64,000 nucleotides of DNA, from the NCBI GenBank assembly GCA_017991595.1, contig JAGOQJ010000004.1, positions 1-64,000 of the forward strand, read 5' to 3'. A program made the position numbers and the translations under genes. Under the pieces are notes generated by a model that was given only the letters and a program-made list of their open reading frames with translations, was not told the origin of the DNA and searched no databases. This DNA comes from Candidatus Didemnitutus sp. GTDB lineage: Bacteria; Verrucomicrobiota; Verrucomicrobiia; Opitutales; Opitutaceae. Below, piece after piece: positions 1 to 64,000 of the stretch (position 1 is the first letter of the stretch; each line of letters starts with the position of its first letter).

Positions 1-749
1 CGGTCGTAACGCCGGAAGCGCCCCCGCTCGATTGCGGCGGCGACGTCCTTCAGCGCGCGACTCGGGATAGCATGGCGAAAATTCCAGTATTCCTCGAACG
101 AGCGCTGCGCCTCCGCGACGGCGAGACCGGTGGCGAGCACGTCGCGATCGCGGTAATTGTATTCGAGCGCGTGGTCGTAGTAGGCGTTCTCGATGTTGCG
201 GCCGCCGGTGAGCAACACCGCGCCGTCGACGATCATCACCTTGTTGTGCATGCGCTGGTTGGTCGCGCGGAATGACAGCAGCGCCGCCAGCGCCTGCCGC
301 CACAGCGCCGGATCGATGCGCCGGAAGGCCGGACGGTAGTGCCGCACCTCGAGGTTCGGATGCGCCGTGGCGACGAACGCGATCACCTCGGGATCCGTCT
401 CGGAAAACATCTGGTCGGCCACGATGCGCACGCGCACGCCGCGGCGCGCAGCCTCGAGCAGCTCCCACAGCAGCATGCGCCCGCATTCGTCGTTGCTCCA
501 GATGAAGGTCTGGATGTCCACCGAGCGCCGCGCCGCGCGGATGAGGTGGACGCGCGCCAGCAACGCCTCGGCACCGATCTCGAGCCGCAACGCGCGATGC
601 GGCGCCTCGGACCGCGCCGCGTCTGCCGCGAGCAATTCGCCGAAGGGCGAGCCCGCCAAGGGCGCCTCCTCGGCACCGGCCGCGCCCAGCACCGCGCCGG
701 CGAGCGCGACGACCGCACCCCAACGCCGCCAGCCGGCGGCATGTTTCAT
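1..749 (-). CDS. Phospholipase D-like (cardiolipin synthase-type) protein, 3' end cut by window
   Basis: The minus-strand reading frame runs off the left edge, so only the N-terminal half is visible (about 249 residues). It starts with a basic stretch and a hydrophobic segment ending AGAEEAP, typical of an exported protein. Around residues 78-115 it reads VDIQTFIWSNDE, a typical strand preceding a PLD core. At residues 168-175 it has HNKVMIVD followed by TGGRNIEN, the first HKD motif of the phospholipase D superfamily. That superfamily includes cardiolipin synthases and phosphatidyltransferases; the second HKD motif would lie outside the window. An in-frame ATG 60 bases upstream (809) would add a less signal-like N-terminus, so 749 is preferred. 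The family assignment is firm, but the substrate cannot be told. Confidence 0.8.
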   Translation of the reverse strand, partial: MKHAAGWRRWGAVVALAGAVLGAAGAEEAPLAGSPFGELLAADAARSEAPHRALRLEIGAEALLARVHLIRAARRSVDIQTFIWSNDECGRMLLWELLEAARRGVRVRIVADQMFSETDPEVIAFVATAHPNLEVRHYRPAFRRIDPALWRQALAALLSFRATNQRMHNKVMIVDGAVLLTGGRNIENAYYDHALEYNYRDRDVLATGLAVAEAQRSFEEYWNFRHAIPSRALKDVAAAIERGRFRRYD

Positions 750-883
750 CACGGGTGTCCGGGAGCGGGGCCGCAGCCCGCGGCAGGGGGAATCCGGCAG
801 GTCGGTCATGGCAGGTGGGCCCGAGGCAAGGCCGGGCCTTCGGCCTTGTCAAACGGCGACGCGACCCGCTCAATGCCCGCTCC

Positions 884-1627
<744 letters not shown>

Positions 1628-1649
1628 GACCCGCCGCCAATACCGAGCC

Positions 1650-2492
1650 GTGCTCTCCCGCATTTTCAGCACCCTTCTGCTCTGGGGCGTGATCCTGGGC
1701 AGCCTGTGGTTTTTCGGCCCGCATGCCGCGGTCTGGATCCTCACCGCGCTGACCGCGCTCACCCTGCACGAATTCTACCAGCTGGCCGAGAAGATGGGCT
1801 TCCGCCCCTTCCGCTGGATCAGCCTCGTCTTCAGCGTGGCGATGACGGCCGGCCCGTTCTACCTCACTGAATATCTCTTCGACGGCGAGGAATTCGCCGG
1901 CTTCACCCCGGCCCTGCTCGGTCTCGCGGTCGTCGTCTGCGGCGTGCGCGTGCTCGGCGAGCGCGACACCAACAACCGCATCGAGACGCTGATCGCGACG
2001 CTGATTGGCCTGCTCTACGTGCCGTTCATGCTGCACTTCCTCGTGCGCCTGATGCTGCTCTTCGTCGACCCGGCCGTGGGCCTCGTCGTCTGCCTGTGGG
2101 TCGTGGCGGTCTCGAAGTTCTGCGACGTCGGCGCGCTCTTGAGCGGCCTCGCGTTCGGCCGGCACAAGATGGCCCCGATCATCAGCCCGAAAAAGACCTG
2201 GGAAGGCGCGATCGGCGGCGTGCTGATCTCCGCCGGCGTCGGCGCCGGCATCGCCGCGCTTGCCGCGGATTACCTGCCGGAAGGCCTCACGCCGGCCGTC
2301 GCCGCGCTCGTCGCCGTGCCGCTGGCGCTGACCACCATCGTCTCGGACCTGATCGAGTCCGCCATGAAACGCCGCGCCGACATCAAGGACAGCGGCCGCA
2401 TGATCCCCGGCATCGGCGGCGCCTTCGACCTCACCGACAGCCTGATCCTCACCGCGCCGGTGGCGTATGTGATCTTCCTGTTTCTGAGCTGA
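1650..2492 (+). CDS. cdsA: Phosphatidate cytidylyltransferase (CDP-diacylglycerol synthase)
   Basis: Makes CDP-diacylglycerol from phosphatidate and CTP in the inner membrane, the branch point for all phospholipids. The 280-residue polytopic protein begins with a GTG codon 22 bases after uppS. It has about eight hydrophobic helices and the C-terminal family signature at residues 237-263 (SAMKRRADIKDSG, then PGIGGAFDLTD). Two signature positions differ from the consensus: the His of PGHGG is Ile, and the Arg of DR is Leu. The rest of the motif, including the KD pair and the final Asp, is kept. Its position between uppS and dxr is the classical bacterial arrangement. The assignment is secure; the effect of the substitutions is unknown. 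Confidence 0.93.
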   Translation: MLSRIFSTLLLWGVILGSLWFFGPHAAVWILTALTALTLHEFYQLAEKMGFRPFRWISLVFSVAMTAGPFYLTEYLFDGEEFAGFTPALLGLAVVVCGVRVLGERDTNNRIETLIATLIGLLYVPFMLHFLVRLMLLFVDPAVGLVVCLWVVAVSKFCDVGALLSGLAFGRHKMAPIISPKKTWEGAIGGVLISAGVGAGIAALAADYLPEGLTPAVAALVAVPLALTTIVSDLIESAMKRRADIKDSGRMIPGIGGAFDLTDSLILTAPVAYVIFLFLS

Positions 2493-2599
2493 CCGCCCGA
2501 CCGGCCGTGCTACCCGCAGAGTCCGGCCGGCGTGCGTCCCGTTCGCCGATTTTTGCTGTCCGCCCGGTGTGCCGCTCGTCATAAGCACCGTTCCCACCC

Positions 2600-3793
2600 G
2601 TGCCTCCCTCTCCTGCCAAACGTCGCATCGTCCTCCTCGGCGCCACCGGCTCCATCGGCGAAAACACGCTGAAAGTCGTCGCCGCGCACCGCGACCGGCT
2701 GGAACTCGTGGGCCTCGCCGCACACGGCCGGCACGAGCGGCTCGCGGAGATCGCGCGGGAGTTCGGCGTGCGCCACGTGGCGATCCATGACGCCGCGGCC
2801 TTCGCCGCCGCGCAGGCCGCGGGCGCTTTTCCCGCCGGCACCACGCTTTACCAGGGCGCCGCCGGCCTCGCGGAGCTCGCGACGCTCGCGGAGGCCGACC
2901 TCGTGCTCGTGGCCGTCGTCGGCACCGCCGGGCTCGAGCCCACCCTCGCGGCGATCCGTGCCGGCAAGGACATCGCGCTCGCCTCAAAGGAGCTGCTCGT
3001 CATGGCCGGCCAGTTCGTCACCGCCGCCGCGCGCGAACACCGCGTGCGCCTGCTGCCGGTGGACAGCGAGCACAACGCCGTCTTCCAATGCCTCCAAGGC
3101 CACGCCATCGAGGATGTGCGCCGCGTGATCCTCACCGCCTCCGGCGGCGCCTTCCGCGACTGGCCGCTCGAGCGGCTCGCCGGCGCCACGCCGCAAGATG
3201 CGCTCAAGCATCCGACTTGGGCGATGGGACCGAAGATCACGATCGATTGCGCCACGATGGCCAACAAGGGCCTCGAGCTGATCGAGGCGCAGTGGCTCTT
3301 CGGCCTGCGCGCCGAGCAGTGCGAGGCCGTGCTGCACCCGCAGAGCACGGTGCATTGCCTCGTGGAGTTCACGGACGGCTCCGTGCTCACGCAGCTTTGC
3401 CCGCCGTCGATGACGTTTCCCATCCAGCACGCGCTGCTCCACCCGGAGCGTTCGCCGCACGGCACGGACGCCGCGCTGGCGCTGGGGCGGCGGGATTTCA
3501 CGTTCGATTTCCGTCCGGTCGACCTCGCCCGTTACCCGCTGCTCGGGCTGGCCCAGGCCGCGATGCGCACCGGCGGCGTCGCGCCGGCTGTTTATAACGC
3601 CGCCAACGAGGTTGCCGTCGCGGCCTTCCTCGCAGGCCGGGTGCCGTTCCTTGCGATTTCGGCCGCCGTGGAACACACTCTCCAACGCATCGCCTCTCCC
3701 ACGCCCCAAACGCTGGCGGACATCCTCGCCGCCGACGCCGAAGCCCGAGCGATCACCCACGCCCACCTTTCCCAACTCCACGCCCCGCGTTAA
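2600..3793 (+). CDS. dxr: 1-deoxy-D-xylulose 5-phosphate reductoisomerase
   Basis: Catalyses the first committed step of the MEP isoprenoid pathway: NADPH-dependent rearrangement of DXP to MEP. The 397-residue length is typical. The N-terminus has the nucleotide-binding GATGSIGENT (residues 14-23). The metal and substrate site reads DSEHNAVF (Asp155, Glu157), and ASGGAFRDWP, HPTWAMGPKITID and ANKGLELIEA follow in family order. Translation starts at a GTG, and the stop codon is directly followed by the ATG of rseP. Together with uppS upstream and ispG downstream this groups three isoprenoid genes in 7 kb. Confidence 0.97.
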   Translation: MPPSPAKRRIVLLGATGSIGENTLKVVAAHRDRLELVGLAAHGRHERLAEIAREFGVRHVAIHDAAAFAAAQAAGAFPAGTTLYQGAAGLAELATLAEADLVLVAVVGTAGLEPTLAAIRAGKDIALASKELLVMAGQFVTAAAREHRVRLLPVDSEHNAVFQCLQGHAIEDVRRVILTASGGAFRDWPLERLAGATPQDALKHPTWAMGPKITIDCATMANKGLELIEAQWLFGLRAEQCEAVLHPQSTVHCLVEFTDGSVLTQLCPPSMTFPIQHALLHPERSPHGTDAALALGRRDFTFDFRPVDLARYPLLGLAQAAMRTGGVAPAVYNAANEVAVAAFLAGRVPFLAISAAVEHTLQRIASPTPQTLADILAADAEARAITHAHLSQLHAPR

Positions 3794-5227
3794 ATGGAAC
3801 TGCTCACCTCTTTCCTTGGCAGCACCTGGTCGATCTTCCTCATCGTGCTGTTCTTCGGCGGCTCGATCTTCGTGCACGAGCTCGGCCATTTTCTCGCCGC
3901 CCGGCGTCGCGGCGTGAAGGTCGAGCGGTTCTCGATCGGTTTCGGCCCCAAGATCTTCGCCTGGCGGGGCCGCGACGGCGTAGAATACCGTCTCTCGTGG
4001 TTGCCGCTCGGCGGCTACGTCGCGTTGCCCCAACTGGCCGACATGGCCGCGATCGAAGGCGAGGCCTCGGCTGAAGCGCAGGCGCTGCCCCCCGTCAGCT
4101 ACAGCACGCGCATGATCGTGTTCGCCGCGGGCGCGTTCTTCAACGTGCTGTTCGCCTTCGCGTTGGCGACGATCCTGTGGTTCATCGGCCAACCGAGCGC
4201 GGAAGACATCTCCACCACGCGCATCGGCTACGTCGCACCCACGCTGCAACTCGAGGACGGCACCACCGTGCCGAGCCCGGCCAGCGAAGCCGGCCTGCAA
4301 GTCGGCGACGTGGTGCGCGCCCTCGACGGCAAGGCCGTGAGCAACTGGCCCGAGCTCCTGCAGACGCTCATCACCAGCGCCGGCATCACCGAGGACGGCC
4401 GCCGCCGCACGATCTTCACCGTCGAGCGCGCGGGCCAGCTCATCGATCTCACCGTCCATCCGCGGCTCTCAGGTGACGACAAGGTCCGCCGCGTCGGCAT
4501 CGTCGCAGCCTACACACCCATCGTGGCGACCGTGCCCGCCAGCTCGCTCGCGGCCCGCATCGGCCTGACCGAAGGCGACGAGTTGCGCCGGCTCGACGGC
4601 CAGCCGCTCCATCACCTGCTCGCGCTCGGCGAGGCCCTGCAAAAGCCTGCGGCCTTCACGCTCACCGTGCAACGCCAGGACCAGACGCTCGACATCGTGG
4701 TGCCCGCGGATCGTCCCGCGGGACTCGACGCGCTCGGCGCCGCCTTCCGCCAGAAGGTCGGCCTCGTGCATCAAAATCCGTTCGAACAGATCGCCGGCCA
4801 CATCACGATGACGACCCGGGTGCTCTGGAGCTTGGTGCATCCGCACTCCGACATCAACGTGTCGAAGCTCAGCGGCCCGGTCGGCATCGGGAAGATTTTC
4901 TGGGACGCCTCCGAAGCCGGCATTCGTTACGTAATCTGGATCGCGATTTTGGTGAACGTGAACCTCGCGATCTTCAATCTGCTGCCCATTCCCGTGCTCG
5001 ACGGCGGTCACATGCTCTTCGCCACCATCGGCAAACTCCGGGGGCGCGCGCTCTCGCTCAACTTCGTCGCCGCCGCGCAGAGCATCTTCATGGTGCTGCT
5101 CTGCGGAATGATCATTTACGTGAGCTTCTTCGACGTCCGCCGCATCGTGCGCGATGTCCGCGCCGGCACCGAAGCGAAGCAACAGGTCGAATCGCAGAAA
5201 AAATCCGCCGAGCCGGCCAAGCCCTGA
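3794..5227 (+). CDS. rseP: Site-2 intramembrane zinc protease RseP
   Basis: A membrane metalloprotease that cuts transmembrane substrates such as anti-sigma factors or signal-peptide remnants. The 477-residue protein has HELGH at residues 28-32 inside the first membrane helix. A hydrophobic segment follows (about 95-125), then two PDZ-like regions (about 150-230 and 245-320), and the third metal ligand in LDG at residues 402-404 (NLLPIPVLDGGHM). A final membrane helix and a Lys/Gln-rich tail end the protein. The ATG abuts the dxr stop codon, implying translational coupling. The real substrates cannot be read from the sequence. Confidence 0.95.
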   Translation: MELLTSFLGSTWSIFLIVLFFGGSIFVHELGHFLAARRRGVKVERFSIGFGPKIFAWRGRDGVEYRLSWLPLGGYVALPQLADMAAIEGEASAEAQALPPVSYSTRMIVFAAGAFFNVLFAFALATILWFIGQPSAEDISTTRIGYVAPTLQLEDGTTVPSPASEAGLQVGDVVRALDGKAVSNWPELLQTLITSAGITEDGRRRTIFTVERAGQLIDLTVHPRLSGDDKVRRVGIVAAYTPIVATVPASSLAARIGLTEGDELRRLDGQPLHHLLALGEALQKPAAFTLTVQRQDQTLDIVVPADRPAGLDALGAAFRQKVGLVHQNPFEQIAGHITMTTRVLWSLVHPHSDINVSKLSGPVGIGKIFWDASEAGIRYVIWIAILVNVNLAIFNLLPIPVLDGGHMLFATIGKLRGRALSLNFVAAAQSIFMVLLCGMIIYVSFFDVRRIVRDVRAGTEAKQQVESQKKSAEPAKP

Positions 5228-5433
5228 CGCGCCGCGCGCCGCTCGGCCGGTAGATAGTTCCGGCCGGCGAGGCCGGAGTGACTTTCGCCGTGCCCACCAT
5301 GTCACCGAGATGGTGGTGACCATGCGGGTTTTCTACGCGCGGCTTGCGAGGCGCAGCCGCATACGTCCACCCCTGCGCCCGCCTTGCCGCTTGCCACTTA
5401 GGACTGGGTGAATTGTTACTTCTTCCTCTCCTC

Positions 5434-7491
5434 ATGTCCTACTGCGCCTCCCGTTTTGCCACGCTCCGCCGCCCCACCGTCGAGGTGAAGGCCGGCTCCG
5501 TCGGAATCGGCGGAGCCCACCCGATCCGCGTGCAATCGATGACGACGAGCGACACGCAAGACATCGCCGCCACCGTGCGCCAGTCCATCGCGCTCGCCGA
5601 GGTCGGTTGCGAGATCGTGCGCGTCACGGCCCCGAACGTGCCCGCGGCCAAATGCCTCAAGGACATCCGCGCCCAGCTCACCGCCGCCGGCTTCGGCCAC
5701 GTGCCGCTCGTGGCCGACATCCATTTCCTGCCTCACGCCGCAATGGAAGCCGTCGAGCACGTGGAGAAGATCCGCGTGAATCCGGGCAATTACGCGGACA
5801 AGAAAAAATTCGCGGTGAAGGAATACACCGACGCCGACTACGACTCCGAACTCCAGCGCCTGCACGAGGCCTTCTCGCCACTCGTGAAGCGTTGCAAGGA
5901 GCTCGGCCGCGCGCTGCGCATCGGCACGAACCACGGCTCGCTCTCCGACCGCATCATGAACCGTTACGGCGACACGCCGCTCGGCATGGTGGAGAGCGCG
6001 CTCGAATTCGTCCGCATCTGCGAGTCGCACGGCTTCCACGACATCGTGCTCTCGATGAAGGCGAGCAACCCGAAGGTCATGATCCAGGCCTACCGGTTGC
6101 TCGTGGAAAAGATGGACCGCGCGCACCGTCCCTACCCGCTCCACCTCGGCGTCACTGAAGCCGGCGACGGCGAAGACGGCCGCATCAAGAGCGCCATCGG
6201 CATCGGCAGCCTGCTGCTCGACGGCCTCGGCGACACCATCCGCGTCTCGCTCACCGAGGACTCCGTCTACGAGATCCCGGTCGCCCGCGCCATCGCCGCG
6301 AAGGCCATGAGCCTGTGGCAACCGGCCGGCACTCCGCCTGCCGCGCCCGGCGCGTCGCCGGCGCAAACCGACGCGGTCGATCCCTTCACCTTCCAACGCC
6401 GGGAGACCGCCGCGCTCGCCCTGTCGTCGCGTTGCTCCGCCGGCGCGGACCAGCCGCCCCGCGTCATCGTGTCGGCGGGCCTCGTCTCGCGTCTGCCCGA
6501 GACCGTGCGCCAGCTCTCGACCCCGGCCTTGAAGGACACGCCGCCCGAAGGCCTGCTCATCCGCGTCGATACGCCCAGCGACCTCGCCGACCTGGCTGTG
6601 CGCGTCAACGATCTCCTGTTGCCCGCGGAATTCCTCGTCATCGACGCCGGCCCGATGCTCACCGTCGGCGATTTCTTCGGCCTGCTCGATCCGCACGGCG
6701 GACGCATCATGATCGCCCGGCGCTTCGAGAACGGCGAGACGGAGGCGCTGCAGGAATTCGCCCAACTGGTGCGCCGCCACGGCCACTTCCTCGCCGTCGA
6801 CCTCGCGCTGGCCGACCTGCCGGGCTTCGCCGACACGCTGCGCACGCTCGGGGACGAAGGGCTGGTGTTCACGCTTTCGGCCCACCGCCCGTCCGACGGC
6901 CACGCGGTCGGCGCCTACCGTCGGTTGCGCGAGTTCCTCCGCTCGCTCGGCTCGCGCGCGCCCGTGTGGATCCGCAACACGCATCCCACCGCCGTGCACG
7001 CGGAGAACAGCTTTCTCTCCAAGCTGCTCGAGGCGAGCTTCCTCACCGGCGGCCTGCTCTGCGACGGACTCGGCGACCTCGTCAGCATCGAGACCGAGTC
7101 GGATCCGGTGCGCGCCACCAAGCTCGCCTACAACGTGCTCCAAGGCGCCGGCGCGCGCATCTCAAAGACCGAATTCGTCGCCTGCCCCAGCTGCGGGCGC
7201 ACGCTCTTCGACTTGCAGACGACCACGCAGCGCATCCGCGCGCAGACCGGTCACCTCAAGGGCGTGAAGATCGCCATCATGGGCTGCATCGTGAACGGTC
7301 CGGGCGAGATGGCCGACGCGGATTTCGGCTACGTCGGCGGCGCGCCGGGCAAGATCAACCTCTACGTCGGCAAGACCTGCGTCCAATACAACATCCCGCA
7401 GGACGAGGCCGACGCACGCCTCATCGCGCTCATTCGCGAACACGGCAAATGGGTCGATCCCGAGCCGCATCAGGTCGCGACGCCGCGTTGA
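5434..7491 (+). CDS. ispG: 4-hydroxy-3-methylbut-2-enyl-diphosphate synthase, long (inserted-domain) form
   Basis: Performs the penultimate MEP-pathway step, converting ME-cPP to HMBPP with a [4Fe-4S] cluster. The 685-residue product is much longer than the roughly 370-residue E. coli enzyme. It matches the three-domain type known from plants, Chlamydiae and Bacteroidetes, with an extra domain between the TIM barrel (about 1-300) and the cluster domain. The C-terminal domain has CPSC (Cys584, Cys587), GCIVNGPGE (Cys618 and the Glu ligand), then KTCVQYNIP. The ATG at 5434 is selected because the frame upstream is leucine-rich and non-conserved; homology begins at SRFATLRRPTVEVKAG. It lies 206 bases after rseP and may have its own promoter. 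Confidence 0.96.
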   Translation: MSYCASRFATLRRPTVEVKAGSVGIGGAHPIRVQSMTTSDTQDIAATVRQSIALAEVGCEIVRVTAPNVPAAKCLKDIRAQLTAAGFGHVPLVADIHFLPHAAMEAVEHVEKIRVNPGNYADKKKFAVKEYTDADYDSELQRLHEAFSPLVKRCKELGRALRIGTNHGSLSDRIMNRYGDTPLGMVESALEFVRICESHGFHDIVLSMKASNPKVMIQAYRLLVEKMDRAHRPYPLHLGVTEAGDGEDGRIKSAIGIGSLLLDGLGDTIRVSLTEDSVYEIPVARAIAAKAMSLWQPAGTPPAAPGASPAQTDAVDPFTFQRRETAALALSSRCSAGADQPPRVIVSAGLVSRLPETVRQLSTPALKDTPPEGLLIRVDTPSDLADLAVRVNDLLLPAEFLVIDAGPMLTVGDFFGLLDPHGGRIMIARRFENGETEALQEFAQLVRRHGHFLAVDLALADLPGFADTLRTLGDEGLVFTLSAHRPSDGHAVGAYRRLREFLRSLGSRAPVWIRNTHPTAVHAENSFLSKLLEASFLTGGLLCDGLGDLVSIETESDPVRATKLAYNVLQGAGARISKTEFVACPSCGRTLFDLQTTTQRIRAQTGHLKGVKIAIMGCIVNGPGEMADADFGYVGGAPGKINLYVGKTCVQYNIPQDEADARLIALIREHGKWVDPEPHQVATPR

Positions 7492-7670
7492 GCGTCCAAC
7501 GTGGCGCAAAGAAAAATACCCTAGAGCCGCAGCGCATGATTTCGCGTCATCACGCTTCCGTGACCTGCCTGTCACCTGCCCGCGCCGCGTGTTTTCAGAG
7601 TGGAAAGACGCTCCCCGCACCCGCCCTTTTTTCAGCAACAAAAAAATGCGGAAACTTATCCTCGCCGGGC

Positions 7671-7679
7671 TGTGAACAA
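7671..7679 (-). promoter_or_regulatory. DnaA-box-like site
   Basis: Reads TTGTTCACA on the minus strand, one mismatch from the TTWTNCACA consensus. It lies at the edge of the AT-rich stretch upstream of dnaA. Confidence 0.4.
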
Positions 7680-7955
7680 GTTGTCGGAAACATAGCGTTG
7701 AAAGCCATTTTTTGATTCACGTTATCGTCCCTTTCTTCTTTAACGAATCTTCTCTCATTTGTTCTTTGCCGCTACCGCAGCGCCACCCAGCTCCGTCCCC
7801 TCGATCAGGACCCCCACTAGACGCTGGCCATGATGATTTTCCACGGGTGACTCCCTGAGCCCCGCGGACATCCGGCCGGAGACCCCTTTTTTACTTTTCG
7901 AGACCGGTGGAACCGAGTGCGCAGCGTGAGTGCCGCGAATGAATCGGACGGGAGA

Positions 7956-7964
7956 TGTGAATAA
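7956..7964 (-). promoter_or_regulatory. DnaA box (exact consensus match)
   Basis: Reads TTATTCACA on the minus strand, a full match to TTWTNCACA. It ends 24 bases before the dnaA start codon, well placed for autorepression of dnaA. Confidence 0.5.
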
Positions 7965-7988
7965 GCCCCGCCGCCCCACCACCAAGCC

Positions 7989-9368
7989 ATGTCTTCGCTC
8001 TCGTCTCAAACCAGCCTCTGGGAAACCGTGAAATGCGACCTGAAGGGTCTCTTTCCCGACGACGTTTTCCAGATGTGGTTCGAGCCGATGCAGTGCCTCG
8101 AAGCCACCGAGGACTCCGTCGTGCTCGGCGTGCCGAATGACTTCGCGGCGATCTGGATCCACGACAACTACCTCGACCTGATCTCGCAGCGCCTCCGGCT
8201 CACGGCCGGCCGCCTCGTGCACGTCACGCTGCGCAAGATCGACTCCGCCGGCCACTCTGCCCCGGTCGCACGCACCGAACCCGCGCCCCGCAGCCGCATC
8301 GCCGCCAAGGCGCGCCCGATCCGCTACGACGAACGGTCCGCCGCCGGCGGCGCGCTCAATCCCCGCAACACTTTCGAGAATTTCGTCGTCGGCGCCAACA
8401 ACCAGCTCGCGCATGCCGCCTCGCTCGCCGTCGCCCAGGCTCCCGCGCAGGCCTACAACCCGCTCTTCATCCACGGCTCCACCGGCCTCGGCAAGACGCA
8501 CCTGATGCACGCCATCGGGCACAGCATCCTCCAGCGCAACCCCGACGCCAAGATCGCCTACCTCTCCACGGAGAAATTCACCAACGAATACATCCACGCG
8601 ATCCAGGAGAATGCGCTGACCAAGTTCCGCCAGCGCTACCGCAACGTCGACGTCCTCCTCATCGACGACATCCAGTTCCTCGCCGGCAAGGAGCGCATCC
8701 AGGAGGAGTTCTTCCACACCTTCAACGACCTCTTCGAGTCGGGCAAACAGATCATCCTCTCCAGCGACCGTCCCGTCACCGAGATCGCCGCGCTTGAGGC
8801 CCGTCTCGTCTCGCGCTTCCAGTGGGGTCTCGCCGCCGACATTCAGTCGCCCGACCTCGAGACCCGCGTCGCCATCCTCCGCACCAAGGCCTCCAGCCTC
8901 AAGGTCGACATCCCCATGTCCGTGCTGGAATTCATGGCCCAGCACATCTCGAAGAACATCCGCCGGCTCGAAGGTGCGCTCATCAAGGTCTCCAGCTTCA
9001 CCGCGCTCACCGGCAAGCCGCTCGATCTCCCCACCGCAGAGAATCTCCTCAAGGACGTCCTCATGGAGGAGGCGCAGAATCGCCTCAGCATCGAAGCCAT
9101 CCAGAAGCGCGTCGCCGACCATTACCAGATCCGCCACTCCGACATGACGAGCAAGCGCCGGCCCAACGCCATCGCGTTCCCGCGCCAGATCGCCATGTAT
9201 CTCTGCCGCCAGCTCACCCGCCACTCCCTCCAGGAAGTCGGCGATGCCTTCGGCGGCCGCGATCACGGCACTGTCATCCACGCGATCAAGACCGTGGAAA
9301 ACATGATGGAGACCGACGACTCCGTGCGCGGCAGCGTCGACTTCCTCCGGGCGCAGCTCTCGAAATAA
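7989..9368 (+). CDS. dnaA: Chromosomal replication initiator protein DnaA
   Basis: The AAA+ ATPase that opens the replication origin. The 459-residue protein has the four DnaA domains: an N-terminal DnaB/DiaA-interaction domain (about 1-80), a variable basic linker, and an ATPase core with Walker A GSTGLGKTH (from residue 163) and Walker B LLIDDIQF (about 223). The C-terminal DNA-binding domain has SLQEVGDAFGGRDHGTVIHA, the DnaA signature. Nothing is missing. It stands alone, preceded by DnaA-box-like sites and followed by a strong hairpin at 9407. Confidence 0.98.
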   Translation: MSSLSSQTSLWETVKCDLKGLFPDDVFQMWFEPMQCLEATEDSVVLGVPNDFAAIWIHDNYLDLISQRLRLTAGRLVHVTLRKIDSAGHSAPVARTEPAPRSRIAAKARPIRYDERSAAGGALNPRNTFENFVVGANNQLAHAASLAVAQAPAQAYNPLFIHGSTGLGKTHLMHAIGHSILQRNPDAKIAYLSTEKFTNEYIHAIQENALTKFRQRYRNVDVLLIDDIQFLAGKERIQEEFFHTFNDLFESGKQIILSSDRPVTEIAALEARLVSRFQWGLAADIQSPDLETRVAILRTKASSLKVDIPMSVLEFMAQHISKNIRRLEGALIKVSSFTALTGKPLDLPTAENLLKDVLMEEAQNRLSIEAIQKRVADHYQIRHSDMTSKRRPNAIAFPRQIAMYLCRQLTRHSLQEVGDAFGGRDHGTVIHAIKTVENMMETDDSVRGSVDFLRAQLSK

Positions 9369-9406
9369 ACCGCGCGACACTCCTTTCAGCCAGACACACA
9401 CACCAA

Positions 9407-9443
9407 CTGCAGGCCCGGCTTCACCGCCGGGCCTGCAGCGTTT
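9407..9443 (+). terminator. Intrinsic terminator-like hairpin after dnaA
   Basis: A perfect 13-bp stem (9407-9419 with 9426-9438, CTGCAGGCCCGGC arms) closes a 6-base loop and begins 39 bases after the dnaA stop codon. Only a short T run (TTT) follows, so termination efficiency is uncertain, but position and stem strength are convincing. Confidence 0.7.
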
Positions 9444-9542
9444 CCGGCCGCTGCCGACGCACCTCGCACCCCGCACCCGCCGCGCCGCCGCTCTTGTCCT
9501 TTGCCCGCGGATAGCTACTGATTCAGCCAACTGACTTTACCG

Positions 9543-10145
9543 ATGACCCTCACGCCCGAACAAAAAGCCGCCGTCTCGTCCTGGATTGCCGCCGGCGACA
9601 ATCTGTCCGCCGTCCAGAAGAAGCTCGCCGAGCAGTTCAAGCTCTCGATGACCTACCGCGATGTCCGCTTCCTCGTCGACGACTTGAATCTCGAGCTGAA
9701 GGACCCGGCCCCGAAGGTCGACACGTCCGACGTCAGCAAGGCTCCGCCCGCCCGTCCGTCCGCCCCGCCCGCCGCCGCCGCCGCGGAGAAGAAAGGCGGC
9801 ATGCTCGAGAAATTGAAGGAGAAGGTCGGCCTCGGCTCCGGCGCCAGCAACGACGACGAGGACGAGTTGCCCGCCGAGGATTACGCCGCCGAGGAGGAAT
9901 CTCTGCCCGCCTCCGCGCCCGGCGCCGCTGGCAACGTCACGGTCGAGATCGACCGCATCACCCGCCCCGGCACCGTCGTGAGCGGAGCCGTCACCTTCAG
10001 CGACGGCGTCAGCGGCAAATGGGCGCTCGATCAATACGGCCGCCTCATGCTCGACACCGGCACGCCTGGCTACAAACCGAGTCAGGCCGACGTGCAGGAC
10101 TTCCAGCGCGAGCTGCAAATGCAGCTTCAGCGCCACGGCTTCTGA
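9543..10145 (+). CDS. Conserved hypothetical acidic protein with an N-terminal helical domain
   Basis: Not assigned to a named family. The 200-residue protein has three visible parts. Residues 1-55 are a predicted helical unit resembling a small helix-turn-helix (AVQKKLAEQFKLSMTYRDVR). Residues 56-140 form a low-complexity linker rich in Pro and Ala, then in Asp and Glu. Residues 140-200 form a compact beta-rich end (TVEIDRITRPGTVVSGAVTF) closing with a Gln-rich helix. No signal peptide is apparent, so a cytosolic location is likely. It stands alone between the dnaA terminator and convergent ligA. Codon use matches its neighbours, so it is a resident gene rather than a recent arrival. Confidence 0.75.
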   Translation: MTLTPEQKAAVSSWIAAGDNLSAVQKKLAEQFKLSMTYRDVRFLVDDLNLELKDPAPKVDTSDVSKAPPARPSAPPAAAAAEKKGGMLEKLKEKVGLGSGASNDDEDELPAEDYAAEEESLPASAPGAAGNVTVEIDRITRPGTVVSGAVTFSDGVSGKWALDQYGRLMLDTGTPGYKPSQADVQDFQRELQMQLQRHGF

Positions 10146-10167
10146 TTCGTCCGACCACTCACTGATT

Positions 10168-10193
10168 AGCGGAGCGGCTTTCCCTCGCTCCGC

Positions 10194-10194
<1 letters not shown>
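10168..10194. terminator. Hairpin between convergent genes
   Basis: An 8-bp stem, AGCGGAGC (10168-10175) with GCTCCGCT (10187-10194), around an 11-base loop. It sits between the plus-strand gene ending at 10145 and the ligA stop codon and could serve either direction. There is no clear T run. Confidence 0.35.
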
Positions 10195-12883
<2,689 letters not shown>

Positions 12884-13034
12884 GCGCCACACTAGCGCGG
12901 CTGGCGGGCGGCGGCTCAAGTGCAAACCGGCCGGTTTGCCCCCGTCATTGGGCGCATTTTCTGCGCGATTTTCCTCAAATAATACCGCGCCCGGATGCTT
13001 GCGGGCGCAACCAGCCGGCTCCAATCTGGCGGGC

Positions 13035-13886
13035 ATGAATTCCCTCCTCACCGACCGCGGCCTGCTCTGGCTGGCGGCAGCCCTCTACCTTGGGGGCTTC
13101 GCGATCGGTTGCGTGCAACTGCTGCTGCGCCGCCAGAACTCCCCCGGCGGCCGCACCCTGCTCATCGGCCTGCTCGCCTTCGGCCTGTCGACCCAGACCG
13201 CCGGCCTCTACGTGCGCGGCATGGCCACCGGAGGCTGCCCCTTGGGCAACCAGTTCGAGATCGTCCAGTTCGTCGCTTGGTCGGCCATGGTGCTCTATTT
13301 CATCGTCGGGCCCGCCTTCCGCGTGAGCCTGCTCGGCCTGTTCACCTCGGGCTACGCCGCCTCGCTGGCGCTCATCTCGCTCGCCATCCCGGAGTGGGAT
13401 GCGGTGCGCAACGCCCGCATCTTCCCCAACGCTTGGATCGAATTCCATGCCGCGCTCGCGGTGTTCAGCTACGGCGTGTTCGGCCTGCTGGCGCTCACGT
13501 CGGCGATGCACCTGCTGCAAAATTGGGCGCTGAAACAGAAGCGCCTCGACGGCTTGTTCTGGTTCCTGCCCTCGCTGGTGCAACTCAACCAAATCAACCA
13601 GCGCATGCTCCTCGCGGGCGTCGGTCTGCTGACCATCTCGCTCACCGTCGGTGCCGCGTGGTGGGTGCGCGATTTCAACAGCGTTTACTGGCCCAAGCTC
13701 CTCACCACGATCAGCGTCTGGCTCATCTACGGCGTGGTCCTCGTGCTGCGCTGGCGCGGGAAGCTCTTTGGTCCGCGCTTCTCCTGGGCCTGCGTGATCC
13801 TCTTCGTGCTCGCCATGATGTCGCTGGGCCCGATCAACCGCAACACGCGCGAACATCGCGTGATCCTCACCCCCGAGCAGAACTGA
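13035..13886 (+). CDS. CcsA/HemX-like cytochrome c assembly membrane protein
   Basis: The 283-residue protein has about eight membrane helices of the cytochrome c assembly (CcsA/HemX) superfamily. It includes conserved histidines in NAWIEFHAALAVFSYG and a motif GQFE-like region (GNQFEIVQF). It lacks the WGWDPKE-type heme-handling motif seen in the true CcsA of this window (26203-28062). In many bacteria the gene before hemA is hemX, which modulates glutamyl-tRNA reductase levels. The position three bases before hemA here supports that role by context only. The start at 13035 follows a poorly conserved open stretch. Confidence 0.8.
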   Translation: MNSLLTDRGLLWLAAALYLGGFAIGCVQLLLRRQNSPGGRTLLIGLLAFGLSTQTAGLYVRGMATGGCPLGNQFEIVQFVAWSAMVLYFIVGPAFRVSLLGLFTSGYAASLALISLAIPEWDAVRNARIFPNAWIEFHAALAVFSYGVFGLLALTSAMHLLQNWALKQKRLDGLFWFLPSLVQLNQINQRMLLAGVGLLTISLTVGAAWWVRDFNSVYWPKLLTTISVWLIYGVVLVLRWRGKLFGPRFSWACVILFVLAMMSLGPINRNTREHRVILTPEQN

Positions 13887-13889
13887 ACG

Positions 13890-14945
13890 ATGGACCACGC
13901 CTCCCCCGTTCTCGTCCTCCACGGTGCCAGCCACCGCACCGCGCCGCTGGCCGTGCGCGAGCGTCTCGCCATCAACGCCGACCGTGCCGCCGTCCTCGCC
14001 GAGCGCCTTCGCGCGACGCCGGGCGTGCGCGAGTTCGCGCTGCTCAACACCTGCAACCGCATCGAGCTCTACAGCGTCGCGAACGGAGCGGGTGCCGTCG
14101 ACGCCGTCCGTCGCACCATCAGCGAAGTCACCGGCTGCGCCCCTGCCGAACTCGAGGGCGTCGTCGTCCAACGCGAGAACCACGACGCCATCGCGCATCT
14201 CTTCGAGGTCGCCTCCGGCCTCGACTCGCAGATCGTCGGCGAGGTCGAGATCCTCGGCCAGGTGAAGGACGCCTACGACCGCGCGCTCGACCGCAAGTGG
14301 ACCGGCCCCGTCCTCAACCGCGTTTTCCAGAAGACCTTCCAGGCCGCGAAGCACATCCGCACGCACACCGCCATCGGCGCCGGCCAGATCTCCATCGCTA
14401 CGGTCGCCGTTGACCTCGCGGGCAAGATCTTCGGCGAGCTCGAACCAGTTAAAATCCTCGTCGTCGGCGCCGGCGAGATCGGCCTGAAGACCGCGCAGGC
14501 CTTCCAGAGCCGCGGCGCCAAGTCCATCACCGTCGCCAACCGCACCCTGTCCAAGGCGGAGGAGATCGCCGCCAGCGCCGGCGGCTGGGCCGCCAGCATG
14601 GCCGAGTTGCCCGAGATCCTCGCGCAATCCGACATCGTCGCCAGCTCCACTTCCTCCCCTGATGCCGTCATCACGCGCGAGCTCGCCGCCCACGCCATGA
14701 AGCGCCGCGCCGGACGCCCGCTCTTCCTCATCGACCTCGCCCTGCCGCGCGACATCGAGCCGGAGTGCACGGACATCCCGAACGTCTACCTCTATAATCT
14801 CGACGACCTCGCCAAGATCGCGGAATCCAACCTCGCGCAACGCCGCGCCGAGGTCGCCAAGTGCCGCGCCATCCTCGCCGAGCGCACCGCACAACTCTGG
14901 CCCGCCGTCGCCCATTCGCTCAACTCCGCCCCACGACAGGAATAA
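13890..14945 (+). CDS. hemA: Glutamyl-tRNA reductase, C-terminally short
   Basis: Catalyses the first step of C5 tetrapyrrole synthesis, making glutamate semialdehyde from Glu-tRNA. The catalytic Cys55 lies in LLNTCNRIELY. SHRTAP starts the protein, GLDSQIVGEVEILGQVKDAY follows, and the NADPH fold reads VVGAGEIGLKTA. The 351-residue product stops shortly after the spinal helix segment (YLYNLDDLAKIAESNLAQRR). The C-terminal dimerisation part, roughly the last 70-100 residues of the E. coli protein, is missing. No frameshift explains this, since downstream sequence shows no continuation. Supplies heme precursors, which this cytochrome-rich genome would need. Confidence 0.95.
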   Translation: MDHASPVLVLHGASHRTAPLAVRERLAINADRAAVLAERLRATPGVREFALLNTCNRIELYSVANGAGAVDAVRRTISEVTGCAPAELEGVVVQRENHDAIAHLFEVASGLDSQIVGEVEILGQVKDAYDRALDRKWTGPVLNRVFQKTFQAAKHIRTHTAIGAGQISIATVAVDLAGKIFGELEPVKILVVGAGEIGLKTAQAFQSRGAKSITVANRTLSKAEEIAASAGGWAASMAELPEILAQSDIVASSTSSPDAVITRELAAHAMKRRAGRPLFLIDLALPRDIEPECTDIPNVYLYNLDDLAKIAESNLAQRRAEVAKCRAILAERTAQLWPAVAHSLNSAPRQE

Positions 14946-15146
14946 GCCAGGCCAGCTCGGCCGCGCCACGAATCGGCGCGGACAAGCGAAGAAAGAGATG
15001 CCCGGAGCAAGGACCGGAGCAGGCGCGCAATCCCTGCGAACTCCCCGCCGATGAAACTCGGTGGCACGTCGCGGCTACGAACAACCGTCAGCGAACAAGC
15101 CACCCTTCGCTGAACTGCACCGCGCCCGGAGCCCGCTCGCTGCGCC

Positions 15147-15800
15147 TTACGCGTGGTTGAATCGCACGATCTGATCGCTCTCGCGGTGGTTGGTCCAGAA
15201 ATCCACGCCATCGAAGGCGAGCGCACGGGCCGGAAAGCCGATGCGGGCCAACCGCTCCGTCTTGCCCGTCGCGGGATCGAGCCGCTCGAGGTGGTAGTCG
15301 TTCGACTCCTCGTTGTCAGTCGTCGCGAGATGGAACGCGCCGCGCGCGAAGCAGTGGCCGACGATTTGCGTGGGCGACTTCAGCACACGACCGGGTTGGC
15401 CCTCGTCACCGATCGAGATGAGCTTCTGCGGATACCATTGGCTGAGCACGAGCGTGTGACCGTCGTGCGAGAGGTGGGAGCCCATCCCGTCGGGACACGC
15501 GACGCGGTAGCTCGCGTCGAAGCCCCGACCCGGCACATAGCGGCGGATCGTGCGAGCATCGACGTCCGGCGCATCCTCTCCGCACACGACATAGAGCGCG
15601 TCGGCGACCTTGGTGACACCCCAGACCGTCTGACCGTCGGTGGTCTCGGTTTCCCACAGGATGCGCCGCGTCGCACGGTCCAAGGCGTAGAGTTTCTTCG
15701 TGGCACGGGAGCTGACCCACAGCGTGGTCGCATCGACAAACAGCGCCTGCGGGCGCGGGAACGGGGACGAAAAACGATCCAATTCGACGATGGCTTTCAT
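15147..15800 (-). CDS. Beta-propeller-like hypothetical protein
   Basis: The 217-residue protein consists of short beta-strand repeats (LFVDATTLWVSSRATKKLYALD, ALYVVCGEDAPD, HTLVLSQWYPQKLISI). These resemble PQQ or WD-type propeller blades, perhaps five blades. There is no signal peptide from the chosen ATG and no catalytic motif. It is a monocistronic gene on the minus strand. The function is not recognised. Confidence 0.7.
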   Translation of the reverse strand: MKAIVELDRFSSPFPRPQALFVDATTLWVSSRATKKLYALDRATRRILWETETTDGQTVWGVTKVADALYVVCGEDAPDVDARTIRRYVPGRGFDASYRVACPDGMGSHLSHDGHTLVLSQWYPQKLISIGDEGQPGRVLKSPTQIVGHCFARGAFHLATTDNEESNDYHLERLDPATGKTERLARIGFPARALAFDGVDFWTNHRESDQIVRFNHA

Positions 15801-15894
15801 CGGCCAAGGGTTAACCGGCCGCGCGTCCGACGGGAAGCGCCAACCGACTGTGGCGCCCGCCGGACGGCGGCATTGTGCCCGACACGCCTGGGAA

Positions 15895-16257
15895 TCAGCG
15901 GGCCACCAACACGCTGAAGCCGCCATAGAGCATGCGCTTCGTGTCGAACGGCGCATTGTGCTCGTCACACATCGCCGCGAGACGCGGATCCTGCATGACC
16001 TTGGCGTTCACCTTGTCCCGATGCGCGCGTGAACGATAGACGATCCAGGAGAAGATCGCCGTCTCGTTCGGCTTGAGCTTCATCGCCTTGGGATAGCCTT
16101 GCCCGAACGGCACCTTCAAGTCGTCGCCGATGCATTCGAAATACTGCAAGGCACCGTATTCCATCCAGATCTTGCCGGCGGCGCGGGCCATCTTGAGGTA
16201 GGCTGCGCGGTTCTTCTTCGGCAGCGGGATCACGAATCCATCGACGTATTTGGGCAT
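15895..16257 (-). CDS. DUF1428 family protein
   Basis: A 120-residue protein opening MPKYVDGFVIPLPKKNRAAY, with EYGALQYFECIGDDLKVPFG and a closing KRMLYGGFSVLVAR. These match the DUF1428 (YbaA-like) family, small dimeric ferredoxin-like proteins of unknown role. The start at 16257 gives the family's usual N-terminus. It stands alone with no informative neighbour. Confidence 0.85.
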   Translation of the reverse strand: MPKYVDGFVIPLPKKNRAAYLKMARAAGKIWMEYGALQYFECIGDDLKVPFGQGYPKAMKLKPNETAIFSWIVYRSRAHRDKVNAKVMQDPRLAAMCDEHNAPFDTKRMLYGGFSVLVAR

Positions 16258-16400
16258 GGGAGGTCGGGGTTGAGTTGGCGCGGGCCAACCGGGCCCGCAG
16301 GGAGCGGCAGACCAGCGTGGAAGCTCGGCCCGATGCGCCGGAGCCAAACGGAAAACGGGCGCGCGCGCAAGCCCGCCGCGGCGCGGTCACGAGGTCGCGT

Positions 16401-18299
16401 TCACCACGCGATGCCGTAATCCTCGCCGTAATCCGAAGCGGCACCTTGGAACGCGCCGCGTGCTTGATCGATGAAGATCGCCGTCGTCGGCGCATAGACG
16501 CGCGGGAGCACTTCGACCTTGTAGCCCATCGCGGTCAGCTCGGCGCGCACCCACTCGGGCACGTCCTGTCTCACCTGCAACCGGCCCGGCTCGGAGCGGT
16601 GGTCGCCGAACGAGGATTGCATCTGGAAGCTCTGGATGTTCGCCGCCTCCGCCGCGACCTGCACGTTCATGCCGAACTCGACCACGTTGAGGAAAAACTG
16701 GAGCAGGTTCTGGTCCTGCGAATCGCCGCCCTGCACCGAGAACGCGAGGAACGGCTTGCCGTCCTTCAGCGCGAGCGACGGCGTCAGCGTCACGCGCGGA
16801 CGCTTGCCGGGCTCGAGCACGTTGAACGGATTCATCGCCGGCTCGAAGACAAAGCTCTGCATGCGCTGCGAGAGCCCGATGCCAGTGCGGCCGGCGATGA
16901 ACGCCGGAATCCAGCCGCCGCTCGGCGTCACCGAGACGACCCACCCGCTCGCGTCCGCCGCCTGGATCGACGTCGTGCCGGCGCGGAACGCATCATCAGG
17001 CGAGAGCGTGTTCGGCGTCGGCGCGGCTGCGACTTGGAAGCCCGCCGGGCGTTCCTTGGCGCTCGGCGGCGTGGGTGTCCAACGTTCGAGGAATTCGCCG
17101 TAGGGATTCACGCCGCCTTGGAACGGATACGGATCGCCCGGCTTCGCGCCGGCGTCGTTCTTCGTCCAGAGGATCGAGTCGTAACGCTGCTTCGCATACG
17201 CCTTCGACAACAGGCCGCGCACCGGCTCCTCCGGCGGGAAATCCGGGTCGCCGTAGTAGAAATCGCGATCGGCGAACGCGAGGTTCATCGCCTGGTAAAG
17301 CGTGTGGATGTAGCGCGCGCTGTTGTAGCCCATCGCGCGGAGGTCGGCCTGCTCGAGGATGTTCAGCGCCTGCAGCATCGCCGGGCCCTGCGTCCACGTG
17401 GTGAGCTTGTAAACGTCGACGCCGCGGTAATTCGTCGCGACCGGCTCCTCCAGCTTCACACGCCACGTGGCGAGGTCCTGCGCCGTAATCAACCCGCCCT
17501 GCTCGCGCGTGGCGCGGGCGAGCTCCTCGGCGATGTCGCCGCGATAGAAACGCTCATAAGCCGCCAGGATCGCCTCGCGGCGATTCTTCCCCGCCGCGAG
17601 CGCAGTCTGCTCGGCCTCGACGAGCCGACGTAGCGTCGCGGCCAACTCGGGCTGGCAGAAGATGTCGCCGGCCTGCGGCGCGGCACGCTTGGCCGGATTC
17701 GCCGGATCGAGGTGTGGCAGGAATACGCGCGTCGAGTCGGGCCATTTTTCGATTTCCTTCCTCTGCCGCTCCATCGCGTCGGCGGCCTGCGCCTCGATCG
17801 GGTAGCCGTCGGCCATCTCGATCGCCGGCGCCAGCACTTCGGCAAGGGACAGCGTGCCGAACTCCGCGAGCATGACCATCAACCCGCCGGGCGTGCCGGG
17901 CGTCACAGCCGAGAGCAGCCCGTATTCCGGAGGAAAGCTCAAACCGCGCTCGCGAAAGAACGCCACGGTGGCGCCGGAGGGCGCGACGCCGAGGGCGTTC
18001 AGGCCGATGACTTGCCGCGTGTGCGGATTGTAGATCAGGGCCTGCGTCTCGCCGCCCCAGCCGAGCGTGTCCCACATCGTGCAGGTCGCAGCGAGCATGG
18101 CGCAAGCCGCGTCGATGGCGTTGCCTCCGCGATGAAACATCCGCGCGCCCGCGGTGGCGGCGAGCGGCTTGCCCGTGACGGCGACCCAATGCTTTCCGTG
18201 CAGGAGTGGCTTGTTGGTGCGTTGTGCGGAGAGCGGCAGCGTCAAGCCGGCCAAGGCCAGCGTGCAAACGAGAACGGACAGGCGGCGGTGCGAGCGCAT
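16401..18299 (-). CDS. ggt: Gamma-glutamyltransferase (periplasmic)
   Basis: Hydrolyses or transfers the gamma-glutamyl group of glutathione and related peptides. The 632-residue precursor has a signal peptide (LVCTLALAGLTLPLSAQ). The family N-terminus follows (AATAGARMFHRGGNAIDAAC). The autoprocessing and catalytic site is at GTTSIQAAD, where Thr442 would become the N-terminal nucleophile of the small subunit. Most relatives read GTTH here, so the residue after the Thr pair is changed to Ser. A GG-containing segment (SVQGGDSQDQ) supports the gamma-glutamyl site. It lies downstream of the pyroglutamate operon on the same strand. Confidence 0.93.
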   Translation of the reverse strand: MRSHRRLSVLVCTLALAGLTLPLSAQRTNKPLLHGKHWVAVTGKPLAATAGARMFHRGGNAIDAACAMLAATCTMWDTLGWGGETQALIYNPHTRQVIGLNALGVAPSGATVAFFRERGLSFPPEYGLLSAVTPGTPGGLMVMLAEFGTLSLAEVLAPAIEMADGYPIEAQAADAMERQRKEIEKWPDSTRVFLPHLDPANPAKRAAPQAGDIFCQPELAATLRRLVEAEQTALAAGKNRREAILAAYERFYRGDIAEELARATREQGGLITAQDLATWRVKLEEPVATNYRGVDVYKLTTWTQGPAMLQALNILEQADLRAMGYNSARYIHTLYQAMNLAFADRDFYYGDPDFPPEEPVRGLLSKAYAKQRYDSILWTKNDAGAKPGDPYPFQGGVNPYGEFLERWTPTPPSAKERPAGFQVAAAPTPNTLSPDDAFRAGTTSIQAADASGWVVSVTPSGGWIPAFIAGRTGIGLSQRMQSFVFEPAMNPFNVLEPGKRPRVTLTPSLALKDGKPFLAFSVQGGDSQDQNLLQFFLNVVEFGMNVQVAAEAANIQSFQMQSSFGDHRSEPGRLQVRQDVPEWVRAELTAMGYKVEVLPRVYAPTTAIFIDQARGAFQGAASDYGEDYGIAW

Positions 18300-18401
18300 G
18301 GGAGACGGGAGGGTAAGGCGATGCGGCGGGGCTTCGCGAAACTGCGCGAGGCCTCCGCCGGCGTCAAATCCCCTGACGGCACGGCGCCGGCGCGAGGCCG
18401 A

Positions 18402-19235
18402 TTACAGCACCTTGACCGCAGCGATCACCAACCGCTCGAACGCGGCGGCGCCGCGCGCGGCATTCTCGAGCGTGTGAGCGTGGGAAAGTTTTTCGTCCGA
18501 CAGGCCCGCGCCCATATTAGTGATGCACGAGACGCCCACGACTTTGAGGCCGCAATGCCGCGCAATGAGGCAGTCCGGCACGCTGGACATGCCGACCGCA
18601 TCCGCGCCCCACCCTTGCGCCATGCGGATCTCCGCCGGCGTCTCGAACGACGGCCCGCGGAACGCCACATAGACGCCCTCGTGCAGCGTGATGCCCTCGC
18701 GTTGCGCAACGGCCTTCACCTTCGCCCGCAGGCCCGCGTCCCACGCGTCGCTCACCGGCACGAAGCGCGGCCCGAAGGCGTCGTCGTTGGGACCAGTCAG
18801 CGGGTTGAGTCCGAGGAAATTGATGTGATCTGTGATGAGCATGAGTTCGCTCACCCCGATGGCCGCGCGCAGGCTGCCCGCGGCGTTGGACAGGAACAAG
18901 GTCTCCACGCCCGCCGCGTGCACGGCGCGGATCATCGTCTTCAGCGGATAGGCGTCGGTCGTTTCGTAGAAATGCTTGCGGCCGTTCAGCACGATCACCG
19001 GCACGCCGTCGAGCCGGCCTACGATCAGCTGTCCCGCATGCCCGGCGACGGTGAGGATCGGAAATCCGGGCAGGTCGCGATAAGCCAGCACGACGGGCGC
19101 CTCGATGCGGGCGGCGAGACCGCCGAGCCCGGAGCCGAGGATGATCGCGATCTTGGGCGTCAACGCGCCGCAGGCGGTGCGGATCTTCGCGGCGGAGAGA
19201 CGGACGTTTTCAAAGTGTTGTTGCGGGTCGAGCAT
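18402..19235 (-). CDS. Purine nucleoside phosphorylase (trimeric type)
   Basis: Cleaves inosine and guanosine with phosphate to the base and ribose-1-phosphate. The 277-residue length fits the trimeric PNP family. Visible hallmarks are ILGSGLGGLA (phosphate site), VAGHAGQLIVGRLDG, GRKHFYE, LSNAAGSL, the long VAFRGPSFETPAEIRM segment, and AVGMSSVPDCLIARHCGLKVVGVS. It lies between pcp and ggt on the same strand, but the 79- and 102-base gaps leave the transcription unit uncertain. Confidence 0.93.
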   Translation of the reverse strand: MLDPQQHFENVRLSAAKIRTACGALTPKIAIILGSGLGGLAARIEAPVVLAYRDLPGFPILTVAGHAGQLIVGRLDGVPVIVLNGRKHFYETTDAYPLKTMIRAVHAAGVETLFLSNAAGSLRAAIGVSELMLITDHINFLGLNPLTGPNDDAFGPRFVPVSDAWDAGLRAKVKAVAQREGITLHEGVYVAFRGPSFETPAEIRMAQGWGADAVGMSSVPDCLIARHCGLKVVGVSCITNMGAGLSDEKLSHAHTLENAARGAAAFERLVIAAVKVL

Positions 19236-19314
19236 GCGGCGCAGCTTGGCGCAGCGCGCGCGCCGGCGGAAGCACGCATTTGCGCGCCGCGAACGGCACG
19301 GCGCGAGACGCCGC

Positions 19315-19953
19315 TCAGCTCTCGCGTCCGCCCACGGCCTTGATGTCGCGCCGGTATTCGATCGCGGCGGCGATCGCTAGGCGCACGGCCTCGGTCATCG
19401 TCTCGAAGCGCAACGACGGCTGATCGCCCGTCTGCTCGGGCAGGAAGGGCACGTGAATGAAGCCGCCGCGCACCTGCGGGCGGTGCGATGCCAGCTCGTG
19501 CATCAGTCCGTAGAAAACGTGATTGCAGACGAATGTGCCGGCGGTCTGCGAGAGTTCGGCGGGAATGTCGTGCTTGCGCAACGACTGCACGATAGCCTTC
19601 ACCGGCAGAGTGCTGAAGTAGGCCGCGGGCCCGTCCTTGACGATCGGCTTGTCGATCGGCTGCTGGCCGGCGTTGTCGGGGATGCGCGCGTCGTCGAGGT
19701 TGATTGCGACCCGCTCGGGCGTGATGGCGGGACGGCCGCCGGCCTGACCGAGACAGATGACAACCACAGGATCGTGCAGCTTGATCTGGTGCTTCAGCTC
19801 CTTGATCGCGGCGCCGAAGACGCAGGGCAGGAGCGCCCCGACGACCTTGTGGCGCGCGATCGTGGCTTCGTTGATCTCGCGCGCGATTTCCTCGGAAGGA
19901 TTGAGGGCTTGGCCGTCGAAGGGTTCGAATCCCGTCAGCAGGACGTTCTTCAT
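19315..19953 (-). CDS. pcp: Pyrrolidone-carboxylate peptidase (pyroglutamyl peptidase I)
   Basis: Removes N-terminal pyroglutamate from peptides. The 212-residue cytosolic enzyme has the full catalytic set at family positions: Glu80 (ITPERVAIN), Cys143 (GTFVCNH) and His167 (GGFIHVPFLPEQ). The N-terminus MKNVLLTGFEPFDG is diagnostic and fixes the start at 19953. It is the last gene of the pxp operon, overlapping the DUF979 stop codon by four bases. It would generate free pyroglutamate that the pxp genes then degrade. Confidence 0.96.
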   Translation of the reverse strand: MKNVLLTGFEPFDGQALNPSEEIAREINEATIARHKVVGALLPCVFGAAIKELKHQIKLHDPVVVICLGQAGGRPAITPERVAINLDDARIPDNAGQQPIDKPIVKDGPAAYFSTLPVKAIVQSLRKHDIPAELSQTAGTFVCNHVFYGLMHELASHRPQVRGGFIHVPFLPEQTGDQPSLRFETMTEAVRLAIAAAIEYRRDIKAVGGRES

Positions 19954-20930
19954 GGGACGTTTGCCGGAAAGCGATACACCGCGAGGCACATCGCGACGAC
20001 ATTAAAAATCCAGATCGCGAGCGCGAAGGGCACCTGCGCGCGGATGACCGCCGTGTCGCGGCGCAACTCCAGCAGGCGCACGGGCACGAGGTTGAAATTC
20101 GCGGCCATCGGCGTGAGCAGCGTGCCGCAGTAACCGCAGAGCATGCCGATCGCGCCCATCAGCGCCGGGTTGCCACCGTGCGCCTGCACGATGAAAGGCA
20201 GCCCGATGCCCAGCGTCATCACCGGGAAGGCCGCGAAGGCATTGCCCATCATGACCGTGAACAGCGTCATGCCCGCGCAATACGCCACCACCGCGACCAC
20301 CGGATGTTGCACCGGCAGCAGCGCGGCGACGATGCGCGCGATCTCGTCGCCGACACCCGCCTGGGCGAAGATGCCGCCGAGCGCCGCCAGCATCTGCGGC
20401 AGGATCAGCGTCCAGCTGATGAGCTGCAGCAGACGCCCGCCTTCCTCCGCCGCCACGACCGGCCGCGCCCGCGTCAGCGCAAAGGCGAGCGCGAGCGCCA
20501 GCAGGCCGCCGAGCGCCAGCGAGATTTGCGAAGCCTGCCCCGGCGCGGCGACGGGCACGCCGGCGAATTCGATCCGGCCCAGCATGAAGCCGCCCGCGAT
20601 CGCCACCACGGGCACAAGCAGGACCGGCGCGAGCAACCGCTGCCCGAGTCGCTCCGCGCGCGCGTTCAGTTGCTCTTCGTCCCCGGTCGAAAAATCCGGC
20701 GGCGCAACCTGCCGCGTGGCCGCGAGCAGGGTCATCACAAGCACCGCGTAGCCGATGATCTCCGCCGGCACCTGCCGGCCGGCCATGATGCTGACGCCGA
20801 GCAACAGCCAGAACAGCGCGGAGCCCCACCGTCGCGGATGCGTCGGATTGGCCACGATGCGCGCGCCCACGACGACCAGATACGCGCCGGCGAGCACGAG
20901 AAATCCTTCCAAGGTGAGCCACGTCGTCAT
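19950..20930 (-). CDS. DUF979 membrane protein (candidate pyroglutamate permease subunit)
   Basis: The 326-residue protein has about ten hydrophobic helices and glycine-rich motifs (MMGNAFAAFPVMTLGIGLP, GYCGTLLTPMAANFN) that mark DUF979. Members almost always sit beside a DUF969 gene, and often with pcp, as here. A role as half of a transporter for 5-oxoproline or its peptides is inferred from context. Four-base overlaps with both neighbours show tight translational coupling. Confidence 0.88.
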   Translation of the reverse strand: MTTWLTLEGFLVLAGAYLVVVGARIVANPTHPRRWGSALFWLLLGVSIMAGRQVPAEIIGYAVLVMTLLAATRQVAPPDFSTGDEEQLNARAERLGQRLLAPVLLVPVVAIAGGFMLGRIEFAGVPVAAPGQASQISLALGGLLALALAFALTRARPVVAAEEGGRLLQLISWTLILPQMLAALGGIFAQAGVGDEIARIVAALLPVQHPVVAVVAYCAGMTLFTVMMGNAFAAFPVMTLGIGLPFIVQAHGGNPALMGAIGMLCGYCGTLLTPMAANFNLVPVRLLELRRDTAVIRAQVPFALAIWIFNVVAMCLAVYRFPANVP

Positions 20931-21631
20931 CGCGGGCCTCCCTCTTCCTCGGACTCATCACGCGCGGGCGGCTGCGACGGGCGGCGCAACCGGGCATCCA
21001 ACACGCGGTAGCGCCACCACCCGACCGCGAGCACCCACGCCGCCGTCGGCGCGCTCCAGAGTTTCAAATCCTCCAACGACACCGGCACGCCGGCCGAATC
21101 GAACACGCCCTTGATCAACAACAGCGCACCGACCGCCACGAAGATGTCGTCCGAGAAGAAATTGCCGACGTTCTCCGACGCCGCCGCGTGCGCGCGGATC
21201 CGCTGGCTCGCCGCGCCGTCCAACAGGCCCTGCGTCTTTGCCGCGCTCTCCGCCATCGGCACCACCAGCGGACGCACCATCGAGGCGTGGTTGCCGATGC
21301 TCATGCCCAGCGTGCTCGTGAGCCCGCGGATGAACTGATAAAGCCACAGCACGCGCCCGGCCGTCGCCGCCTTCGCGCGCCGCATCAGCGCCGCCACATG
21401 CTGCTGCAAGCCGTGGCGCTCGAGCAACCCCACCACCGGCACGAGCACGATCACAGGCAGCACGAGCGCGCGGTTGTCCACGAATAGCCGGCCCGACATC
21501 TCCATGATCTCGCGCCAGGAAAAGCCCGCCAGCAGACCCGTGGCGATGCCCGCCAGCACGACGACAAGCAGCGCGTTCCAACGCAGCGCGAATCCCACCG
21601 CGATGAGCACGATGCCGAGCAACTTGATCAT
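20927..21631 (-). CDS. DUF969 membrane protein (candidate pyroglutamate permease subunit)
   Basis: A 234-residue hydrophobic protein with RGLTSTLGMSIGNHASMVRP and ASENVGNFFSDDIFVAVGA, typical of DUF969. It is the partner of the DUF979 protein encoded just downstream. The ATG at 21631 starts with a membrane helix (LLGIVLIAVGFAL) and leaves 70 bases to pxpA. A long open frame upstream is antisense-like and not part of the gene. Confidence 0.87.
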   Translation of the reverse strand: MIKLLGIVLIAVGFALRWNALLVVVLAGIATGLLAGFSWREIMEMSGRLFVDNRALVLPVIVLVPVVGLLERHGLQQHVAALMRRAKAATAGRVLWLYQFIRGLTSTLGMSIGNHASMVRPLVVPMAESAAKTQGLLDGAASQRIRAHAAASENVGNFFSDDIFVAVGALLLIKGVFDSAGVPVSLEDLKLWSAPTAAWVLAVGWWRYRVLDARLRRPSQPPARDESEEEGGPR

Positions 21632-21701
21632 CGCGCCCCTCTCCCGCGAGCGCCGCCGCGCATCGCCTTGGTCCGGATCGACCCTGTGCAGCGGGTCGCG
21701 T

Positions 21702-22451
21702 TCATACGTCCGCAAAACACCGCAGCGCGACGCCCGCCTGCTCGAATTCCCGACGAATGCGCCGGGCAAACTCGACCGCCTGCGCCCCGTCGCCGTGCAG
21801 GCATAGCGTGTCGGCGCGCACCACCACCTCCCGCCCATCGACCGCGCGCACGCGACCCTCGACGACCATCCGGCGCGCCTGCGCCGCCGCCACGGCGTCG
21901 TCCGCGATGAGGGCGTGCGGCTGGGTGCGCGGCGTGAGCGAGCCATCGGCCTGATACGTGCGATCGGCAAAAACCTCGTGTGCCACGCGCAGCCCGCACG
22001 CCTCGGCCACCTGCGCGCCCACGCTGCCGGCGAGCGCGAACAGCGCCAGCTCCTGACCGCAGGCGAGCACCGCCTCAGCCACCGCGCGCGCCACCACCGC
22101 ATCTCGCGCCGCCAGATTGTAGAGCGCGCCGTGCGGCTTCACATGCCCCACCCGCCCGCCGCAGCGAGCGGTGATTTCCTGCAACGCGCGCGTCTGCGCC
22201 TCCACCAGCTCGCGCACCGCCGCGGGTTCGACCGTGAGCTCGCGGCGACCGAAATGCGCGCGATCCGCGAAACCCGGATGCGCCCCGATGGCCACGCCGT
22301 GGCACAGGGCCAGCCGGACCGTCTCGCGCATCGTCTCCGCATCGCCCGCGTGCGCGCCGCAGGCGATGTTGGCCGACGTGATCAGCGGCATCAGCGCGGC
22401 GTCCTGCCCGGCGCCTTCGCCCAGATCGCAATTCAAGTCGACGCGCGGCAT
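21702..22451 (-). CDS. pxpA: 5-oxoprolinase subunit A (LamB/YcsF family)
   Basis: One of three subunits that together hydrolyse 5-oxo-L-proline to glutamate with ATP. The 249-residue protein begins VDLNCDLGEG, followed by ITSANIACGAHAGD, GAHPGFADR, and VGHVKPHGALYN, the metal-binding motifs of the YcsF fold. The ATG at 22451 is fixed by the family N-terminus. It lies eight bases after pxpC. Confidence 0.95.
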   Translation of the reverse strand: MPRVDLNCDLGEGAGQDAALMPLITSANIACGAHAGDAETMRETVRLALCHGVAIGAHPGFADRAHFGRRELTVEPAAVRELVEAQTRALQEITARCGGRVGHVKPHGALYNLAARDAVVARAVAEAVLACGQELALFALAGSVGAQVAEACGLRVAHEVFADRTYQADGSLTPRTQPHALIADDAVAAAQARRMVVEGRVRAVDGREVVVRADTLCLHGDGAQAVEFARRIRREFEQAGVALRCFADV

Positions 22452-22458
22452 GCGGACA

Positions 22459-23436
22459 TCAACCGCCCAACCGGGCCAGCCCGAGGTGCGCCCGCCGCAG
22501 GTTCCGCTCCCGCGCCAAGGTGAGCGCATGCGCCGTTTCCACGCTCACCCACTCGAATTGCACGGTGGCGCCCGGCGCGAGTTGCGCGAGGCGGCCGAAA
22601 TCGACCGTGGCGACGCACGCGATGCGCGGGTAACCACCGACGGTTTGCCGGCTCGCGAGCAACACGATGGGTTGTCCGCCCGCCGGGATTTGCACCGCGC
22701 CCTCGGGCACGGCCTCGGAAATCATCTCGCGCTTGTCGCTGCGGGCCAGCGTCGGTCCTTCGAGTCGGGCGCCCATGCGGTCCGCATCCTTCGACACGCG
22801 CCAGCCGGTGGCGGCGAACAACTCCTGTGCCTCGCCGGTGAACCAGTCCCACTCCGGGCCGCGCACCGCGCGCACCTTGCCGGGCGACGGCGCAGGCACG
22901 AATGTATCCGGCCGCAACGACCACGGCGACACGCGCGCGGGGGCCTGCATCCGGGCGACGGCCCAAGCCGAGGCGGTGCCCAGCGGAATCTGATCGCCTG
23001 CCTGCAGGCGGCGACCGTGGAATCCGCCGATGCCCGCACGCCGGTAAGTGCTGCGGCTGCCGAGAGCCAGTGGCACCTCGATGCCGCCGGCGACCGCCAG
23101 CCAACCGCGCAGGCCGGCGCGCACGGGACCGAACCAGAGCGTCTCACCCGCGCGGACCCGCACGGCCTTGTCGCGCGGCAACGGCTCGCCGCCCACGCGC
23201 GCATCGAAATCGCCGCCGCACCACGCCACGAGCGTGTCGTGCGCGAAAACGAGTTCGGGCCCGAGCTGCGCGAATTCGAGGACGGCGGCGCCTTCGTCGT
23301 TGCCGACGATCGTGTTGGCCACGCGCGCCGCGAAACGATCCGCGGCCCCGCCGCAGACGACGCCGTGCCGCTGCCAGCCGGGGCGACCGAGATCCATGAC
23401 GGAGGTGAGAAGACCGGGTTTGACGATGGTGATCAT
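22459..23436 (-). CDS. pxpC: 5-oxoprolinase subunit C (biotin-dependent carboxyltransferase-like, KipA type)
   Basis: The 325-residue protein carries the AHS2/KipA fold: IVKPGLLTSVMDLGRPGWQ at the N-terminus, VVCGGAADRFAARVANTIVGN, then GGYPRIACVATVDFGRLAQ near the end. It acts with pxpB and pxpA in ATP-dependent cleavage of 5-oxoproline. The start overlaps the pxpB stop codon by four bases. Confidence 0.95.
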   Translation of the reverse strand: MITIVKPGLLTSVMDLGRPGWQRHGVVCGGAADRFAARVANTIVGNDEGAAVLEFAQLGPELVFAHDTLVAWCGGDFDARVGGEPLPRDKAVRVRAGETLWFGPVRAGLRGWLAVAGGIEVPLALGSRSTYRRAGIGGFHGRRLQAGDQIPLGTASAWAVARMQAPARVSPWSLRPDTFVPAPSPGKVRAVRGPEWDWFTGEAQELFAATGWRVSKDADRMGARLEGPTLARSDKREMISEAVPEGAVQIPAGGQPIVLLASRQTVGGYPRIACVATVDFGRLAQLAPGATVQFEWVSVETAHALTLARERNLRRAHLGLARLGG

Positions 23437-24137
23437 GCGCCGGCCTCCAGTTGGCGGAATTGCTCCGCGGTGATCGGCCGGAATTTCACCCGGTCGCCCG
23501 CCTGCAGCAGCGTCGGTGGCGTGTTCTCCGGTCGGAAGAGCCGCAGCGGCGTGCGGCCGAGGAGGTTCCATCCGCCGGGCGTGGCAAGCGGGTAGATTCC
23601 CGTTTGCTCGCCCGCGATGCCGACCGTGCCGGCCGCGACTTGCATGCGCGGCCGGATGATGCGCGGCGTCGCCAATTCCTTCGGCAACCCGAGCAGATAG
23701 GGAAAGCCCGGGGCGAAGCCGATGAGAGCGACCAGATACTCGGGCTTGGCGTGGCGGCGCACGACCTCCTCGACGCTCAATTTGGCGACCCCGGCGATGC
23801 GCCCGAGATCGGGTCCGAATTCGCCGCCGTAGCAAACAGGAATCTCGACCACGCGCGCGCCGCGCACGCTGGATTTGCCGGCCTTCTTGAGCCGTTGCGC
23901 CAGCTGCCCTGTGAGCCAAACGACCGCGTCGTCTGCCGGTGCCCCGGCCGCAATAAGCGCGGGCAAATCATAGTAAACCGTCAGCGTGGTGTAGGCCGGG
24001 ACCACTTCGACGACGCCGGGCAACGGAGCCGAGGTGAGCGCCTCGTCGGCCGCACGCACGCGACCGAGCGTGCGCTCGTCGATCGTGTCCCCCAATTCGA
24101 TTCGCAGGGCGGAATCGCCCAACGGCATGATTCGCAT
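23433..24137 (-). CDS. pxpB: 5-oxoprolinase subunit B (KipI type)
   Basis: The 234-residue AHS1/KipI-fold protein opens PLGDSALRIELGD and contains LIGFAPGFPYLLGLP, TPRIIRPRMQVAAGTVGIAG and TGIYPLATPGGWNLLGRTP, all family hallmarks. It is the first gene of the operon pxpB-pxpC-pxpA-DUF969-DUF979-pcp. An alternative ATG three codons downstream (24128) is equally possible. The promoter should lie in the 139 bases shared with the divergent lipoprotein gene. Confidence 0.94.
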   Translation of the reverse strand: MRIMPLGDSALRIELGDTIDERTLGRVRAADEALTSAPLPGVVEVVPAYTTLTVYYDLPALIAAGAPADDAVVWLTGQLAQRLKKAGKSSVRGARVVEIPVCYGGEFGPDLGRIAGVAKLSVEEVVRRHAKPEYLVALIGFAPGFPYLLGLPKELATPRIIRPRMQVAAGTVGIAGEQTGIYPLATPGGWNLLGRTPLRLFRPENTPPTLLQAGDRVKFRPITAEQFRQLEAGA

Positions 24138-24276
24138 GCACGTAGCGGTAGTCCCCGCTGGACATTTCGCAGCAACAATCGGGCGCGTGTGCATTTTTTG
24201 CCAAAAGGTGGGCCGGCTCTGCGCGCGCGGCCGGTTCATGTTGCCCTTTGGGAGAGATGAGATTCAAAAAGCGCGC

Positions 24277-24957
24277 ATGTCCCTCCGTTTATCCACGCAA
24301 ACGCTGGTCGCATCCGCCCTCCTCTTCCTTGCCGCTGGGTGCAAAGATCGCGACGTCGTCGTCTATCGCACGGCCAAGGAAGGCCCCGCGCCCTCCGCCA
24401 CGGCCACGGCGCAAAAGATGCCGCCGCCCTCCACCGACAAGCTGCCCGACGGTCATCCGCCGATCGATGGCTCCGCCGCCCCCGTGGCGACCGCCCCGAA
24501 CGGCTCGGCCATGGGCGCCCTCCCGGGCAGCGCGGTCGCGCAGGGCAACGCCCTGAAGTGGACCGCCCCCGCCCATTGGCAGGCGAAAGCCGCCGGCTCC
24601 GTTCGCAAAGGCAGCTACGCCATCCCGGGCGAAAACGGCGCCGCCGGCGACCTGAGCATCACGGCCTTCCCCGGCGACACCGGCGGCCTCCACGCCAACA
24701 TCAACCGCTGGCGCGGCCAGGTCGGCCTCGCTCCGGCCAGCAACGCCGAGATCGACCAGTCCGTGGAGCATCTCGATGTAAACGGCCTGCACGTCGAGCT
24801 CGTCGAGATGGTCGGCCCGAGCGGCATCCGCCTCCTCGGCGCGATCGTGCCGCACCAGCAGGAGACTTGGTTCTTCAAGCTCACCGGACCGGACGCGCTC
24901 ATCGCCGGTGAAAAGGCGGCGTTCCGCGCCTTTGTCCAGACGGTGCAGGTCCGCTGA
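24277..24957 (+). CDS. Predicted lipoprotein of unknown function preceding resB
   Basis: The 226-residue product has a signal peptide ending in the lipobox LAAGC (Cys22). A Pro/Ala-rich linker follows (about 30-95), and then a globular domain (LKWTAPAHWQAKAAGSVRKG to FVQTVQVR). No named family is recognised. The C-terminal part, with a PSGIRLLGAIVP strand and WFFKLTGPDALI, recurs as a small domain beside cytochrome genes in related bacteria only as far as memory allows. It is 44 bases upstream of resB and probably co-transcribed, which suggests a role at the membrane in cytochrome maturation. Confidence 0.8.
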   Translation: MSLRLSTQTLVASALLFLAAGCKDRDVVVYRTAKEGPAPSATATAQKMPPPSTDKLPDGHPPIDGSAAPVATAPNGSAMGALPGSAVAQGNALKWTAPAHWQAKAAGSVRKGSYAIPGENGAAGDLSITAFPGDTGGLHANINRWRGQVGLAPASNAEIDQSVEHLDVNGLHVELVEMVGPSGIRLLGAIVPHQQETWFFKLTGPDALIAGEKAAFRAFVQTVQVR

Positions 24958-25001
24958 AACCGGGCCTTCCCGCCCGCCCCTTCTCCCCCACCCCTTCGTC
25001 C

Positions 25002-26183
25002 ATGAATCCCACGCTTCGCTCCTTCCGCGATTTCTTCGTCTCGCTGCAGCTCACGGTGGTGCTGTTGATCCTGTCGCTCGTGCTGGTGTTCGTCGCCACG
25101 CTCGACCAGGTGAACCTCGGCATCTGGGCCGTGCAGGAGAAATATTTCCGCAGCTTCGCCGTGCTCTGGCAGGTGCCAGGCTCGAACGTCGCGCTCCCGG
25201 TCTTCCCCGGCGGCTACTTCATCGGCGGCCTGCTGCTGATCAACCTGATCGCGGCGCACATCTACCGCTTCAAGTTCACCTGGAAGAAATCCGGCATCCA
25301 GCTCGCGCACGCGGGCATCATCATCCTGCTGCTCGGTGAGCTCTTCACCGGGCTCTGGCAGCAGGAGAGCTTCATGCGCATGGATGAGCGCGAGACGAAG
25401 CAATACTCGGAGAGCTTCCAAGACAACGAGCTGGTGTTCATCGACCACAGCAACCCCGACTACAACGAGGTCGTCTCGCTGCCCGAGGCGCTCGTCGCCG
25501 ACCAGAAGTCGATCCAGCACCCGCGCCTGCCTTTCCAGGTCAACGTCCGCGCCTACTTCCCCAACTCGAACCTCCAGATGCGCAACCAGGCGCCCGCCAT
25601 GGGCGGCGCGCAGGCCACCGCCGGCATCGGCGCCCAGATCGCCCTCCTGCCGCTCCCGATGACCTACAAGCAAAACGAGCGCAACATCCCCGGCGCGCTC
25701 GTCGAGATCGTCACCCCCGAGGGCAACCTCGGCGTCTGGCTCGCTTCGCAGATGCTCACCGCCCCGCAGACCTTCACCGCCGGCGGCAGGACTTGGGAAA
25801 TCGCGTTCCGCCAGAAGCGCTACTACAAGCCCTTCACCCTCACGCTCCTGAAGTTCAGCCACGACAAGTATCCCGGCACCGAGATCCCGAAGAACTTCTC
25901 CAGCCGCGTCCGCCTGCGCAGTGATGACGGCAACGAGGATCGCGAAGTCCTCATCTTCATGAACAACCCGCTGCGCCACGGCGGCTACACCTTCTATCAG
26001 GCGGGCTTCGACAACAACGACACCACCACGATCCTCCAGGTCGTGCGCAACCCCAGCTGGCTCCTGCCCTACATCTCCTGCGTCATGATGTTCGCCGGCC
26101 TCACGATCCAGTTCGGCATCTCCTTCGCCGGTTTCATCCGGAAGCGCAGCGCGCAACAAGCCGCAGCCGCCACCCAATCCTGA
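25002..26183 (+). CDS. resB: ResB-like cytochrome c biogenesis protein (system II)
   Basis: Works with CcsA to present heme and reduced apocytochrome outside the membrane. The 393-residue protein has helices at about 17-37, 65-85 and 99-120 (IQLAHAGIIILLLGELFTG), a large periplasmic domain with many aromatic residues, and a final membrane helix (LPYISCVMMFAGLTIQFGI). The HGGYTFYQAGFDN segment is typical of ResB. It is followed 19 bases later by ccsA. Confidence 0.9.
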   Translation: MNPTLRSFRDFFVSLQLTVVLLILSLVLVFVATLDQVNLGIWAVQEKYFRSFAVLWQVPGSNVALPVFPGGYFIGGLLLINLIAAHIYRFKFTWKKSGIQLAHAGIIILLLGELFTGLWQQESFMRMDERETKQYSESFQDNELVFIDHSNPDYNEVVSLPEALVADQKSIQHPRLPFQVNVRAYFPNSNLQMRNQAPAMGGAQATAGIGAQIALLPLPMTYKQNERNIPGALVEIVTPEGNLGVWLASQMLTAPQTFTAGGRTWEIAFRQKRYYKPFTLTLLKFSHDKYPGTEIPKNFSSRVRLRSDDGNEDREVLIFMNNPLRHGGYTFYQAGFDNNDTTTILQVVRNPSWLLPYISCVMMFAGLTIQFGISFAGFIRKRSAQQAAAATQS

Positions 26184-26202
26184 GCGCCCGATCCCCACGC
26201 CC

Positions 26203-28062
26203 ATGAAAAAATTCCTCCCGCTCATCGTCCTCGCCCTCGGCGCGATCTACCTCGCCTCCACGCTGCGCGAGCCGCGCCTCAAGACGGAGTTCAACCTGAA
26301 CGACTTCGGCCGCGTGCCCGTGCTCGTCAACGGCCGTATCAAGCCGCTCGACACCGTCGCCCGCACCTCGATCCTCGCCCTCCGCGGCAACCAGACGATC
26401 AAGACCCCCGCCGGCACCTACATCACGCCCATCGAGTGGCTCGGCGACGTGCTCTTCAACCCCGCCAAGGCCGACACCTACAAGGTGTTCCTGATCGAGA
26501 ACCACGAGGTGCTCGACCTCCTCAAGCTCACCACCGAGCAAGGCGACGGCGGCAAGCGCTTCTCCTACGAGCAGCTCCGCCCGCAGCTGCCCGAGCTCGA
26601 TCGCCAGGCCCGCCTCGTCGAAAACGTCGAGCACCAGCTCCGCACGCCCTTCCAGAAACAGGTCAGCACCGTGCGCGAACGCGTGATCCAGTATCTGATG
26701 CTCAAGACGAGCGCGCAGATGCCCGACGCCCCCAACTTCCTCGCCGAACTCATGCAGTTCGAAAAGGCCCTCCCCGCCGGCGCCGCCGCCATCCGCGCCA
26801 AGGGCAAGGGCGAGGAACACAGCGCCGAAGCCGCCCTCGCCATGCGCGAGATGGGCGACCGCTTCGCCTACATGGAACAGTTCGGCAACCTCCGCACCGT
26901 GCCGCCCGAGCCCGGCGACAACGACCCGACCCACTGGCGCACCACCGGCGGCGCGCTCATGGAGAGCTTCGCCACCGAACGCGTGAACCCCACCGCCATG
27001 GCCTACGCCGCGCTCGGTTACGCGTGGCGCCAGGGCGATGCCAAGCAGTTCAACCAGATCACGGAGCTCTTCCACGACCAACTCGAGAAGCGCTACCCCG
27101 AGGCCATGCGCAAGAGCGACGTCGAGTCGCGCTTCAACTCCGCCGCCCCGTTCTACAGCAGCATGAACCTCTACGTCCTCGCCTTCCTGCTCGGCGTGTT
27201 CTCCTGGCTCAAGTGGCCGGACATCCTGCAGAAGAGCGCGTTCTGGCTACTGGCCCTCGCCTTCGTCGCCACCACCGTCGGCATCGCCACACGCATGTGG
27301 CTCGAGGCCCGCCCGCCCGTGACGAACCTCTATTCGTCCGCCCTCGGCGTCGGCTGGGGCGCGGTGTTCCTCTGCCTCTTCCTCGAGCGTTTCTACAAGA
27401 ACGCCATCGGCGCCGTCACCGGCGGCATCATCGGCTTCGCCACGCTCGTCATCGCCCACCACCTCTCGATCGGCGGCGACACCATGGAGATGATGCGCGC
27501 CGTGCTCGACTCGAACTTCTGGTTGGCGACACACGTCGTCGTCATCACCATCGGCTACTCGGCGATGTTCCTCGCGGGTTTCCTCGCTCTCGTCCACATC
27601 GGCCGCGGCGTGCTGACCAAGTCGCTCGATCAAGGCACGGCCGACGCGCTCTACCGCATGGTTTACGGCATCATCTGCTTCGCCACGCTGTTCAGCCTCA
27701 CCGGCACCGTGCTCGGCGGCATCTGGGCCGACCAATCCTGGGGCCGCTTCTGGGGCTGGGACCCGAAGGAGAACGGCGCGCTGATGATCGTGCTTTGGTG
27801 CGGCGTCATGCTCCACGCCCGTTGGGGCGGCATGGTGAAGCAACGCGGCTTCATGAGCATGGCCGTCTTCGGCAACATCGTCACTGCCTGGAGCTGGTTC
27901 GGCACGAACATGCTCGGCGTCGGCCTCCACAGCTACGGCTTCATGGACGCCGCCTTCTACGCCTTGGTCGGCTTCGTCGCCACCCAGCTCGTTTTCATGG
28001 GCCTCGCCTGCATCCCGCTCGAAAAATGGCGCAGCTTCCGCGACGTGAAGCTCACGAACTGA
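26203..28062 (+). CDS. ccsA: CcsA cytochrome c synthetase, long form with N-terminal periplasmic domain
   Basis: Attaches heme to CxxCH motifs of exported apocytochromes together with ResB. The 619-residue protein has a signal-anchor helix, a roughly 300-residue soluble region (about 30-320), and then about eight helices. The heme-handling motif is WGRFWGWDPKENGALMIVLW near residue 515, and conserved histidines lie in VIAHHLSIGGD and WLATHVVVITIGYS. The window encodes at least 40 CxxCH sites, so this gene pair has obvious local clients. Confidence 0.93.
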   Translation: MKKFLPLIVLALGAIYLASTLREPRLKTEFNLNDFGRVPVLVNGRIKPLDTVARTSILALRGNQTIKTPAGTYITPIEWLGDVLFNPAKADTYKVFLIENHEVLDLLKLTTEQGDGGKRFSYEQLRPQLPELDRQARLVENVEHQLRTPFQKQVSTVRERVIQYLMLKTSAQMPDAPNFLAELMQFEKALPAGAAAIRAKGKGEEHSAEAALAMREMGDRFAYMEQFGNLRTVPPEPGDNDPTHWRTTGGALMESFATERVNPTAMAYAALGYAWRQGDAKQFNQITELFHDQLEKRYPEAMRKSDVESRFNSAAPFYSSMNLYVLAFLLGVFSWLKWPDILQKSAFWLLALAFVATTVGIATRMWLEARPPVTNLYSSALGVGWGAVFLCLFLERFYKNAIGAVTGGIIGFATLVIAHHLSIGGDTMEMMRAVLDSNFWLATHVVVITIGYSAMFLAGFLALVHIGRGVLTKSLDQGTADALYRMVYGIICFATLFSLTGTVLGGIWADQSWGRFWGWDPKENGALMIVLWCGVMLHARWGGMVKQRGFMSMAVFGNIVTAWSWFGTNMLGVGLHSYGFMDAAFYALVGFVATQLVFMGLACIPLEKWRSFRDVKLTN

Positions 28063-28078
28063 GCCCCATCCCTTGCTG

Positions 28079-28094
28079 CCAGCCGCAAGGCTGG
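28079..28094 (+). terminator. Short hairpin after ccsA
   Basis: A 6-bp stem (CCAGCC with GGCTGG) capped by GCAA, 17 bases after the ccsA stop and followed by an AT-rich stretch (TATTAGTTAAAA). It could be the first part of a termination region. Confidence 0.4.
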
Positions 28095-28115
28095 TATTAG
28101 TTAAAACCCCAATAA

Positions 28116-28144
28116 GAGGCCCGCGGGCATGTCCTGCGGGCCTC
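28116..28144 (+). terminator. Intrinsic terminator-like hairpin after ccsA
   Basis: A 9-bp GC-rich stem, GAGGCCCGC (28116-28124) with GCGGGCCTC (28136-28144), around an 11-base loop. It lies about 55 bases after ccsA. The T run is weak (ATCGTTT). Confidence 0.6.
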
Positions 28145-28389
28145 ATCGTTTGCGGGTGACGAGCTCCGCATATTCCGCCCACGCGACCGTCACGACACGA
28201 GCGGGCAAAAATAATTTCCGCCGCCTGCCAGCTTTCTTCTGCTTGGACACAAGGGATTTGTCCGCGCGTGCGCGCCATTATGACAATTCGGTCCGAAAAA
28301 AAGTCTGGTCTCGCCCCACTCGTTCCGCCTTACATGGCCCCGCATCAGGAAAGGATCGACAGAGCAATCTGAAGATTCTGCCAACCGGG

Positions 28390-28516
28390 TCTAGGAGTGA
28401 TCACGGTGGTTTCGAGTGACGCAAGTCACCCGGATGTGCGAGTCGCAAGGCTCGAACAAAAAACTCCTCCGACAAGCGAAAAGCCGCCTGATGCCCTCAG
28501 GCGGCTTTCGTTTTTT
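28390..28516 (+). ncRNA. Structured RNA segment with intrinsic terminator: sRNA or leader/attenuator of the small ORF
   Basis: Within a 508-base gene-free gap (28063-28570) this segment folds into three consecutive hairpins. GTGAC-GCAA-GTCAC lies near 28418, and CGAGTC-GCAA-GGCTCG near 28439. The third is a perfect 12-bp stem (28480-28491 with 28497-28508) followed by CG and six T's, a classical intrinsic terminator. The gap lacks a convincing open reading frame. The terminator ends 55 bases before the start codon of the small gene at 28571, so the segment is either an independent small RNA or an attenuating 5' leader. It does not match tRNA, SRP RNA or RNase P signatures. Confidence 0.4.
28480..28516 (+). 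terminator. Strong intrinsic terminator
   Basis: A perfect 12-bp stem (arms AAAGCCGCCTGA and TCAGGCGGCTTT), a 5-base loop, and a T6 run at 28511-28516. No protein gene ends just upstream, so it terminates a non-coding transcript or a leader. Confidence 0.85.
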
Positions 28517-28570
28517 GGAAAAACCCTGATGCGCGAACGATTAACCCAACCTGCTAACCGCTCACGCATC

Positions 28571-28819
28571 ATGTCCAACGTCATCAGCCTCCCCGCCCTC
28601 CGCCTCAACCCGGAGAATCCCAACCACCACTTGTGGAACAACAACGGCACGTGGTTCCTCCACTACACCGTGTATCCCACGCCGTTCACCAAGGAGCGCA
28701 TCCGCCGCTCCCTCGGCACCAAGGACGTCAACGTCGCCCGTCAGCGGCGTGACTCGTTCTTCCAGCATTTGCTCGGCCAGAGCGCCCAGACCCCGGCCCG
28801 ACAGACCGCCGTTGCTTAG
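28571..28819 (+). CDS. Small orphan protein resembling the arm/AP2-like DNA-binding part of phage integrases
   Basis: An 82-residue protein. After a short N-terminus, residues 23-70 read as the sandwich domain that precedes tyrosine recombinase catalytic domains (NGTWFLHYTVY, then RIRRSLGTKDVNVARQRRD and FFQHLL). The core-binding and catalytic domains are absent, and no remnant follows in any frame, so it is a stand-alone domain rather than a visible pseudogene. It might bind DNA or be a remnant co-opted by the host. It lies between two intrinsic terminators. Confidence 0.7.
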   Translation: MSNVISLPALRLNPENPNHHLWNNNGTWFLHYTVYPTPFTKERIRRSLGTKDVNVARQRRDSFFQHLLGQSAQTPARQTAVA

Positions 28820-28859
28820 TCTACCCCACCCCAGCGCGCTGCATACCCCGACAGACAAC

Positions 28860-28891
28860 AAACCCGCGCTCCACGGCGCGGGTTTTGTTTT
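28860..28891 (+). terminator. Intrinsic terminator after the small orphan gene
   Basis: A perfect 10-bp stem (AAACCCGCGC with GCGCGGGTTT) with a 6-base loop, followed by TGTTTT. It begins 41 bases after the stop codon at 28819. Confidence 0.8.
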
Positions 28892-28958
28892 GGACGGGAT
28901 TCCGGTGGCGGGCGCGAGGCCCGACACCGTCCCGGAGTGACGCCAGCCCGCCCGGGCC

Positions 28959-31900
28959 TCAGGGGATGCGCAGGCGCTGGCCGACACGCAACGAGTTGGC
29001 CCCTTCGAGCACATCCCGGTTGGCGTTAAAGATGTCCTGCCAGCGGTTCGCCGTGCCGTAGTAGCGCAGGCTGAGCCGCGAGAGCGAGTCGCCGTCGCTC
29101 ACGACGTGGTAGCGGGCCTCGGCCGCCGGACGGGCTGCGGCTTCGACCGCTGGCGAGGTCGTCCCTTGGGTCGCGCCAGCCGCAATGCCGGCCGCGGGCG
29201 TGCCCAACCGGGCTGCTGCTGCGATCTGGTCGAGCGTGCCTTGCGCCTGCGTGAGCCGCGCCGCCAAAGCGGCGTTCTCCTGCCGCAACTGCGTGACGAT
29301 CGCCTGGCGATCGCGTTCCAGCACCCGGTTCGCGCTGGTGAGCGAGTCGTTGCTGGCCTGCAAGCGCTCCAATTCCCGGCGCAACTGGGCCAGCTGAGCG
29401 CCGGCGCCTTCGCTCGCCTGTGCCGCCGTCCGCTCGGTTTCGAGCCGGCGCGCCTCGGCCGCCTGCTGAGCTGCCGCGAGACGCGTCACCTCATCCTTGA
29501 GCTGTGCGAGCTCCGTGCGCGCATCGTCGCGCTCGCGCGTGAGGCGGTCGCGTTCCTGCGCGAGGCCGGAAGCGCCCGTGGATTGCTCCGCCAGATCACG
29601 CTCCGCATCGGCGAGCCGGATGCGCAGCGCGGCCAACTCGTCCTGCGCCTGGCGGGCTGCGCCCTGCTGCGTGGCGGCGAGTTGGGCCGTCTCGGTCTGC
29701 TGCCGGCGCAGCTGCTCGATCTGCTGGTGCGCCGCGGCCAGCTGGCCGTCGAGCGCCTGGACGCGCTCGCCCAGCGTGCGATTCTCCTGCGCGACACGGT
29801 CGCTCGCCGCCGTGCTGGCGCGCTCCGCCGCCGCGAGACGCGTGCTGAGAGTAGCGATCTGAGTGCGCAGTTCCTCGCCCTCGCGTTCGAGTTTCTCGTT
29901 CTCCTGCGTCAGCTCGGCCACGGCGCTGGTGTGCGAGCCCTCGGCCTTCTCCGCTTCCGTCAGCTGGCCGCGCAAGGCCTCGCGCTCGGCGGCGAAACGT
30001 TCGTTCTCCGCCACGAGGGTCTCGTTCTGTCGGCGCAGCTCGTTGCCTGCCGCCGTCAGATCGCGCACGCGCGCCTGCAATTGATCGAACTCCGTGCGGT
30101 TCGGACGGTCGTCGACCTCGCGGGCCGACAACAGCGCCCGGTTGGCATCGCCGAGCGCCTTGCTGGTCTCGCGCGCCTTTTGCAGCTGCTCCGCCAGCGT
30201 GCTGATCTCGCGCGCGGCGGCGATGCGGTCGTCCTGCAACGAAGCCTCCAGCTGGTTGACGCGATCCTGCAGCGTGCGGATCTCCATCTGGAAGGCGTCG
30301 GGCCGGGCCGCGCTCACCGCCTGCGCCTGCGCCGCCAGCGCCGCCTCGGCGGTCTTCTTGGCGTTGGCAAAATCCTGTTCGAGCTGCTCGTTGGCGTGGG
30401 TGAGCTCCGCGACTTGGGCGCGAAGTTTCTCCGCGGCATCGGTCGCGCCGGCCAGCTCGGCACGCAAACGCGCGAGCGCCTGCTCATCCTCGGGCGGACG
30501 GGTGCGGACCGTGACGGTGCGCGCTTCCTCGACTTCGCGCTCAAGCGCAGCGATCCGTGTCTGAGCGGCAACAAGCTGGGACTGCAAGGCCTGCGCTTCG
30601 TTCAGCGCGGTCGTCTTGGCTGCGAGCGCCTGCGTCGCGTCGGCAAGTTGGCGCTCCAACTCGGAGACGCGCCCCAGTTGCTCGTTGGCGGCGACGGCTT
30701 GGACGCGCAGACGCTCAATTTCGCGGCGCGCAGTTTCATCGGACGCGCGCAAGGTGGAGGCCTGTTGCTCGGCCGCGGTGAGCCGTTGTTGCAGAGTGCC
30801 CAGTGCCTGCTTCGCCTCGACGGCTTCCGCAGCCACGGTTTGCAACCGTGCGTTCTCGGTCGTGAGTTCGGCTACGCGGGCCGCGGCGCGTTGTCCGCCG
30901 GCCTGCTCGTCGCGCAACCCGGCCAGCTGGCGCTGGAGTTCGTTGGCATCGGCACGGAGGCCGGCGATGGTGCGCTCGTGATTTTCCTTGGCCTCGAGGG
31001 CGGCGACGAGCTCGCGCTCGAGCTTCTCGATGCGGGCGACGTCGCGAGTGTTGCTCCCCGCCCGAGTCCGCAAGGTGGCGAGTTCTCGCTGGGCTGCGTC
31101 CGCGGCCTCGCGTTGGGTGGCCGCAGCCTGCTCGGCGGCGGTCAGGCGTTGCTGCAATGCGGTGACTTCCTGACGGGCGGAGGCGGCGGCCTCGATGGCC
31201 TGCTGCTCCAGCGCGGCGAGACGCGCGCGGGCGTCGGCGAGGGCGCGCGGATCGGGTGCGGAGGCCTTGAGCCGGTCGTTCTCGGCGGAAAGTTCCTGCA
31301 GGCGGGCAGTGAGTGCAGGCACCTGCCCCGCTTCGCGGCGCCAAGCGGCGCCTTGCTCCTGCAACGTGGCGAGTTGCTGCTCCAGCGCGGTCTTCGCCGC
31401 GGTGAGCTGTGTGAGCGCAGCCTCGCGTTCGGTGGCGGCGCGGTTCGCCTCGGCCAGCTGCTGTTCCACTTGCTGGAGACGCTCGGTTTGCGGCGCGGCT
31501 GAGGTCATCTGCCGGCGCAGTTCCTCCACCTCGCGACGGGCGGTGTCCGCGGCGGCGCGCAACGTGGAGGCTTCCCGTTCGGTGCCAGTCAACCGCGTCT
31601 GCAAGGCCGCGAGACTGACCTGTGCTTCCGTCAGCTCCGTCGTCGCGCGCTGCAACAACCGGCGATCCTCTTCCCCGCTGGCGACGGCGGCAACCGCGGC
31701 CGCACGAGCCGTTTCGGTCGCCGTGAGTTTCTCCTGCAAGGTCGTGAGCGCGCCTTCGCGCAGACCGAGCGTGGTGCGCAGCTCCGCGAGTTGCTGCCGC
31801 AGGGCGTCGACCTCGGAGCCACCGCTGCGGGCTGAGTCGCGCACTTGGGCGAGTTCGGCTTCGAGAGCAGTGGCGCGCTTGCGCTCGGTCTCGAGCGAGG

Positions 31901-33878
31901 CGCGGACGGATTGGAATTCGCGGCGCAGTTCCAGTGCCTGGTCGCGGATGCTCGTGCGGTCGGCCTCGGCGGCGGCCAACTGGATCTGCAGGTCCTCAGC
32001 CTGGCGGCGGGCGGCGATCAAGGGCGCGTCGTTGCGCTCGGCGGCGGCGGCGAGCTTGGCATTCTGCGCCTCCAACTGCTTCACCTGCTCCTGCAACTGA
32101 GCCAGCGCCTGCTGACCGGCGCTGCCGGCCGCGGCCTGCGAGCGGGCTTCGGCGAGCGCGCGTTCGAGTTCGGTCACGCGGTTGGCATCGCTCGAGGCGG
32201 AAGCACGCAGGGCGTCGAGCTCCTCCTGCAATTTGGCCATCTGGCGGCGGCTCTCGGTGGCGGCTTGCTGGGCGTCGGCCAGCTGCGCGCGCGCACCTTC
32301 AAGGTCGGCGGGATTCACGCCGCCGGCGCGGAGGCGTTTCAATTCGGATTCGAGGCGGTCGTTGAGCGCCCGCAGGGTGCTGGCTTCGCCGGCCGCCCGG
32401 CGCAGGCGGGCGACATCATCCTGCAACTGACGGATGTCGACCGAGGCGGTCGAGGGCTCGCGGACGTTGCCGGCCTCGCGTTGGAGGCGGGCGATGGTGG
32501 CGCTGCCTTGCTCGATCTGCTCGCGGGCGGTGGCCAGCTCGGCCTGCAACTTGGCCACTTCAGCGGGAGCGGCCGACGGGGCTTGGCGCGCCGCTTCGAG
32601 CTCGCCCTGCAGGCGGGTCACGGTGGCGGTGCTTTGCGCGAGCTGCTGCCGCAGGGTCGCAAGCTCTGCCTGCTGACGCTCCGCCTCGCCGGCCGACGCC
32701 GTGGCGCCGGCGGCACGCTCGGCGATCGCTTTCTCCAAGGTGTCGATCCGGCGCTGGAGTTCGGTCCGCTCCGTCTGCCAGCGGGTGCGCTCGGTCACGA
32801 GTTCCTGATTCAACGCCGTCAGGCGGGCGTTGGCTGCGGTGGCGCGGTCGAGATCGGCCCGCACATTGTCGGACACGGGCGCCGGCACCGCAGCAACGGG
32901 AGCAGCGGCAGCACCGGAGATCGGGGCGGGCTTCGCCGCGACGACACTCGTTCCGGAGGCAACGGCGACGCCGCGCGCGCGCAGGGCATCGCGCAAGCGA
33001 GCCAGGTGACGGTCGGCCTCCGTGCGCTCCGCCGGGGTCAAGACGCCGGCGAGGTGATCGCGGCCCAAGGGAGAGACGCCGCTCTCCGCCGCCAGCGTGA
33101 GCCAGGCGAAGGCGAGGCTGGCATCCTTGGGCAAACCGCCGCGGCCTTCGCCATACATCAGACCAAGATTGTTCTGGGCGGCGGCAAAGCCCTGTTCGGC
33201 CGCCGCGCGATAAAGGACAGCCGCGGTGCGCTCGTCCTGTGCCGGGCCACGCCCGTCCTCGAGCAGGAGGCCGAGGTTGTATTGCGCGGGCGCGTAGCCC
33301 TGCTCGGCCGCGAGCTTATACCAGCGGGCGGCCTGCATGAGATCGGCGCGAACGCCGCGCCCGGTCTCGTAGAGGATGCCGAGGTTGTGCTGAGCCTCGA
33401 CGATGCCCTTCTCGCCGGCCTGCTTGAACCAGACCTGCGCCTCGAAATCGTCCTTCGCCACGCCCTTGCCGCTGGCATACATGTTGCCGACGTTGAACTG
33501 CGCCGGTCCGTGCCCCTGCTCGGCGGCGGCGAGGTAGAGACGGAAGGCCTGCCCGATGTCGGCCGGCACACCGCGTCCGAGTTCGTAGGCGAGAGCGAGA
33601 TTGAACTGGGCGGGGGCAAAGCGCTTCTCGGCCGCACGCCGATACCACTCCGCGGCCTCTTCGAACTGCCCGGCAGCGGTCAGCGAGGTGCCGAGGGAAT
33701 TCTGCGCCTCGGCGGCGCCGGCCTGCGCGCGCTCGCGCAACTCCGTCAAGTTAGCCGCCGCAGGCTGCGCCGGAGCGGCGGGCGCCACGAGCAAGGCGCA
33801 CAAGAACACCACGATGCGCCAGTGACGCGACGAAAAGGGTCTGACTGTTTTCCAGAGGGGGCCGACGGATGATCGCAC
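28959..33878 (-). CDS. Giant exported Sel1-repeat, coiled-coil and LysM protein
   Basis: The 1639-residue protein starts at GTG with a signal peptide (VVFLCALLVAPAAPAQ). Residues about 45-290 are six or so Sel1-like repeats (AAEWYRRAAEKRFAPAQFNL, LGILYETGRGV, YNLGLLLEDGRG). From about 340 to 1555 the sequence is an almost unbroken Ala/Glu/Gln/Arg/Leu heptad pattern, predicted as a very long coiled coil. A short Ala/Gly/Thr linker leads to a C-terminal LysM domain (about 1590-1639, YHVVSDGDSLSRLSLRYYG). LysM binds peptidoglycan, so this could be a periplasmic ruler or scaffold between cell wall and another structure. That role is inference. Three bases separate it from the ATP-grasp-like gene upstream, so they form one operon. 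Confidence 0.88.
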   Translation of the reverse strand: MRSSVGPLWKTVRPFSSRHWRIVVFLCALLVAPAAPAQPAAANLTELRERAQAGAAEAQNSLGTSLTAAGQFEEAAEWYRRAAEKRFAPAQFNLALAYELGRGVPADIGQAFRLYLAAAEQGHGPAQFNVGNMYASGKGVAKDDFEAQVWFKQAGEKGIVEAQHNLGILYETGRGVRADLMQAARWYKLAAEQGYAPAQYNLGLLLEDGRGPAQDERTAAVLYRAAAEQGFAAAQNNLGLMYGEGRGGLPKDASLAFAWLTLAAESGVSPLGRDHLAGVLTPAERTEADRHLARLRDALRARGVAVASGTSVVAAKPAPISGAAAAPVAAVPAPVSDNVRADLDRATAANARLTALNQELVTERTRWQTERTELQRRIDTLEKAIAERAAGATASAGEAERQQAELATLRQQLAQSTATVTRLQGELEAARQAPSAAPAEVAKLQAELATAREQIEQGSATIARLQREAGNVREPSTASVDIRQLQDDVARLRRAAGEASTLRALNDRLESELKRLRAGGVNPADLEGARAQLADAQQAATESRRQMAKLQEELDALRASASSDANRVTELERALAEARSQAAAGSAGQQALAQLQEQVKQLEAQNAKLAAAAERNDAPLIAARRQAEDLQIQLAAAEADRTSIRDQALELRREFQSVRASLETERKRATALEAELAQVRDSARSGGSEVDALRQQLAELRTTLGLREGALTTLQEKLTATETARAAAVAAVASGEEDRRLLQRATTELTEAQVSLAALQTRLTGTEREASTLRAAADTARREVEELRRQMTSAAPQTERLQQVEQQLAEANRAATEREAALTQLTAAKTALEQQLATLQEQGAAWRREAGQVPALTARLQELSAENDRLKASAPDPRALADARARLAALEQQAIEAAASARQEVTALQQRLTAAEQAAATQREAADAAQRELATLRTRAGSNTRDVARIEKLERELVAALEAKENHERTIAGLRADANELQRQLAGLRDEQAGGQRAAARVAELTTENARLQTVAAEAVEAKQALGTLQQRLTAAEQQASTLRASDETARREIERLRVQAVAANEQLGRVSELERQLADATQALAAKTTALNEAQALQSQLVAAQTRIAALEREVEEARTVTVRTRPPEDEQALARLRAELAGATDAAEKLRAQVAELTHANEQLEQDFANAKKTAEAALAAQAQAVSAARPDAFQMEIRTLQDRVNQLEASLQDDRIAAAREISTLAEQLQKARETSKALGDANRALLSAREVDDRPNRTEFDQLQARVRDLTAAGNELRRQNETLVAENERFAAEREALRGQLTEAEKAEGSHTSAVAELTQENEKLEREGEELRTQIATLSTRLAAAERASTAASDRVAQENRTLGERVQALDGQLAAAHQQIEQLRRQQTETAQLAATQQGAARQAQDELAALRIRLADAERDLAEQSTGASGLAQERDRLTRERDDARTELAQLKDEVTRLAAAQQAAEARRLETERTAAQASEGAGAQLAQLRRELERLQASNDSLTSANRVLERDRQAIVTQLRQENAALAARLTQAQGTLDQIAAAARLGTPAAGIAAGATQGTTSPAVEAAARPAAEARYHVVSDGDSLSRLSLRYYGTANRWQDIFNANRDVLEGANSLRVGQRLRIP

Positions 33879-33881
33879 GGC

Positions 33882-35303
33882 TCAAGCTAAGGTGAAAACC
33901 TTAGACGGGAGCAAGGCCGCATCCTGCATACCGTGGATGATCTTCTTATCTGCCGGACAAAAAGTCGCCAACGCGCCAGACAAGCGGACCTCCCCTTCGA
34001 CCAAAAAGTAATAGGGACACAGGCGCAGGCGCCCGGGCTGGGCAGCCGCGACCGGAGGGCTGCCGGGAGTCGGCGACGCGTAAACGGGATGCTCCAAGCG
34101 ACGGGGCTTCCGGTATTCCTGCAGCACGTGCAGGTTGGTCGGCGCGAGCCGGAGCGCCTGCTCCACGCCCGCCTGCCACTCCTCGCGGGAGCAATCGGAG
34201 CCGAGCACCACGCTGCGCGCCCCCCAAGCGGTTTCGTGGTAGCCGGAAATCTTGATGATGAGGTCGCGCTCCTTCTGCGAGGCGGAGGTCAGGTCGCGCC
34301 AGTCGTTCAACATGCGGCCGGCAACGCGAGGACCGTCGAGCACCGCGCCGGGCGGCAACGGCGTGGGGTCCATGATCCAGGACTGCGGAATCAGTTTGCG
34401 CAGCAACTCGAGGCTGCGGCGCCCGAGGTTTTCCTGCCAGAAGTCAGCGAGCAGGTGGTGGTGGAAGAGCGCGAGCGCGAGCTTCTCCTCCTGGAAATGG
34501 CGCATCGGCGGAGCGATGGCGACATGGCCAGCCGACCAAACCTCGAGGATGTGCGGCGCCACGCGGACGTTGGCCCAGTCGAACAGCTCGAAGAAACGAT
34601 AGATGATGTCGACCTTCTCGGGCGTGCCGTCGATGTCGAAGAACAGCTCCCCACCCAGCGGGAAAACCTCGTCGGGATGCAGGCAGAACACGCGGCGGCC
34701 CTGGCGTTGCAGCTGCGCGGCGAGCCAGTGCATCTCGGGGCGGTAAGTCGCGGCCTCGTCGCTGACGAGGAGCACGATGAGAGGATTGCGGGTCTTCGGC
34801 GCGAGCGCGGCGAGCGAAGCGTAGAAGTTCTCGATCATCGCATCGCGATGCCCGATGAGCGCGGCATCGTCGTCGCTGCCGTAGAGACGGTTGAGGAACG
34901 CAGTCAGGCCGATGCCGCCCGGGACGGAGTCGAGCTCGGTGAGCGCAAAGCCGTCCTCGGTGAGCAAGAGATCCGGCCGGAGCACAGTCGGGAAGGCGCC
35001 GCGGTTCCGCGGATCGCGGGCATGGCGGACGAGCTCGGCCGGTTTCCCGCGATCGAGGTAGTCCGCCACCCAAGGGGCGAGCAGCGGCTTGTTGCGCAGG
35101 AGATTTTTCCCGGCAGCGGAGCGCAGGTAGAGCGTCTCGAGCGCTTGGTGAAACTCGTGGCAAGCCCGGCCGATGGCCTCGAGTTCGGCGAGCTGCCCCG
35201 GCGTGAGCGGCCACGCCTGCGGGGAGAGCCGCCAAGTCTTGTCCTCGAACAACGACTGCGCGCCCAAGGAGGCTTTGATTTGGTCGAAGGCGAGGTCGGG
35301 CAT
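33882..35303 (-). CDS. Probable circularly permuted ATP-grasp-like protein
   Basis: A 473-residue cytosolic protein. RPDLLLTEDGFALTELDSVPGGIGLTAF (about residues 110-137) resembles the Arg-Asp-Glu-Asn region of glutathionylspermidine synthase and related ATP-grasp ligases. KISGYHETAWGARSVVLGSD (from about 365) would be a nucleotide-binding part, and VLQEYRKPRRL and PYYFLVEGEVRLSGALATFC close the fold. This relationship is recalled from motif pattern, not computed. The ATG at 35303 is preferred because upstream residues are Pro/Arg-rich and look non-coding. It is the first gene of an operon with the Sel1/LysM protein, hinting at a cell-envelope peptide ligation role. Confidence 0.55.
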   Translation of the reverse strand: MPDLAFDQIKASLGAQSLFEDKTWRLSPQAWPLTPGQLAELEAIGRACHEFHQALETLYLRSAAGKNLLRNKPLLAPWVADYLDRGKPAELVRHARDPRNRGAFPTVLRPDLLLTEDGFALTELDSVPGGIGLTAFLNRLYGSDDDAALIGHRDAMIENFYASLAALAPKTRNPLIVLLVSDEAATYRPEMHWLAAQLQRQGRRVFCLHPDEVFPLGGELFFDIDGTPEKVDIIYRFFELFDWANVRVAPHILEVWSAGHVAIAPPMRHFQEEKLALALFHHHLLADFWQENLGRRSLELLRKLIPQSWIMDPTPLPPGAVLDGPRVAGRMLNDWRDLTSASQKERDLIIKISGYHETAWGARSVVLGSDCSREEWQAGVEQALRLAPTNLHVLQEYRKPRRLEHPVYASPTPGSPPVAAAQPGRLRLCPYYFLVEGEVRLSGALATFCPADKKIIHGMQDAALLPSKVFTLA

Positions 35304-35405
35304 GATCGGGCGCACAGCAAAGATGACTGCACCGCTTCGGCGCAAAACACAAATTGCCGGCCCGGCACAGCCCGGCAGCCGGAGCGGCGGCACAGCGGGC
35401 GGGGC

Positions 35406-35434
35406 AAAAAAACAGGCCCGGCGCAAGCCGGGCC
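35406..35434 (-). terminator. Intrinsic terminator of the 11-heme cytochrome gene
   Basis: An 8-bp stem (GGCCCGGC with GCCGGGCC, 35415-35434) has a 4-base loop. Read on the minus strand it is followed within two bases by seven T's (the A run at 35406-35412). It lies 24 bases beyond the stop codon at 35458. Confidence 0.85.
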
Positions 35435-35457
35435 CGGGAAAACCAATGATCGCGAAC

Positions 35458-37644
35458 TTAGTGGAACAGGCGCGAGACCATCGCGTAGACGATCAGGACC
35501 AGCAGCACGAGTCCGGTGCCGAAGAACATGAACCCGGCGGCCGTCGCGACCTTCTTCCGGCCCTGCCACTCGTCCTTCACCTTGAAGTCCTCGAGTTTGC
35601 CGGCCGCGACCAAGCGGTCATACCAGCGCTTGCGCTCGTGCAGCATCTCGGTGTGCGAGATGCGGCCGGAGAAGATCACCTTGTCCATGGGGAACTTCTC
35701 GATGCGGAAGTGCGTATTGAAGAAGTGGAACGTGAAGATGAAGCCCGCGGCGAGCAGCGCCTCGTCGGAGTGGATGACGTGCGCGATGTTGATGATCCAG
35801 CCGGGCAGGAAGAGCGTGAAGAACTTCGGGAACCAGAGGATCATGCCGGAGACGCCGATCATCGCCACACCCCAGAACACCGCGAGGTAGTCGAAGCGCT
35901 CCCAATACGTCCAGCGATCGAACTGCGGCCGCGGGCCCTTGCCGAAGAACCACTTGTTGTGGGCGACGAAATCGCGCCAGTCCTGGAAGGACGGCAGCAT
36001 CGAGTCGGGGCCGAACGCGGCACCGAAGAGGCGCTTGAACTCGAAGCGACCCGTCTCGGGGTTGCGCACGGCCTTGCGGTTTTGCCAGAGCGAGACCGCG
36101 AGTTCGCTGAGGTGCAGCGCGAAGTAGCCGAACGTCATGATCGCACCGAAGTGGTGCAACGTGCGCGCGACTTCGGCGCCGCCCATGAAGTGCATCATCG
36201 TCTTGGCCCAGTCCGCGTAGTAGAACTTCAGCGGCATGCCAGTGATGACGAGGAGCAGGAAGCTCGTGACGACGAGCATGTGCAGGAAGCGTTCGAACGG
36301 TGTGAAGCGCGTGTATTGCACGCCATCGTTGTCCGACTTCAGGACCGCTTCGCGGAATTGCTTCGAATCGGTGAGGTAGAGGTAAACCGAGCGGACGAGC
36401 CACAGGACCGTGTGCAGGCCGAAGAACAGGAAGGTGCCGATGAGCAACGCGGTCATGAACAGGAAGACCTTGTTCAGGATCGGATAATTCTCGCCGTCCA
36501 TCGGGTTGGCGTGCGCCTGGAATTGCGTGAACTTCTCGTTGGCGCCGGCGTGGCACTGCGAGCAGGTCTGGACGATCTTGTCCTTCGAGAGGCGCGAGCG
36601 CGGATCGCTCACGGGGAACACGTCGTGGTGGCCGTGGCAATCGTAGCAGGCGGCGACATCAGGAGCGACGTTGGGCCGCCCGAGCGCCATGGCCTTGCCG
36701 TGATACGTGTCGCGATAGTGCTCGAGGCGATCCTCGTGGCATTTGCCGCAACTCTGGTCGCTGAGCTCCTTGAAGTGCGCCGTCTTCGGCTTCTCGATGT
36801 CGTGCGCGCTGTGGCAATCGGTGCAGACCGGGCCTTGTTTGTCGCCCTTGAGCAGCAACTGGCCGTGCACGCTGGCGTTGTAGGTGTCTTCGACGCCGAG
36901 GTGGCAGTTACCGCAGGACTTCGCGATGTTGGCGTGGTTGGTGTGCGAGTCCTTGTCGACGCTGCGCTTGATATCGTGGACGCCGTGGCAGTCATTGCAG
37001 GACGGGGCGACGATGAGGCCCTTCTGCATCAGCGCCTGACCGTGGATGCTGTCGTTGTAGTGCGCGGCGGCGTCCTTCTGGCCCATGCGGTATTCCTTCG
37101 CGAGCTTGGGGTCGTCGTGGCACTTGCCGCAGGTCTTGGTGAGGTTGAGTTTGAAGACCGGCGAATCGATCTGCTTCACGGGCACCATGTCGTGCGTGCC
37201 GTGGCAGCTCGTGCACGAGGCGGCGTCGGACGAGCCCATCTTGTGGCTCATGCCATGGATGCTGGTCGCAAACTGGTTGGTCGCGTTCTCGTGACACGAA
37301 GCGCATTGCGCCGGGGCGAGCTTCGAATCGTGCGGCGTCTCCTTGATGTCGGCGTGGCAGTCGACGCAGTTGAGTTTGCCGTGGACGGACTTCGAGAAGA
37401 CCTCGGGCCTCACGCCAATCCACTCCTTCGGCTGGCCCTTCTTGCGCGCCTTGAACTCGGCCTCATGGCAGTCCATGCACTCGCTGTTGGGGATGGTCTG
37501 CGGAGCCTCCGCAATCGCCGACGGGGGCGCGGCGGTCTCGGTCTGGGCGGGGGCGGGCGCAGCGGCGTAGCCACCGAGCGCGAACCAGAGGAAGCCTGCG
37601 ACTGCACTCACCGGCAGCGCGAGGGAACGGGTAACGGTTTTCAT
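35458..37644 (-). CDS. Multiheme cytochrome c (11 CxxCH) fused to a cytochrome b-like membrane domain
   Basis: The 728-residue protein has a signal peptide (about 1-34) and eleven CxxCH motifs (CMDCH at 56-60; then CVDCH, CASCH, CTSCH, CGKCH, CNDCH, CGNCH, CTDCH, CGKCH, CYDCH and CSQCH near 362). A membrane part follows from about residue 385, with at least five helices and paired histidines (RTLHHFGAIMTFGYFALH, IAHVIHSDEALLAAG, FTFHFFNTHFR) like cytochrome b561 or dehydrogenase gamma subunits. It would pass electrons between the quinone pool and periplasmic carriers in a single chain. It is a paralogue of the gene at 37888. The start at 37644 is set by the signal peptide. Confidence 0.9.
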   Translation of the reverse strand: MKTVTRSLALPVSAVAGFLWFALGGYAAAPAPAQTETAAPPSAIAEAPQTIPNSECMDCHEAEFKARKKGQPKEWIGVRPEVFSKSVHGKLNCVDCHADIKETPHDSKLAPAQCASCHENATNQFATSIHGMSHKMGSSDAASCTSCHGTHDMVPVKQIDSPVFKLNLTKTCGKCHDDPKLAKEYRMGQKDAAAHYNDSIHGQALMQKGLIVAPSCNDCHGVHDIKRSVDKDSHTNHANIAKSCGNCHLGVEDTYNASVHGQLLLKGDKQGPVCTDCHSAHDIEKPKTAHFKELSDQSCGKCHEDRLEHYRDTYHGKAMALGRPNVAPDVAACYDCHGHHDVFPVSDPRSRLSKDKIVQTCSQCHAGANEKFTQFQAHANPMDGENYPILNKVFLFMTALLIGTFLFFGLHTVLWLVRSVYLYLTDSKQFREAVLKSDNDGVQYTRFTPFERFLHMLVVTSFLLLVITGMPLKFYYADWAKTMMHFMGGAEVARTLHHFGAIMTFGYFALHLSELAVSLWQNRKAVRNPETGRFEFKRLFGAAFGPDSMLPSFQDWRDFVAHNKWFFGKGPRPQFDRWTYWERFDYLAVFWGVAMIGVSGMILWFPKFFTLFLPGWIINIAHVIHSDEALLAAGFIFTFHFFNTHFRIEKFPMDKVIFSGRISHTEMLHERKRWYDRLVAAGKLEDFKVKDEWQGRKKVATAAGFMFFGTGLVLLVLIVYAMVSRLFH

Positions 37645-37843
37645 GGCGCGGCCGCAGTATGCATATTTTGCGTTCGCGGGACTGCGCATCGGTTGGCCGC
37701 GGCGAGGCGCGGATTGGGGAATATGACGCAAGGCCAACCCATGCGGAGCGCCGGCGCACGCGGCGCCAACCTTAATCGCGCCGGCCGGATCTGCGGTCGC
37801 GCCCGGGCCAAGCGGAAAGACACGGGCGCGGTATCAACGACAA

Positions 37844-37865
37844 GGGCCGCGGCGAACCGCGGCCC
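37844..37865 (-). terminator. Hairpin after the 13-heme cytochrome gene
   Basis: A perfect 9-bp stem (GGGCCGCGG with CCGCGGCCC) with a four-base loop begins 22 bases past the stop codon on the minus strand. The T run is poor. It separates the two cytochrome paralogues, which therefore may be transcribed separately. Confidence 0.5.
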
Positions 37866-37887
37866 CCACTCTAGCGCCGCAGGCGCG

Positions 37888-40107
37888 TCACTCGTGCTTC
37901 TCGTCCTTCGCGGGATTGGTCGGGGCAGCGGGATTCTGCTGCTCCTTCATCTGCTCGGCGGCCTTCATCTCTTCGAGTTGCAGCGGGTGCTCGTCCATCA
38001 TCTCGCGCTCGGACATGCGGCCGGTGAGCCAGGCGAGGTTCATCGGATAGACGTCCGGGTTGAAGATCACGAAGTAGAAGTGCCAGACGATGATCGCGAG
38101 CGTGGCGAGCACCGCCTCGTAGAAGTGGATGCTGCGCGAGATGTCGAAGCCGAGCTTGCCCATCAGACCCATCGACGTGTTGTCAAACCACAGGATGAAT
38201 CCGGTGAGCGTCATCACGATCATGCCCCAGACCATCGCCCAGTATTCGGCCTTCTCGATGTAGCAGAAGCGCGGAAACTGCGGCTTCTCCTTCGAGAAAC
38301 CGAGGTTGAACTTGAGCACCTTCCACGGATCCGTCAGGTCGCGCCAGCGCGGGAGGAGGTCGAGGAAGAGCTGCCGGCCGTGCGCGGTGAACGCGAGGTA
38401 GCCGATGTGCCAGAGCGAAACAGCGAGGATCACGACGCCCGACACGCGGTGGCCGAGGCTGCGCAGCTCGAAGGCCTGGCTGCTGAGGTTGCGGATGCCG
38501 ACGACCCACCACGCCTCGGGATAGCGCAACATGAAGCCCGTGACGACGAGGCCGGTGAAGCTGATGCCGAGCACCGCGTGCTGGATGCGCTCGTTCACCG
38601 TCATGCGCAGGTAGAGGCGATGCGCGACGTGCGGCTCCTCGATGATGCCCTTCTGCATGTCGAGCTTGCGGCGCGTCTTCCGGTAGAAGTCGAGGCCGTT
38701 GTGGATCGCCATGCCGCCGACCACCACGACGATGAGAATGACGTAGATGTTGGCGATCCAGTAGAGGATGGGAGCCTGTTCCTTGTCGTTCTCGTTCGCG
38801 TGGACGCGGCCAAGGGCAAAGCGGGTGTTGGCGCCCGGATGGCATTCGCCGCAGGTGCGGGCGAGGTTGTCGCGGTGGATGCTCGAGGCGGGATCATCCT
38901 GCGTCTTGATCGCATGGGCGCCGTGGCAGCTGGCGCAGTTGACGACCTCCACCGCACCGCCGCGGACGGCGAGGCCGTGGTAACTGTCGGAGAAGGTGCG
39001 GAAGGCGTCGCTGGAGAGACCGTATTTCTTGGTCAGGCGGACGGAGGAGTGGCAGTCGGCGCAGACCTGTTGCGCGAGGTTGCTCTTGTGCACCGGCGAG
39101 GTCGGGTCGGTGTGGAGCTTGATGTCGTGCTCGCCGTGGCAGCTGGTGCAGCTGGCGGAGTCGACATTGCCCCGGAGGAGGGCGGTCGCGTGGGCGCTGG
39201 ACTTATATTCGCTGGCCTCCTTTTCGTGACACTTGGCGCAGGTATCGGAGATCTGCTCGCGGTTGACGTGCGCGCCGGCGACGGCGGCGCGGTTCATCTG
39301 GTGGGCGCCGTGACAATCCACGCAGCTGGCGGCCTCGGCCTTGCCTTCGCGCAGCGCGGCGCCGTGCACGGATTGCTCGAAGGAGGAGACGAACTTGGCG
39401 CCCATCGCGGGCTTGCCGGCGAGCTCCGGCTTCTCGACGTGGCAGGATTCGCAGAGTTTGTTCTGCGCGAGCTTGAGTTCGGCAATGCCGGGTTGCGCGT
39501 GCTGGCCGGCGATTGGCTCGCGGTGGCAGGAGAGGCAGTCCGGCACGGCGCGCACGCCCTGGGCGTCCTTAAACGCGTGAGCGGAGGCGAGGTAATCCTT
39601 CGCGGCCGCCTCGTGGCACTGGCCGCAGGACTGCGCTTGATTGTCCGGACGGAAGGCGAATTCCGCGTGCTTCGCGCCCACGGTCTCGTGCGTGCCGTGG
39701 CAGGCGACGCAGGAGGTGTCCTTGCCCTCGGGCACGGATTCCAAGCTCAAGCGCGGGTGGAAGGCGTGGGTCGCGGCGGTCTTTTCGTGGCAGGTGGCGC
39801 ACTGCACCTTCGGCAACTTCGGCTCGTGCGTGGCCTCGGTGATGCCGGTGTGGCAATCGACGCAATTCAACTGGCCGTGGACGGACGCGGCGTATTGCTC
39901 GGGACGGACGCCGACCCACTCCTTGGGTTGGCCTTTCTTGCGCGATTTGAACTCCGCCTCGTGGCAGTCCATGCACTCGCTGTTGGGCACGACGGGCGGC
40001 GGCTTGACCGGCGCAGCCTCGTCGGCGGCATGCAGCCAAGCGGCGCTGCTGAGGAGGATCGTCAGCGCCCACCGCGCCGGCCGGATGAAATGTGTTCGCG
40101 CGTTCAT
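37888..40107 (-). CDS. Multiheme cytochrome c (13 CxxCH) fused to a cytochrome b-like membrane domain
   Basis: The 739-residue paralogue of the 35458 protein shares the N-terminal block NSECMDCHEAEFK, then KKGQPKEW and GVRPE, with near identity. Thirteen CxxCH motifs run from residue 45 to about 421: CMDCH, CVDCH, CATCH, CVACH, CGQCH, CLSCH, CESCH, CVDCH, CAKCH, CTSCH, CADCH, CASCH and CGECH. The membrane part begins near 440 (ILYWIANIYVILIVVVVGG), with histidines in RLYLRMTVNERIQHAVLG, RSLGHRVSG and DISRSIHFYEAVLATLAIIVWHFYF. The tail is Lys/Glu/Pro-rich. Two extra heme sites and spacing differences show the pair has diverged. Confidence 0.9.
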   Translation of the reverse strand: MNARTHFIRPARWALTILLSSAAWLHAADEAAPVKPPPVVPNSECMDCHEAEFKSRKKGQPKEWVGVRPEQYAASVHGQLNCVDCHTGITEATHEPKLPKVQCATCHEKTAATHAFHPRLSLESVPEGKDTSCVACHGTHETVGAKHAEFAFRPDNQAQSCGQCHEAAAKDYLASAHAFKDAQGVRAVPDCLSCHREPIAGQHAQPGIAELKLAQNKLCESCHVEKPELAGKPAMGAKFVSSFEQSVHGAALREGKAEAASCVDCHGAHQMNRAAVAGAHVNREQISDTCAKCHEKEASEYKSSAHATALLRGNVDSASCTSCHGEHDIKLHTDPTSPVHKSNLAQQVCADCHSSVRLTKKYGLSSDAFRTFSDSYHGLAVRGGAVEVVNCASCHGAHAIKTQDDPASSIHRDNLARTCGECHPGANTRFALGRVHANENDKEQAPILYWIANIYVILIVVVVGGMAIHNGLDFYRKTRRKLDMQKGIIEEPHVAHRLYLRMTVNERIQHAVLGISFTGLVVTGFMLRYPEAWWVVGIRNLSSQAFELRSLGHRVSGVVILAVSLWHIGYLAFTAHGRQLFLDLLPRWRDLTDPWKVLKFNLGFSKEKPQFPRFCYIEKAEYWAMVWGMIVMTLTGFILWFDNTSMGLMGKLGFDISRSIHFYEAVLATLAIIVWHFYFVIFNPDVYPMNLAWLTGRMSEREMMDEHPLQLEEMKAAEQMKEQQNPAAPTNPAKDEKHE

Positions 40108-40233
40108 GGTTTTCCCTCGGTGGACATTGTGCTCTTCCCCCGCGTCAATCGCTGCGCACAAGTTGGCCGCGCCTGAGCGCAGATTGTGAAAAGGCCGTGT
40201 CAACCGACCGCGTCCTCCATCGGCCGCCGCCGC

Positions 40234-41241
40234 TCAACGCGGTGCCAGCGCGACGCGGAAACCGGTGGCATTGTTCGCGAAACTCAAAGCCGCCCAGTAG
40301 CGGTATGCCGAACGGCAATGCCCGGCCCCGCTCGCCCACGCGCCGCCCCGCACGATGCGCGAGCGATCGTTGGGTCCGGCATCGACTGCCCGGTAATCCA
40401 TCACCTCGCCGCCGGGATAACTCGCGTAGCGGTCGCGGCACCACTCGAACACGTTGCCGTGCATGTCGTAAAAGCCCCAGGCGTTGGGCTCGCGCTGCGC
40501 CACCGGCTGCGTGCAGCCTTGGTTGTTGGGTTCATGCCAGGCCATCGCGAGCAGATCCCCGGCGTGCGGCCCGGTCGTGCCGGCGCGGCAGGCGTATTCC
40601 CACTGCGCTTCGGTCGGCAACGTGTAGGCGTAGCCTTCGGGCAACCGACCGGCGGCCCGCTCGCGCTCGGTCAGACGGTGACAGAACTCCATCGCCATGT
40701 GCCACGACACCGATTCCACCGGCCGGTCCGAACCGCGGAAAAAACTCGGCGCGGGCACGTCGTCCATCACCGCTTGCCATTGCGCCTGCGTGAGCTCCGT
40801 GCTCGCCAGCCAGAATCCCTGTGAGAATGTCACCCCCGTGTCGTTGTCGCTGCCGATGGGGTCGGCGAGCAGCACGCGGCCGGGGTTGACCCACAACATC
40901 GACACCTGCGCGCCATCGACCACGAAGTCGCGACCAGCCTGCGGCGCAGTGCGCGACGGCACTGCCGGCGGCGGGCGCAGGCGCGTGGCGGCCGCAAACG
41001 CCGGGGCCGACTCGTTCAGCAGGCTCTGCAAATGGTCACGCAACCCGAGGAGACGCTCGTCGTGCGGATACATTTCCAGATTCAACTCAATCGAGCGCAG
41101 CGCCTGGATGTAGCGCCCATTCTCGATCATCCGGCCGATCTGGGCGTAGGCGTTCTCCAGTTGCCGCTCCGTCTGCCCCGCGGCCGGCTCCGCCACGGCC
41201 AGCAGGCCCACCAGGAGGAAAAATGCGATCGGGCGTGTCAC
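40234..41241 (-). CDS. Exported formylglycine-generating-enzyme-like (FGE/SUMF1 fold) protein
   Basis: The 335-residue protein starts at GTG with a signal peptide (FFLLVGLLAVAEPAAGQ). Residues about 25-80 are helical and repeat-like (AQIGRMIENGRYIQALRSIE). Residues about 105-335 form the FGE-sulfatase fold: SQGFWLASTELTQAQWQAVM, PVESVSWHMAMEFCHRLTE, LPTEAQWEYACRAGT, GFYDMHGNVFEWCRD, RIVRGGAWASGAGHCRSAYR, and a closing GFRVAL. Many such proteins are not sulfatase activators but binding or variable-domain proteins, and no sulfatase gene is seen here. It is divergent from the sensor kinase gene. Confidence 0.85.
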   Translation of the reverse strand: MTRPIAFFLLVGLLAVAEPAAGQTERQLENAYAQIGRMIENGRYIQALRSIELNLEMYPHDERLLGLRDHLQSLLNESAPAFAAATRLRPPPAVPSRTAPQAGRDFVVDGAQVSMLWVNPGRVLLADPIGSDNDTGVTFSQGFWLASTELTQAQWQAVMDDVPAPSFFRGSDRPVESVSWHMAMEFCHRLTERERAAGRLPEGYAYTLPTEAQWEYACRAGTTGPHAGDLLAMAWHEPNNQGCTQPVAQREPNAWGFYDMHGNVFEWCRDRYASYPGGEVMDYRAVDAGPNDRSRIVRGGAWASGAGHCRSAYRYWAALSFANNATGFRVALAPR

Positions 41242-41328
41242 GCGTGGAACTGCAGTGCGCCAGAAACCGAGTCTTGCGCCAAGCGCGAATCCAGCGACGC
41301 TCCGGCCGCCGCCGCGCGGCATCGCTTG

Positions 41329-44160
41329 ATGCGCCCCTCCCACGTCCCTGCACGCGCGCTGTTCATCCTTTGGGCAGCGACGCTGGCGGCTGGCCTTGCA
41401 CCACTGCTCGGCGCGCCGACGGAAATAGGCCGCCCGCTGTTGCGCTATTTTCCGCCTGGGGAGCACCTGCGCGCGCAGCAGAGCCAGCGCACGATCCAAG
41501 CCAACACCGGCGAGATGTATTTTGCGAACGGCATCAACCTGCTGCGCTGGGACGGCGTCCGCTGGACGTGGGGGCGGACGACTTATGAAAGCGCGGGCAT
41601 CCGGCAGTTCACCCAGACGGCCGACGGCACCGTGTTCGTCGCCGGCGCGGGCCTGATCGGCTTCGTGCGCGCGGACGGCCTCGACTGGGAGTTCGTCTCC
41701 CTCGCCCCGCAGCTTCCCGCGGAAGCCAGCAACATCGACGAGATGCGCAGCACCGTCGCGATCGACGACGCCGTCTATTTCGCCGACGACCGGAAGATCC
41801 TTCGGTGGCACCAAGGTGCGTTCCGCGTCTTCCCTTTCCCGACGCCACCCGGTTCCCACGGCGCCCGACTGCACCGCGTCGGAAATGAGCTTTACGTCAG
41901 CGCGTTGGGGCGCGGCCTCTTTCGCTGGACGGAGACAGGGCCGGAACCCGTGTGCGACGATCCGGTGCTGCACGCGAATCGCGTCATCACTCTCGATCTG
42001 GAAACCGACGGCACGCTGACGCTGCTGACCTCCGACGCCGGCTTGTTTAGTCTTGGTGCGGACGGCCGGCTTCGGCCGCGGGAGACGCCGATGAATCGTT
42101 GGCTGGTGGGCAAGCGCGTGTTCACGGCCCTGCGTCTGCCGGACAGTTCGTGGGCGGTGGGATTTTCCGGCAGCAGCGGCGACGGCGGCCTGCGCTTCAC
42201 GCCAGACGGTCGCTTCGCCGGACCGATCGACACCACGCTCGGGCTGGCCGTGCAAACGGTCCGCGACTTCCATCGCGACCGCGAAGGCGGACTCTGGGTG
42301 GGAATGGAACAAGGGTGCGCCCGCCTCGAATGGCCGTCACCGATCTCGATTTTCGACACCAACAACGGCCTCGGCTCCGGCAGCGTCACCGAACTCGCCC
42401 GTCACGAAGGCGCCCTCTACGCCGGCACGTCCGAAGGTCTCTATCGCCTCGTGCCGGGCGACGACGCGCAAGGGCGCGTCGCGCGCTTCGAGCGGCTGAT
42501 CGCGATAGAGATTCTTTCCCTCACCCTCGCCGATGGCACGTTGTTCGCCCTCGGCCAGGAAGGCCTCTACCGGGTCGAAGCCGACGCCTTGATCCCCCTG
42601 CTTCGCCTGCCACTCGGCAGCAGAAGACTGGCGGTGTCGACCCGCGAGACAGACCGGCTGTGGGTCGCGACCACGCAGGGCCTGCGCGCGCTGCTTCGGA
42701 CCCCCGACGGCTGGCGCGACGATGGCATCGTGCCCGGCCTCGCCGAACCATGCCTCGACGCCCACGAGGACGCCGACGGCAGCCTGTGGGTCACCCTCGC
42801 GCAAGACACTCACGTCGCACGAATCACGCCGGACGGGAAAATCGAACGCCTGCCGCGAGACGCGCCCGCGCGGACGCGGCCCCCGGAGGCCGAAGTGGTC
42901 CGCGAGTTGCCGCATCTCGTGCGCGCCACGCTCAGGGAAGTCACGAGCGTGCGCCGCGAAACCGTCGCCGACCAGCCCGTGCTTTGGATCGGCGGCAGCG
43001 GTGGCCTCATCCGGATCGACTTGAGCCAGCCGCTGCCCGCGCCCGCGCCCTTTGCCGCCCAAGTGCAGGCCCGCGGCGTGCCCGCCAGCGGCACCCTCCC
43101 ACGGGAACACGAGCCGCTCACCTTCCAGTTCGGCGCCGTGCGCCAGCGCCCGACGCACCGGGTCGAATACCAAACGCGCCTGCACGGACACGAGAAGGAC
43201 TGGAGCGCCTGGTCGACGCGCCGCGAACGCACGTTCGCCACGCTCCCTGCCGGCGACTACCGTTTCGACGTGCGCGCCCGCGATTCCGACGGCGTGCTCA
43301 GCGCGCCCGCGTCAGTTTCATTCTCGGTGCTCGCGCCATGGTGGCAGACAGGCTGGGCCTATTTCGGTTACGCCCTGACGGCCCTGCTCGCCGTGGCCGG
43401 CATCGTGCATCTGCGCACGCGCTCGCTGCACCGGCATGCCCTGCAGTTGGAAGGGATCGTAGCCGAGCGCACGGAGGAGCTGGCGCGCAAGAACGCCGAG
43501 CTCGTGCGCCTGCACCGGCTGGAATTCGACGAGAAGATCTCCGCCCGGCTGGCCGAGGAGAAGGCCCGGCTCGAGATGCTGCGCTACCAGCTCAACCCGC
43601 ACTTCCTGTTCAACACGCTGGTGTCGATCCGCGCCTCGTTACCCGACTCCGCCACGGTGGCTCACGGGATGGTCGAACGGCTGTCTGATTTCTGCCGCCT
43701 GACCCTGCATCGCTCCGGCGGCGGCGAACTCACCACCCTGCACGAGGAGATGAAACTCCTCCGCGTCTACCTCGAGATCGAGCAGGCCCGCTGGGGCGAC
43801 CTGCTCCGCACGCAGTTGGACTGCGAAACGGCGATCGAGGACACGCCCCTGCCCCACTTCCTCCTGCTGCCACTGGTGGAGAACGCATTGAAATACGGTC
43901 GCGCCACCAGCCCCGATCGCATCGAGGTCAGGGTCACGGCGCGCGCCGCGCCAGAGCAAGGGCTCGTGCTCGAAGTGGCCAACACCGGCGAATGGATCGC
44001 CCCGGAGACCAAGGGCGCGGTCGCCTCGCTCGGCATCGGCTTGGACAACCTGCGTGAACGGCTGGCGCGTCACTACCCGCGCTCGCACGCACTCGAAATC
44101 ACGCCCAGCGCCGGATGGGTCACTGTGACGTTGCGCCTCGGTCCCCTGCCTGCACGCTGA
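41329..44160 (+). CDS. Sensor histidine kinase with periplasmic beta-propeller (LytS-type kinase core)
   Basis: The 943-residue membrane kinase has a signal sequence (FILWAATLAAGLAPLLGA). A long region of two-component-regulator propeller repeats (about 35-585) is rich in WVGMEQG and WVATTQGL-like blades. A Y_Y_Y domain follows (about 590-668, VEYQTRLHGHEKDWSAWS), then one membrane helix (about 671-694), a short coiled coil, and the His_kinase core with His758 in LNPHFLFN. The ATPase part has ENALKYG and LGIGLDNLRERL. It senses an unknown extracytoplasmic signal. The response regulator gene lies ten bases downstream. Confidence 0.92.
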   Translation: MRPSHVPARALFILWAATLAAGLAPLLGAPTEIGRPLLRYFPPGEHLRAQQSQRTIQANTGEMYFANGINLLRWDGVRWTWGRTTYESAGIRQFTQTADGTVFVAGAGLIGFVRADGLDWEFVSLAPQLPAEASNIDEMRSTVAIDDAVYFADDRKILRWHQGAFRVFPFPTPPGSHGARLHRVGNELYVSALGRGLFRWTETGPEPVCDDPVLHANRVITLDLETDGTLTLLTSDAGLFSLGADGRLRPRETPMNRWLVGKRVFTALRLPDSSWAVGFSGSSGDGGLRFTPDGRFAGPIDTTLGLAVQTVRDFHRDREGGLWVGMEQGCARLEWPSPISIFDTNNGLGSGSVTELARHEGALYAGTSEGLYRLVPGDDAQGRVARFERLIAIEILSLTLADGTLFALGQEGLYRVEADALIPLLRLPLGSRRLAVSTRETDRLWVATTQGLRALLRTPDGWRDDGIVPGLAEPCLDAHEDADGSLWVTLAQDTHVARITPDGKIERLPRDAPARTRPPEAEVVRELPHLVRATLREVTSVRRETVADQPVLWIGGSGGLIRIDLSQPLPAPAPFAAQVQARGVPASGTLPREHEPLTFQFGAVRQRPTHRVEYQTRLHGHEKDWSAWSTRRERTFATLPAGDYRFDVRARDSDGVLSAPASVSFSVLAPWWQTGWAYFGYALTALLAVAGIVHLRTRSLHRHALQLEGIVAERTEELARKNAELVRLHRLEFDEKISARLAEEKARLEMLRYQLNPHFLFNTLVSIRASLPDSATVAHGMVERLSDFCRLTLHRSGGGELTTLHEEMKLLRVYLEIEQARWGDLLRTQLDCETAIEDTPLPHFLLLPLVENALKYGRATSPDRIEVRVTARAAPEQGLVLEVANTGEWIAPETKGAVASLGIGLDNLRERLARHYPRSHALEITPSAGWVTVTLRLGPLPAR

Positions 44161-44170
44161 GCCCGCCCTC

Positions 44171-44929
44171 ATGGCCGCCCACCACGCCCTGTTGATCGAG
44201 GATGAGATTGCCGCCCGCGCCGACCTGCGCGCCAAGCTCACTGCGCATCCGGACGTGCAGATCGTGGGCGAGGTCGCCACGATCCGCCAGGCGCGCGAGC
44301 GGCTCGCGGGTGCGGATTACGACCTCGTCTTCCTCGACGTGCAACTCATCGGCGGCGACGGCTTTGCCCTCGTGCCGGACGTGCGACCGCAGGCGCGCAT
44401 CATTTTCACGACCGCCTACGACACCTTCGCCGTGCGCGCCTTCGAGGTGAACGCACTCGACTACCTCCTCAAGCCCATCGTCGCCACCCGCCTCGCCACG
44501 GCCTTGCGGCGATTGGCGGAGCCCAGACCAGACGAGGACGGGCGTGACTCCGCGGCACCGGTCGCCGGGGCGTTGCAGTTCACCGACACCGTCTATCTGC
44601 GCGACGGCCTGCGCGCGCGCTTCGTGCCGGTGTCGCAGATCGCGGTGATCGTCGCGCAGGATAATTACTGCCAGGTGCAGCTCGCGGACGGCTCCTCCGT
44701 GCTGATGCGCAAGAGCCTAAAGACGTGGGAAGACACCCTGCCGAACGTCCAATTCATGCGCGTGCACCGCACGCAAATCGTCAACCTTACCCTTGTGCAA
44801 CGCTACGAACGCGACCGCGAGGAGCACACGCGACTCCATGTCGCCGGCGCGGCCGAGCCGGTCGCGGCCAGCCGCGACCGGTGGCCTGAATTGCATCAGC
44901 GCCTGATCCGGCTCCGACCCCAACCTTGA
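44171..44929 (+). CDS. LytTR-family response regulator
   Basis: The 252-residue partner of the upstream kinase. The receiver domain (about 1-120) carries the acidic pair in LLIEDEIAA, the phospho-acceptor Asp56 in LVFLDVQL, Thr in TTAYD and Lys in LLKPI. The LytTR DNA-binding domain spans about 140-250 (VYLRDGLRARFVPVSQIAVI, FMRVHRTQIVNLTLV). LytTR regulators bind direct repeats upstream of targets. Candidate targets are nearby exported-protein and cytochrome genes, but no paired repeat was identified. Confidence 0.94.
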   Translation: MAAHHALLIEDEIAARADLRAKLTAHPDVQIVGEVATIRQARERLAGADYDLVFLDVQLIGGDGFALVPDVRPQARIIFTTAYDTFAVRAFEVNALDYLLKPIVATRLATALRRLAEPRPDEDGRDSAAPVAGALQFTDTVYLRDGLRARFVPVSQIAVIVAQDNYCQVQLADGSSVLMRKSLKTWEDTLPNVQFMRVHRTQIVNLTLVQRYERDREEHTRLHVAGAAEPVAASRDRWPELHQRLIRLRPQP

Positions 44930-44985
44930 CGCCCTGCGTGGCTGGCATCGGTCGCTGCGTTGGCCGTGGCACCGAGACCGGACGC

Positions 44986-45012
44986 AAAAAGGCCCCGTCG
45001 CACGACGGGGCC
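44986..45012 (-). terminator. Intrinsic terminator of the PEP-CTERM gene
   Basis: A 9-bp stem (GGCCCCGTC 44991-44999 with GACGGGGCC 45004-45012) with a GCAC loop; on the minus strand it is followed by five T's (the A run at 44986-44990). It lies 35 bases past the stop codon at 45047. It may also stop the converging regulator transcript. Confidence 0.8.
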
Positions 45013-45046
45013 GGAATCGGAAGGGAGCGAAGCAACCGCGCGCCGC

Positions 45047-46036
45047 TCAGGCCATGACGCGCGCCGTGCGGCGCCGCCACGCCACGACACCGAGCATCAA
45101 GGCGCCGGCGAGCGCCGCATAGGTCGAGGGTTCGGGAATCGCGGAAACCACGATGCCGTAGCCTTGGTTGAGACCCGTGAAGAGCGAGGCGTTGATCACG
45201 GCGCCCGAGGTGAGATCGTATTCGCGCACCGTGCCATCCTGATTCGTGATGTAGAGGCTGTTGCCGTAGGTCGCGAGTCCGGTGGGCAGGGCATCGTTCA
45301 GTCCGCTGATGAAGTCCGCATCGATGACGGAGCCGGTCGCAGAATCGTATTTGCCGATGGTGCCGTTGCCTTGGTTGGCGACAAAGAGGCTGGAGCCGGA
45401 CAGCGCGAGGCCCATTGGGCCGCTGAGCCCCGTGATTTCGGTGAAACTGCCGAGGAGCGAGCCATCCGTGCTGTTGAAGGCGGTCACCGTGTTGCCGCTC
45501 ACGCTGGAGACGTAGAGCACGGATTCCGTCGCAGCCAAGCCGGAGGGATTGAACACGCTGGTGATGGTCGTGAAACCACCGATGGTGGAGCCGGTCGTCG
45601 CGTTGTAGGCCGACACGGTGTGCATGTTGAAGCTCGAGACGAACAGTGACGTGCCCGCCGCGGCGAGGCCGTAGGGCGTATCCAAGCCGGAGACGAGCGA
45701 GGCGTTCACCGTGCTGCCATCGACGTTGTAGGCACCGATCGAGCCAGCGCTCGCCACGAAATTGGCGGAGTTGGCCACGAAGATCGTCGAGCCCAGGATC
45801 GCCAGTCCCTGCGGGGCGTTGAGACTGGGGATGAAGGCGGCGTTGATCGTGCTGCCGTCGAAACCGTAGGCGCCGATGCCGTTGGTGCCGGCGGCGTTGG
45901 CGGTGAAGATCTGGGCTTGGGCGGAAAGCGTCAGGGCGAACATCCCGCCAGCCAGGCACAGCGCGCGACGGCGGCTAGCCGGGGAGACGGAACGGAGGGC
46001 GGAATTTGGTCGGAGCAGGTCGGTCAACATTTTCAT
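45047..46036 (-). CDS. PEP-CTERM-anchored beta-propeller (NHL-like) secreted protein
   Basis: The 329-residue protein has a signal peptide (ALCLAGGMFALTLSAQAQ) and repeated strands of about 42 residues (YNVDGSTVNASLVSGLDTPY, GLAAAGTSLFVSSFNMHTV and similar), each a propeller blade. It ends in the sorting signal IPEPSTYAALAGALMLGVVAW followed by RRR. PEP-CTERM proteins are processed by exosortase and placed in or outside the envelope, often with exopolysaccharide. The ATG at 46036 fits the signal peptide. It is preceded by a structured, gene-free leader of about 80-300 bases. Confidence 0.9.
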   Translation of the reverse strand: MKMLTDLLRPNSALRSVSPASRRRALCLAGGMFALTLSAQAQIFTANAAGTNGIGAYGFDGSTINAAFIPSLNAPQGLAILGSTIFVANSANFVASAGSIGAYNVDGSTVNASLVSGLDTPYGLAAAGTSLFVSSFNMHTVSAYNATTGSTIGGFTTITSVFNPSGLAATESVLYVSSVSGNTVTAFNSTDGSLLGSFTEITGLSGPMGLALSGSSLFVANQGNGTIGKYDSATGSVIDADFISGLNDALPTGLATYGNSLYITNQDGTVREYDLTSGAVINASLFTGLNQGYGIVVSAIPEPSTYAALAGALMLGVVAWRRRTARVMA

Positions 46037-46307
46037 GGCGGTGGAGGTGTGGGCGGGCTCAGTCCCACGGGTTTCCCGTGCGCTTACTTTCGCCACAAGG
46101 CCCGCTACTGAGTCGATACCCGCGGGGCCAATGGCGGAGCCCGCGTGGCGAACCGCGGATTTTGCCGGATTGGAGCCCGCCTTTTCAGGCCGGCTATTGC
46201 CGGCTATTAGCGAAAAGGGTCGGCGCCCCGCCCTGCGGCAACCGGAGCGGGCCCCTGTCGCTCGCGGGCCAATGAGCCGGGACAGGAGGCGCGAAAACCT
46301 GGGGCGG
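46037..46307 (-). promoter_or_regulatory. Structured leader/intergenic region upstream of the PEP-CTERM gene
   Basis: No gene is seen in 46037-46391 apart from a terminator at the far end. Close to the start codon, on the minus strand, lie a perfect hairpin CACGGG-AAA-CCCGTG (46066-46080) and two overlapping helix options. GCGGGC (46100-46105 on RNA) can pair with GCCCGC (46053-46058), and CTCAGT (46107-46112) can pair with ACTGAG (46058-46063). These two cannot nest, so they would form a pseudoknot or exclude each other, as in a switching RNA. No known riboswitch consensus was recognised. Confidence 0.4.
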
Positions 46308-46344
46308 AAAAACAATCGGCGCGGCCCTTGCGGACCGCGCCGAT
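46308..46344 (-). terminator. Intrinsic terminator of the cytochrome c gene at 46392
   Basis: A 10-bp stem, ATCGGCGCGG (46315-46324) with CCGCGCCGAT (46335-46344), followed on the minus strand by TG and five T's. On the plus strand a CTTTT run also follows, so it may work in both directions. Confidence 0.8.
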
Positions 46345-46391
46345 CTTTTCTGAACCTATGAACCGAGGGTAACTAAGAGCAAATTGTTCGT

Positions 46392-46727
46392 TCAGGGCTT
46401 CAGCTCGCGGATGAATTTGACGAGATCCTTGGCTTCATCTTCGGACAGCTCGTCCTTGAAGCCCTTCATCGTCGTCTTTCCGTTTTGCACGTAGCCTTCG
46501 AGAATGGCCTTGAGCATCGTGTCGTCCTTCATCTCGGCCTGAACTGCGGGGTCGGTGTAGTCGCGGACCTTGAGCTTCTTGCCCTGCTTGGTCTGCGCCT
46601 TGCCATCGGCGCCGTGACAGGAGGCGCAGGAATTCTCCCAGTTCTCGGCGGCGGTGGCGGCGAAAGCCGTGCCGGCGGTGAAGGCCAGCGCGATGCCAGC
46701 GAGGGCGATCTTGGTGATGGATTTCAT
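46392..46727 (-). CDS. Small periplasmic monoheme cytochrome c
   Basis: The 111-residue class I-type cytochrome has a signal peptide (IALAGIALAFTAGTAFA), a heme site Cys34-Cys37-His38 (CASCH) and a likely axial Met87 in TTMKGFKDEL. The closing helix is EAKDLVKFIRELK. It is a close paralogue of the gene at 48710. It would carry electrons in the periplasm between membrane complexes and the porin-cytochrome unit. The gene has its own downstream terminator. Confidence 0.93.
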   Translation of the reverse strand: MKSITKIALAGIALAFTAGTAFAATAAENWENSCASCHGADGKAQTKQGKKLKVRDYTDPAVQAEMKDDTMLKAILEGYVQNGKTTMKGFKDELSEDEAKDLVKFIRELKP

Positions 46728-46870
46728 GGGGTTGTTCCAGTTGAGGGGTTGAGCAGCAGACACGATGTCAGTGTCGGGAATATGCCTGAAAATGCAGCGG
46801 TCCGCTCCGCACGGGTTGCGCGGTGATGGGCGCAAATTGCCCGCGTGCACCGCGTCCTCGGCAAACAGTG

Positions 46871-46899
46871 CCGGCGCGGATCGAGGCGATCCGCGCCGG
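46871..46899 (-). terminator. Strong hairpin after the NapC-like gene
   Basis: A perfect 13-bp stem (CCGGCGCGGATCG with CGATCCGCGCCGG) with a three-base loop, about 68 bases beyond the stop codon at 46967 on the minus strand. There is no T run, so it could also be an RNA-protecting hairpin. Confidence 0.45.
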
Positions 46900-46966
46900 T
46901 GAGAAAAGGAAAGCGGGAGCGGCTCAACGGCTCAGGGCCGGCGAAGCGCGCCCGCGCGCGTGGCGG

Positions 46967-48469
46967 TCACTTGCCCTGGATGCCGCCGTTGTGGCAGTCG
47001 GCGCAGCGGAGCTCGGCGTCGTATTCGCCGCCGGGGTGCTTGAACTCGAGGCCGCGGGCGGTGAGCGTCGTGAGATCGTCGCCCTTGCCTTGCGCGAGGA
47101 TGATGTGGCAGGAGGTGCAGTCGCTGGCCTTCACCTTCTCGCCGGTGGCGGTGGAGTGCTTGTCGTCGTGGCAGCGGAAGCAGCCGGGCCAGTCTTTGTG
47201 GCCGATGTTGTTCGGGTATTGGCGCCAGTCGGCCTTGCGCTCAGGGAACATCGTCGTGGCGTAGATCTCCTGCACGGCGGCGATGGTCTTGGCGAGGGCC
47301 TCGGGAGCGGCGGTCTTGTATTTGCTCTTGAGGTATTCAGCGATCTTGCCGGGGGCCTCGTCGGAAGTGGTGATCGACTCCTGGATCATGGCGTTGACGG
47401 CCTGGCGCTTCACGTTGGGCAGCTCGAGCGAGATGTGACCGAGGGCCATGGCGCGCTCGACGGAGTCGTTGGCGGTGGGGAAGACGTGGGCGGGGCGGTT
47501 GTGGCAGTCGATGCAGTCCATCTTGCGCACGAGCTCCGCGGGCGGCTCGCCCTTGAAGGTCTCGTTGCGGAAGATCTTCACCTCGCCGTCCTTCTTGTGG
47601 GTGACGCGCATCCAGACGATGTCCTGGCGCTTCTCGTCGGCGGCGTAGTATTCGACGATCTGGTCCTTGCTGACGTGCCAGTGGATACCGTTGAGGGGGC
47701 TGCCGGGGCGGCCGTCGTTGACGCGCATGAGCATGCGGACGGTGTAGGCGGAGTTTTTGCGATCCGAGAGGAAGTGCTCGTAGGTCATGTCGAGGTTGCC
47801 GAGGAACTTCTCGGGCCAGTGGCACTTCTCGCAGGTGTCCTGCGCCGGGCGGAGATTGTGGACGGGCGCGGGGATGGGACGGTTGTAGTTGTCGAGAATG
47901 AAGCCGTAGAGCTGGCGGGTGCCGTTGAGCTTGGCCTTGACGAAGGCGGCGGCGCCGGAACCGACGTGGCACTCGACGCAGCCGACGCGGGCGTGCGCGC
48001 CGCGCTGGTAGGTCTGATACTCGGGATTCATCGCCGAGTGGCAGGCCTGGCCGCAGAAGAGGTTGGACTCGGCGTAGTGGAAGGTCTGGTAGCTGCCGAA
48101 CGCGCTGAGCAGGAGGAAGCCGACGGCGCTGGTGACAAAGAGGATGATGTTGCGGCGCTGGCGCGGATCGTGGAAATCGAGGCGCCACTTGTCAGGCATG
48201 GTGGCAGCGTGCTTGATCGCCCAGCGGCGTTGCGCCCAAGCGCCGAAGAACACGAGAGCCAGACCCACAATGAGGAAACCCGGCGCCACGATATACGTGA
48301 AGATGCCGAGATAGGGGTTCTGGTGGGAACCGGTGAGGTCCATCCAAGCGAGCAGCGCAAAGGAGAACAGGGCGCCGACGGCGATGACGCCGCCGATGGC
48401 GCTGATCCAATTGTTGAAGTGGGAGCGCGGCTGGATGACCGGCTGATGGGATTCCGTGGGAGAACTCAT
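46967..48469 (-). CDS. NapC/NirT-like membrane multiheme cytochrome c (7 heme sites)
   Basis: Predicted quinol dehydrogenase. The 500-residue protein has three membrane helices (about 25-43, 55-76 and 108-126). Heme sites follow: one unusual CX3CH (CGQACH, Cys139-His144, with Met a few residues on) and six CxxCH (CVECH, CEKCH, CIDCH, CFRCH, CTSCH, CADCH). The NapC family normally has four hemes after one helix, so this is an extended relative with three further heme sites in a C-terminal part. It sits between two cytochrome c genes and downstream of the porin-cytochrome genes, and would feed electrons from quinol to them. Confidence 0.88.
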   Translation of the reverse strand: MSSPTESHQPVIQPRSHFNNWISAIGGVIAVGALFSFALLAWMDLTGSHQNPYLGIFTYIVAPGFLIVGLALVFFGAWAQRRWAIKHAATMPDKWRLDFHDPRQRRNIILFVTSAVGFLLLSAFGSYQTFHYAESNLFCGQACHSAMNPEYQTYQRGAHARVGCVECHVGSGAAAFVKAKLNGTRQLYGFILDNYNRPIPAPVHNLRPAQDTCEKCHWPEKFLGNLDMTYEHFLSDRKNSAYTVRMLMRVNDGRPGSPLNGIHWHVSKDQIVEYYAADEKRQDIVWMRVTHKKDGEVKIFRNETFKGEPPAELVRKMDCIDCHNRPAHVFPTANDSVERAMALGHISLELPNVKRQAVNAMIQESITTSDEAPGKIAEYLKSKYKTAAPEALAKTIAAVQEIYATTMFPERKADWRQYPNNIGHKDWPGCFRCHDDKHSTATGEKVKASDCTSCHIILAQGKGDDLTTLTARGLEFKHPGGEYDAELRCADCHNGGIQGK

Positions 48470-48644
48470 GCGCGGAGCGGGGAAAATGGGGAGGACACGG
48501 GCGGCGGCGGAGCGGTCGCGGGGACGGGGGCTCGGGCGGTCGCGCGGGTGCGGGAAGTGAGTCGGTGGCCGCGGGCTCCGTCACGCCGAATGGGCGTCGA
48601 TGCGGGCTGCCCGGCCGGGGCCGACTGCGGGGATGGGAACGAAC

Positions 48645-48686
48645 GTTAAAGAAAGAGCCGACGGAGCATCGGGCTGCCGTCGGCTC
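48645..48686 (-). terminator. Intrinsic terminator after the cytochrome c gene at 48710
   Basis: A perfect 10-bp stem (GAGCCGACGG 48655-48664 with CCGTCGGCTC 48677-48686) followed on the minus strand by TTTCTTTAA. It ends the transcript of the multiheme lipoprotein, porin and cytochrome genes. Confidence 0.8.
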
Positions 48687-48709
48687 GAAAAGTGCCGCGA
48701 GGTGCGGCG

Positions 48710-49045
48710 TCAGGCCTTGAGCTGACGGATGAAGGCGACGAGGTCCTTCGCTTCCTGTTCGGAAAGCTCGTCCTTGAAGCCCTTCATCCGCTCTTTGCCA
48801 CCTTCCTTCACGCCTTCCAGGATGGCGTTGAGCATGGCGTCATCCTTCAGCTCGGCTTGGACTGCAGCGTCCGTGTAGTCACGGATCTTCAGTTTCTTGC
48901 CTTGCTTGGTCTGAGCCTTGCCGTCTTCGCCGTGGCAGGACGCGCAGTTGTTTTCCCAGTTTTCCTGGGCCGTGGAGGCGTAGGCCGCCCCGGTGCCGAA
49001 CGCGAGCGCGAGGCTGGCGAGGGCGATTTTGGTCGTGGTTTTCAT
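48710..49045 (-). CDS. Small periplasmic monoheme cytochrome c (paralogue)
   Basis: A 111-residue protein with a signal peptide, CASCH at Cys34-His38 and likely Met87 ligand in ERMKGFKDEL. It shares long identical blocks with the 46392 protein (DGKAQTKQGKKLK, RDYTD, MKGFKDELSE). It is 38 bases after the porin-like gene and ends in a terminator, so it is probably the last gene of that operon. Confidence 0.93.
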   Translation of the reverse strand: MKTTTKIALASLALAFGTGAAYASTAQENWENNCASCHGEDGKAQTKQGKKLKIRDYTDAAVQAELKDDAMLNAILEGVKEGGKERMKGFKDELSEQEAKDLVAFIRQLKA

Positions 49046-49083
49046 AGGGGAATCAACTGGTGGATGATGCGCCAGCTCGGTGC

Positions 49084-51195
49084 TCAGAAGCGATACAGAA
49101 GTTTCGCCTGGAGCATGTTGGCCTCATAGTCGGCCTTGCCGAGGTAGGCGGAGTCCTCGCTCTTCGCGTAGGTATACTTCACCACGATCGTGGTGCGGCG
49201 GTCGAGCTTGCGCTTGTAGGTGACCGAGGCGATGTCCGTCTGCACATCGGTGCCGTAGGGCGTGTAGGCGGGGGCGTTGTTGATGAACGTGTCGCGGGCC
49301 CCGTAGCTGGTGTAATCAACGTAGAGGTCGCTTTGGTCATCGAGCGCGTAGCCGCTGCTGATGTTGTAGCTGAGGTAGTCGCCCAAGCTGGCAGTGACGA
49401 TGTTGGCCGAGGCACCCGTGGCGTAGACCGCTGGGGTGACGAGTTCCTCGTCGACGAGGTTGACGTTAGCCTGCACGAACCAGCGCGGAGTCGGGTTCCA
49501 GGAGAGGGACTCGCTGTAGATGTGCTGGGTGACGTTCATGCTCTCGAAGAACGCGGTGTCGAACTCCTGGGTCATGGTCGTGCTCTTCATGTAGTCGTAG
49601 CGCGTGACCGAACGGAGGGTCGGCAGGATGCGCCAGGTGAGGCGGACGTTGAAGTCGTTCGTCTCGAGGTCCTGGTTGCTGATGTAGGCCGGATAGCGGT
49701 CGCCGGAAGCGAGGCCATTGGGTGTGGTGTCACGCACGGCGTCGAAGTCGTTTTGACGGACCTTGTAGTAGTATTGCGCGGCGACGGACAGACCGGGGCG
49801 GGCATACCAGCTGGTCGTGAAAGCATACTTCTGAGTCTTGCGGGACATCTCGGTGTCGCGATCGACGGAGATGGCCTGCAGGGGCGTGCCCGGCTCGGCG
49901 ATGAGGGTCTCCTCAAGCTGGCCGTCCGAGTTGGAGATGTCGGCGCGGAAGTTGAAGTTGAAGTTCTTCACGCCGGTGTAGCGCATCTCGAGACCGTAGT
50001 TGTAGGTCTTCCAGTCCTTGTCGGACTCGGCTTCGAGCTCCTCGATGATGGTCGTGGTGACGGGGTTGAAGTTCGTCTCGATCATCTCGGCGACGTTGCT
50101 CCACTCGGTCTTCTCGAAACGCATCGCGGGAACGATGGTGAGGTGCTCCAGCGGGCGATACATCAGGGAGATGTTGGCGATCGTCTGGGTCATCTCGGAT
50201 TCGCCGAGTTCGTGACCGGGAAGGGCGAAGTAACCTTCGTCACGCGCCTGCTTACCGGGATAAGTGGTGCTGAAGGCGGCGTCGAAGTTCGCGCCGACGA
50301 CGCGACTGCCACTGAGGGTGGTGTCGATCGTGGTGCGGGCAACGGCGGTCGTGAGCTTGATCTGCTCCGTGATATCGACGGCATAGGAGCCGCGGAAGTG
50401 GAGCATATCGTAGTCCTGACCTTCCTTGTTCGTCACATAACGATCGGCGGCCGGTTCGGCGACGCGACGACGGGCATAGCGACCGTTGTCGTATTCGCCC
50501 TTCTCATAGCGCGCACCGATCATCCACTCGTTCTTGTCGCCGCGCTTGGACGCGGTGCCTTGGATGATGTGCTTCTTCTCATCGATGCGCATGAACGCAG
50601 GGATGATGTAGCGGTTGACGTTGGGCTCGGTGACGCGGCCGTCGGCCCAGGCGGTCGAATCCTTGTCGCCTTCGCGGGTGACGTAGTCGTAGCGGAGCAC
50701 GAAGCTCGGGAGGTCGGGCTTGGTGAGACCGAGTTCGAGCCAGAGGTTGCCGCGGTCGATCGCCATCTCCTCGTCGGTGATGGTGAAGGTCTTGCCGTTG
50801 ACGGGCCAGACGCCGCCGGTGCCGTCATAGTGCACGCGGGTCTGCTTGTAGCCGAACTTGACGTAGCCGACCTCGTCCTTGGTGACCGTGAGGTCGAACA
50901 GGTAGTCGCCGTTGCCAGCCATGGCCTGGCCGCGGAGTTTGAGGGAGGTGGAGTCGTTGATCTGCTTCGCGTAGCGCAGATCCTCGATGCCGAAGAAGCC
51001 TTCCTTGCGCACTTGGAATTGGCGCTGGAAGCCGGCGCGGTCGCCGTCCTGAAGGACGGAACCGGTGCCGAGCTCGATGTAGTTTTCGTAAACGGGCTCT
51101 TTGTCAGCCGCGTTCAGAGCGGTGGCCAAGCCCAAGAGGCTCGCGCAAGCGAGCAAGGGCCGGCGGACTGAGTGGAGAAAAGCGGATGTTTTCAT
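49084..51195 (-). CDS. MtrB/PioB-like outer-membrane beta-barrel protein
   Basis: The 703-residue protein has a signal peptide (RRPLLACASLLGLATALNA). The rest alternates short amphipathic strands and polar loops (EVGYVKFGYKQTRVHYDG, WMIGARYEKGEYDNGRYARR, TTIVVKYTYAKSEDSAYLG). It ends in LLYRF, the terminal aromatic typical of barrels inserted by BAM. Length and style fit the MtrB/PioB decaheme-associated porins, which hold a multiheme cytochrome across the outer membrane. The N-terminal CxxC of Shewanella MtrB is not present. It directly follows the multiheme lipoprotein gene (24-base gap), which supports the conduit assignment. Confidence 0.75.
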   Translation of the reverse strand: MKTSAFLHSVRRPLLACASLLGLATALNAADKEPVYENYIELGTGSVLQDGDRAGFQRQFQVRKEGFFGIEDLRYAKQINDSTSLKLRGQAMAGNGDYLFDLTVTKDEVGYVKFGYKQTRVHYDGTGGVWPVNGKTFTITDEEMAIDRGNLWLELGLTKPDLPSFVLRYDYVTREGDKDSTAWADGRVTEPNVNRYIIPAFMRIDEKKHIIQGTASKRGDKNEWMIGARYEKGEYDNGRYARRRVAEPAADRYVTNKEGQDYDMLHFRGSYAVDITEQIKLTTAVARTTIDTTLSGSRVVGANFDAAFSTTYPGKQARDEGYFALPGHELGESEMTQTIANISLMYRPLEHLTIVPAMRFEKTEWSNVAEMIETNFNPVTTTIIEELEAESDKDWKTYNYGLEMRYTGVKNFNFNFRADISNSDGQLEETLIAEPGTPLQAISVDRDTEMSRKTQKYAFTTSWYARPGLSVAAQYYYKVRQNDFDAVRDTTPNGLASGDRYPAYISNQDLETNDFNVRLTWRILPTLRSVTRYDYMKSTTMTQEFDTAFFESMNVTQHIYSESLSWNPTPRWFVQANVNLVDEELVTPAVYATGASANIVTASLGDYLSYNISSGYALDDQSDLYVDYTSYGARDTFINNAPAYTPYGTDVQTDIASVTYKRKLDRRTTIVVKYTYAKSEDSAYLGKADYEANMLQAKLLYRF

Positions 51196-51219
51196 CGCAG
51201 TGTCCTGTGAAAGGTGGGG

Positions 51220-52005
51220 TTAGAAGCGGAGGGAGGAGCTGACGTGCGAGCCGTGGACGGCTTCGTGGCAGCCAGTGGACCAGCAGGTGCCGCCGCGGGT
51301 CAGGTAACCGCTCGCGCCGCCGTGCTGACGACCGCCGATGTAGATGTCACCGGTGGACGTGGTTTGCTGATAGTGGCACTGCAAGCAGAGGTTCGAGTTG
51401 CGGGCCTTCAGCATCTTCGCATTGAGCGTGCCGTGCGGGTTATGGCACACGGTGCAGCCTTCGCGGGAGGCCTCGTGTTCGAACACGTAGGGGCCGCCTT
51501 GCGAGGTGTGGCACTTGACGCAGGACGAGTTGATGGCGTCGATGCTCGTGCCGCCCTCGGCGACGGCGTTGCCGGCGTGCGGGTCATGGCAGTCGCTGCA
51601 GGTCATCTTGCCCGAGGCAATCGGATGGGAATTCGGCAGGCTGAACTCGCCGCGCTTCTCCAAGTGGCACTGGTAGCAGGTCTCGGCGGTCGGGTTGAGG
51701 ATCGTGCCGATGCTGCCACCGGCCTTGACGTGCAGGGAACCCGGGCCGTGGCAGGATTCGCAGCCCGTCTCCACCGCGTTGCCGCCGTCGGCGAACAGCT
51801 TGGCGTGCGTGGCGTCAGCGAATTTGTGCGAGACGTCCTCGTGGCACGTCGAGCACTTGCTCGAGCCCACGTAGGTCGCGCCGGGGATGGAAGGCGGTGC
51901 CATGATGGTGCGACTCGTGGTCACACATGACACAAGGAGAAGGCCCCAGATGGCGGCTCCTCCGAAGATTAAGGTGCTTTTAGTCCAGCGCGATGGTGTG
52001 CTCAT
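51220..52005 (-). CDS. DmsE/MtrA-like multiheme cytochrome c lipoprotein (8 heme sites)
   Basis: The 261-residue protein has a lipobox in LLVSC (Cys27). Seven CxxCH motifs follow (CSTCH at 51, then CESCH, CYQCH, CSDCH, CVKCH, CTVCH and CLQCH), and one CX4CH (CWSTGCH, 241-247) near the C-terminus. Spacing with HxxH-type histidines (HDPHAG, HNPHGT) resembles the DmsE/MtrA family, which normally has ten hemes. Paired with the downstream barrel, it is the likely electron plug of an outer-membrane conduit. The lipid anchor would hold it to a membrane, unlike soluble MtrA. It is the first gene of the operon. Confidence 0.87.
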   Translation of the reverse strand: MSTPSRWTKSTLIFGGAAIWGLLLVSCVTTSRTIMAPPSIPGATYVGSSKCSTCHEDVSHKFADATHAKLFADGGNAVETGCESCHGPGSLHVKAGGSIGTILNPTAETCYQCHLEKRGEFSLPNSHPIASGKMTCSDCHDPHAGNAVAEGGTSIDAINSSCVKCHTSQGGPYVFEHEASREGCTVCHNPHGTLNAKMLKARNSNLCLQCHYQQTTSTGDIYIGGRQHGGASGYLTRGGTCWSTGCHEAVHGSHVSSSLRF

Positions 52006-52267
52006 GACTTATAGCTGGTTTGGTTTGGTTTGGTAGACTCCCGTTGGTTGTAGACGGAAACAGGTTTTCAGCTGTGCGAGTGTGCCATAAGGCTGAGCTT
52101 ATGACTGCGCACGGGTTGTGCAGGTGTGTGCAGTGCTTGTGTGGCGTGGAACGCACGGTGGGCGCTGATGGCACGAGGCATGCGATGGTTTATCGGCGCG
52201 CAGGCCACAAAAGCGACTGCATGACAAACTTTGACACTCAAAGAGCAAGGCATGCGCAGCGCAGCGT

Positions 52268-53011
52268 TCACAGGCCGAGAAATTGAATGGCGCAACCGGC
52301 GCACAGCACCAAGCCGCCGGCGATCACATGCGTGTAGCGCTCCCAACGCTGCAACGGCAGCAGGCGGATGCCACGCAACGCAAGCAGCACCGTGACGAGC
52401 ATCGCCGCCACCGTCAGTGCGGTGAACACGAGCACGACCAACGTCATGTCGGTCCATTGGCCTTGAGCCGCGGGATACATCACGAGTGGGATCATCGGTT
52501 CGCACGGCCCGAGCACGAAGATCGTGAAAAGCACCCACGGGGTCAAACGAAACCCTGCCTCCTCGCCGTGCGCGTGAAGATGCAGCGCCTCATGCGCGTG
52601 CGCATGCGTGTGCACCGCCCCACCCTCGTGCGCGTGTGCATGCACATGCGCCTGCGCCCGCAGCGCCTTCTTCAGGCCCCAAGCGAAATACACCGCGCCG
52701 AACGCGATCATCGCCCAGGCCGCCAGATTGCCGCGAAACTCCTCGATCAGCTCCACGCGTTCGAGCCCGTAGCCGAAGATCACGGCGCCCAGCGCCACGA
52801 CGACCGAACTTGCCACGTGCCCGAGCCCGCAGAGCGAAGTCCAAAACACCGTGCGCCGCACCGACCAGCGCCGCGCGCGGCCCATGACGATGAACGGCAG
52901 ATAATGATCCGGGCCGGCGAGCGTGTGCACGACGGCGACGCCCATCGTGCTCAAGAGGAGAATCCAAAAACCGGGGGAACCGAGCGAGGTGGCGTGAATT
53001 TCGGCAAGCAT
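52268..53011 (-). CDS. Probable nickel transporter with His-rich loop (UreH/NicO-like)
   Basis: The 247-residue protein has six hydrophobic segments. Helix 1 holds VVHTLAGPDHYLPF, which recalls the H-x4-D-H metal motif of nickel/cobalt carriers. A later helix holds GPCEPMIPLVMYPA, as in the UreH-like subfamily. Between helices 3 and 4 a loop (about 118-150) is packed with alternating His and Ala. Such loops store or select Ni2+. It sits next to the hydrogenase protease gene, and the [NiFe] enzyme provides the need for nickel. The substrate is inferred. Confidence 0.75.
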   Translation of the reverse strand: MLAEIHATSLGSPGFWILLLSTMGVAVVHTLAGPDHYLPFIVMGRARRWSVRRTVFWTSLCGLGHVASSVVVALGAVIFGYGLERVELIEEFRGNLAAWAMIAFGAVYFAWGLKKALRAQAHVHAHAHEGGAVHTHAHAHEALHLHAHGEEAGFRLTPWVLFTIFVLGPCEPMIPLVMYPAAQGQWTDMTLVVLVFTALTVAAMLVTVLLALRGIRLLPLQRWERYTHVIAGGLVLCAGCAIQFLGL

Positions 53012-53057
53012 GGGGAAATCGGGGCGGGACGGGTTGCGTCGGGCGAAAGCGGCCGGC

Positions 53058-53588
53058 TCAAAGCGTCTCCGTCGCCAGCCGCGCGGCCAGCGCGTGCATC
53101 GCGGCGACGACCTCGGGCACCGCCGCGGCGACCGCGGGCGAAAGCTCGGTGCACATGGGTTCCACTTCCTCGACGGAGATCGTGTAGAGATGGATGGCCG
53201 GCATCTGGCCGAGCAGGGCCGCGGCCGCGAAAAGATCCTTCACCCCGAAATCGTGCGCACCGAGCCCGCGCGGCAGGTCGCCGACGCGGCGCGGCTGGAG
53301 GAAGGTGATGGTGCCGGCGGGCCGGCCGTCGCGCGTGGCATCAACCATCACGACATCGCTCACGCGCTCGAATTCGAGCAGCAGGTTGATCCCGCCCGTG
53401 CCACCGTCCAGCACTCGCACGCCGAAGAGCGGCGGCTGGGCCTCGAGGTGGTGAATCACGTGGATGCCGACGCCTTCGTCGCCCATGAGCCAGTTGCCCA
53501 CGCCGAGCAGCAGCACGCGGGGCTGGGAAAGCGGAGCGCCGGGGTCCGGCAAAACGACAGGGGAGGAAAGTTCGTGGGTGGAGATCAT
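53058..53588 (-). CDS. [NiFe] hydrogenase maturation protease (HyaD/HupD type)
   Basis: Removes the C-terminal propeptide of the large subunit after nickel insertion. The 176-residue protein has VLLLGVGNWLMGDEGVG (the metal-sensing Glu in DEG), VLDGGTGGINLL, VMVDATRDG and the His in GLGAHDFGVKDL, all family positions. The start at 53588 leaves an N-terminal tail slightly longer than usual. It lies downstream of the hydrogenase genes after a terminator and is followed by the nickel-transporter-like gene 46 bases on. Confidence 0.92.
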   Translation of the reverse strand: MISTHELSSPVVLPDPGAPLSQPRVLLLGVGNWLMGDEGVGIHVIHHLEAQPPLFGVRVLDGGTGGINLLLEFERVSDVVMVDATRDGRPAGTITFLQPRRVGDLPRGLGAHDFGVKDLFAAAALLGQMPAIHLYTISVEEVEPMCTELSPAVAAAVPEVVAAMHALAARLATETL

Positions 53589-53639
53589 CGCGGGAGGTCC
53601 TGCAGGCGCAGCCGCATCATCAAAGGCGGCTGCGTCCGG

Positions 53640-53673
53640 AAAAAAGATCGGGCGGAGTCGGAAGACTCCGCCC
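53640..53673 (-). terminator. Intrinsic terminator of the hydrogenase structural operon
   Basis: A perfect 10-bp stem (GGGCGGAGTC with GACTCCGCCC, 53650-53673) with a four-base loop; on the minus strand it is followed by GATC and six T's. It lies 57 bases past the cytochrome b subunit gene. Confidence 0.85.
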
Positions 53674-53729
53674 GGCAAGTCTCGCCGGGCGGGCGGCCAC
53701 TTCGTTGGTCGTCGCGCGGCGCATCGGGG

Positions 53730-54509
53730 TCAGATCACGGGTTCGCCCTTGGCGTGCTCGGCGGAGCCGCGCTGGCCGGAAGGCGCGCCGGCTTTACCGG
53801 GGAAACCGGAGACGCCGGACACGTGCGGCGCCTCGACCTGGTGCTTCGCCATGAACTTCCAGCCACCGATGATCGACGTCAGCACGCCGTGCCCTTCCAC
53901 GTAGTCGTGATACATCACGAGATAGACGTGGATGAGCGCGAAGATGCCGAACGCCCAGGTCACCGCGTAGTGGAAGATCCGGAGGTTCTGCTCGCTGCCG
54001 AAGAGCGGGAGCATCCAGGCGAAGAGCTGCGGGAAGAAACTGTCGCTCATCGGGGCCAGCAGGGCGAAGCCCGAGGCCACCTGGAAGAGCGTCAGCAGCC
54101 CCGTGCCGGTGTAGGTGAAGTAGGCCACGGAGTTGTGGCCCATCGTGCGCACCGGCTTGTTCCGCGCCTGCAGGATGTCGACCGTCAGCACTTCCCAGAT
54201 CTGGCGGATCTGCGCGAGCGTGAGCGGGAAGAAATTCCGCCAGTTCGCGTATTTGTTGCCGACGAGCGACCAGTAGAGCCGGAACATGAAGTTAGCGAAG
54301 AACACGTAGCCGGAGAGGAAGTGCACGAAGCGCAGCGTGCCGAACCAGTAGCCGAACGTCGCCTCGTTCGCGTTGAGCAACGCGGGCGGATGCGCGATCA
54401 GGTAACCGGTCGTCGCGAGCACGACGATGCAGAGGGCGTTGATCCAATGGAACCAGCGCACGGGCTGCTCCCAGACGTAAACCCGTTGGTATTCGTTCGA
54501 GGCGTGCAT
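53730..54509 (-). CDS. hyaC: [NiFe] hydrogenase cytochrome b subunit (HyaC/HupC type)
   Basis: Anchors the hydrogenase to the membrane and moves its electrons to quinone. The 259-residue protein has four or five helices with heme-b histidines in PVRWFHWINAL, LRFVHFLSGY, RIFHYAVTWAFG and ALIHVYLVMYHDY, as in the family. The last 30 residues are a Gly/Ala/Gln tail. It lies 13 bases after the large-subunit gene and ends the structural operon. Confidence 0.93.
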   Translation of the reverse strand: MHASNEYQRVYVWEQPVRWFHWINALCIVVLATTGYLIAHPPALLNANEATFGYWFGTLRFVHFLSGYVFFANFMFRLYWSLVGNKYANWRNFFPLTLAQIRQIWEVLTVDILQARNKPVRTMGHNSVAYFTYTGTGLLTLFQVASGFALLAPMSDSFFPQLFAWMLPLFGSEQNLRIFHYAVTWAFGIFALIHVYLVMYHDYVEGHGVLTSIIGGWKFMAKHQVEAPHVSGVSGFPGKAGAPSGQRGSAEHAKGEPVI

Positions 54510-54522
54510 GAGGGCCTCCGGG

Positions 54523-56247
54523 TTACTTCACCAGCAGTTCGTGACGCGCGATCTCCTTCTGGTCCTCGTAGAGATGGACGGCGCAGGCGAGGCACGGGTC
54601 GAACGAGTGGATGGTGCGGATGATCTCGAGTGGCTGTTGCGGATCGTGCACGGGCGTGCCGATGAGCGAGGCCTCGTAGGCGGAGCGCTGGCCCTTGCCA
54701 TCGCGCGGCGAGGCGTTCCAAGTGCTCGGGACGACGAGTTGGTAGTTCGCGATCTTCTGGTCCTTGATGACGATCCAGTGCGCGAGCGCGCCGCGGGGCG
54801 CCTCGGTGGGGCCGACGCCGCGGGCTTCGGCCGGCCAGGTCGCCGGCTCCCACTTCTCTTTCGTGAACGTGCGGGTGTCGCCCGCCTTGATGTTCGCGAG
54901 GAGTTGGTTGAAGAACTCGAGTCCCCACATGGCCGCGAGGCGCGACTCGATCGCGCGGGCCGCGGTGCGGCCGAGCGTCGAGAAGAGCACGGAGGCGGGC
55001 GCCTTGAGCGCGCCGAGGGTGTCGGTGACGGCGCCCTTGATCTGGTCGTGCCCGGCGGCGTAGCCGACGAGCATGCGCGAGAGCGGGCCGACTTCCATGG
55101 CGTGGCCCTTCCAGCGCGGCGTCTTCAGCCACGAGTATTTCTGGTCGACGTCGAGGTGCTCATACGGGGGCTTCGGGCCGGAATACTTGAGGTTGGTCTC
55201 GCCCTTCCACGGGTGACGGCCGCCACTGATGGCGCCGCCCTCGTATTCATACCAAGAGTTGTCGATGAACTCCTGCACGCCCGTGTCGTCCTTGGGATCG
55301 ACGGCATGCACCTCGTTGAGGTTGCGGCCGAGGATGGCGCCGCGCGGGAACTTGAAGCCTTTCACGTCGGCGAAGCCGTTGGTCGGCAGATCACCGTAGC
55401 AAAGGTAATTTTCCAAACCGCCGCCGATGCCGGCCCAGTCGAGATAGAACGGCGCGACGGCGAGCACGTCGGGGATGTAAACCTGCTCCACGAACTCGAG
55501 GCCGCGCTGCAGGGTCTGGCCGACGAAGGCGAGGCGCTCGGCGTTGATGGCGTTGGCCTCGTCGAGGTTGATCGAGCAGGGCGCGCCGCCGACGAGGTAG
55601 TTCGGATGCGGATTCTTGCCGCCGAAGATCGTGTGGACCTTCACGATCTCCTTCTGCCACTCGAGGGCCTCGAGGTAGTGGGCGACCGCCATGAGGTTGG
55701 CCTCGGGCGGGAGCTTGAAGGCCGGGTGGCCCCAGTAGCCGTTGGCGAAGATGCCGAGTTGGCCGCTCTCGACGAATTTCGTCAGGCGTTTCTGCAGGTC
55801 GCTGAAGTAGCCGGGCGAGCTCTTCGGCCACTTCGAGACGCTCTGCGCGAGCTTCGAGGTGGCGGCGGGATCAGCCTTCAACGCGCTCACGACGTCCACC
55901 CAGTCCAACGCGTGCAGATGGTAGAAATGCACCACGTGGTCGTGGATGTATTGCGAGCAGAACATGATGTTCCGGATCAGCTCGGCGTTGGGCGGGATGC
56001 GGATGTCGAGGGCGTCCTCGACGGAGCGCACGGAGGCGAGCGCGTGCACCGTGGTGCACACACCGCAGACGCGCTCGCAGAAGGCCCACGCGTCGCGCGG
56101 GTCGCGGCCCTTGAGGATGATCTCGAGGCCGCGCACCATCGTGCCGGCGCTCCAGGCGTCGATGATCTTGCCGTCCTTCACCTCGGCTTCGATGCGGAGG
56201 TGACCTTCGATGCGGGTGACGGGGTCGACAACAATTCGGGTGCTCAT
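54523..56247 (-). CDS. hyaB: [NiFe] hydrogenase large subunit (group 1)
   Basis: Binds the Ni-Fe(CN)2CO active site. The 574-residue precursor has the L1 motif RVCGVC (Cys61, Cys64) and L2 DPCLACAVH (Cys552, Cys555, His558). A 16-residue propeptide after His558 must be cut off by the HyaD protease. GTMVRGLEIILKGRDPRDAW and SFDPCLACAVH are characteristic of group 1 uptake enzymes. It lies 15 bases after the small-subunit gene. Confidence 0.97.
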   Translation of the reverse strand: MSTRIVVDPVTRIEGHLRIEAEVKDGKIIDAWSAGTMVRGLEIILKGRDPRDAWAFCERVCGVCTTVHALASVRSVEDALDIRIPPNAELIRNIMFCSQYIHDHVVHFYHLHALDWVDVVSALKADPAATSKLAQSVSKWPKSSPGYFSDLQKRLTKFVESGQLGIFANGYWGHPAFKLPPEANLMAVAHYLEALEWQKEIVKVHTIFGGKNPHPNYLVGGAPCSINLDEANAINAERLAFVGQTLQRGLEFVEQVYIPDVLAVAPFYLDWAGIGGGLENYLCYGDLPTNGFADVKGFKFPRGAILGRNLNEVHAVDPKDDTGVQEFIDNSWYEYEGGAISGGRHPWKGETNLKYSGPKPPYEHLDVDQKYSWLKTPRWKGHAMEVGPLSRMLVGYAAGHDQIKGAVTDTLGALKAPASVLFSTLGRTAARAIESRLAAMWGLEFFNQLLANIKAGDTRTFTKEKWEPATWPAEARGVGPTEAPRGALAHWIVIKDQKIANYQLVVPSTWNASPRDGKGQRSAYEASLIGTPVHDPQQPLEIIRTIHSFDPCLACAVHLYEDQKEIARHELLVK

Positions 56248-56262
56248 GGGATTTCTCCGGGT

Positions 56263-57420
56263 TTAGGATTTCTTCTCGTTGTTGTCGGCCTGTTCGGCCT
56301 GTTCGGCGTTCTCGCCCGGGTGTTCGCCAATCTCGCCGCGCTTGCGGAAGTTGGTCATGACGGCGTGCGCCACGGCGCCGCCGGCCGAGGCCGCGAGGGC
56401 CGCGAGGCCGAGCTTGTCGGCCGTGCTCTCGATGCCAAAGCCGGGGAAGTTCGGCACGCGTTGGTAGAACGGGCCGTTGTCCCAGAAGTTCGCCTCCGAG
56501 CAGCCGATGCAAGGATGGCCCGATTGGATCGGGAAGCTCACGCCGCCGTTCCAGCGGATCGTGCCGCAGGCATTGTAGGTGGACGGGCCGCGACAACCGA
56601 CCTTGTAGAGGCAGTAGCCCTTGCGCGCGTTCTCGTCGTCAAAACTCTCGACGAAGAGGCCGGCGTCGTAGTTCGGGCGGCGGTAGCAGGTGTCGTGCAC
56701 GCGGCGCGAGTAAAAGGCCTTCGGACGGCCAAGGCTGTCGAGCTGCGGGATGCGGTCGAAGGTGAGCAGGTGCACGAGCACGCCAGCCATGACCTCGGCG
56801 ATGGGCGGGCAGCCCTGCACGTTGACGATGGGCTTGCCGGCGATGACCTTCTGGATCGGCGTCGCGGCGGTGGGATTCGGCTTGGCGGCCTGCACGCAGC
56901 CGGAGACGGCGCAGTTGCCCCAAGCGATGACGGCCTTGGCATCCTTCGCGATTTCCTCGGCGATCTGCTTGGCGGTCTTGCCGCCGATGCAGCAATAGAT
57001 GCCGTCGTCCGCGAGCGGCACGGAGCCTTCGATGCAGAGCAGATACTCGCCCTTGTATTTCGTGATGGTGTCGTGGAGGCACTTCTCCGCCTGATGGCCG
57101 GAGGCGGCCATGAGCGTCTCGGTGTAGTCGAGCGAGACCTTGTCGAGGAGGATGTCAGCGACGATCGGGTGCGAGCTGCGGATGAACGACTCGCTGCAGC
57201 ACGTGCACTCCTGGAAATGCAGCCAGACCACGGGGATTCGTTTCTTCGTCTCGAGGGCGGTGACCATCTGGGCCATGCCCGTTTTTTCCAATCCGATGCA
57301 GGCGCCCATCCAGGCGCAGAACTGCATGAACTCGCGCCGGCTCACGCCGCGCGACGTCATGCGTTCGTAGATCGTTTCTTCCTTCTTGGCCGTATGCTGG
57401 GGTTCGGTTTCCTGGAGCAT
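56263..57420 (-). CDS. hyaA: [NiFe] hydrogenase small subunit, oxygen-tolerant (group 1d-like) signature
   Basis: Carries the Fe-S relay. The 385-residue precursor has a Tat signal (SRREFMQFC, twin Arg at 28-29). Around the proximal cluster it reads ECTCCSESF (Cys72, Cys74, Cys75), so the usual Gly is a Cys. A further extra Cys occurs in DGIYCC (Cys143), at the place of E. coli Hyd-1 Cys120. These two supernumerary cysteines are the mark of the [4Fe-3S] cluster of oxygen-tolerant hydrogenases. GNCAVSGC, VQGCPP, TCYRRP, GCRGPSTYNAC and HPCIGCSE supply the other ligands. A weak C-terminal helix and an Asn/Gln/Glu tail close the protein. Confidence 0.96.
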   Translation of the reverse strand: MLQETEPQHTAKKEETIYERMTSRGVSRREFMQFCAWMGACIGLEKTGMAQMVTALETKKRIPVVWLHFQECTCCSESFIRSSHPIVADILLDKVSLDYTETLMAASGHQAEKCLHDTITKYKGEYLLCIEGSVPLADDGIYCCIGGKTAKQIAEEIAKDAKAVIAWGNCAVSGCVQAAKPNPTAATPIQKVIAGKPIVNVQGCPPIAEVMAGVLVHLLTFDRIPQLDSLGRPKAFYSRRVHDTCYRRPNYDAGLFVESFDDENARKGYCLYKVGCRGPSTYNACGTIRWNGGVSFPIQSGHPCIGCSEANFWDNGPFYQRVPNFPGFGIESTADKLGLAALAASAGGAVAHAVMTNFRKRGEIGEHPGENAEQAEQADNNEKKS

Positions 57421-57632
57421 GTATGCGGAGGCGGGCCGCGAGGCGTGGGACAGGGGCGACGCTGGTTGGGGTTGCGGGGCGTGCGTGGGGGAGGCGTGGA
57501 GCTTGTCTGTTAGCGACCTTACCGGACCCCGCCGAAACCGAATAGCTGACTTTTGTCATAGACTGCGCACGTGTTGGCAATCCATGCGCTTCCACTCGAC
57601 GGCGGCGGTTGCCGGGTGCAATGAACTGCGCT
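57421..57632. promoter_or_regulatory. Divergent promoter region between hydrogenase structural and hyp operons
   Basis: A 212-base gap between two outward-facing operons that must hold both promoters and any shared regulator site. The left half is G-rich; a slightly AT-richer stretch (57540-57575) is the most promoter-like part. A site like the sigma-54 pattern (TTGGCA then GC ten bases on, near 57583) is too weak to call. Confidence 0.4.
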
Positions 57633-58001
57633 ATGCACGAGGTCGGCATCATCGAATCCGCGCTGACGGTGATCCGGCGCGAGGCCCACGCCCATGGAGC
57701 CAGCCGCGTCGACCGGGTCGTGATGCGCATCGGCGCGATTTCCGGTGTCGAGCCCGAGGCCCTGCGCTTCGCCTTCGAGGCGGTCACGCCGGGCGGCATC
57801 GCCGAAGGCGCCGCGCTCGAGATCGAGCTCGTGCCCGCCCGCGTCCATTGCCGCGCCTGCGCCGCGGATTTCACGGTCGAGAGCGGCTTCATCTTCGCCT
57901 GCCCGCACTGCCAGGCCCTCTCCGGCGACGTGCGCAGCGGCCGCGAACTGGAACTCGCCCGACTCGAATTTTCCACCCCTGCGTCAAATGCCCACGCCTG
58001 A
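57633..58001 (+). CDS. hypA: Hydrogenase nickel incorporation protein HypA
   Basis: Delivers nickel to the hydrogenase large subunit with HypB. The 122-residue protein begins MHEVGIIESAL, with the nickel-binding His2, which fixes the start at 57633. The zinc site has two CxxC pairs (CRAC and CPHC, about 75-95). The 3' end overlaps hypB by 14 bases. Confidence 0.95.
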   Translation: MHEVGIIESALTVIRREAHAHGASRVDRVVMRIGAISGVEPEALRFAFEAVTPGGIAEGAALEIELVPARVHCRACAADFTVESGFIFACPHCQALSGDVRSGRELELARLEFSTPASNAHA

Positions 58002-58800
58002 AGAATCCCCCGCCGTTGCTGATGGCGGCGTCCGTATCAATGCCCTGAACGGCGCCGCCTCCTCCCCCACCCGCGCTCTCTCCGCCCCGCTGTCGGCGGA
58101 GATCAGCGCCGCTTTGCAAGCCAGCCCCCGCGGCGAGGTGCAGGTCAAATCCGTCGACCTCAGCCTCCCGTTGCTGGAGAAGAACGACATCCTCGCCGAG
58201 CGTAACCGCGGCTACTTCCTCGGCCGCGGCCTGCTCGCGCTCAACATCGTCTCCTCCCCCGGCGCGGGCAAAACCACCCTGCTCGAACGCACGCTCGACG
58301 AGTTCGGCAAGGAAGTTCGCTGCGCCGTGCTCGTCGGCGACCTTGAGACCGACAACGACGGCCGCCGCCTCAACCGGCCGCACGCCGCCGTCGCGCAAAT
58401 CACGACCGGCACCGTCTGCCACCTCGACGCCGGCATGATCGCCCGCGCCGCCGAATCCATCGACCTCGACGGCGCCCGCGTGCTCTTCATCGAAAACGTC
58501 GGCAATCTCGTCTGCCCCGCCTCCTTTGACCTCGGCGAACAGATCCGCGTCGTCCTGCTCTCGACCACCGAAGGCGAGGACAAGCCGCTCAAGTATCCGC
58601 CGATCTTCAAGTCAGCGCACCTCGTCCTCCTCACCAAGGTCGATGTCGCCGACGCGCTCGGCTTCGACCGCCGCGTCGCCGTCGAGAACATCCGCCGCAT
58701 CGCGCCGCAGGCCGAGATCATCGAGCTGTCCTCCCGCAGCGGCGAAGGCCTCGCGCAATGGTATGACTACCTCCGCGCGCGCCTGCCGCGACGACGCTGA
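57988..58800 (+). CDS. hypB: Hydrogenase nickel incorporation GTPase HypB
   Basis: A GTPase that drives nickel transfer from HypA. The 270-residue protein has the P-loop SSPGAGKTTLLE (about 89-100), GDLETDNDG, the Cys/His metal site in TGTVCHLDAGM, and IENVGNLVCP, then TKVDVAD. The N-terminal 70 residues are variable; they lack the His-rich stretch or CxxCGC motif of some HypBs, so nickel storage is not expected here. Confidence 0.95.
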   Translation: MPTPEESPAVADGGVRINALNGAASSPTRALSAPLSAEISAALQASPRGEVQVKSVDLSLPLLEKNDILAERNRGYFLGRGLLALNIVSSPGAGKTTLLERTLDEFGKEVRCAVLVGDLETDNDGRRLNRPHAAVAQITTGTVCHLDAGMIARAAESIDLDGARVLFIENVGNLVCPASFDLGEQIRVVLLSTTEGEDKPLKYPPIFKSAHLVLLTKVDVADALGFDRRVAVENIRRIAPQAEIIELSSRSGEGLAQWYDYLRARLPRRR

Positions 58801-58868
58801 CCCTTTTCCCCCCGCCCCCGGCCCGCTTTCCCCGCCGTCCGGTCCACCTCCGCGCCCCACGCCGCCTC

Positions 58869-61172
58869 ATGACCGTCGCCTACCCGACCACCGACACGCT
58901 GCTCCGCGTCCGCGGCACGGTGCAGGGCGTGGGTTTCCGTCCCTTCGTGCACCGGCTCGCCCTGCGCCACGGCCTGCGCGGCTGGGTGCGCAACGACGCG
59001 CACGGCGTCCTGCTCCGCGTCGCCGGCGAGGCCGGGTGCATCGCGGCATTCACCGCGGCGCTCACGCGCGAAACCCCGCCGGCCGCGACCATCACCGCCC
59101 TCGAGCCCACCACGCCCACGCCGGCCGACGCGCCCGTCGGCGAGACCTTCGCGATCGAGGCCAGTGAGCTGCCCGCCGCCACCGTGACGGCCGCGATTCC
59201 GGCCGACCTCGCGCTTTGCGCCGAATGCCGCCGCGAGTTGCTCGACCCGGCCGACCGCCGCTCCGGCTATCCCTTCATCAACTGCACGCAATGCGGTCCG
59301 CGCTACTCGCTCATCGAGCGCCTGCCCTACGACCGCGCGCGCACCACGATGCGCCTCTTCGCGCTGTGCCCGGCCTGCGAGCGCGAGTATCGCGATCCGG
59401 CCGACCGCCGCTTCCACGCCGAGCCCAACGCCTGCCCGGCCTGCGGCCCGCAACTCAGCCTGCTCGACCGCGACGGACATGAAATCGCCCGCGGCGGCGC
59501 CGCGCTCTCCGCCGCGATCGTGGCGCTGCGCTCCGGCCGCATCGGCGCCGTCAAAGGCGTGGGCGGTTTCCACCTTATGTGCGATGCCGCCGACGAGACG
59601 GCCGTCGCCGAACTCCGCCGCCGCAAGCACCGCGAGGAAAAACCGCTCGCGGTCATGTTTCCTCACCTCGAATCCGTGCGCGAGCACGCGCAGCTCACGC
59701 CGGCGGACGAGGCGCTGCTGCAATCGCCGGCCGCGCCCATCGTGCTGCTGCCACGTCTCCCCGCGAGTCCGCTCGCCGCGAGCCTCGCCCCGGGCAATCC
59801 GTGGATCGGCGCCCTCCTGCCCTACGCGCCGCTGCATGTGCTGTTGCTCTGGGATTTCGCCCGACCGCTCGTCGCCACCAGCGCGAACCTCTCCGAAGAA
59901 CCGATCTGCACCGACAACGACGAGGCGCGCGCCCGCCTCGCAGGGATCGCCGATTTTTCCCTCGTGCACGACCGGCCCATCGCGCGTCCGGTCGACGATT
60001 CCGTCGTCCGCCGCACCGCCACCGGCGACGCCATTCTCCTCCGCCGCGCCCGCGGCTACGCCCCGGCCCCGCTCGCGCTGCCGGCCGCCCTCGACGCCGT
60101 GCACCTCTGCGTCGGCGCGCAGATGAAGAACACCGTGGCCATCGCCAGCGGCCGCCAAGTCGTGCTCAGCCCGCACCTCGGCGACCTCGGCAACGCGCCG
60201 ACGCAAGCCGTGTTCGAACGCACGCTCGCCATGCTGGGCGAGCTCCACGGCAGCACCGCCGCGGTCGTCGTGCATGACAAGCATCCCGACTACGCCTCGA
60301 CGCTTTTCGCCCGCCGCCTCGGCCTGCCCTGCGTCGCCGTGCAACATCACCTCGCGCACCTGCTCGCCTGCCTGCTGGAGCACGCCCACCCCGCGCACGA
60401 CGTGCTCGGCATCGTGTGGGACGGCACCGGCTACGGCGAAGACGGCACCGTGTGGGGCGGCGAGTTCATCCGCTTGCACGAAGGCCGCGCGACGCGTTTC
60501 GCCCGCCTCCGGCCCTTCCGTCTCGCCGGCGGCGAGGCCGCGGTGCGCGACGCCCGGCGCGTCGCCCTCGGTCTGGCCCACGAACTCGGGCTTTTCTCGG
60601 AGCTGTCCGCGCGTTTCGGTTTCACGCCCAACCAACGCGCCACCCTGCGCCAGATGCTCCAGCAAGGCCTCAACGCTCCGCTTTGCTCCAGCGGCGGCCG
60701 CCTCTTCGACGGCGTCGCCGCATTGCTCGGCCTCTGCGAGCACAACCATTTCGAGGGCCAGGCGCCGTTGCACCTTGAAGCCGCCGCGAGCCGCGCCGCT
60801 GCGGCGGCACACGCCCTGCCGTTCGACATCGTGCCATGTGTGTCGGGCGGCGCCGAGTTCGACGTCGACTGGGCCCCCGCCGTGCGCCAACTCGCCTTCG
60901 CCGGCAAGGCGCCGGAAGAGTTGGCCGCCGCCTTCCACCGCGGTCTGGCCGAGGCGATGGTCGCGGTCGCACGCCGCGCCGGCGTCGGCACAGTCGCCCT
61001 CTCCGGCGGCTGCTTCCAAAACGCCCTCCTGCACGACCTCGCGACGCAGGCCCTGCGCGCGGCGGGTTTCCGCGTGCTCACGCATCGCCAGCTTCCCCCC
61101 AACGACAACTCCATCGCCGCCGGCCAGGCGCTCGGCGCGCTGTGGAATCTCACCACCGTCCACTCCCCATGA
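58869..61172 (+). CDS. hypF: Carbamoyltransferase HypF
   Basis: Makes the thiocarboxamide on HypE from carbamoyl phosphate, the source of the cyanide ligands of the active site. The 767-residue protein has an acylphosphatase domain (about 10-95, RGTVQGVGFRPFVHRLA), and zinc fingers (CAEC, CTQC, CPAC, CPAC between about 117 and 200). A YrdC-like domain follows (AVKGVGGFHLMCDA, KPLAVMFP), and then a Kae1-like domain (VQHHLAHLLACLLEH, WDGTGYGEDGTVWGGEF, SGGCFQNALL). The length is normal. The stop codon overlaps a small ORF by four bases. Confidence 0.97.
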   Translation: MTVAYPTTDTLLRVRGTVQGVGFRPFVHRLALRHGLRGWVRNDAHGVLLRVAGEAGCIAAFTAALTRETPPAATITALEPTTPTPADAPVGETFAIEASELPAATVTAAIPADLALCAECRRELLDPADRRSGYPFINCTQCGPRYSLIERLPYDRARTTMRLFALCPACEREYRDPADRRFHAEPNACPACGPQLSLLDRDGHEIARGGAALSAAIVALRSGRIGAVKGVGGFHLMCDAADETAVAELRRRKHREEKPLAVMFPHLESVREHAQLTPADEALLQSPAAPIVLLPRLPASPLAASLAPGNPWIGALLPYAPLHVLLLWDFARPLVATSANLSEEPICTDNDEARARLAGIADFSLVHDRPIARPVDDSVVRRTATGDAILLRRARGYAPAPLALPAALDAVHLCVGAQMKNTVAIASGRQVVLSPHLGDLGNAPTQAVFERTLAMLGELHGSTAAVVVHDKHPDYASTLFARRLGLPCVAVQHHLAHLLACLLEHAHPAHDVLGIVWDGTGYGEDGTVWGGEFIRLHEGRATRFARLRPFRLAGGEAAVRDARRVALGLAHELGLFSELSARFGFTPNQRATLRQMLQQGLNAPLCSSGGRLFDGVAALLGLCEHNHFEGQAPLHLEAAASRAAAAAHALPFDIVPCVSGGAEFDVDWAPAVRQLAFAGKAPEELAAAFHRGLAEAMVAVARRAGVGTVALSGGCFQNALLHDLATQALRAAGFRVLTHRQLPPNDNSIAAGQALGALWNLTTVHSP

Positions 61173-61249
61173 TCGCCACGCTGCTGCTCCCCTTCATCTT
61201 CATCGGCGCCGTCGTCCTCGTCGTCGCCCGCCAAGCCCGCCCGCACTGA
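61169..61249 (+). CDS. Possible 26-residue membrane peptide between hypF and hypC
   Basis: A small open frame starts at the ATG that overlaps the hypF stop codon (ATGA) and encodes 26 residues: one hydrophobic segment (LLLPFIFIGAVVLVVA) with a basic tail ARQARPH. Placement and coupling argue for translation. No homologue is recalled. It may be a membrane anchor or spurious. Confidence 0.45.
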   Translation: MIATLLLPFIFIGAVVLVVARQARPH

Positions 61250-61324
61250 GCGCCGCGCTCCCCAACACAGCCCTCCGCCAGCACCCCATCGCCCCTCGCC
61301 CTTCGCCTTTCACCCCTTTCCCCC

Positions 61325-61702
61325 ATGTGCCTCGCCGTTCCCGGTAAAGTCGTCGAAATCATCGGCGACGATCCCCTCCTCCGCTCCGCCAAGGTCAGCT
61401 TTTCCGGCGTCGTCAAACTCGTCAGCCTCACCTGCACGCCCGAGGCCAAGCTCGGCGACTACGTGCTCGTGCACGTCGGCGTCGCCATCAGCACCGTCGA
61501 TCCCGAGGAAGCCGCCCAGACCTTCGAATACCTCAAGCAAATGGGCGAACTCGACGGCATCGACCTGCCCACTCCCCCCATCGTAGACAGCGAGCTCGCT
61601 CGCGCCCAACCCTCGCCTGAGGTAGGGGGCGTTGTCCCCAACGCCCCAGGGCGCTTGGGGACAAGCGCCCCTACCCTCAATCCACCGTCCACCACGTCAT
61701 GA
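61325..61702 (+). CDS. hypC: Hydrogenase assembly chaperone HypC with repeat-derived C-terminal extension
   Basis: Chaperones the large subunit and brings the Fe(CN)2CO moiety from HypD. The first 85 residues are normal, opening MCLAVPGKV (Cys2 binds iron) and including [10 protein letters not shown] and [13 protein letters not shown]. The family ends near residue 85-95; here the frame runs to residue 125 ([20 protein letters not shown]). The extra part is largely encoded by a palindromic element at 61618-61679. The stop codon overlaps the hypD start by four bases. Confidence 0.93.
61618..61679. repeat. Imperfect palindromic element inside the hypC 3' end
   Basis: A 62-base near-palindrome, from TGAGGTAGGGG on the left to CCCCTACCCTCA on the right. 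Each arm is itself a hairpin: GCGTTG-TCCC-CAACGC (61629-61644) and GCGCTTG-GGGA-CAAGCGC (61651-61668), so it can form either two small hairpins or one long stem. This shape is typical of dispersed REP/MITE-like elements. Only one copy lies in this window. Confidence 0.75.
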
Positions 61703-62802
61703 AATACGTCGATGAATACCGCGACGCCGCGCTCGTCCGCAAACTCGCCGACGCCATCGCGCGCGCCACGACGCGCCCGTGGACCATCATGGAAATCTGC
61801 GGCGGCCAGACGCATGCCATTGTGAAGTTCGGCCTCGACGACCTTCTCCCGAAGAACATCACGCTCGTCCACGGCCCCGGTTGTCCCGTCTGCGTCACCA
61901 GCGCCGATCTCATCGACCAAGCCGTCGAGCTCACGCTCAAACACGGCGCGATTCTCTGTTCGTTCGGCGACATGCTCCGCGTGCCCGGCAACGGCATCGA
62001 CCTCCTCACCGCCAAGGCCCGCGGCGGCGACGTCCGCATCGTCTACTCGCCGCTCGACGCCGTCGGCATCGCCAAGGCCAACCCGGCAAAACAAGTCGTG
62101 TTCTTCGCCGTCGGTTTCGAGACCACCGCGCCCGCCAACGCCATGTCCGTGCTCCTCGCCGAGCGCGACGGCGTGCCGAATTTCTCCATCCTCACCTCGC
62201 ACGTCCTCGTGCCGCCCGCGATGCGCGCCATCCTCGGCGCGCCCGACAACCGCGTGCAAGGCTTCCTCGCCGCCGGCCACGTCTGCACGATCATGGGCAC
62301 CGAGGAATACGGCCCGATCGCCCGCGACTACCGCGCACCGATCATCATCACCGGCTTCGAGCCCGTCGACATCCTCGAAGGCATTTTGCTCTGCGTGAAA
62401 CAACTCGAGTCCGGTCGCACCGAAGTGGAGAACGCCTACTCCCGCGCCGTCCGCAGCGAGGGCAACACGCACGCCCGCACGATCGTCGAGACCGTCTTCG
62501 AGATCGCCGACCGCGACTGGCGCGGCATCGGCGTCATCCCGCAAAGCGGCCTCGCCGTCCGCGAAAAATACGCGGCCTACGACGCCGCGAAGCGCTTCCC
62601 GCTCACGACCTCCGCGAGCCACGGCTGCACGGAATGCATCAGCGGCGAAATCATGCGTGGCGTGAAGAAGCCGCACGACTGCCCCGCCTTCGGCAAGCGT
62701 TGCACGCCCGAGTCGCCGCTCGGCGCCCCGATGGTCAGCAGCGAAGGCGCCTGCGCCGCCTACTACCGCTACCGCAGCCGGGCGGCGGAGCCAGTCTCTT
62801 AG
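61699..62802 (+). CDS. hypD: Hydrogenase formation protein HypD
   Basis: An Fe-S protein that assembles the Fe(CN)2CO unit with HypC. The 367-residue protein has [11 protein letters not shown] (Cys34), [37 protein letters not shown], and the cluster ligands in [23 protein letters not shown] and GACAAYYRY. It is complete. The next hyp gene, hypE, is not found in the window. Confidence 0.97.
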
Positions 62803-62813
62803 AGAGCTATCGC

Positions 62814-63887
62814 CTATTGCGACCGCACTGTAATGGTTCGTGGATTTGACAGGTTACGAACGTTTGGCACCAGAAAGTCGCACTGAACGACTCCCTCCGA
62901 TTTCAACTTCTGGAGGACTGGCTTCACATGTCGTGAGGTCATACCAGCAGAGATGCAGAAGTGAATTAGTTCGGATTCGCTGGCGATTTTCCCTGCTCGT
63001 AAGGCGGTCTCGATATCGGCTTCAAACGCCTGCACTTTCTGTGGTCGAACGAAGTCCATCGTGATTTCGCCAGGTGCGATGTTCTCGCGATCGATGTCGA
63101 AGTTCGCTTCTCCGGCGATCTCATCATGCTTCCACGCGACTTCTAGAAATTTGTGAGCACCCAAGGGGTGCTGGCTCCCAAATATGAGCCCGTAGATGTT
63201 GCTACCCTTCTTAATTGAAAAGCGGCCCAAGTATGCTGACTTCGGCGTTAAACCGAGATACCAATCGCACACCACGCGATGCACATCATAGGAGTCTTCA
63301 ACAGCTCCGATTTTTATCTTGATCGCCGGATGCTCTCGAAATCGGTTCAGCGTTGAAGATGACAGGAAGAAAATGAAATCCGTGCGCGGAGCCGAAATCA
63401 GCTGCCGAAAGACGGCCTCGGTAATCGCGTGCACACCAAATTGGTCGAGAATCAGCAGCTTCGCGATGCGGGGGTTTGTGAGAACCGGATGATGCTTAAC
63501 CAGTGCCTCTTCAAACGTCAGCTGTTCGACTTGGGGCTTAATTCCCGGAATCTGCCACTCGGGACGCGTGACTAGCTCGCGGAGTTGCAATACTTTGTCC
63601 GCATCAGCATCGGAAAAATGGACAACGATATCGACACGAGACCAACCAGCTAGGCTTTCGCGCTCGTATGCCCGAAGCTGGCTAAGGATACGGAGCGGGG
63701 AGCCGTGCTGGCCGACTGAGTCAGTTCCTGGACCACAGAAGAGGTCAAACAAGTGAATCTCTCTGAATGGCGGGTCGGGCCGGGAAAGAAACACGGGGAT
63801 CCACTCCTGCACATACAGCTCGAATATCTTGAGCTTCGTCAGAGAACCGGCGTCGTAAGGCTTTTCGTGGAATCCTGTGTTCGACAT
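62814..63887 (-). CDS. tcmP: Three-Cys-motif partner protein TcmP
   Basis: The 357-residue protein opens with KPYDAGSLTKLKIFELYVQE and has DLFCGPGTD (48-56), resembling the SAM-binding motif of methyltransferases. LILDQFGVHAI and FFLSSSTLNRFREH follow, typical of TcmP. A C-terminal winged-helix-like part covers about 290-357. TcmP genes sit next to genes for Gp37/Gp68-like three-Cys-motif proteins; the family's biochemical role is unknown. GC content here is near 50 percent, well below the surrounding genes, which suggests acquisition by transfer. Its stop lies 11 bases from convergent hypD. Confidence 0.85.
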   Translation of the reverse strand: MSNTGFHEKPYDAGSLTKLKIFELYVQEWIPVFLSRPDPPFREIHLFDLFCGPGTDSVGQHGSPLRILSQLRAYERESLAGWSRVDIVVHFSDADADKVLQLRELVTRPEWQIPGIKPQVEQLTFEEALVKHHPVLTNPRIAKLLILDQFGVHAITEAVFRQLISAPRTDFIFFLSSSTLNRFREHPAIKIKIGAVEDSYDVHRVVCDWYLGLTPKSAYLGRFSIKKGSNIYGLIFGSQHPLGAHKFLEVAWKHDEIAGEANFDIDRENIAPGEITMDFVRPQKVQAFEADIETALRAGKIASESELIHFCISAGMTSRHVKPVLQKLKSEGVVQCDFLVPNVRNLSNPRTITVRSQ

Positions 63888-63890
63888 CAG

Positions 63891-64000
63891 TCAAGCGACG
63901 ACCAACCGGCCCAGCATCTCCGTTCGTTCGGAGAGCGAAGGCACGGGATTTTCGGCGACCTCGGGGTATTCGTCGTAGGTGCGGCCATCGAGCTCACGGC
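63891..64000 (-). CDS. C-terminal end of a probable phage Gp37/Gp68-like three-Cys-motif protein (partial)
   Basis: A minus-strand frame enters from the right edge and ends at the TGA at 63891, three bases before tcmP. The 36 visible residues include RELDGRTYDEYPE, which recalls the C-terminus of the Gp37/Gp68 family, the usual partner of TcmP. Most of the gene, with its three-Cys motif, lies outside the window, so the call rests on the tail motif and the neighbour. Confidence 0.55.
   Translation of the reverse strand, partial: RELDGRTYDEYPEVAENPVPSLSERTEMLGRLVVA

What the first reader, a model, noticed from the sequence alone, without database searches (positions are those of the whole stretch)
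48710..52005. Porin-cytochrome unit in a likely verrucomicrobial genome: multiheme lipoprotein, MtrB/PioB-like barrel and cytochrome c in one operon
Seen: a lipoprotein with eight heme sites, 24 bases upstream of a 703-residue barrel-like protein ending in Phe, then a monoheme cytochrome and a terminator. Known: paired MtrA-like cytochromes and MtrB-like porins carry electrons across outer membranes in Shewanella and in iron oxidisers. Inference: this operon is an outer-membrane conduit of a divergent type, with a lipid-anchored plug and only eight heme sites. No outer-surface cytochrome (OmcA/MtrC-like) is visible.
Basis: partly seen in the sequence, partly recalled or inferred. Interest (0 to 1): 0.7.

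Follow-up and report, generated by a model that had tools for sequence, protein, structure and literature searches.

The report
Hydrogenase-linked outer-membrane electron conduit
A verrucomicrobial gene block appears to encode an electron wire through the outer membrane (an eight-heme lipoprotein with an MtrB-like barrel) beside genes that take electrons from hydrogen, suggesting hydrogen-fuelled breathing on substances outside the cell; the wire itself was already predicted in this phylum, and I found no paper on its link to hydrogen.

Summary
In detail: an eight-heme lipoprotein, a 703-residue barrel 24 bases downstream, a monoheme cytochrome and a terminator, on the minus strand. The lipoprotein is a shortened relative of MtrA (6r2q_A, E 1.5e-40); eight motif and eight other histidines are conserved, fitting eight bis-histidine hemes. 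The barrel is modelled with 26 strands and matches MtrB (6r2q_B) best. The pair is adjacent in 33 of 33 relatives' loci and co-varies (r 0.87) independently of its neighbours. It is not new: He et al. 2017 described verrucomicrobial porin/eight-heme clusters. The hydrogenase is there in 6 of 6 same-genus loci with enough flank and in 0 of 25 other loci; in 1 of 5 hydrogenase loci of other genera it adjoins the monoheme and ImcH-like genes. Best reading: an H2 to quinone to ImcH/CbcL to conduit to external-acceptor chain whose outer-membrane part is exchanged as a cassette. Direction, acceptor and assembly are inferred. New variant of a known kind.

The parts
51220..52005 (-). Octaheme lipoprotein, MtrA-like plug (7 CXXCH + 1 CX4CH, lipobox Cys27)
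49084..51195 (-). MtrB-like outer-membrane barrel, 26 modelled strands, C-terminal Phe
48710..49045 (-). cyc1: small monoheme periplasmic cytochrome c
48655..48686 (-). Intrinsic-terminator hairpin after cyc1
46967..48469 (-). ImcH-like inner-membrane quinol oxidase: 3 N-terminal TM segments, 6 CXXCH + 1 CX3CH, NapC/NirT similarity
46392..46727 (-). cyc2: second monoheme cytochrome, similar to cyc1 by eye and by family
37888..40107 (-). CbcL-like protein A: 13 c-heme motifs + b-type (Ni_hydr_CYTB) domain
35458..37647 (-). CbcL-like protein B: 11 c-heme motifs + membrane b-type region (PF01292 just below gathering score)
56263..57420 (-). NiFe hydrogenase small subunit (HoxK type; Tat-like SRREF by eye; extra cysteines)
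54523..56247 (-). NiFe hydrogenase large subunit
   Evidence: (PF00374 E 2.2e-234)
53730..54509 (-). Hydrogenase b-type cytochrome (HyaC), quinone link
   Evidence: TIGR02125, 163.3 bits vs cut-off 121.5
53649..53674 (-). Terminator-like hairpin after hyaC
53058..53573 (-). Hydrogenase maturation protease (HyaD-like); start uncertain, ORF runs to 53678
   Evidence: TIGR00072 above cut-off
52268..53011 (-). Membrane protein, UreH-like by eye (possible nickel transporter); no Pfam or NCBIfam hit
57633..58001 (+). HypA-like maturation gene (named by eye)
57991..58800 (+). HypB-like maturation gene (named by eye; start approximate)
58869..61172 (+). HypF-like maturation gene (named by eye)
61325..61702 (+). 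HypC-like maturation gene (named by eye)
61699..62802 (+). HypD-like maturation gene (named by eye)

Best explanation
A quinone-linked route for electrons from hydrogen to the cell exterior. A Tat-exported membrane-bound NiFe hydrogenase oxidises H2 and reduces quinone through its cytochrome b. The ImcH-like heptaheme protein (and, under other conditions, the two CbcL-like proteins) re-oxidises quinol in the inner membrane. Monoheme cyc1/cyc2 carry electrons over the periplasm. The octaheme lipoprotein, tethered to the outer membrane by its lipid and seated in the 26-stranded MtrB-like barrel, passes them to an external acceptor such as humic quinones or Fe(III). Shown: gene content, homology, eight conserved heme sites with eight spare conserved histidines, barrel fold match, octaheme-barrel co-variation, hydrogenase linkage in the genus. 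Inferred: assembly, order of carriers, outward direction, acceptor.
For: MtrA homology of the octaheme (E 1.5e-40); 16 of its 18 His conserved in 22 of 22 sequences, eight in motifs plus eight others. Barrel model pLDDT 78.8, pTM 0.75, 26 long strands by my count; best PDB match MtrB. Octaheme-barrel distances correlate (Mantel r 0.87; 0.83 after removing the ImcH-like signal), while ImcH-like and cyc1 correlate with each other (0.89) and not with the barrel once the octaheme is accounted for (-0.19, -0.21) (20 hand-picked loci). hyaB lies upstream in the same-strand block, with only hyaC, the protease gene and the UreH-like gene between, in 6 of 6 same-genus loci with enough flank: own, L032, L033, L036, L038, L055. 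In L179, another genus, hyaABCD is followed by cyc1 and the ImcH-like gene with no conduit between (1 of 5 such loci). 12 of 13 genomes with the full-length hydrogenase also have the barrel (Fisher 6.5e-6; outside the genus 5 of 5, p 0.0016; within the family outside the genus p 0.015). ImcH architecture (definition from PMC6295460 passages) and E 7.3e-130 to a Desulfuromonas protein with nearly the same three TM positions.
Against: The small subunit is of the O2-tolerant type and the genome has four COX1-family matches and a pentaheme ORF that looks like ActA by eye, so H2 electrons may normally go to O2. No separate outer-surface cytochrome was found. Outside the genus the hydrogenase is not next to the conduit: 0 of 25 loci (several truncated), nor in any of 34 named loci, of which L064 and L065 are truncated same-genus loci. 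Of five hydrogenase loci of other genera, four (L178, L180, L181, L182; L181 ends soon after hyaC) have neither cyc1 nor the ImcH-like gene beside them; same-genus G011 has the hydrogenase without them in L183 (contig ends) and without a barrel match. Terminator-like hairpins after hyaC and cyc1 argue against one transcript. The octaheme model was unusable, so fit inside the barrel is untested. Profile evidence against canonical MtrB (E 1.6e-12) is only modestly above the TonB control (3.4e-9).
Confidence: 0.5

Rival explanations
1. The conduit is real but runs inward: it takes electrons from Fe(II), reduced humics or a partner cell (as PioAB/MtoAB are thought to) and passes them to cyc1/cyc2 and an oxidase; the hydrogenase is a parallel donor for aerobic respiration.
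For: No separate outer-surface cytochrome found, as in PioAB/MtoAB (PMC6344600 passage); O2-tolerant-type hydrogenase; four COX1 matches; cyc1/cyc2 show weak, below-cut-off matches to cytochrome c6 and CcoP models; CbcL-type proteins occur in reducers and oxidisers (PMC6295460 passages).
Against: An ImcH-like protein is present, and PMC6295460 reports ImcH homologs only from Fe(III) reducers so far; no RuBisCO match in the 87%-complete genome, so Fe(II)-driven carbon fixation by the Calvin cycle is unlikely; in the genus the hydrogenase shares a block with quinol-oxidase-type genes.
Confidence: 0.2
2. The conduit and the hydrogenase are functionally separate and only neighbours; the conduit serves general (organic-driven) respiration of humics as proposed for lake Verrucomicrobia. 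(Overlaps in part with the inward rival.)
For: Outside the genus the conduit lies apart from the hydrogenase; 21 of 33 barrel genomes lack a full-length hydrogenase match; terminators separate the units.
Against: Same block in 6 of 6 testable loci of the genus; hyaABCD-cyc1-ImcH-like adjacency in one locus of another genus; co-occurrence outside the genus 5 of 5.
Confidence: 0.3
3. The octaheme lipoprotein faces outward as a surface reductase and the barrel only exports or anchors it (a question of placement, compatible with either direction).
For: Lipid anchors are typical of outer-surface cytochromes such as MtrC/OmcA (recalled); no other surface cytochrome was found.
Against: It is homologous to MtrA, the plug, not MtrC (DmsE/MtrA model 158.6 bits versus OmcA/MtrC model 14.5 bits, both below cut-off); the barrel matches MtrB best.
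Confidence: 0.1

Closest known systems
Verrucomicrobial porin-multiheme cytochrome clusters (He et al. 2017, PMC5615132; section 12 and passages seen)
   Same: Porin with at least 20 predicted strands next to an eight-heme cytochrome in Verrucomicrobia including Opitutus; proposed for electron transfer to humics
   Different: That paper says no homologs of the Shewanella/Geobacter systems are present, and 'hydrogenase' does not occur in its main text; here MtrA/MtrB relatedness, a conserved lipobox, the hydrogenase/ImcH/CbcL neighbourhood and cassette exchange are shown
MtrAB / MtoAB / PioAB
   Same: MtrA-homologous multiheme partner of an MtrB-fold barrel, adjacent genes
   Different: Eight not ten hemes, CX4CH at the last site, lipobox, below curated family cut-offs, no separate MtrC found
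Geobacter OmbB-OmaB-OmcB (Pcc)
   Same: Porin with an eight-heme partner (PMC4245776, abstract start)
   Different: No 12-heme outer cytochrome found here; sequence relation not tested
Geobacter ImcH and CbcL
   Same: Architecture as described in PMC6295460 and strong profile matches in a Desulfuromonas genome
   Different: In one block with a conduit and a hydrogenase; the CbcL-like proteins have 13 and 11 c-heme motifs rather than nine
Ralstonia HoxK / E. coli Hyd-1 membrane-bound hydrogenase
   Same: Small subunit closest to HoxK 3rgw (E 7.2e-139), both extra cysteines aligned
   Different: Genomic neighbourhood with an outer-membrane conduit

Membership tests
MtrA (DmsE-family decaheme) | Sequence homology to MtrA | tested here: met
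   6r2q_A, E 1.5e-40 (the library's chain name reads 'Cystathionine beta-synthase'; entry title 'Structure of the Mtr complex'; that chain A is MtrA is recalled)
MtrA (DmsE-family decaheme) | Curated NCBIfam cut-offs TIGR03508 / NF041028 | tested here: not met
   158.6 vs 192.2 bits; 180.4 vs 325 bits
MtrA (DmsE-family decaheme) | Ten heme motifs | tested here: not met
   eight sites
MtrA (DmsE-family decaheme) | Soluble periplasmic protein without lipid anchor (recalled) | tested here: not met
   lipobox Cys 22 of 22 in A1, 28 of 30 in A4; lipidation itself untested
MtrB/PioB barrel | Pfam PF11854 match | tested here: not met
   window barrel no hit; 1 of 20 members of A3 hits (E 2e-7); all 10 members of A5 hit
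MtrB/PioB barrel | Profile-profile relation above an unrelated-barrel control | tested here: inconclusive
   A5 E 1.6e-12 over 616 columns, A6 E 5e-24 over 534, TonB control 3.4e-9 over 262; canonical MtrB versus the same TonB set 3.7e-5 over 252
MtrB/PioB barrel | 26-strand barrel fold | tested here: met
   26 strands of ten or more residues by my count; top match 6r2q_B; the number 26 for MtrB is recalled
MtrCAB | Outer-surface MtrC/OmcA | tested here: not met
   five matches to PF22113 in the genome, none over cut-off, genome 87% complete. Against: scanned as a protein, CbcL-like protein A does pass PF22113 (45.3 vs 30 bits); read as a cross-match of a membrane-anchored heme-rich protein
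Verrucomicrobial porin-MHC (He 2017) | Porin plus adjacent eight-heme cytochrome in Verrucomicrobia | tested here: met
Verrucomicrobial porin-MHC (He 2017) | Sequence match to the Trout Bog genes | not tested
   their accessions were not fetched
ImcH | Three N-terminal TM helices, seven heme motifs, NapC/NirT-like part | tested here: met
   PF03264 49.6 vs 24.1 bits; definition from PMC6295460 passages; first motif is CX3CH; not compared with a labelled ImcH
CbcL | N-terminal c-hemes plus b-type membrane half with six TM | tested here: inconclusive
   c-hemes met; PF01292 58.2 bits for A, 29.4 vs cut-off 30.1 for B; family profile match in Desulfuromonas; a simple hydropathy scan found four segments in A and overlapping ones in B
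O2-tolerant membrane-bound NiFe hydrogenase | Two extra cysteines near the proximal cluster | tested here: met
   alignment to HoxK (ECTCC; GCVQ); role of these cysteines recalled
Working trans-membrane conduit | Electron transfer across a membrane | not testable with these tools
   needs biochemistry

The most novel reading that the evidence does not exclude
Members of this Opitutaceae genus respire H2 to extracellular acceptors through an almost self-contained locus (O2-tolerant-type hydrogenase, ImcH-like and CbcL-like quinol oxidases, monoheme carriers, lipid-anchored octaheme/MtrB-like conduit), and evolution swaps the outer-membrane conduit as a plug-and-barrel cassette while keeping the inner-membrane module.
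Probability: 0.4. Interest if true: 0.7.

Novelty: new variant of a known kind. Interest (0 to 1): 0.5.

Why it matters
Electron conduits through the outer membrane are known mostly from Proteobacteria and Geobacter-type bacteria, where inner- and outer-membrane parts are usually encoded apart (recalled). A locus that groups an H2-oxidising enzyme with two kinds of quinol oxidase and a conduit gives a testable hypothesis for what feeds verrucomicrobial conduits, which PMC5615132 links to humics by where they occur. The swapped cassettes offer a natural experiment on which parts must match each other, and the PSCyt1-barrel fusions show another way to attach a carrier to the barrel.

Tried and rejected
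Structure of the octaheme: predicted without hemes, pLDDT 47.5, discarded and not searched. Second-look fold search: library unavailable. Profile comparison as sole proof of MtrB kinship: rejected because the TonB-barrel control also gave E 3.4e-9; the structural ranking was used instead. Rfam scan of the window at gathering scores: 0 matches; tRNA scan: 0. Promoter scan of 44900-58000: 0 found, 1.5 expected, uninformative; terminator scan: 14 found, 9.8 expected, so only the two folded hairpins are used. The search for an outer-surface cytochrome in the genome gave only window genes, a pentaheme ORF (ActA-like by eye), a seven-motif ORF on contig C16 and a weak match in a 56-aa frame. Considered and rejected: a chance run of heme motifs (excluded by conservation) and a TonB-type transporter.
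Full report
What is there. On the minus strand, 52005-51220 encodes a 261-residue lipoprotein with seven CXXCH and one CX4CH motif; 24 bases on, 51195-49084 encodes a 703-residue protein ending in Phe; 38 bases on, 49045-48710 encodes a monoheme cytochrome. A strong hairpin with a T-rich tail follows (z -5.27 for the folded 71 nt).

Upstream on the same strand lie genes for the small and large subunits of a NiFe hydrogenase, its b-type cytochrome (TIGR02125 above cut-off), a maturation protease and a membrane protein I call UreH-like by eye. Divergent from them are hypA, B, F, C and D-like genes, named by eye and conserved in relatives. Downstream lie a 500-residue protein with three N-terminal transmembrane segments and seven heme motifs, a second monoheme cytochrome, and, after about 6.3 kb that includes a PEP-CTERM protein and a histidine kinase/LytR-type pair, two large proteins (29% identical to each other) with 13 and 11 c-heme motifs joined to a b-type membrane part. 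In L032 and L033 of the same genus those two large proteins directly follow the second monoheme gene.

The lipoprotein. A profile of 22 relatives matches chain A of the solved Mtr complex (6r2q_A, E 1.5e-40). The library's chain name is 'Cystathionine beta-synthase', the entry title is 'Structure of the Mtr complex'; that chain A is MtrA, with ten hemes, is recalled. The query's last six heme sites align with the last six CXXCH of that chain, so two hemes are missing relative to MtrA. It stays below the curated cut-offs of the decaheme families. Of its 18 histidines, 16 are conserved in 22 of 22 sequences of A1; in A4 fifteen of these are in 30 of 30 and one in 29 of 30. Eight are motif histidines and eight are not, which is what eight bis-histidine hemes need; this supports the CX4CH motif as a real site. 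The lipobox Cys is in 22 of 22 and 28 of 30; the residue after it is never Asp in either set, which by the E. coli rule (recalled) means sorting to the outer membrane.

The barrel. It has no Pfam or NCBIfam hit at E 0.01, and a profile of 14 relatives has no PDB sequence match up to E 1. AlphaFold2 on 20 sequences gives pLDDT 78.8, pTM 0.75 and, by my count of strands of ten or more residues, 26 strands. Foldseek ranks chain B of the Mtr complex first: E 4.8e-15, TM 0.67/0.72, rmsd 6.6, 11% identity. The other 49 rows shown (of 282 with E up to 0.001), mostly TonB-dependent transporters, have TM of at most 0.50. Profile-profile comparison is weaker evidence than it looks: canonical MtrB (A5; 10 of 10 members hit PF11854) E 1.6e-12 and other decaheme partners (A6, hand-picked) E 5e-24, but eleven TonB barrels of the same genome also give 3.4e-9; canonical MtrB against that TonB set gives 3.7e-5.

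Conservation. The barrel occurs in 33 of 95 genomes searched, own included. By translated match the octaheme is followed by a barrel on the same strand in 33 of 33 fetched loci (30 of 33 by scripted ORF picking). Not every barrel there is an intact ORF (for example L083).

Co-variation. For 20 loci with all four genes, chosen by hand, protein distances of octaheme and barrel correlate at 0.87, ImcH-like and cyc1 at 0.89, and barrel with ImcH-like or cyc1 at 0.51-0.52. Given the ImcH-like distances, octaheme-barrel remains at 0.83; given the octaheme, ImcH-like-barrel is -0.19 and cyc1-barrel -0.21. In G007 and G006 the ImcH-like and cyc1 proteins are 68-76% identical to the window's, the octaheme 56-59% and the barrel 23-25%: the pair has been exchanged inside a conserved neighbourhood. 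This is the best evidence here that the two work as one unit. Shared ancestry is not corrected for beyond the permutation and partial tests.

Hydrogen link. hyaB lies in the same-strand block upstream, with only hyaC, the protease gene and the UreH-like gene between it and the octaheme, in the own window and in L032, L033, L036, L038 and L055: all six loci of the genus with enough flank. L031, L034 and L057 (same genus) are truncated there. Outside the genus 0 of 25 loci have it (several truncated), and none of the 34 named loci, of which L064 and L065 are the truncated same-genus ones. Of five hydrogenase loci from other genera, one (L179) has hyaABCD followed by cyc1 and the ImcH-like gene without a conduit; the other four (L178, L180, L181, L182) have neither beside them, L181 ending soon after hyaC. 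Same-genus G011 has the hydrogenase without cyc1 or ImcH-like in the stretch held (L183) and no barrel match. Full-length hydrogenase matches (81% identity or more) occur in 13 of the 95 genomes (19 have some match), and 12 of those 13 have the barrel (Fisher 6.5e-6; outside the genus 5 of 5, p 0.0016; within the family outside the genus p 0.015); relatedness is not otherwise corrected for. The small subunit is closest to HoxK (3rgw, E 7.2e-139) and aligns at both extra cysteines of O2-tolerant enzymes (their role is recalled).

Inner-membrane parts. PMC6295460 (passages) describes ImcH as three N-terminal TM helices plus seven heme motifs with partial NapC/NirT similarity, and CbcL as nine c-heme motifs plus a b-type membrane half; its table lists Verrucomicrobia with four CbcL-type and one ImcH homologs. 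The window's 500-residue protein fits the first. Its family profile finds one protein in a Desulfuromonas genome (E 7.3e-130) with TM segments at nearly the same positions but only five CXXCH plus one CX3CH. The CbcL-like profile finds a 617-residue protein with nine c-heme motifs there (E 1.8e-117). No sequence labelled ImcH or CbcL by experiment was compared. Scanned as a protein, CbcL-like protein A also passes the MtrC/MtrF domain cut-off (PF22113, 45.3 vs 30 bits), although the genome search scored that region below it (26.1); since it is fused to a membrane b-type domain I read this as a cross-match of heme-rich sequence, not as an outer-surface cytochrome.

Prior art. PMC5615132 (section 12 read; other passages) already reports verrucomicrobial porins of at least 20 strands next to eight-heme cytochromes, with homologs in Opitutus, and proposes electron transfer to humics; the word hydrogenase does not occur in its main text (supplements not seen). 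PMC6344600 (passages) again lists putative conduits in Verrucomicrobia. Searches listed no paper evidently on a verrucomicrobial hydrogenase-conduit locus; the library lacks most subscription papers and I opened only four of the listed papers (PMC5615132, PMC6344600, PMC6295460 and PMC12388122, the last by passages).

Verdict. The conduit pair is a known predicted kind whose kinship to MtrAB is shown here; its hydrogenase/ImcH/CbcL setting and cassette exchange look new. It is tempered by an O2-tolerant-type hydrogenase, four COX1 matches and the missing surface cytochrome; absence of RuBisCO speaks against autotrophic Fe(II) oxidation.

Noticed in passing
L085, L086, L089, L090, L091, L092, L094, L096 (barrel ORF after the octaheme): The barrel carries an N-terminal monoheme domain, PSCyt1 (PF07635) in the three of eight tested, with the heme motif seen in all eight: a cytochrome-porin fusion beside the octaheme. 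The barrel part matches A3 at E 5.8e-72 versus 1.2e-4 for the TonB control.
   Followed up: partly
L055, L057 (G007, G006): Neighbourhood like the window's but a different octaheme-barrel type (barrel 23-25%, octaheme 56-59% identity to the window), indicating cassette exchange.
   Followed up: yes
L034, L045, L073: Two octaheme genes (L034, L073) or two barrel genes (L034; L045, one of them short) in one locus, possibly duplicated conduits.
   Followed up: no
L040, L081, L084, L087 upstream of the octaheme: Large 9- to 13-heme ORFs next to the conduit in more distant Verrucomicrobia, candidates for the outer-surface cytochrome missing in the window.
   Followed up: no
L128: A record titled Candidatus Omnitrophota carries octaheme, a barrel, a 9-heme protein and an ImcH-like gene; the system may reach beyond Verrucomicrobia, unless the record is misbinned.
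   Followed up: no
window 28959-33878 (-): 1639-residue ORF that by eye has Sel1-like repeats, a long coiled coil and a LysM-like C-terminal end; function unknown.
   Followed up: no
window 41032-44929 (+): Two-component-propeller histidine kinase (PF06580, PF07495) and a LytR-type regulator (by eye) lie between the second monoheme gene and the CbcL-like pair; could regulate the block.
   Followed up: no
L176:1859-3250 (own genome, C16): Seven-motif multiheme ORF whose C-terminal part looks by eye like out-of-frame sequence, possibly a frameshifted gene.
   Followed up: no
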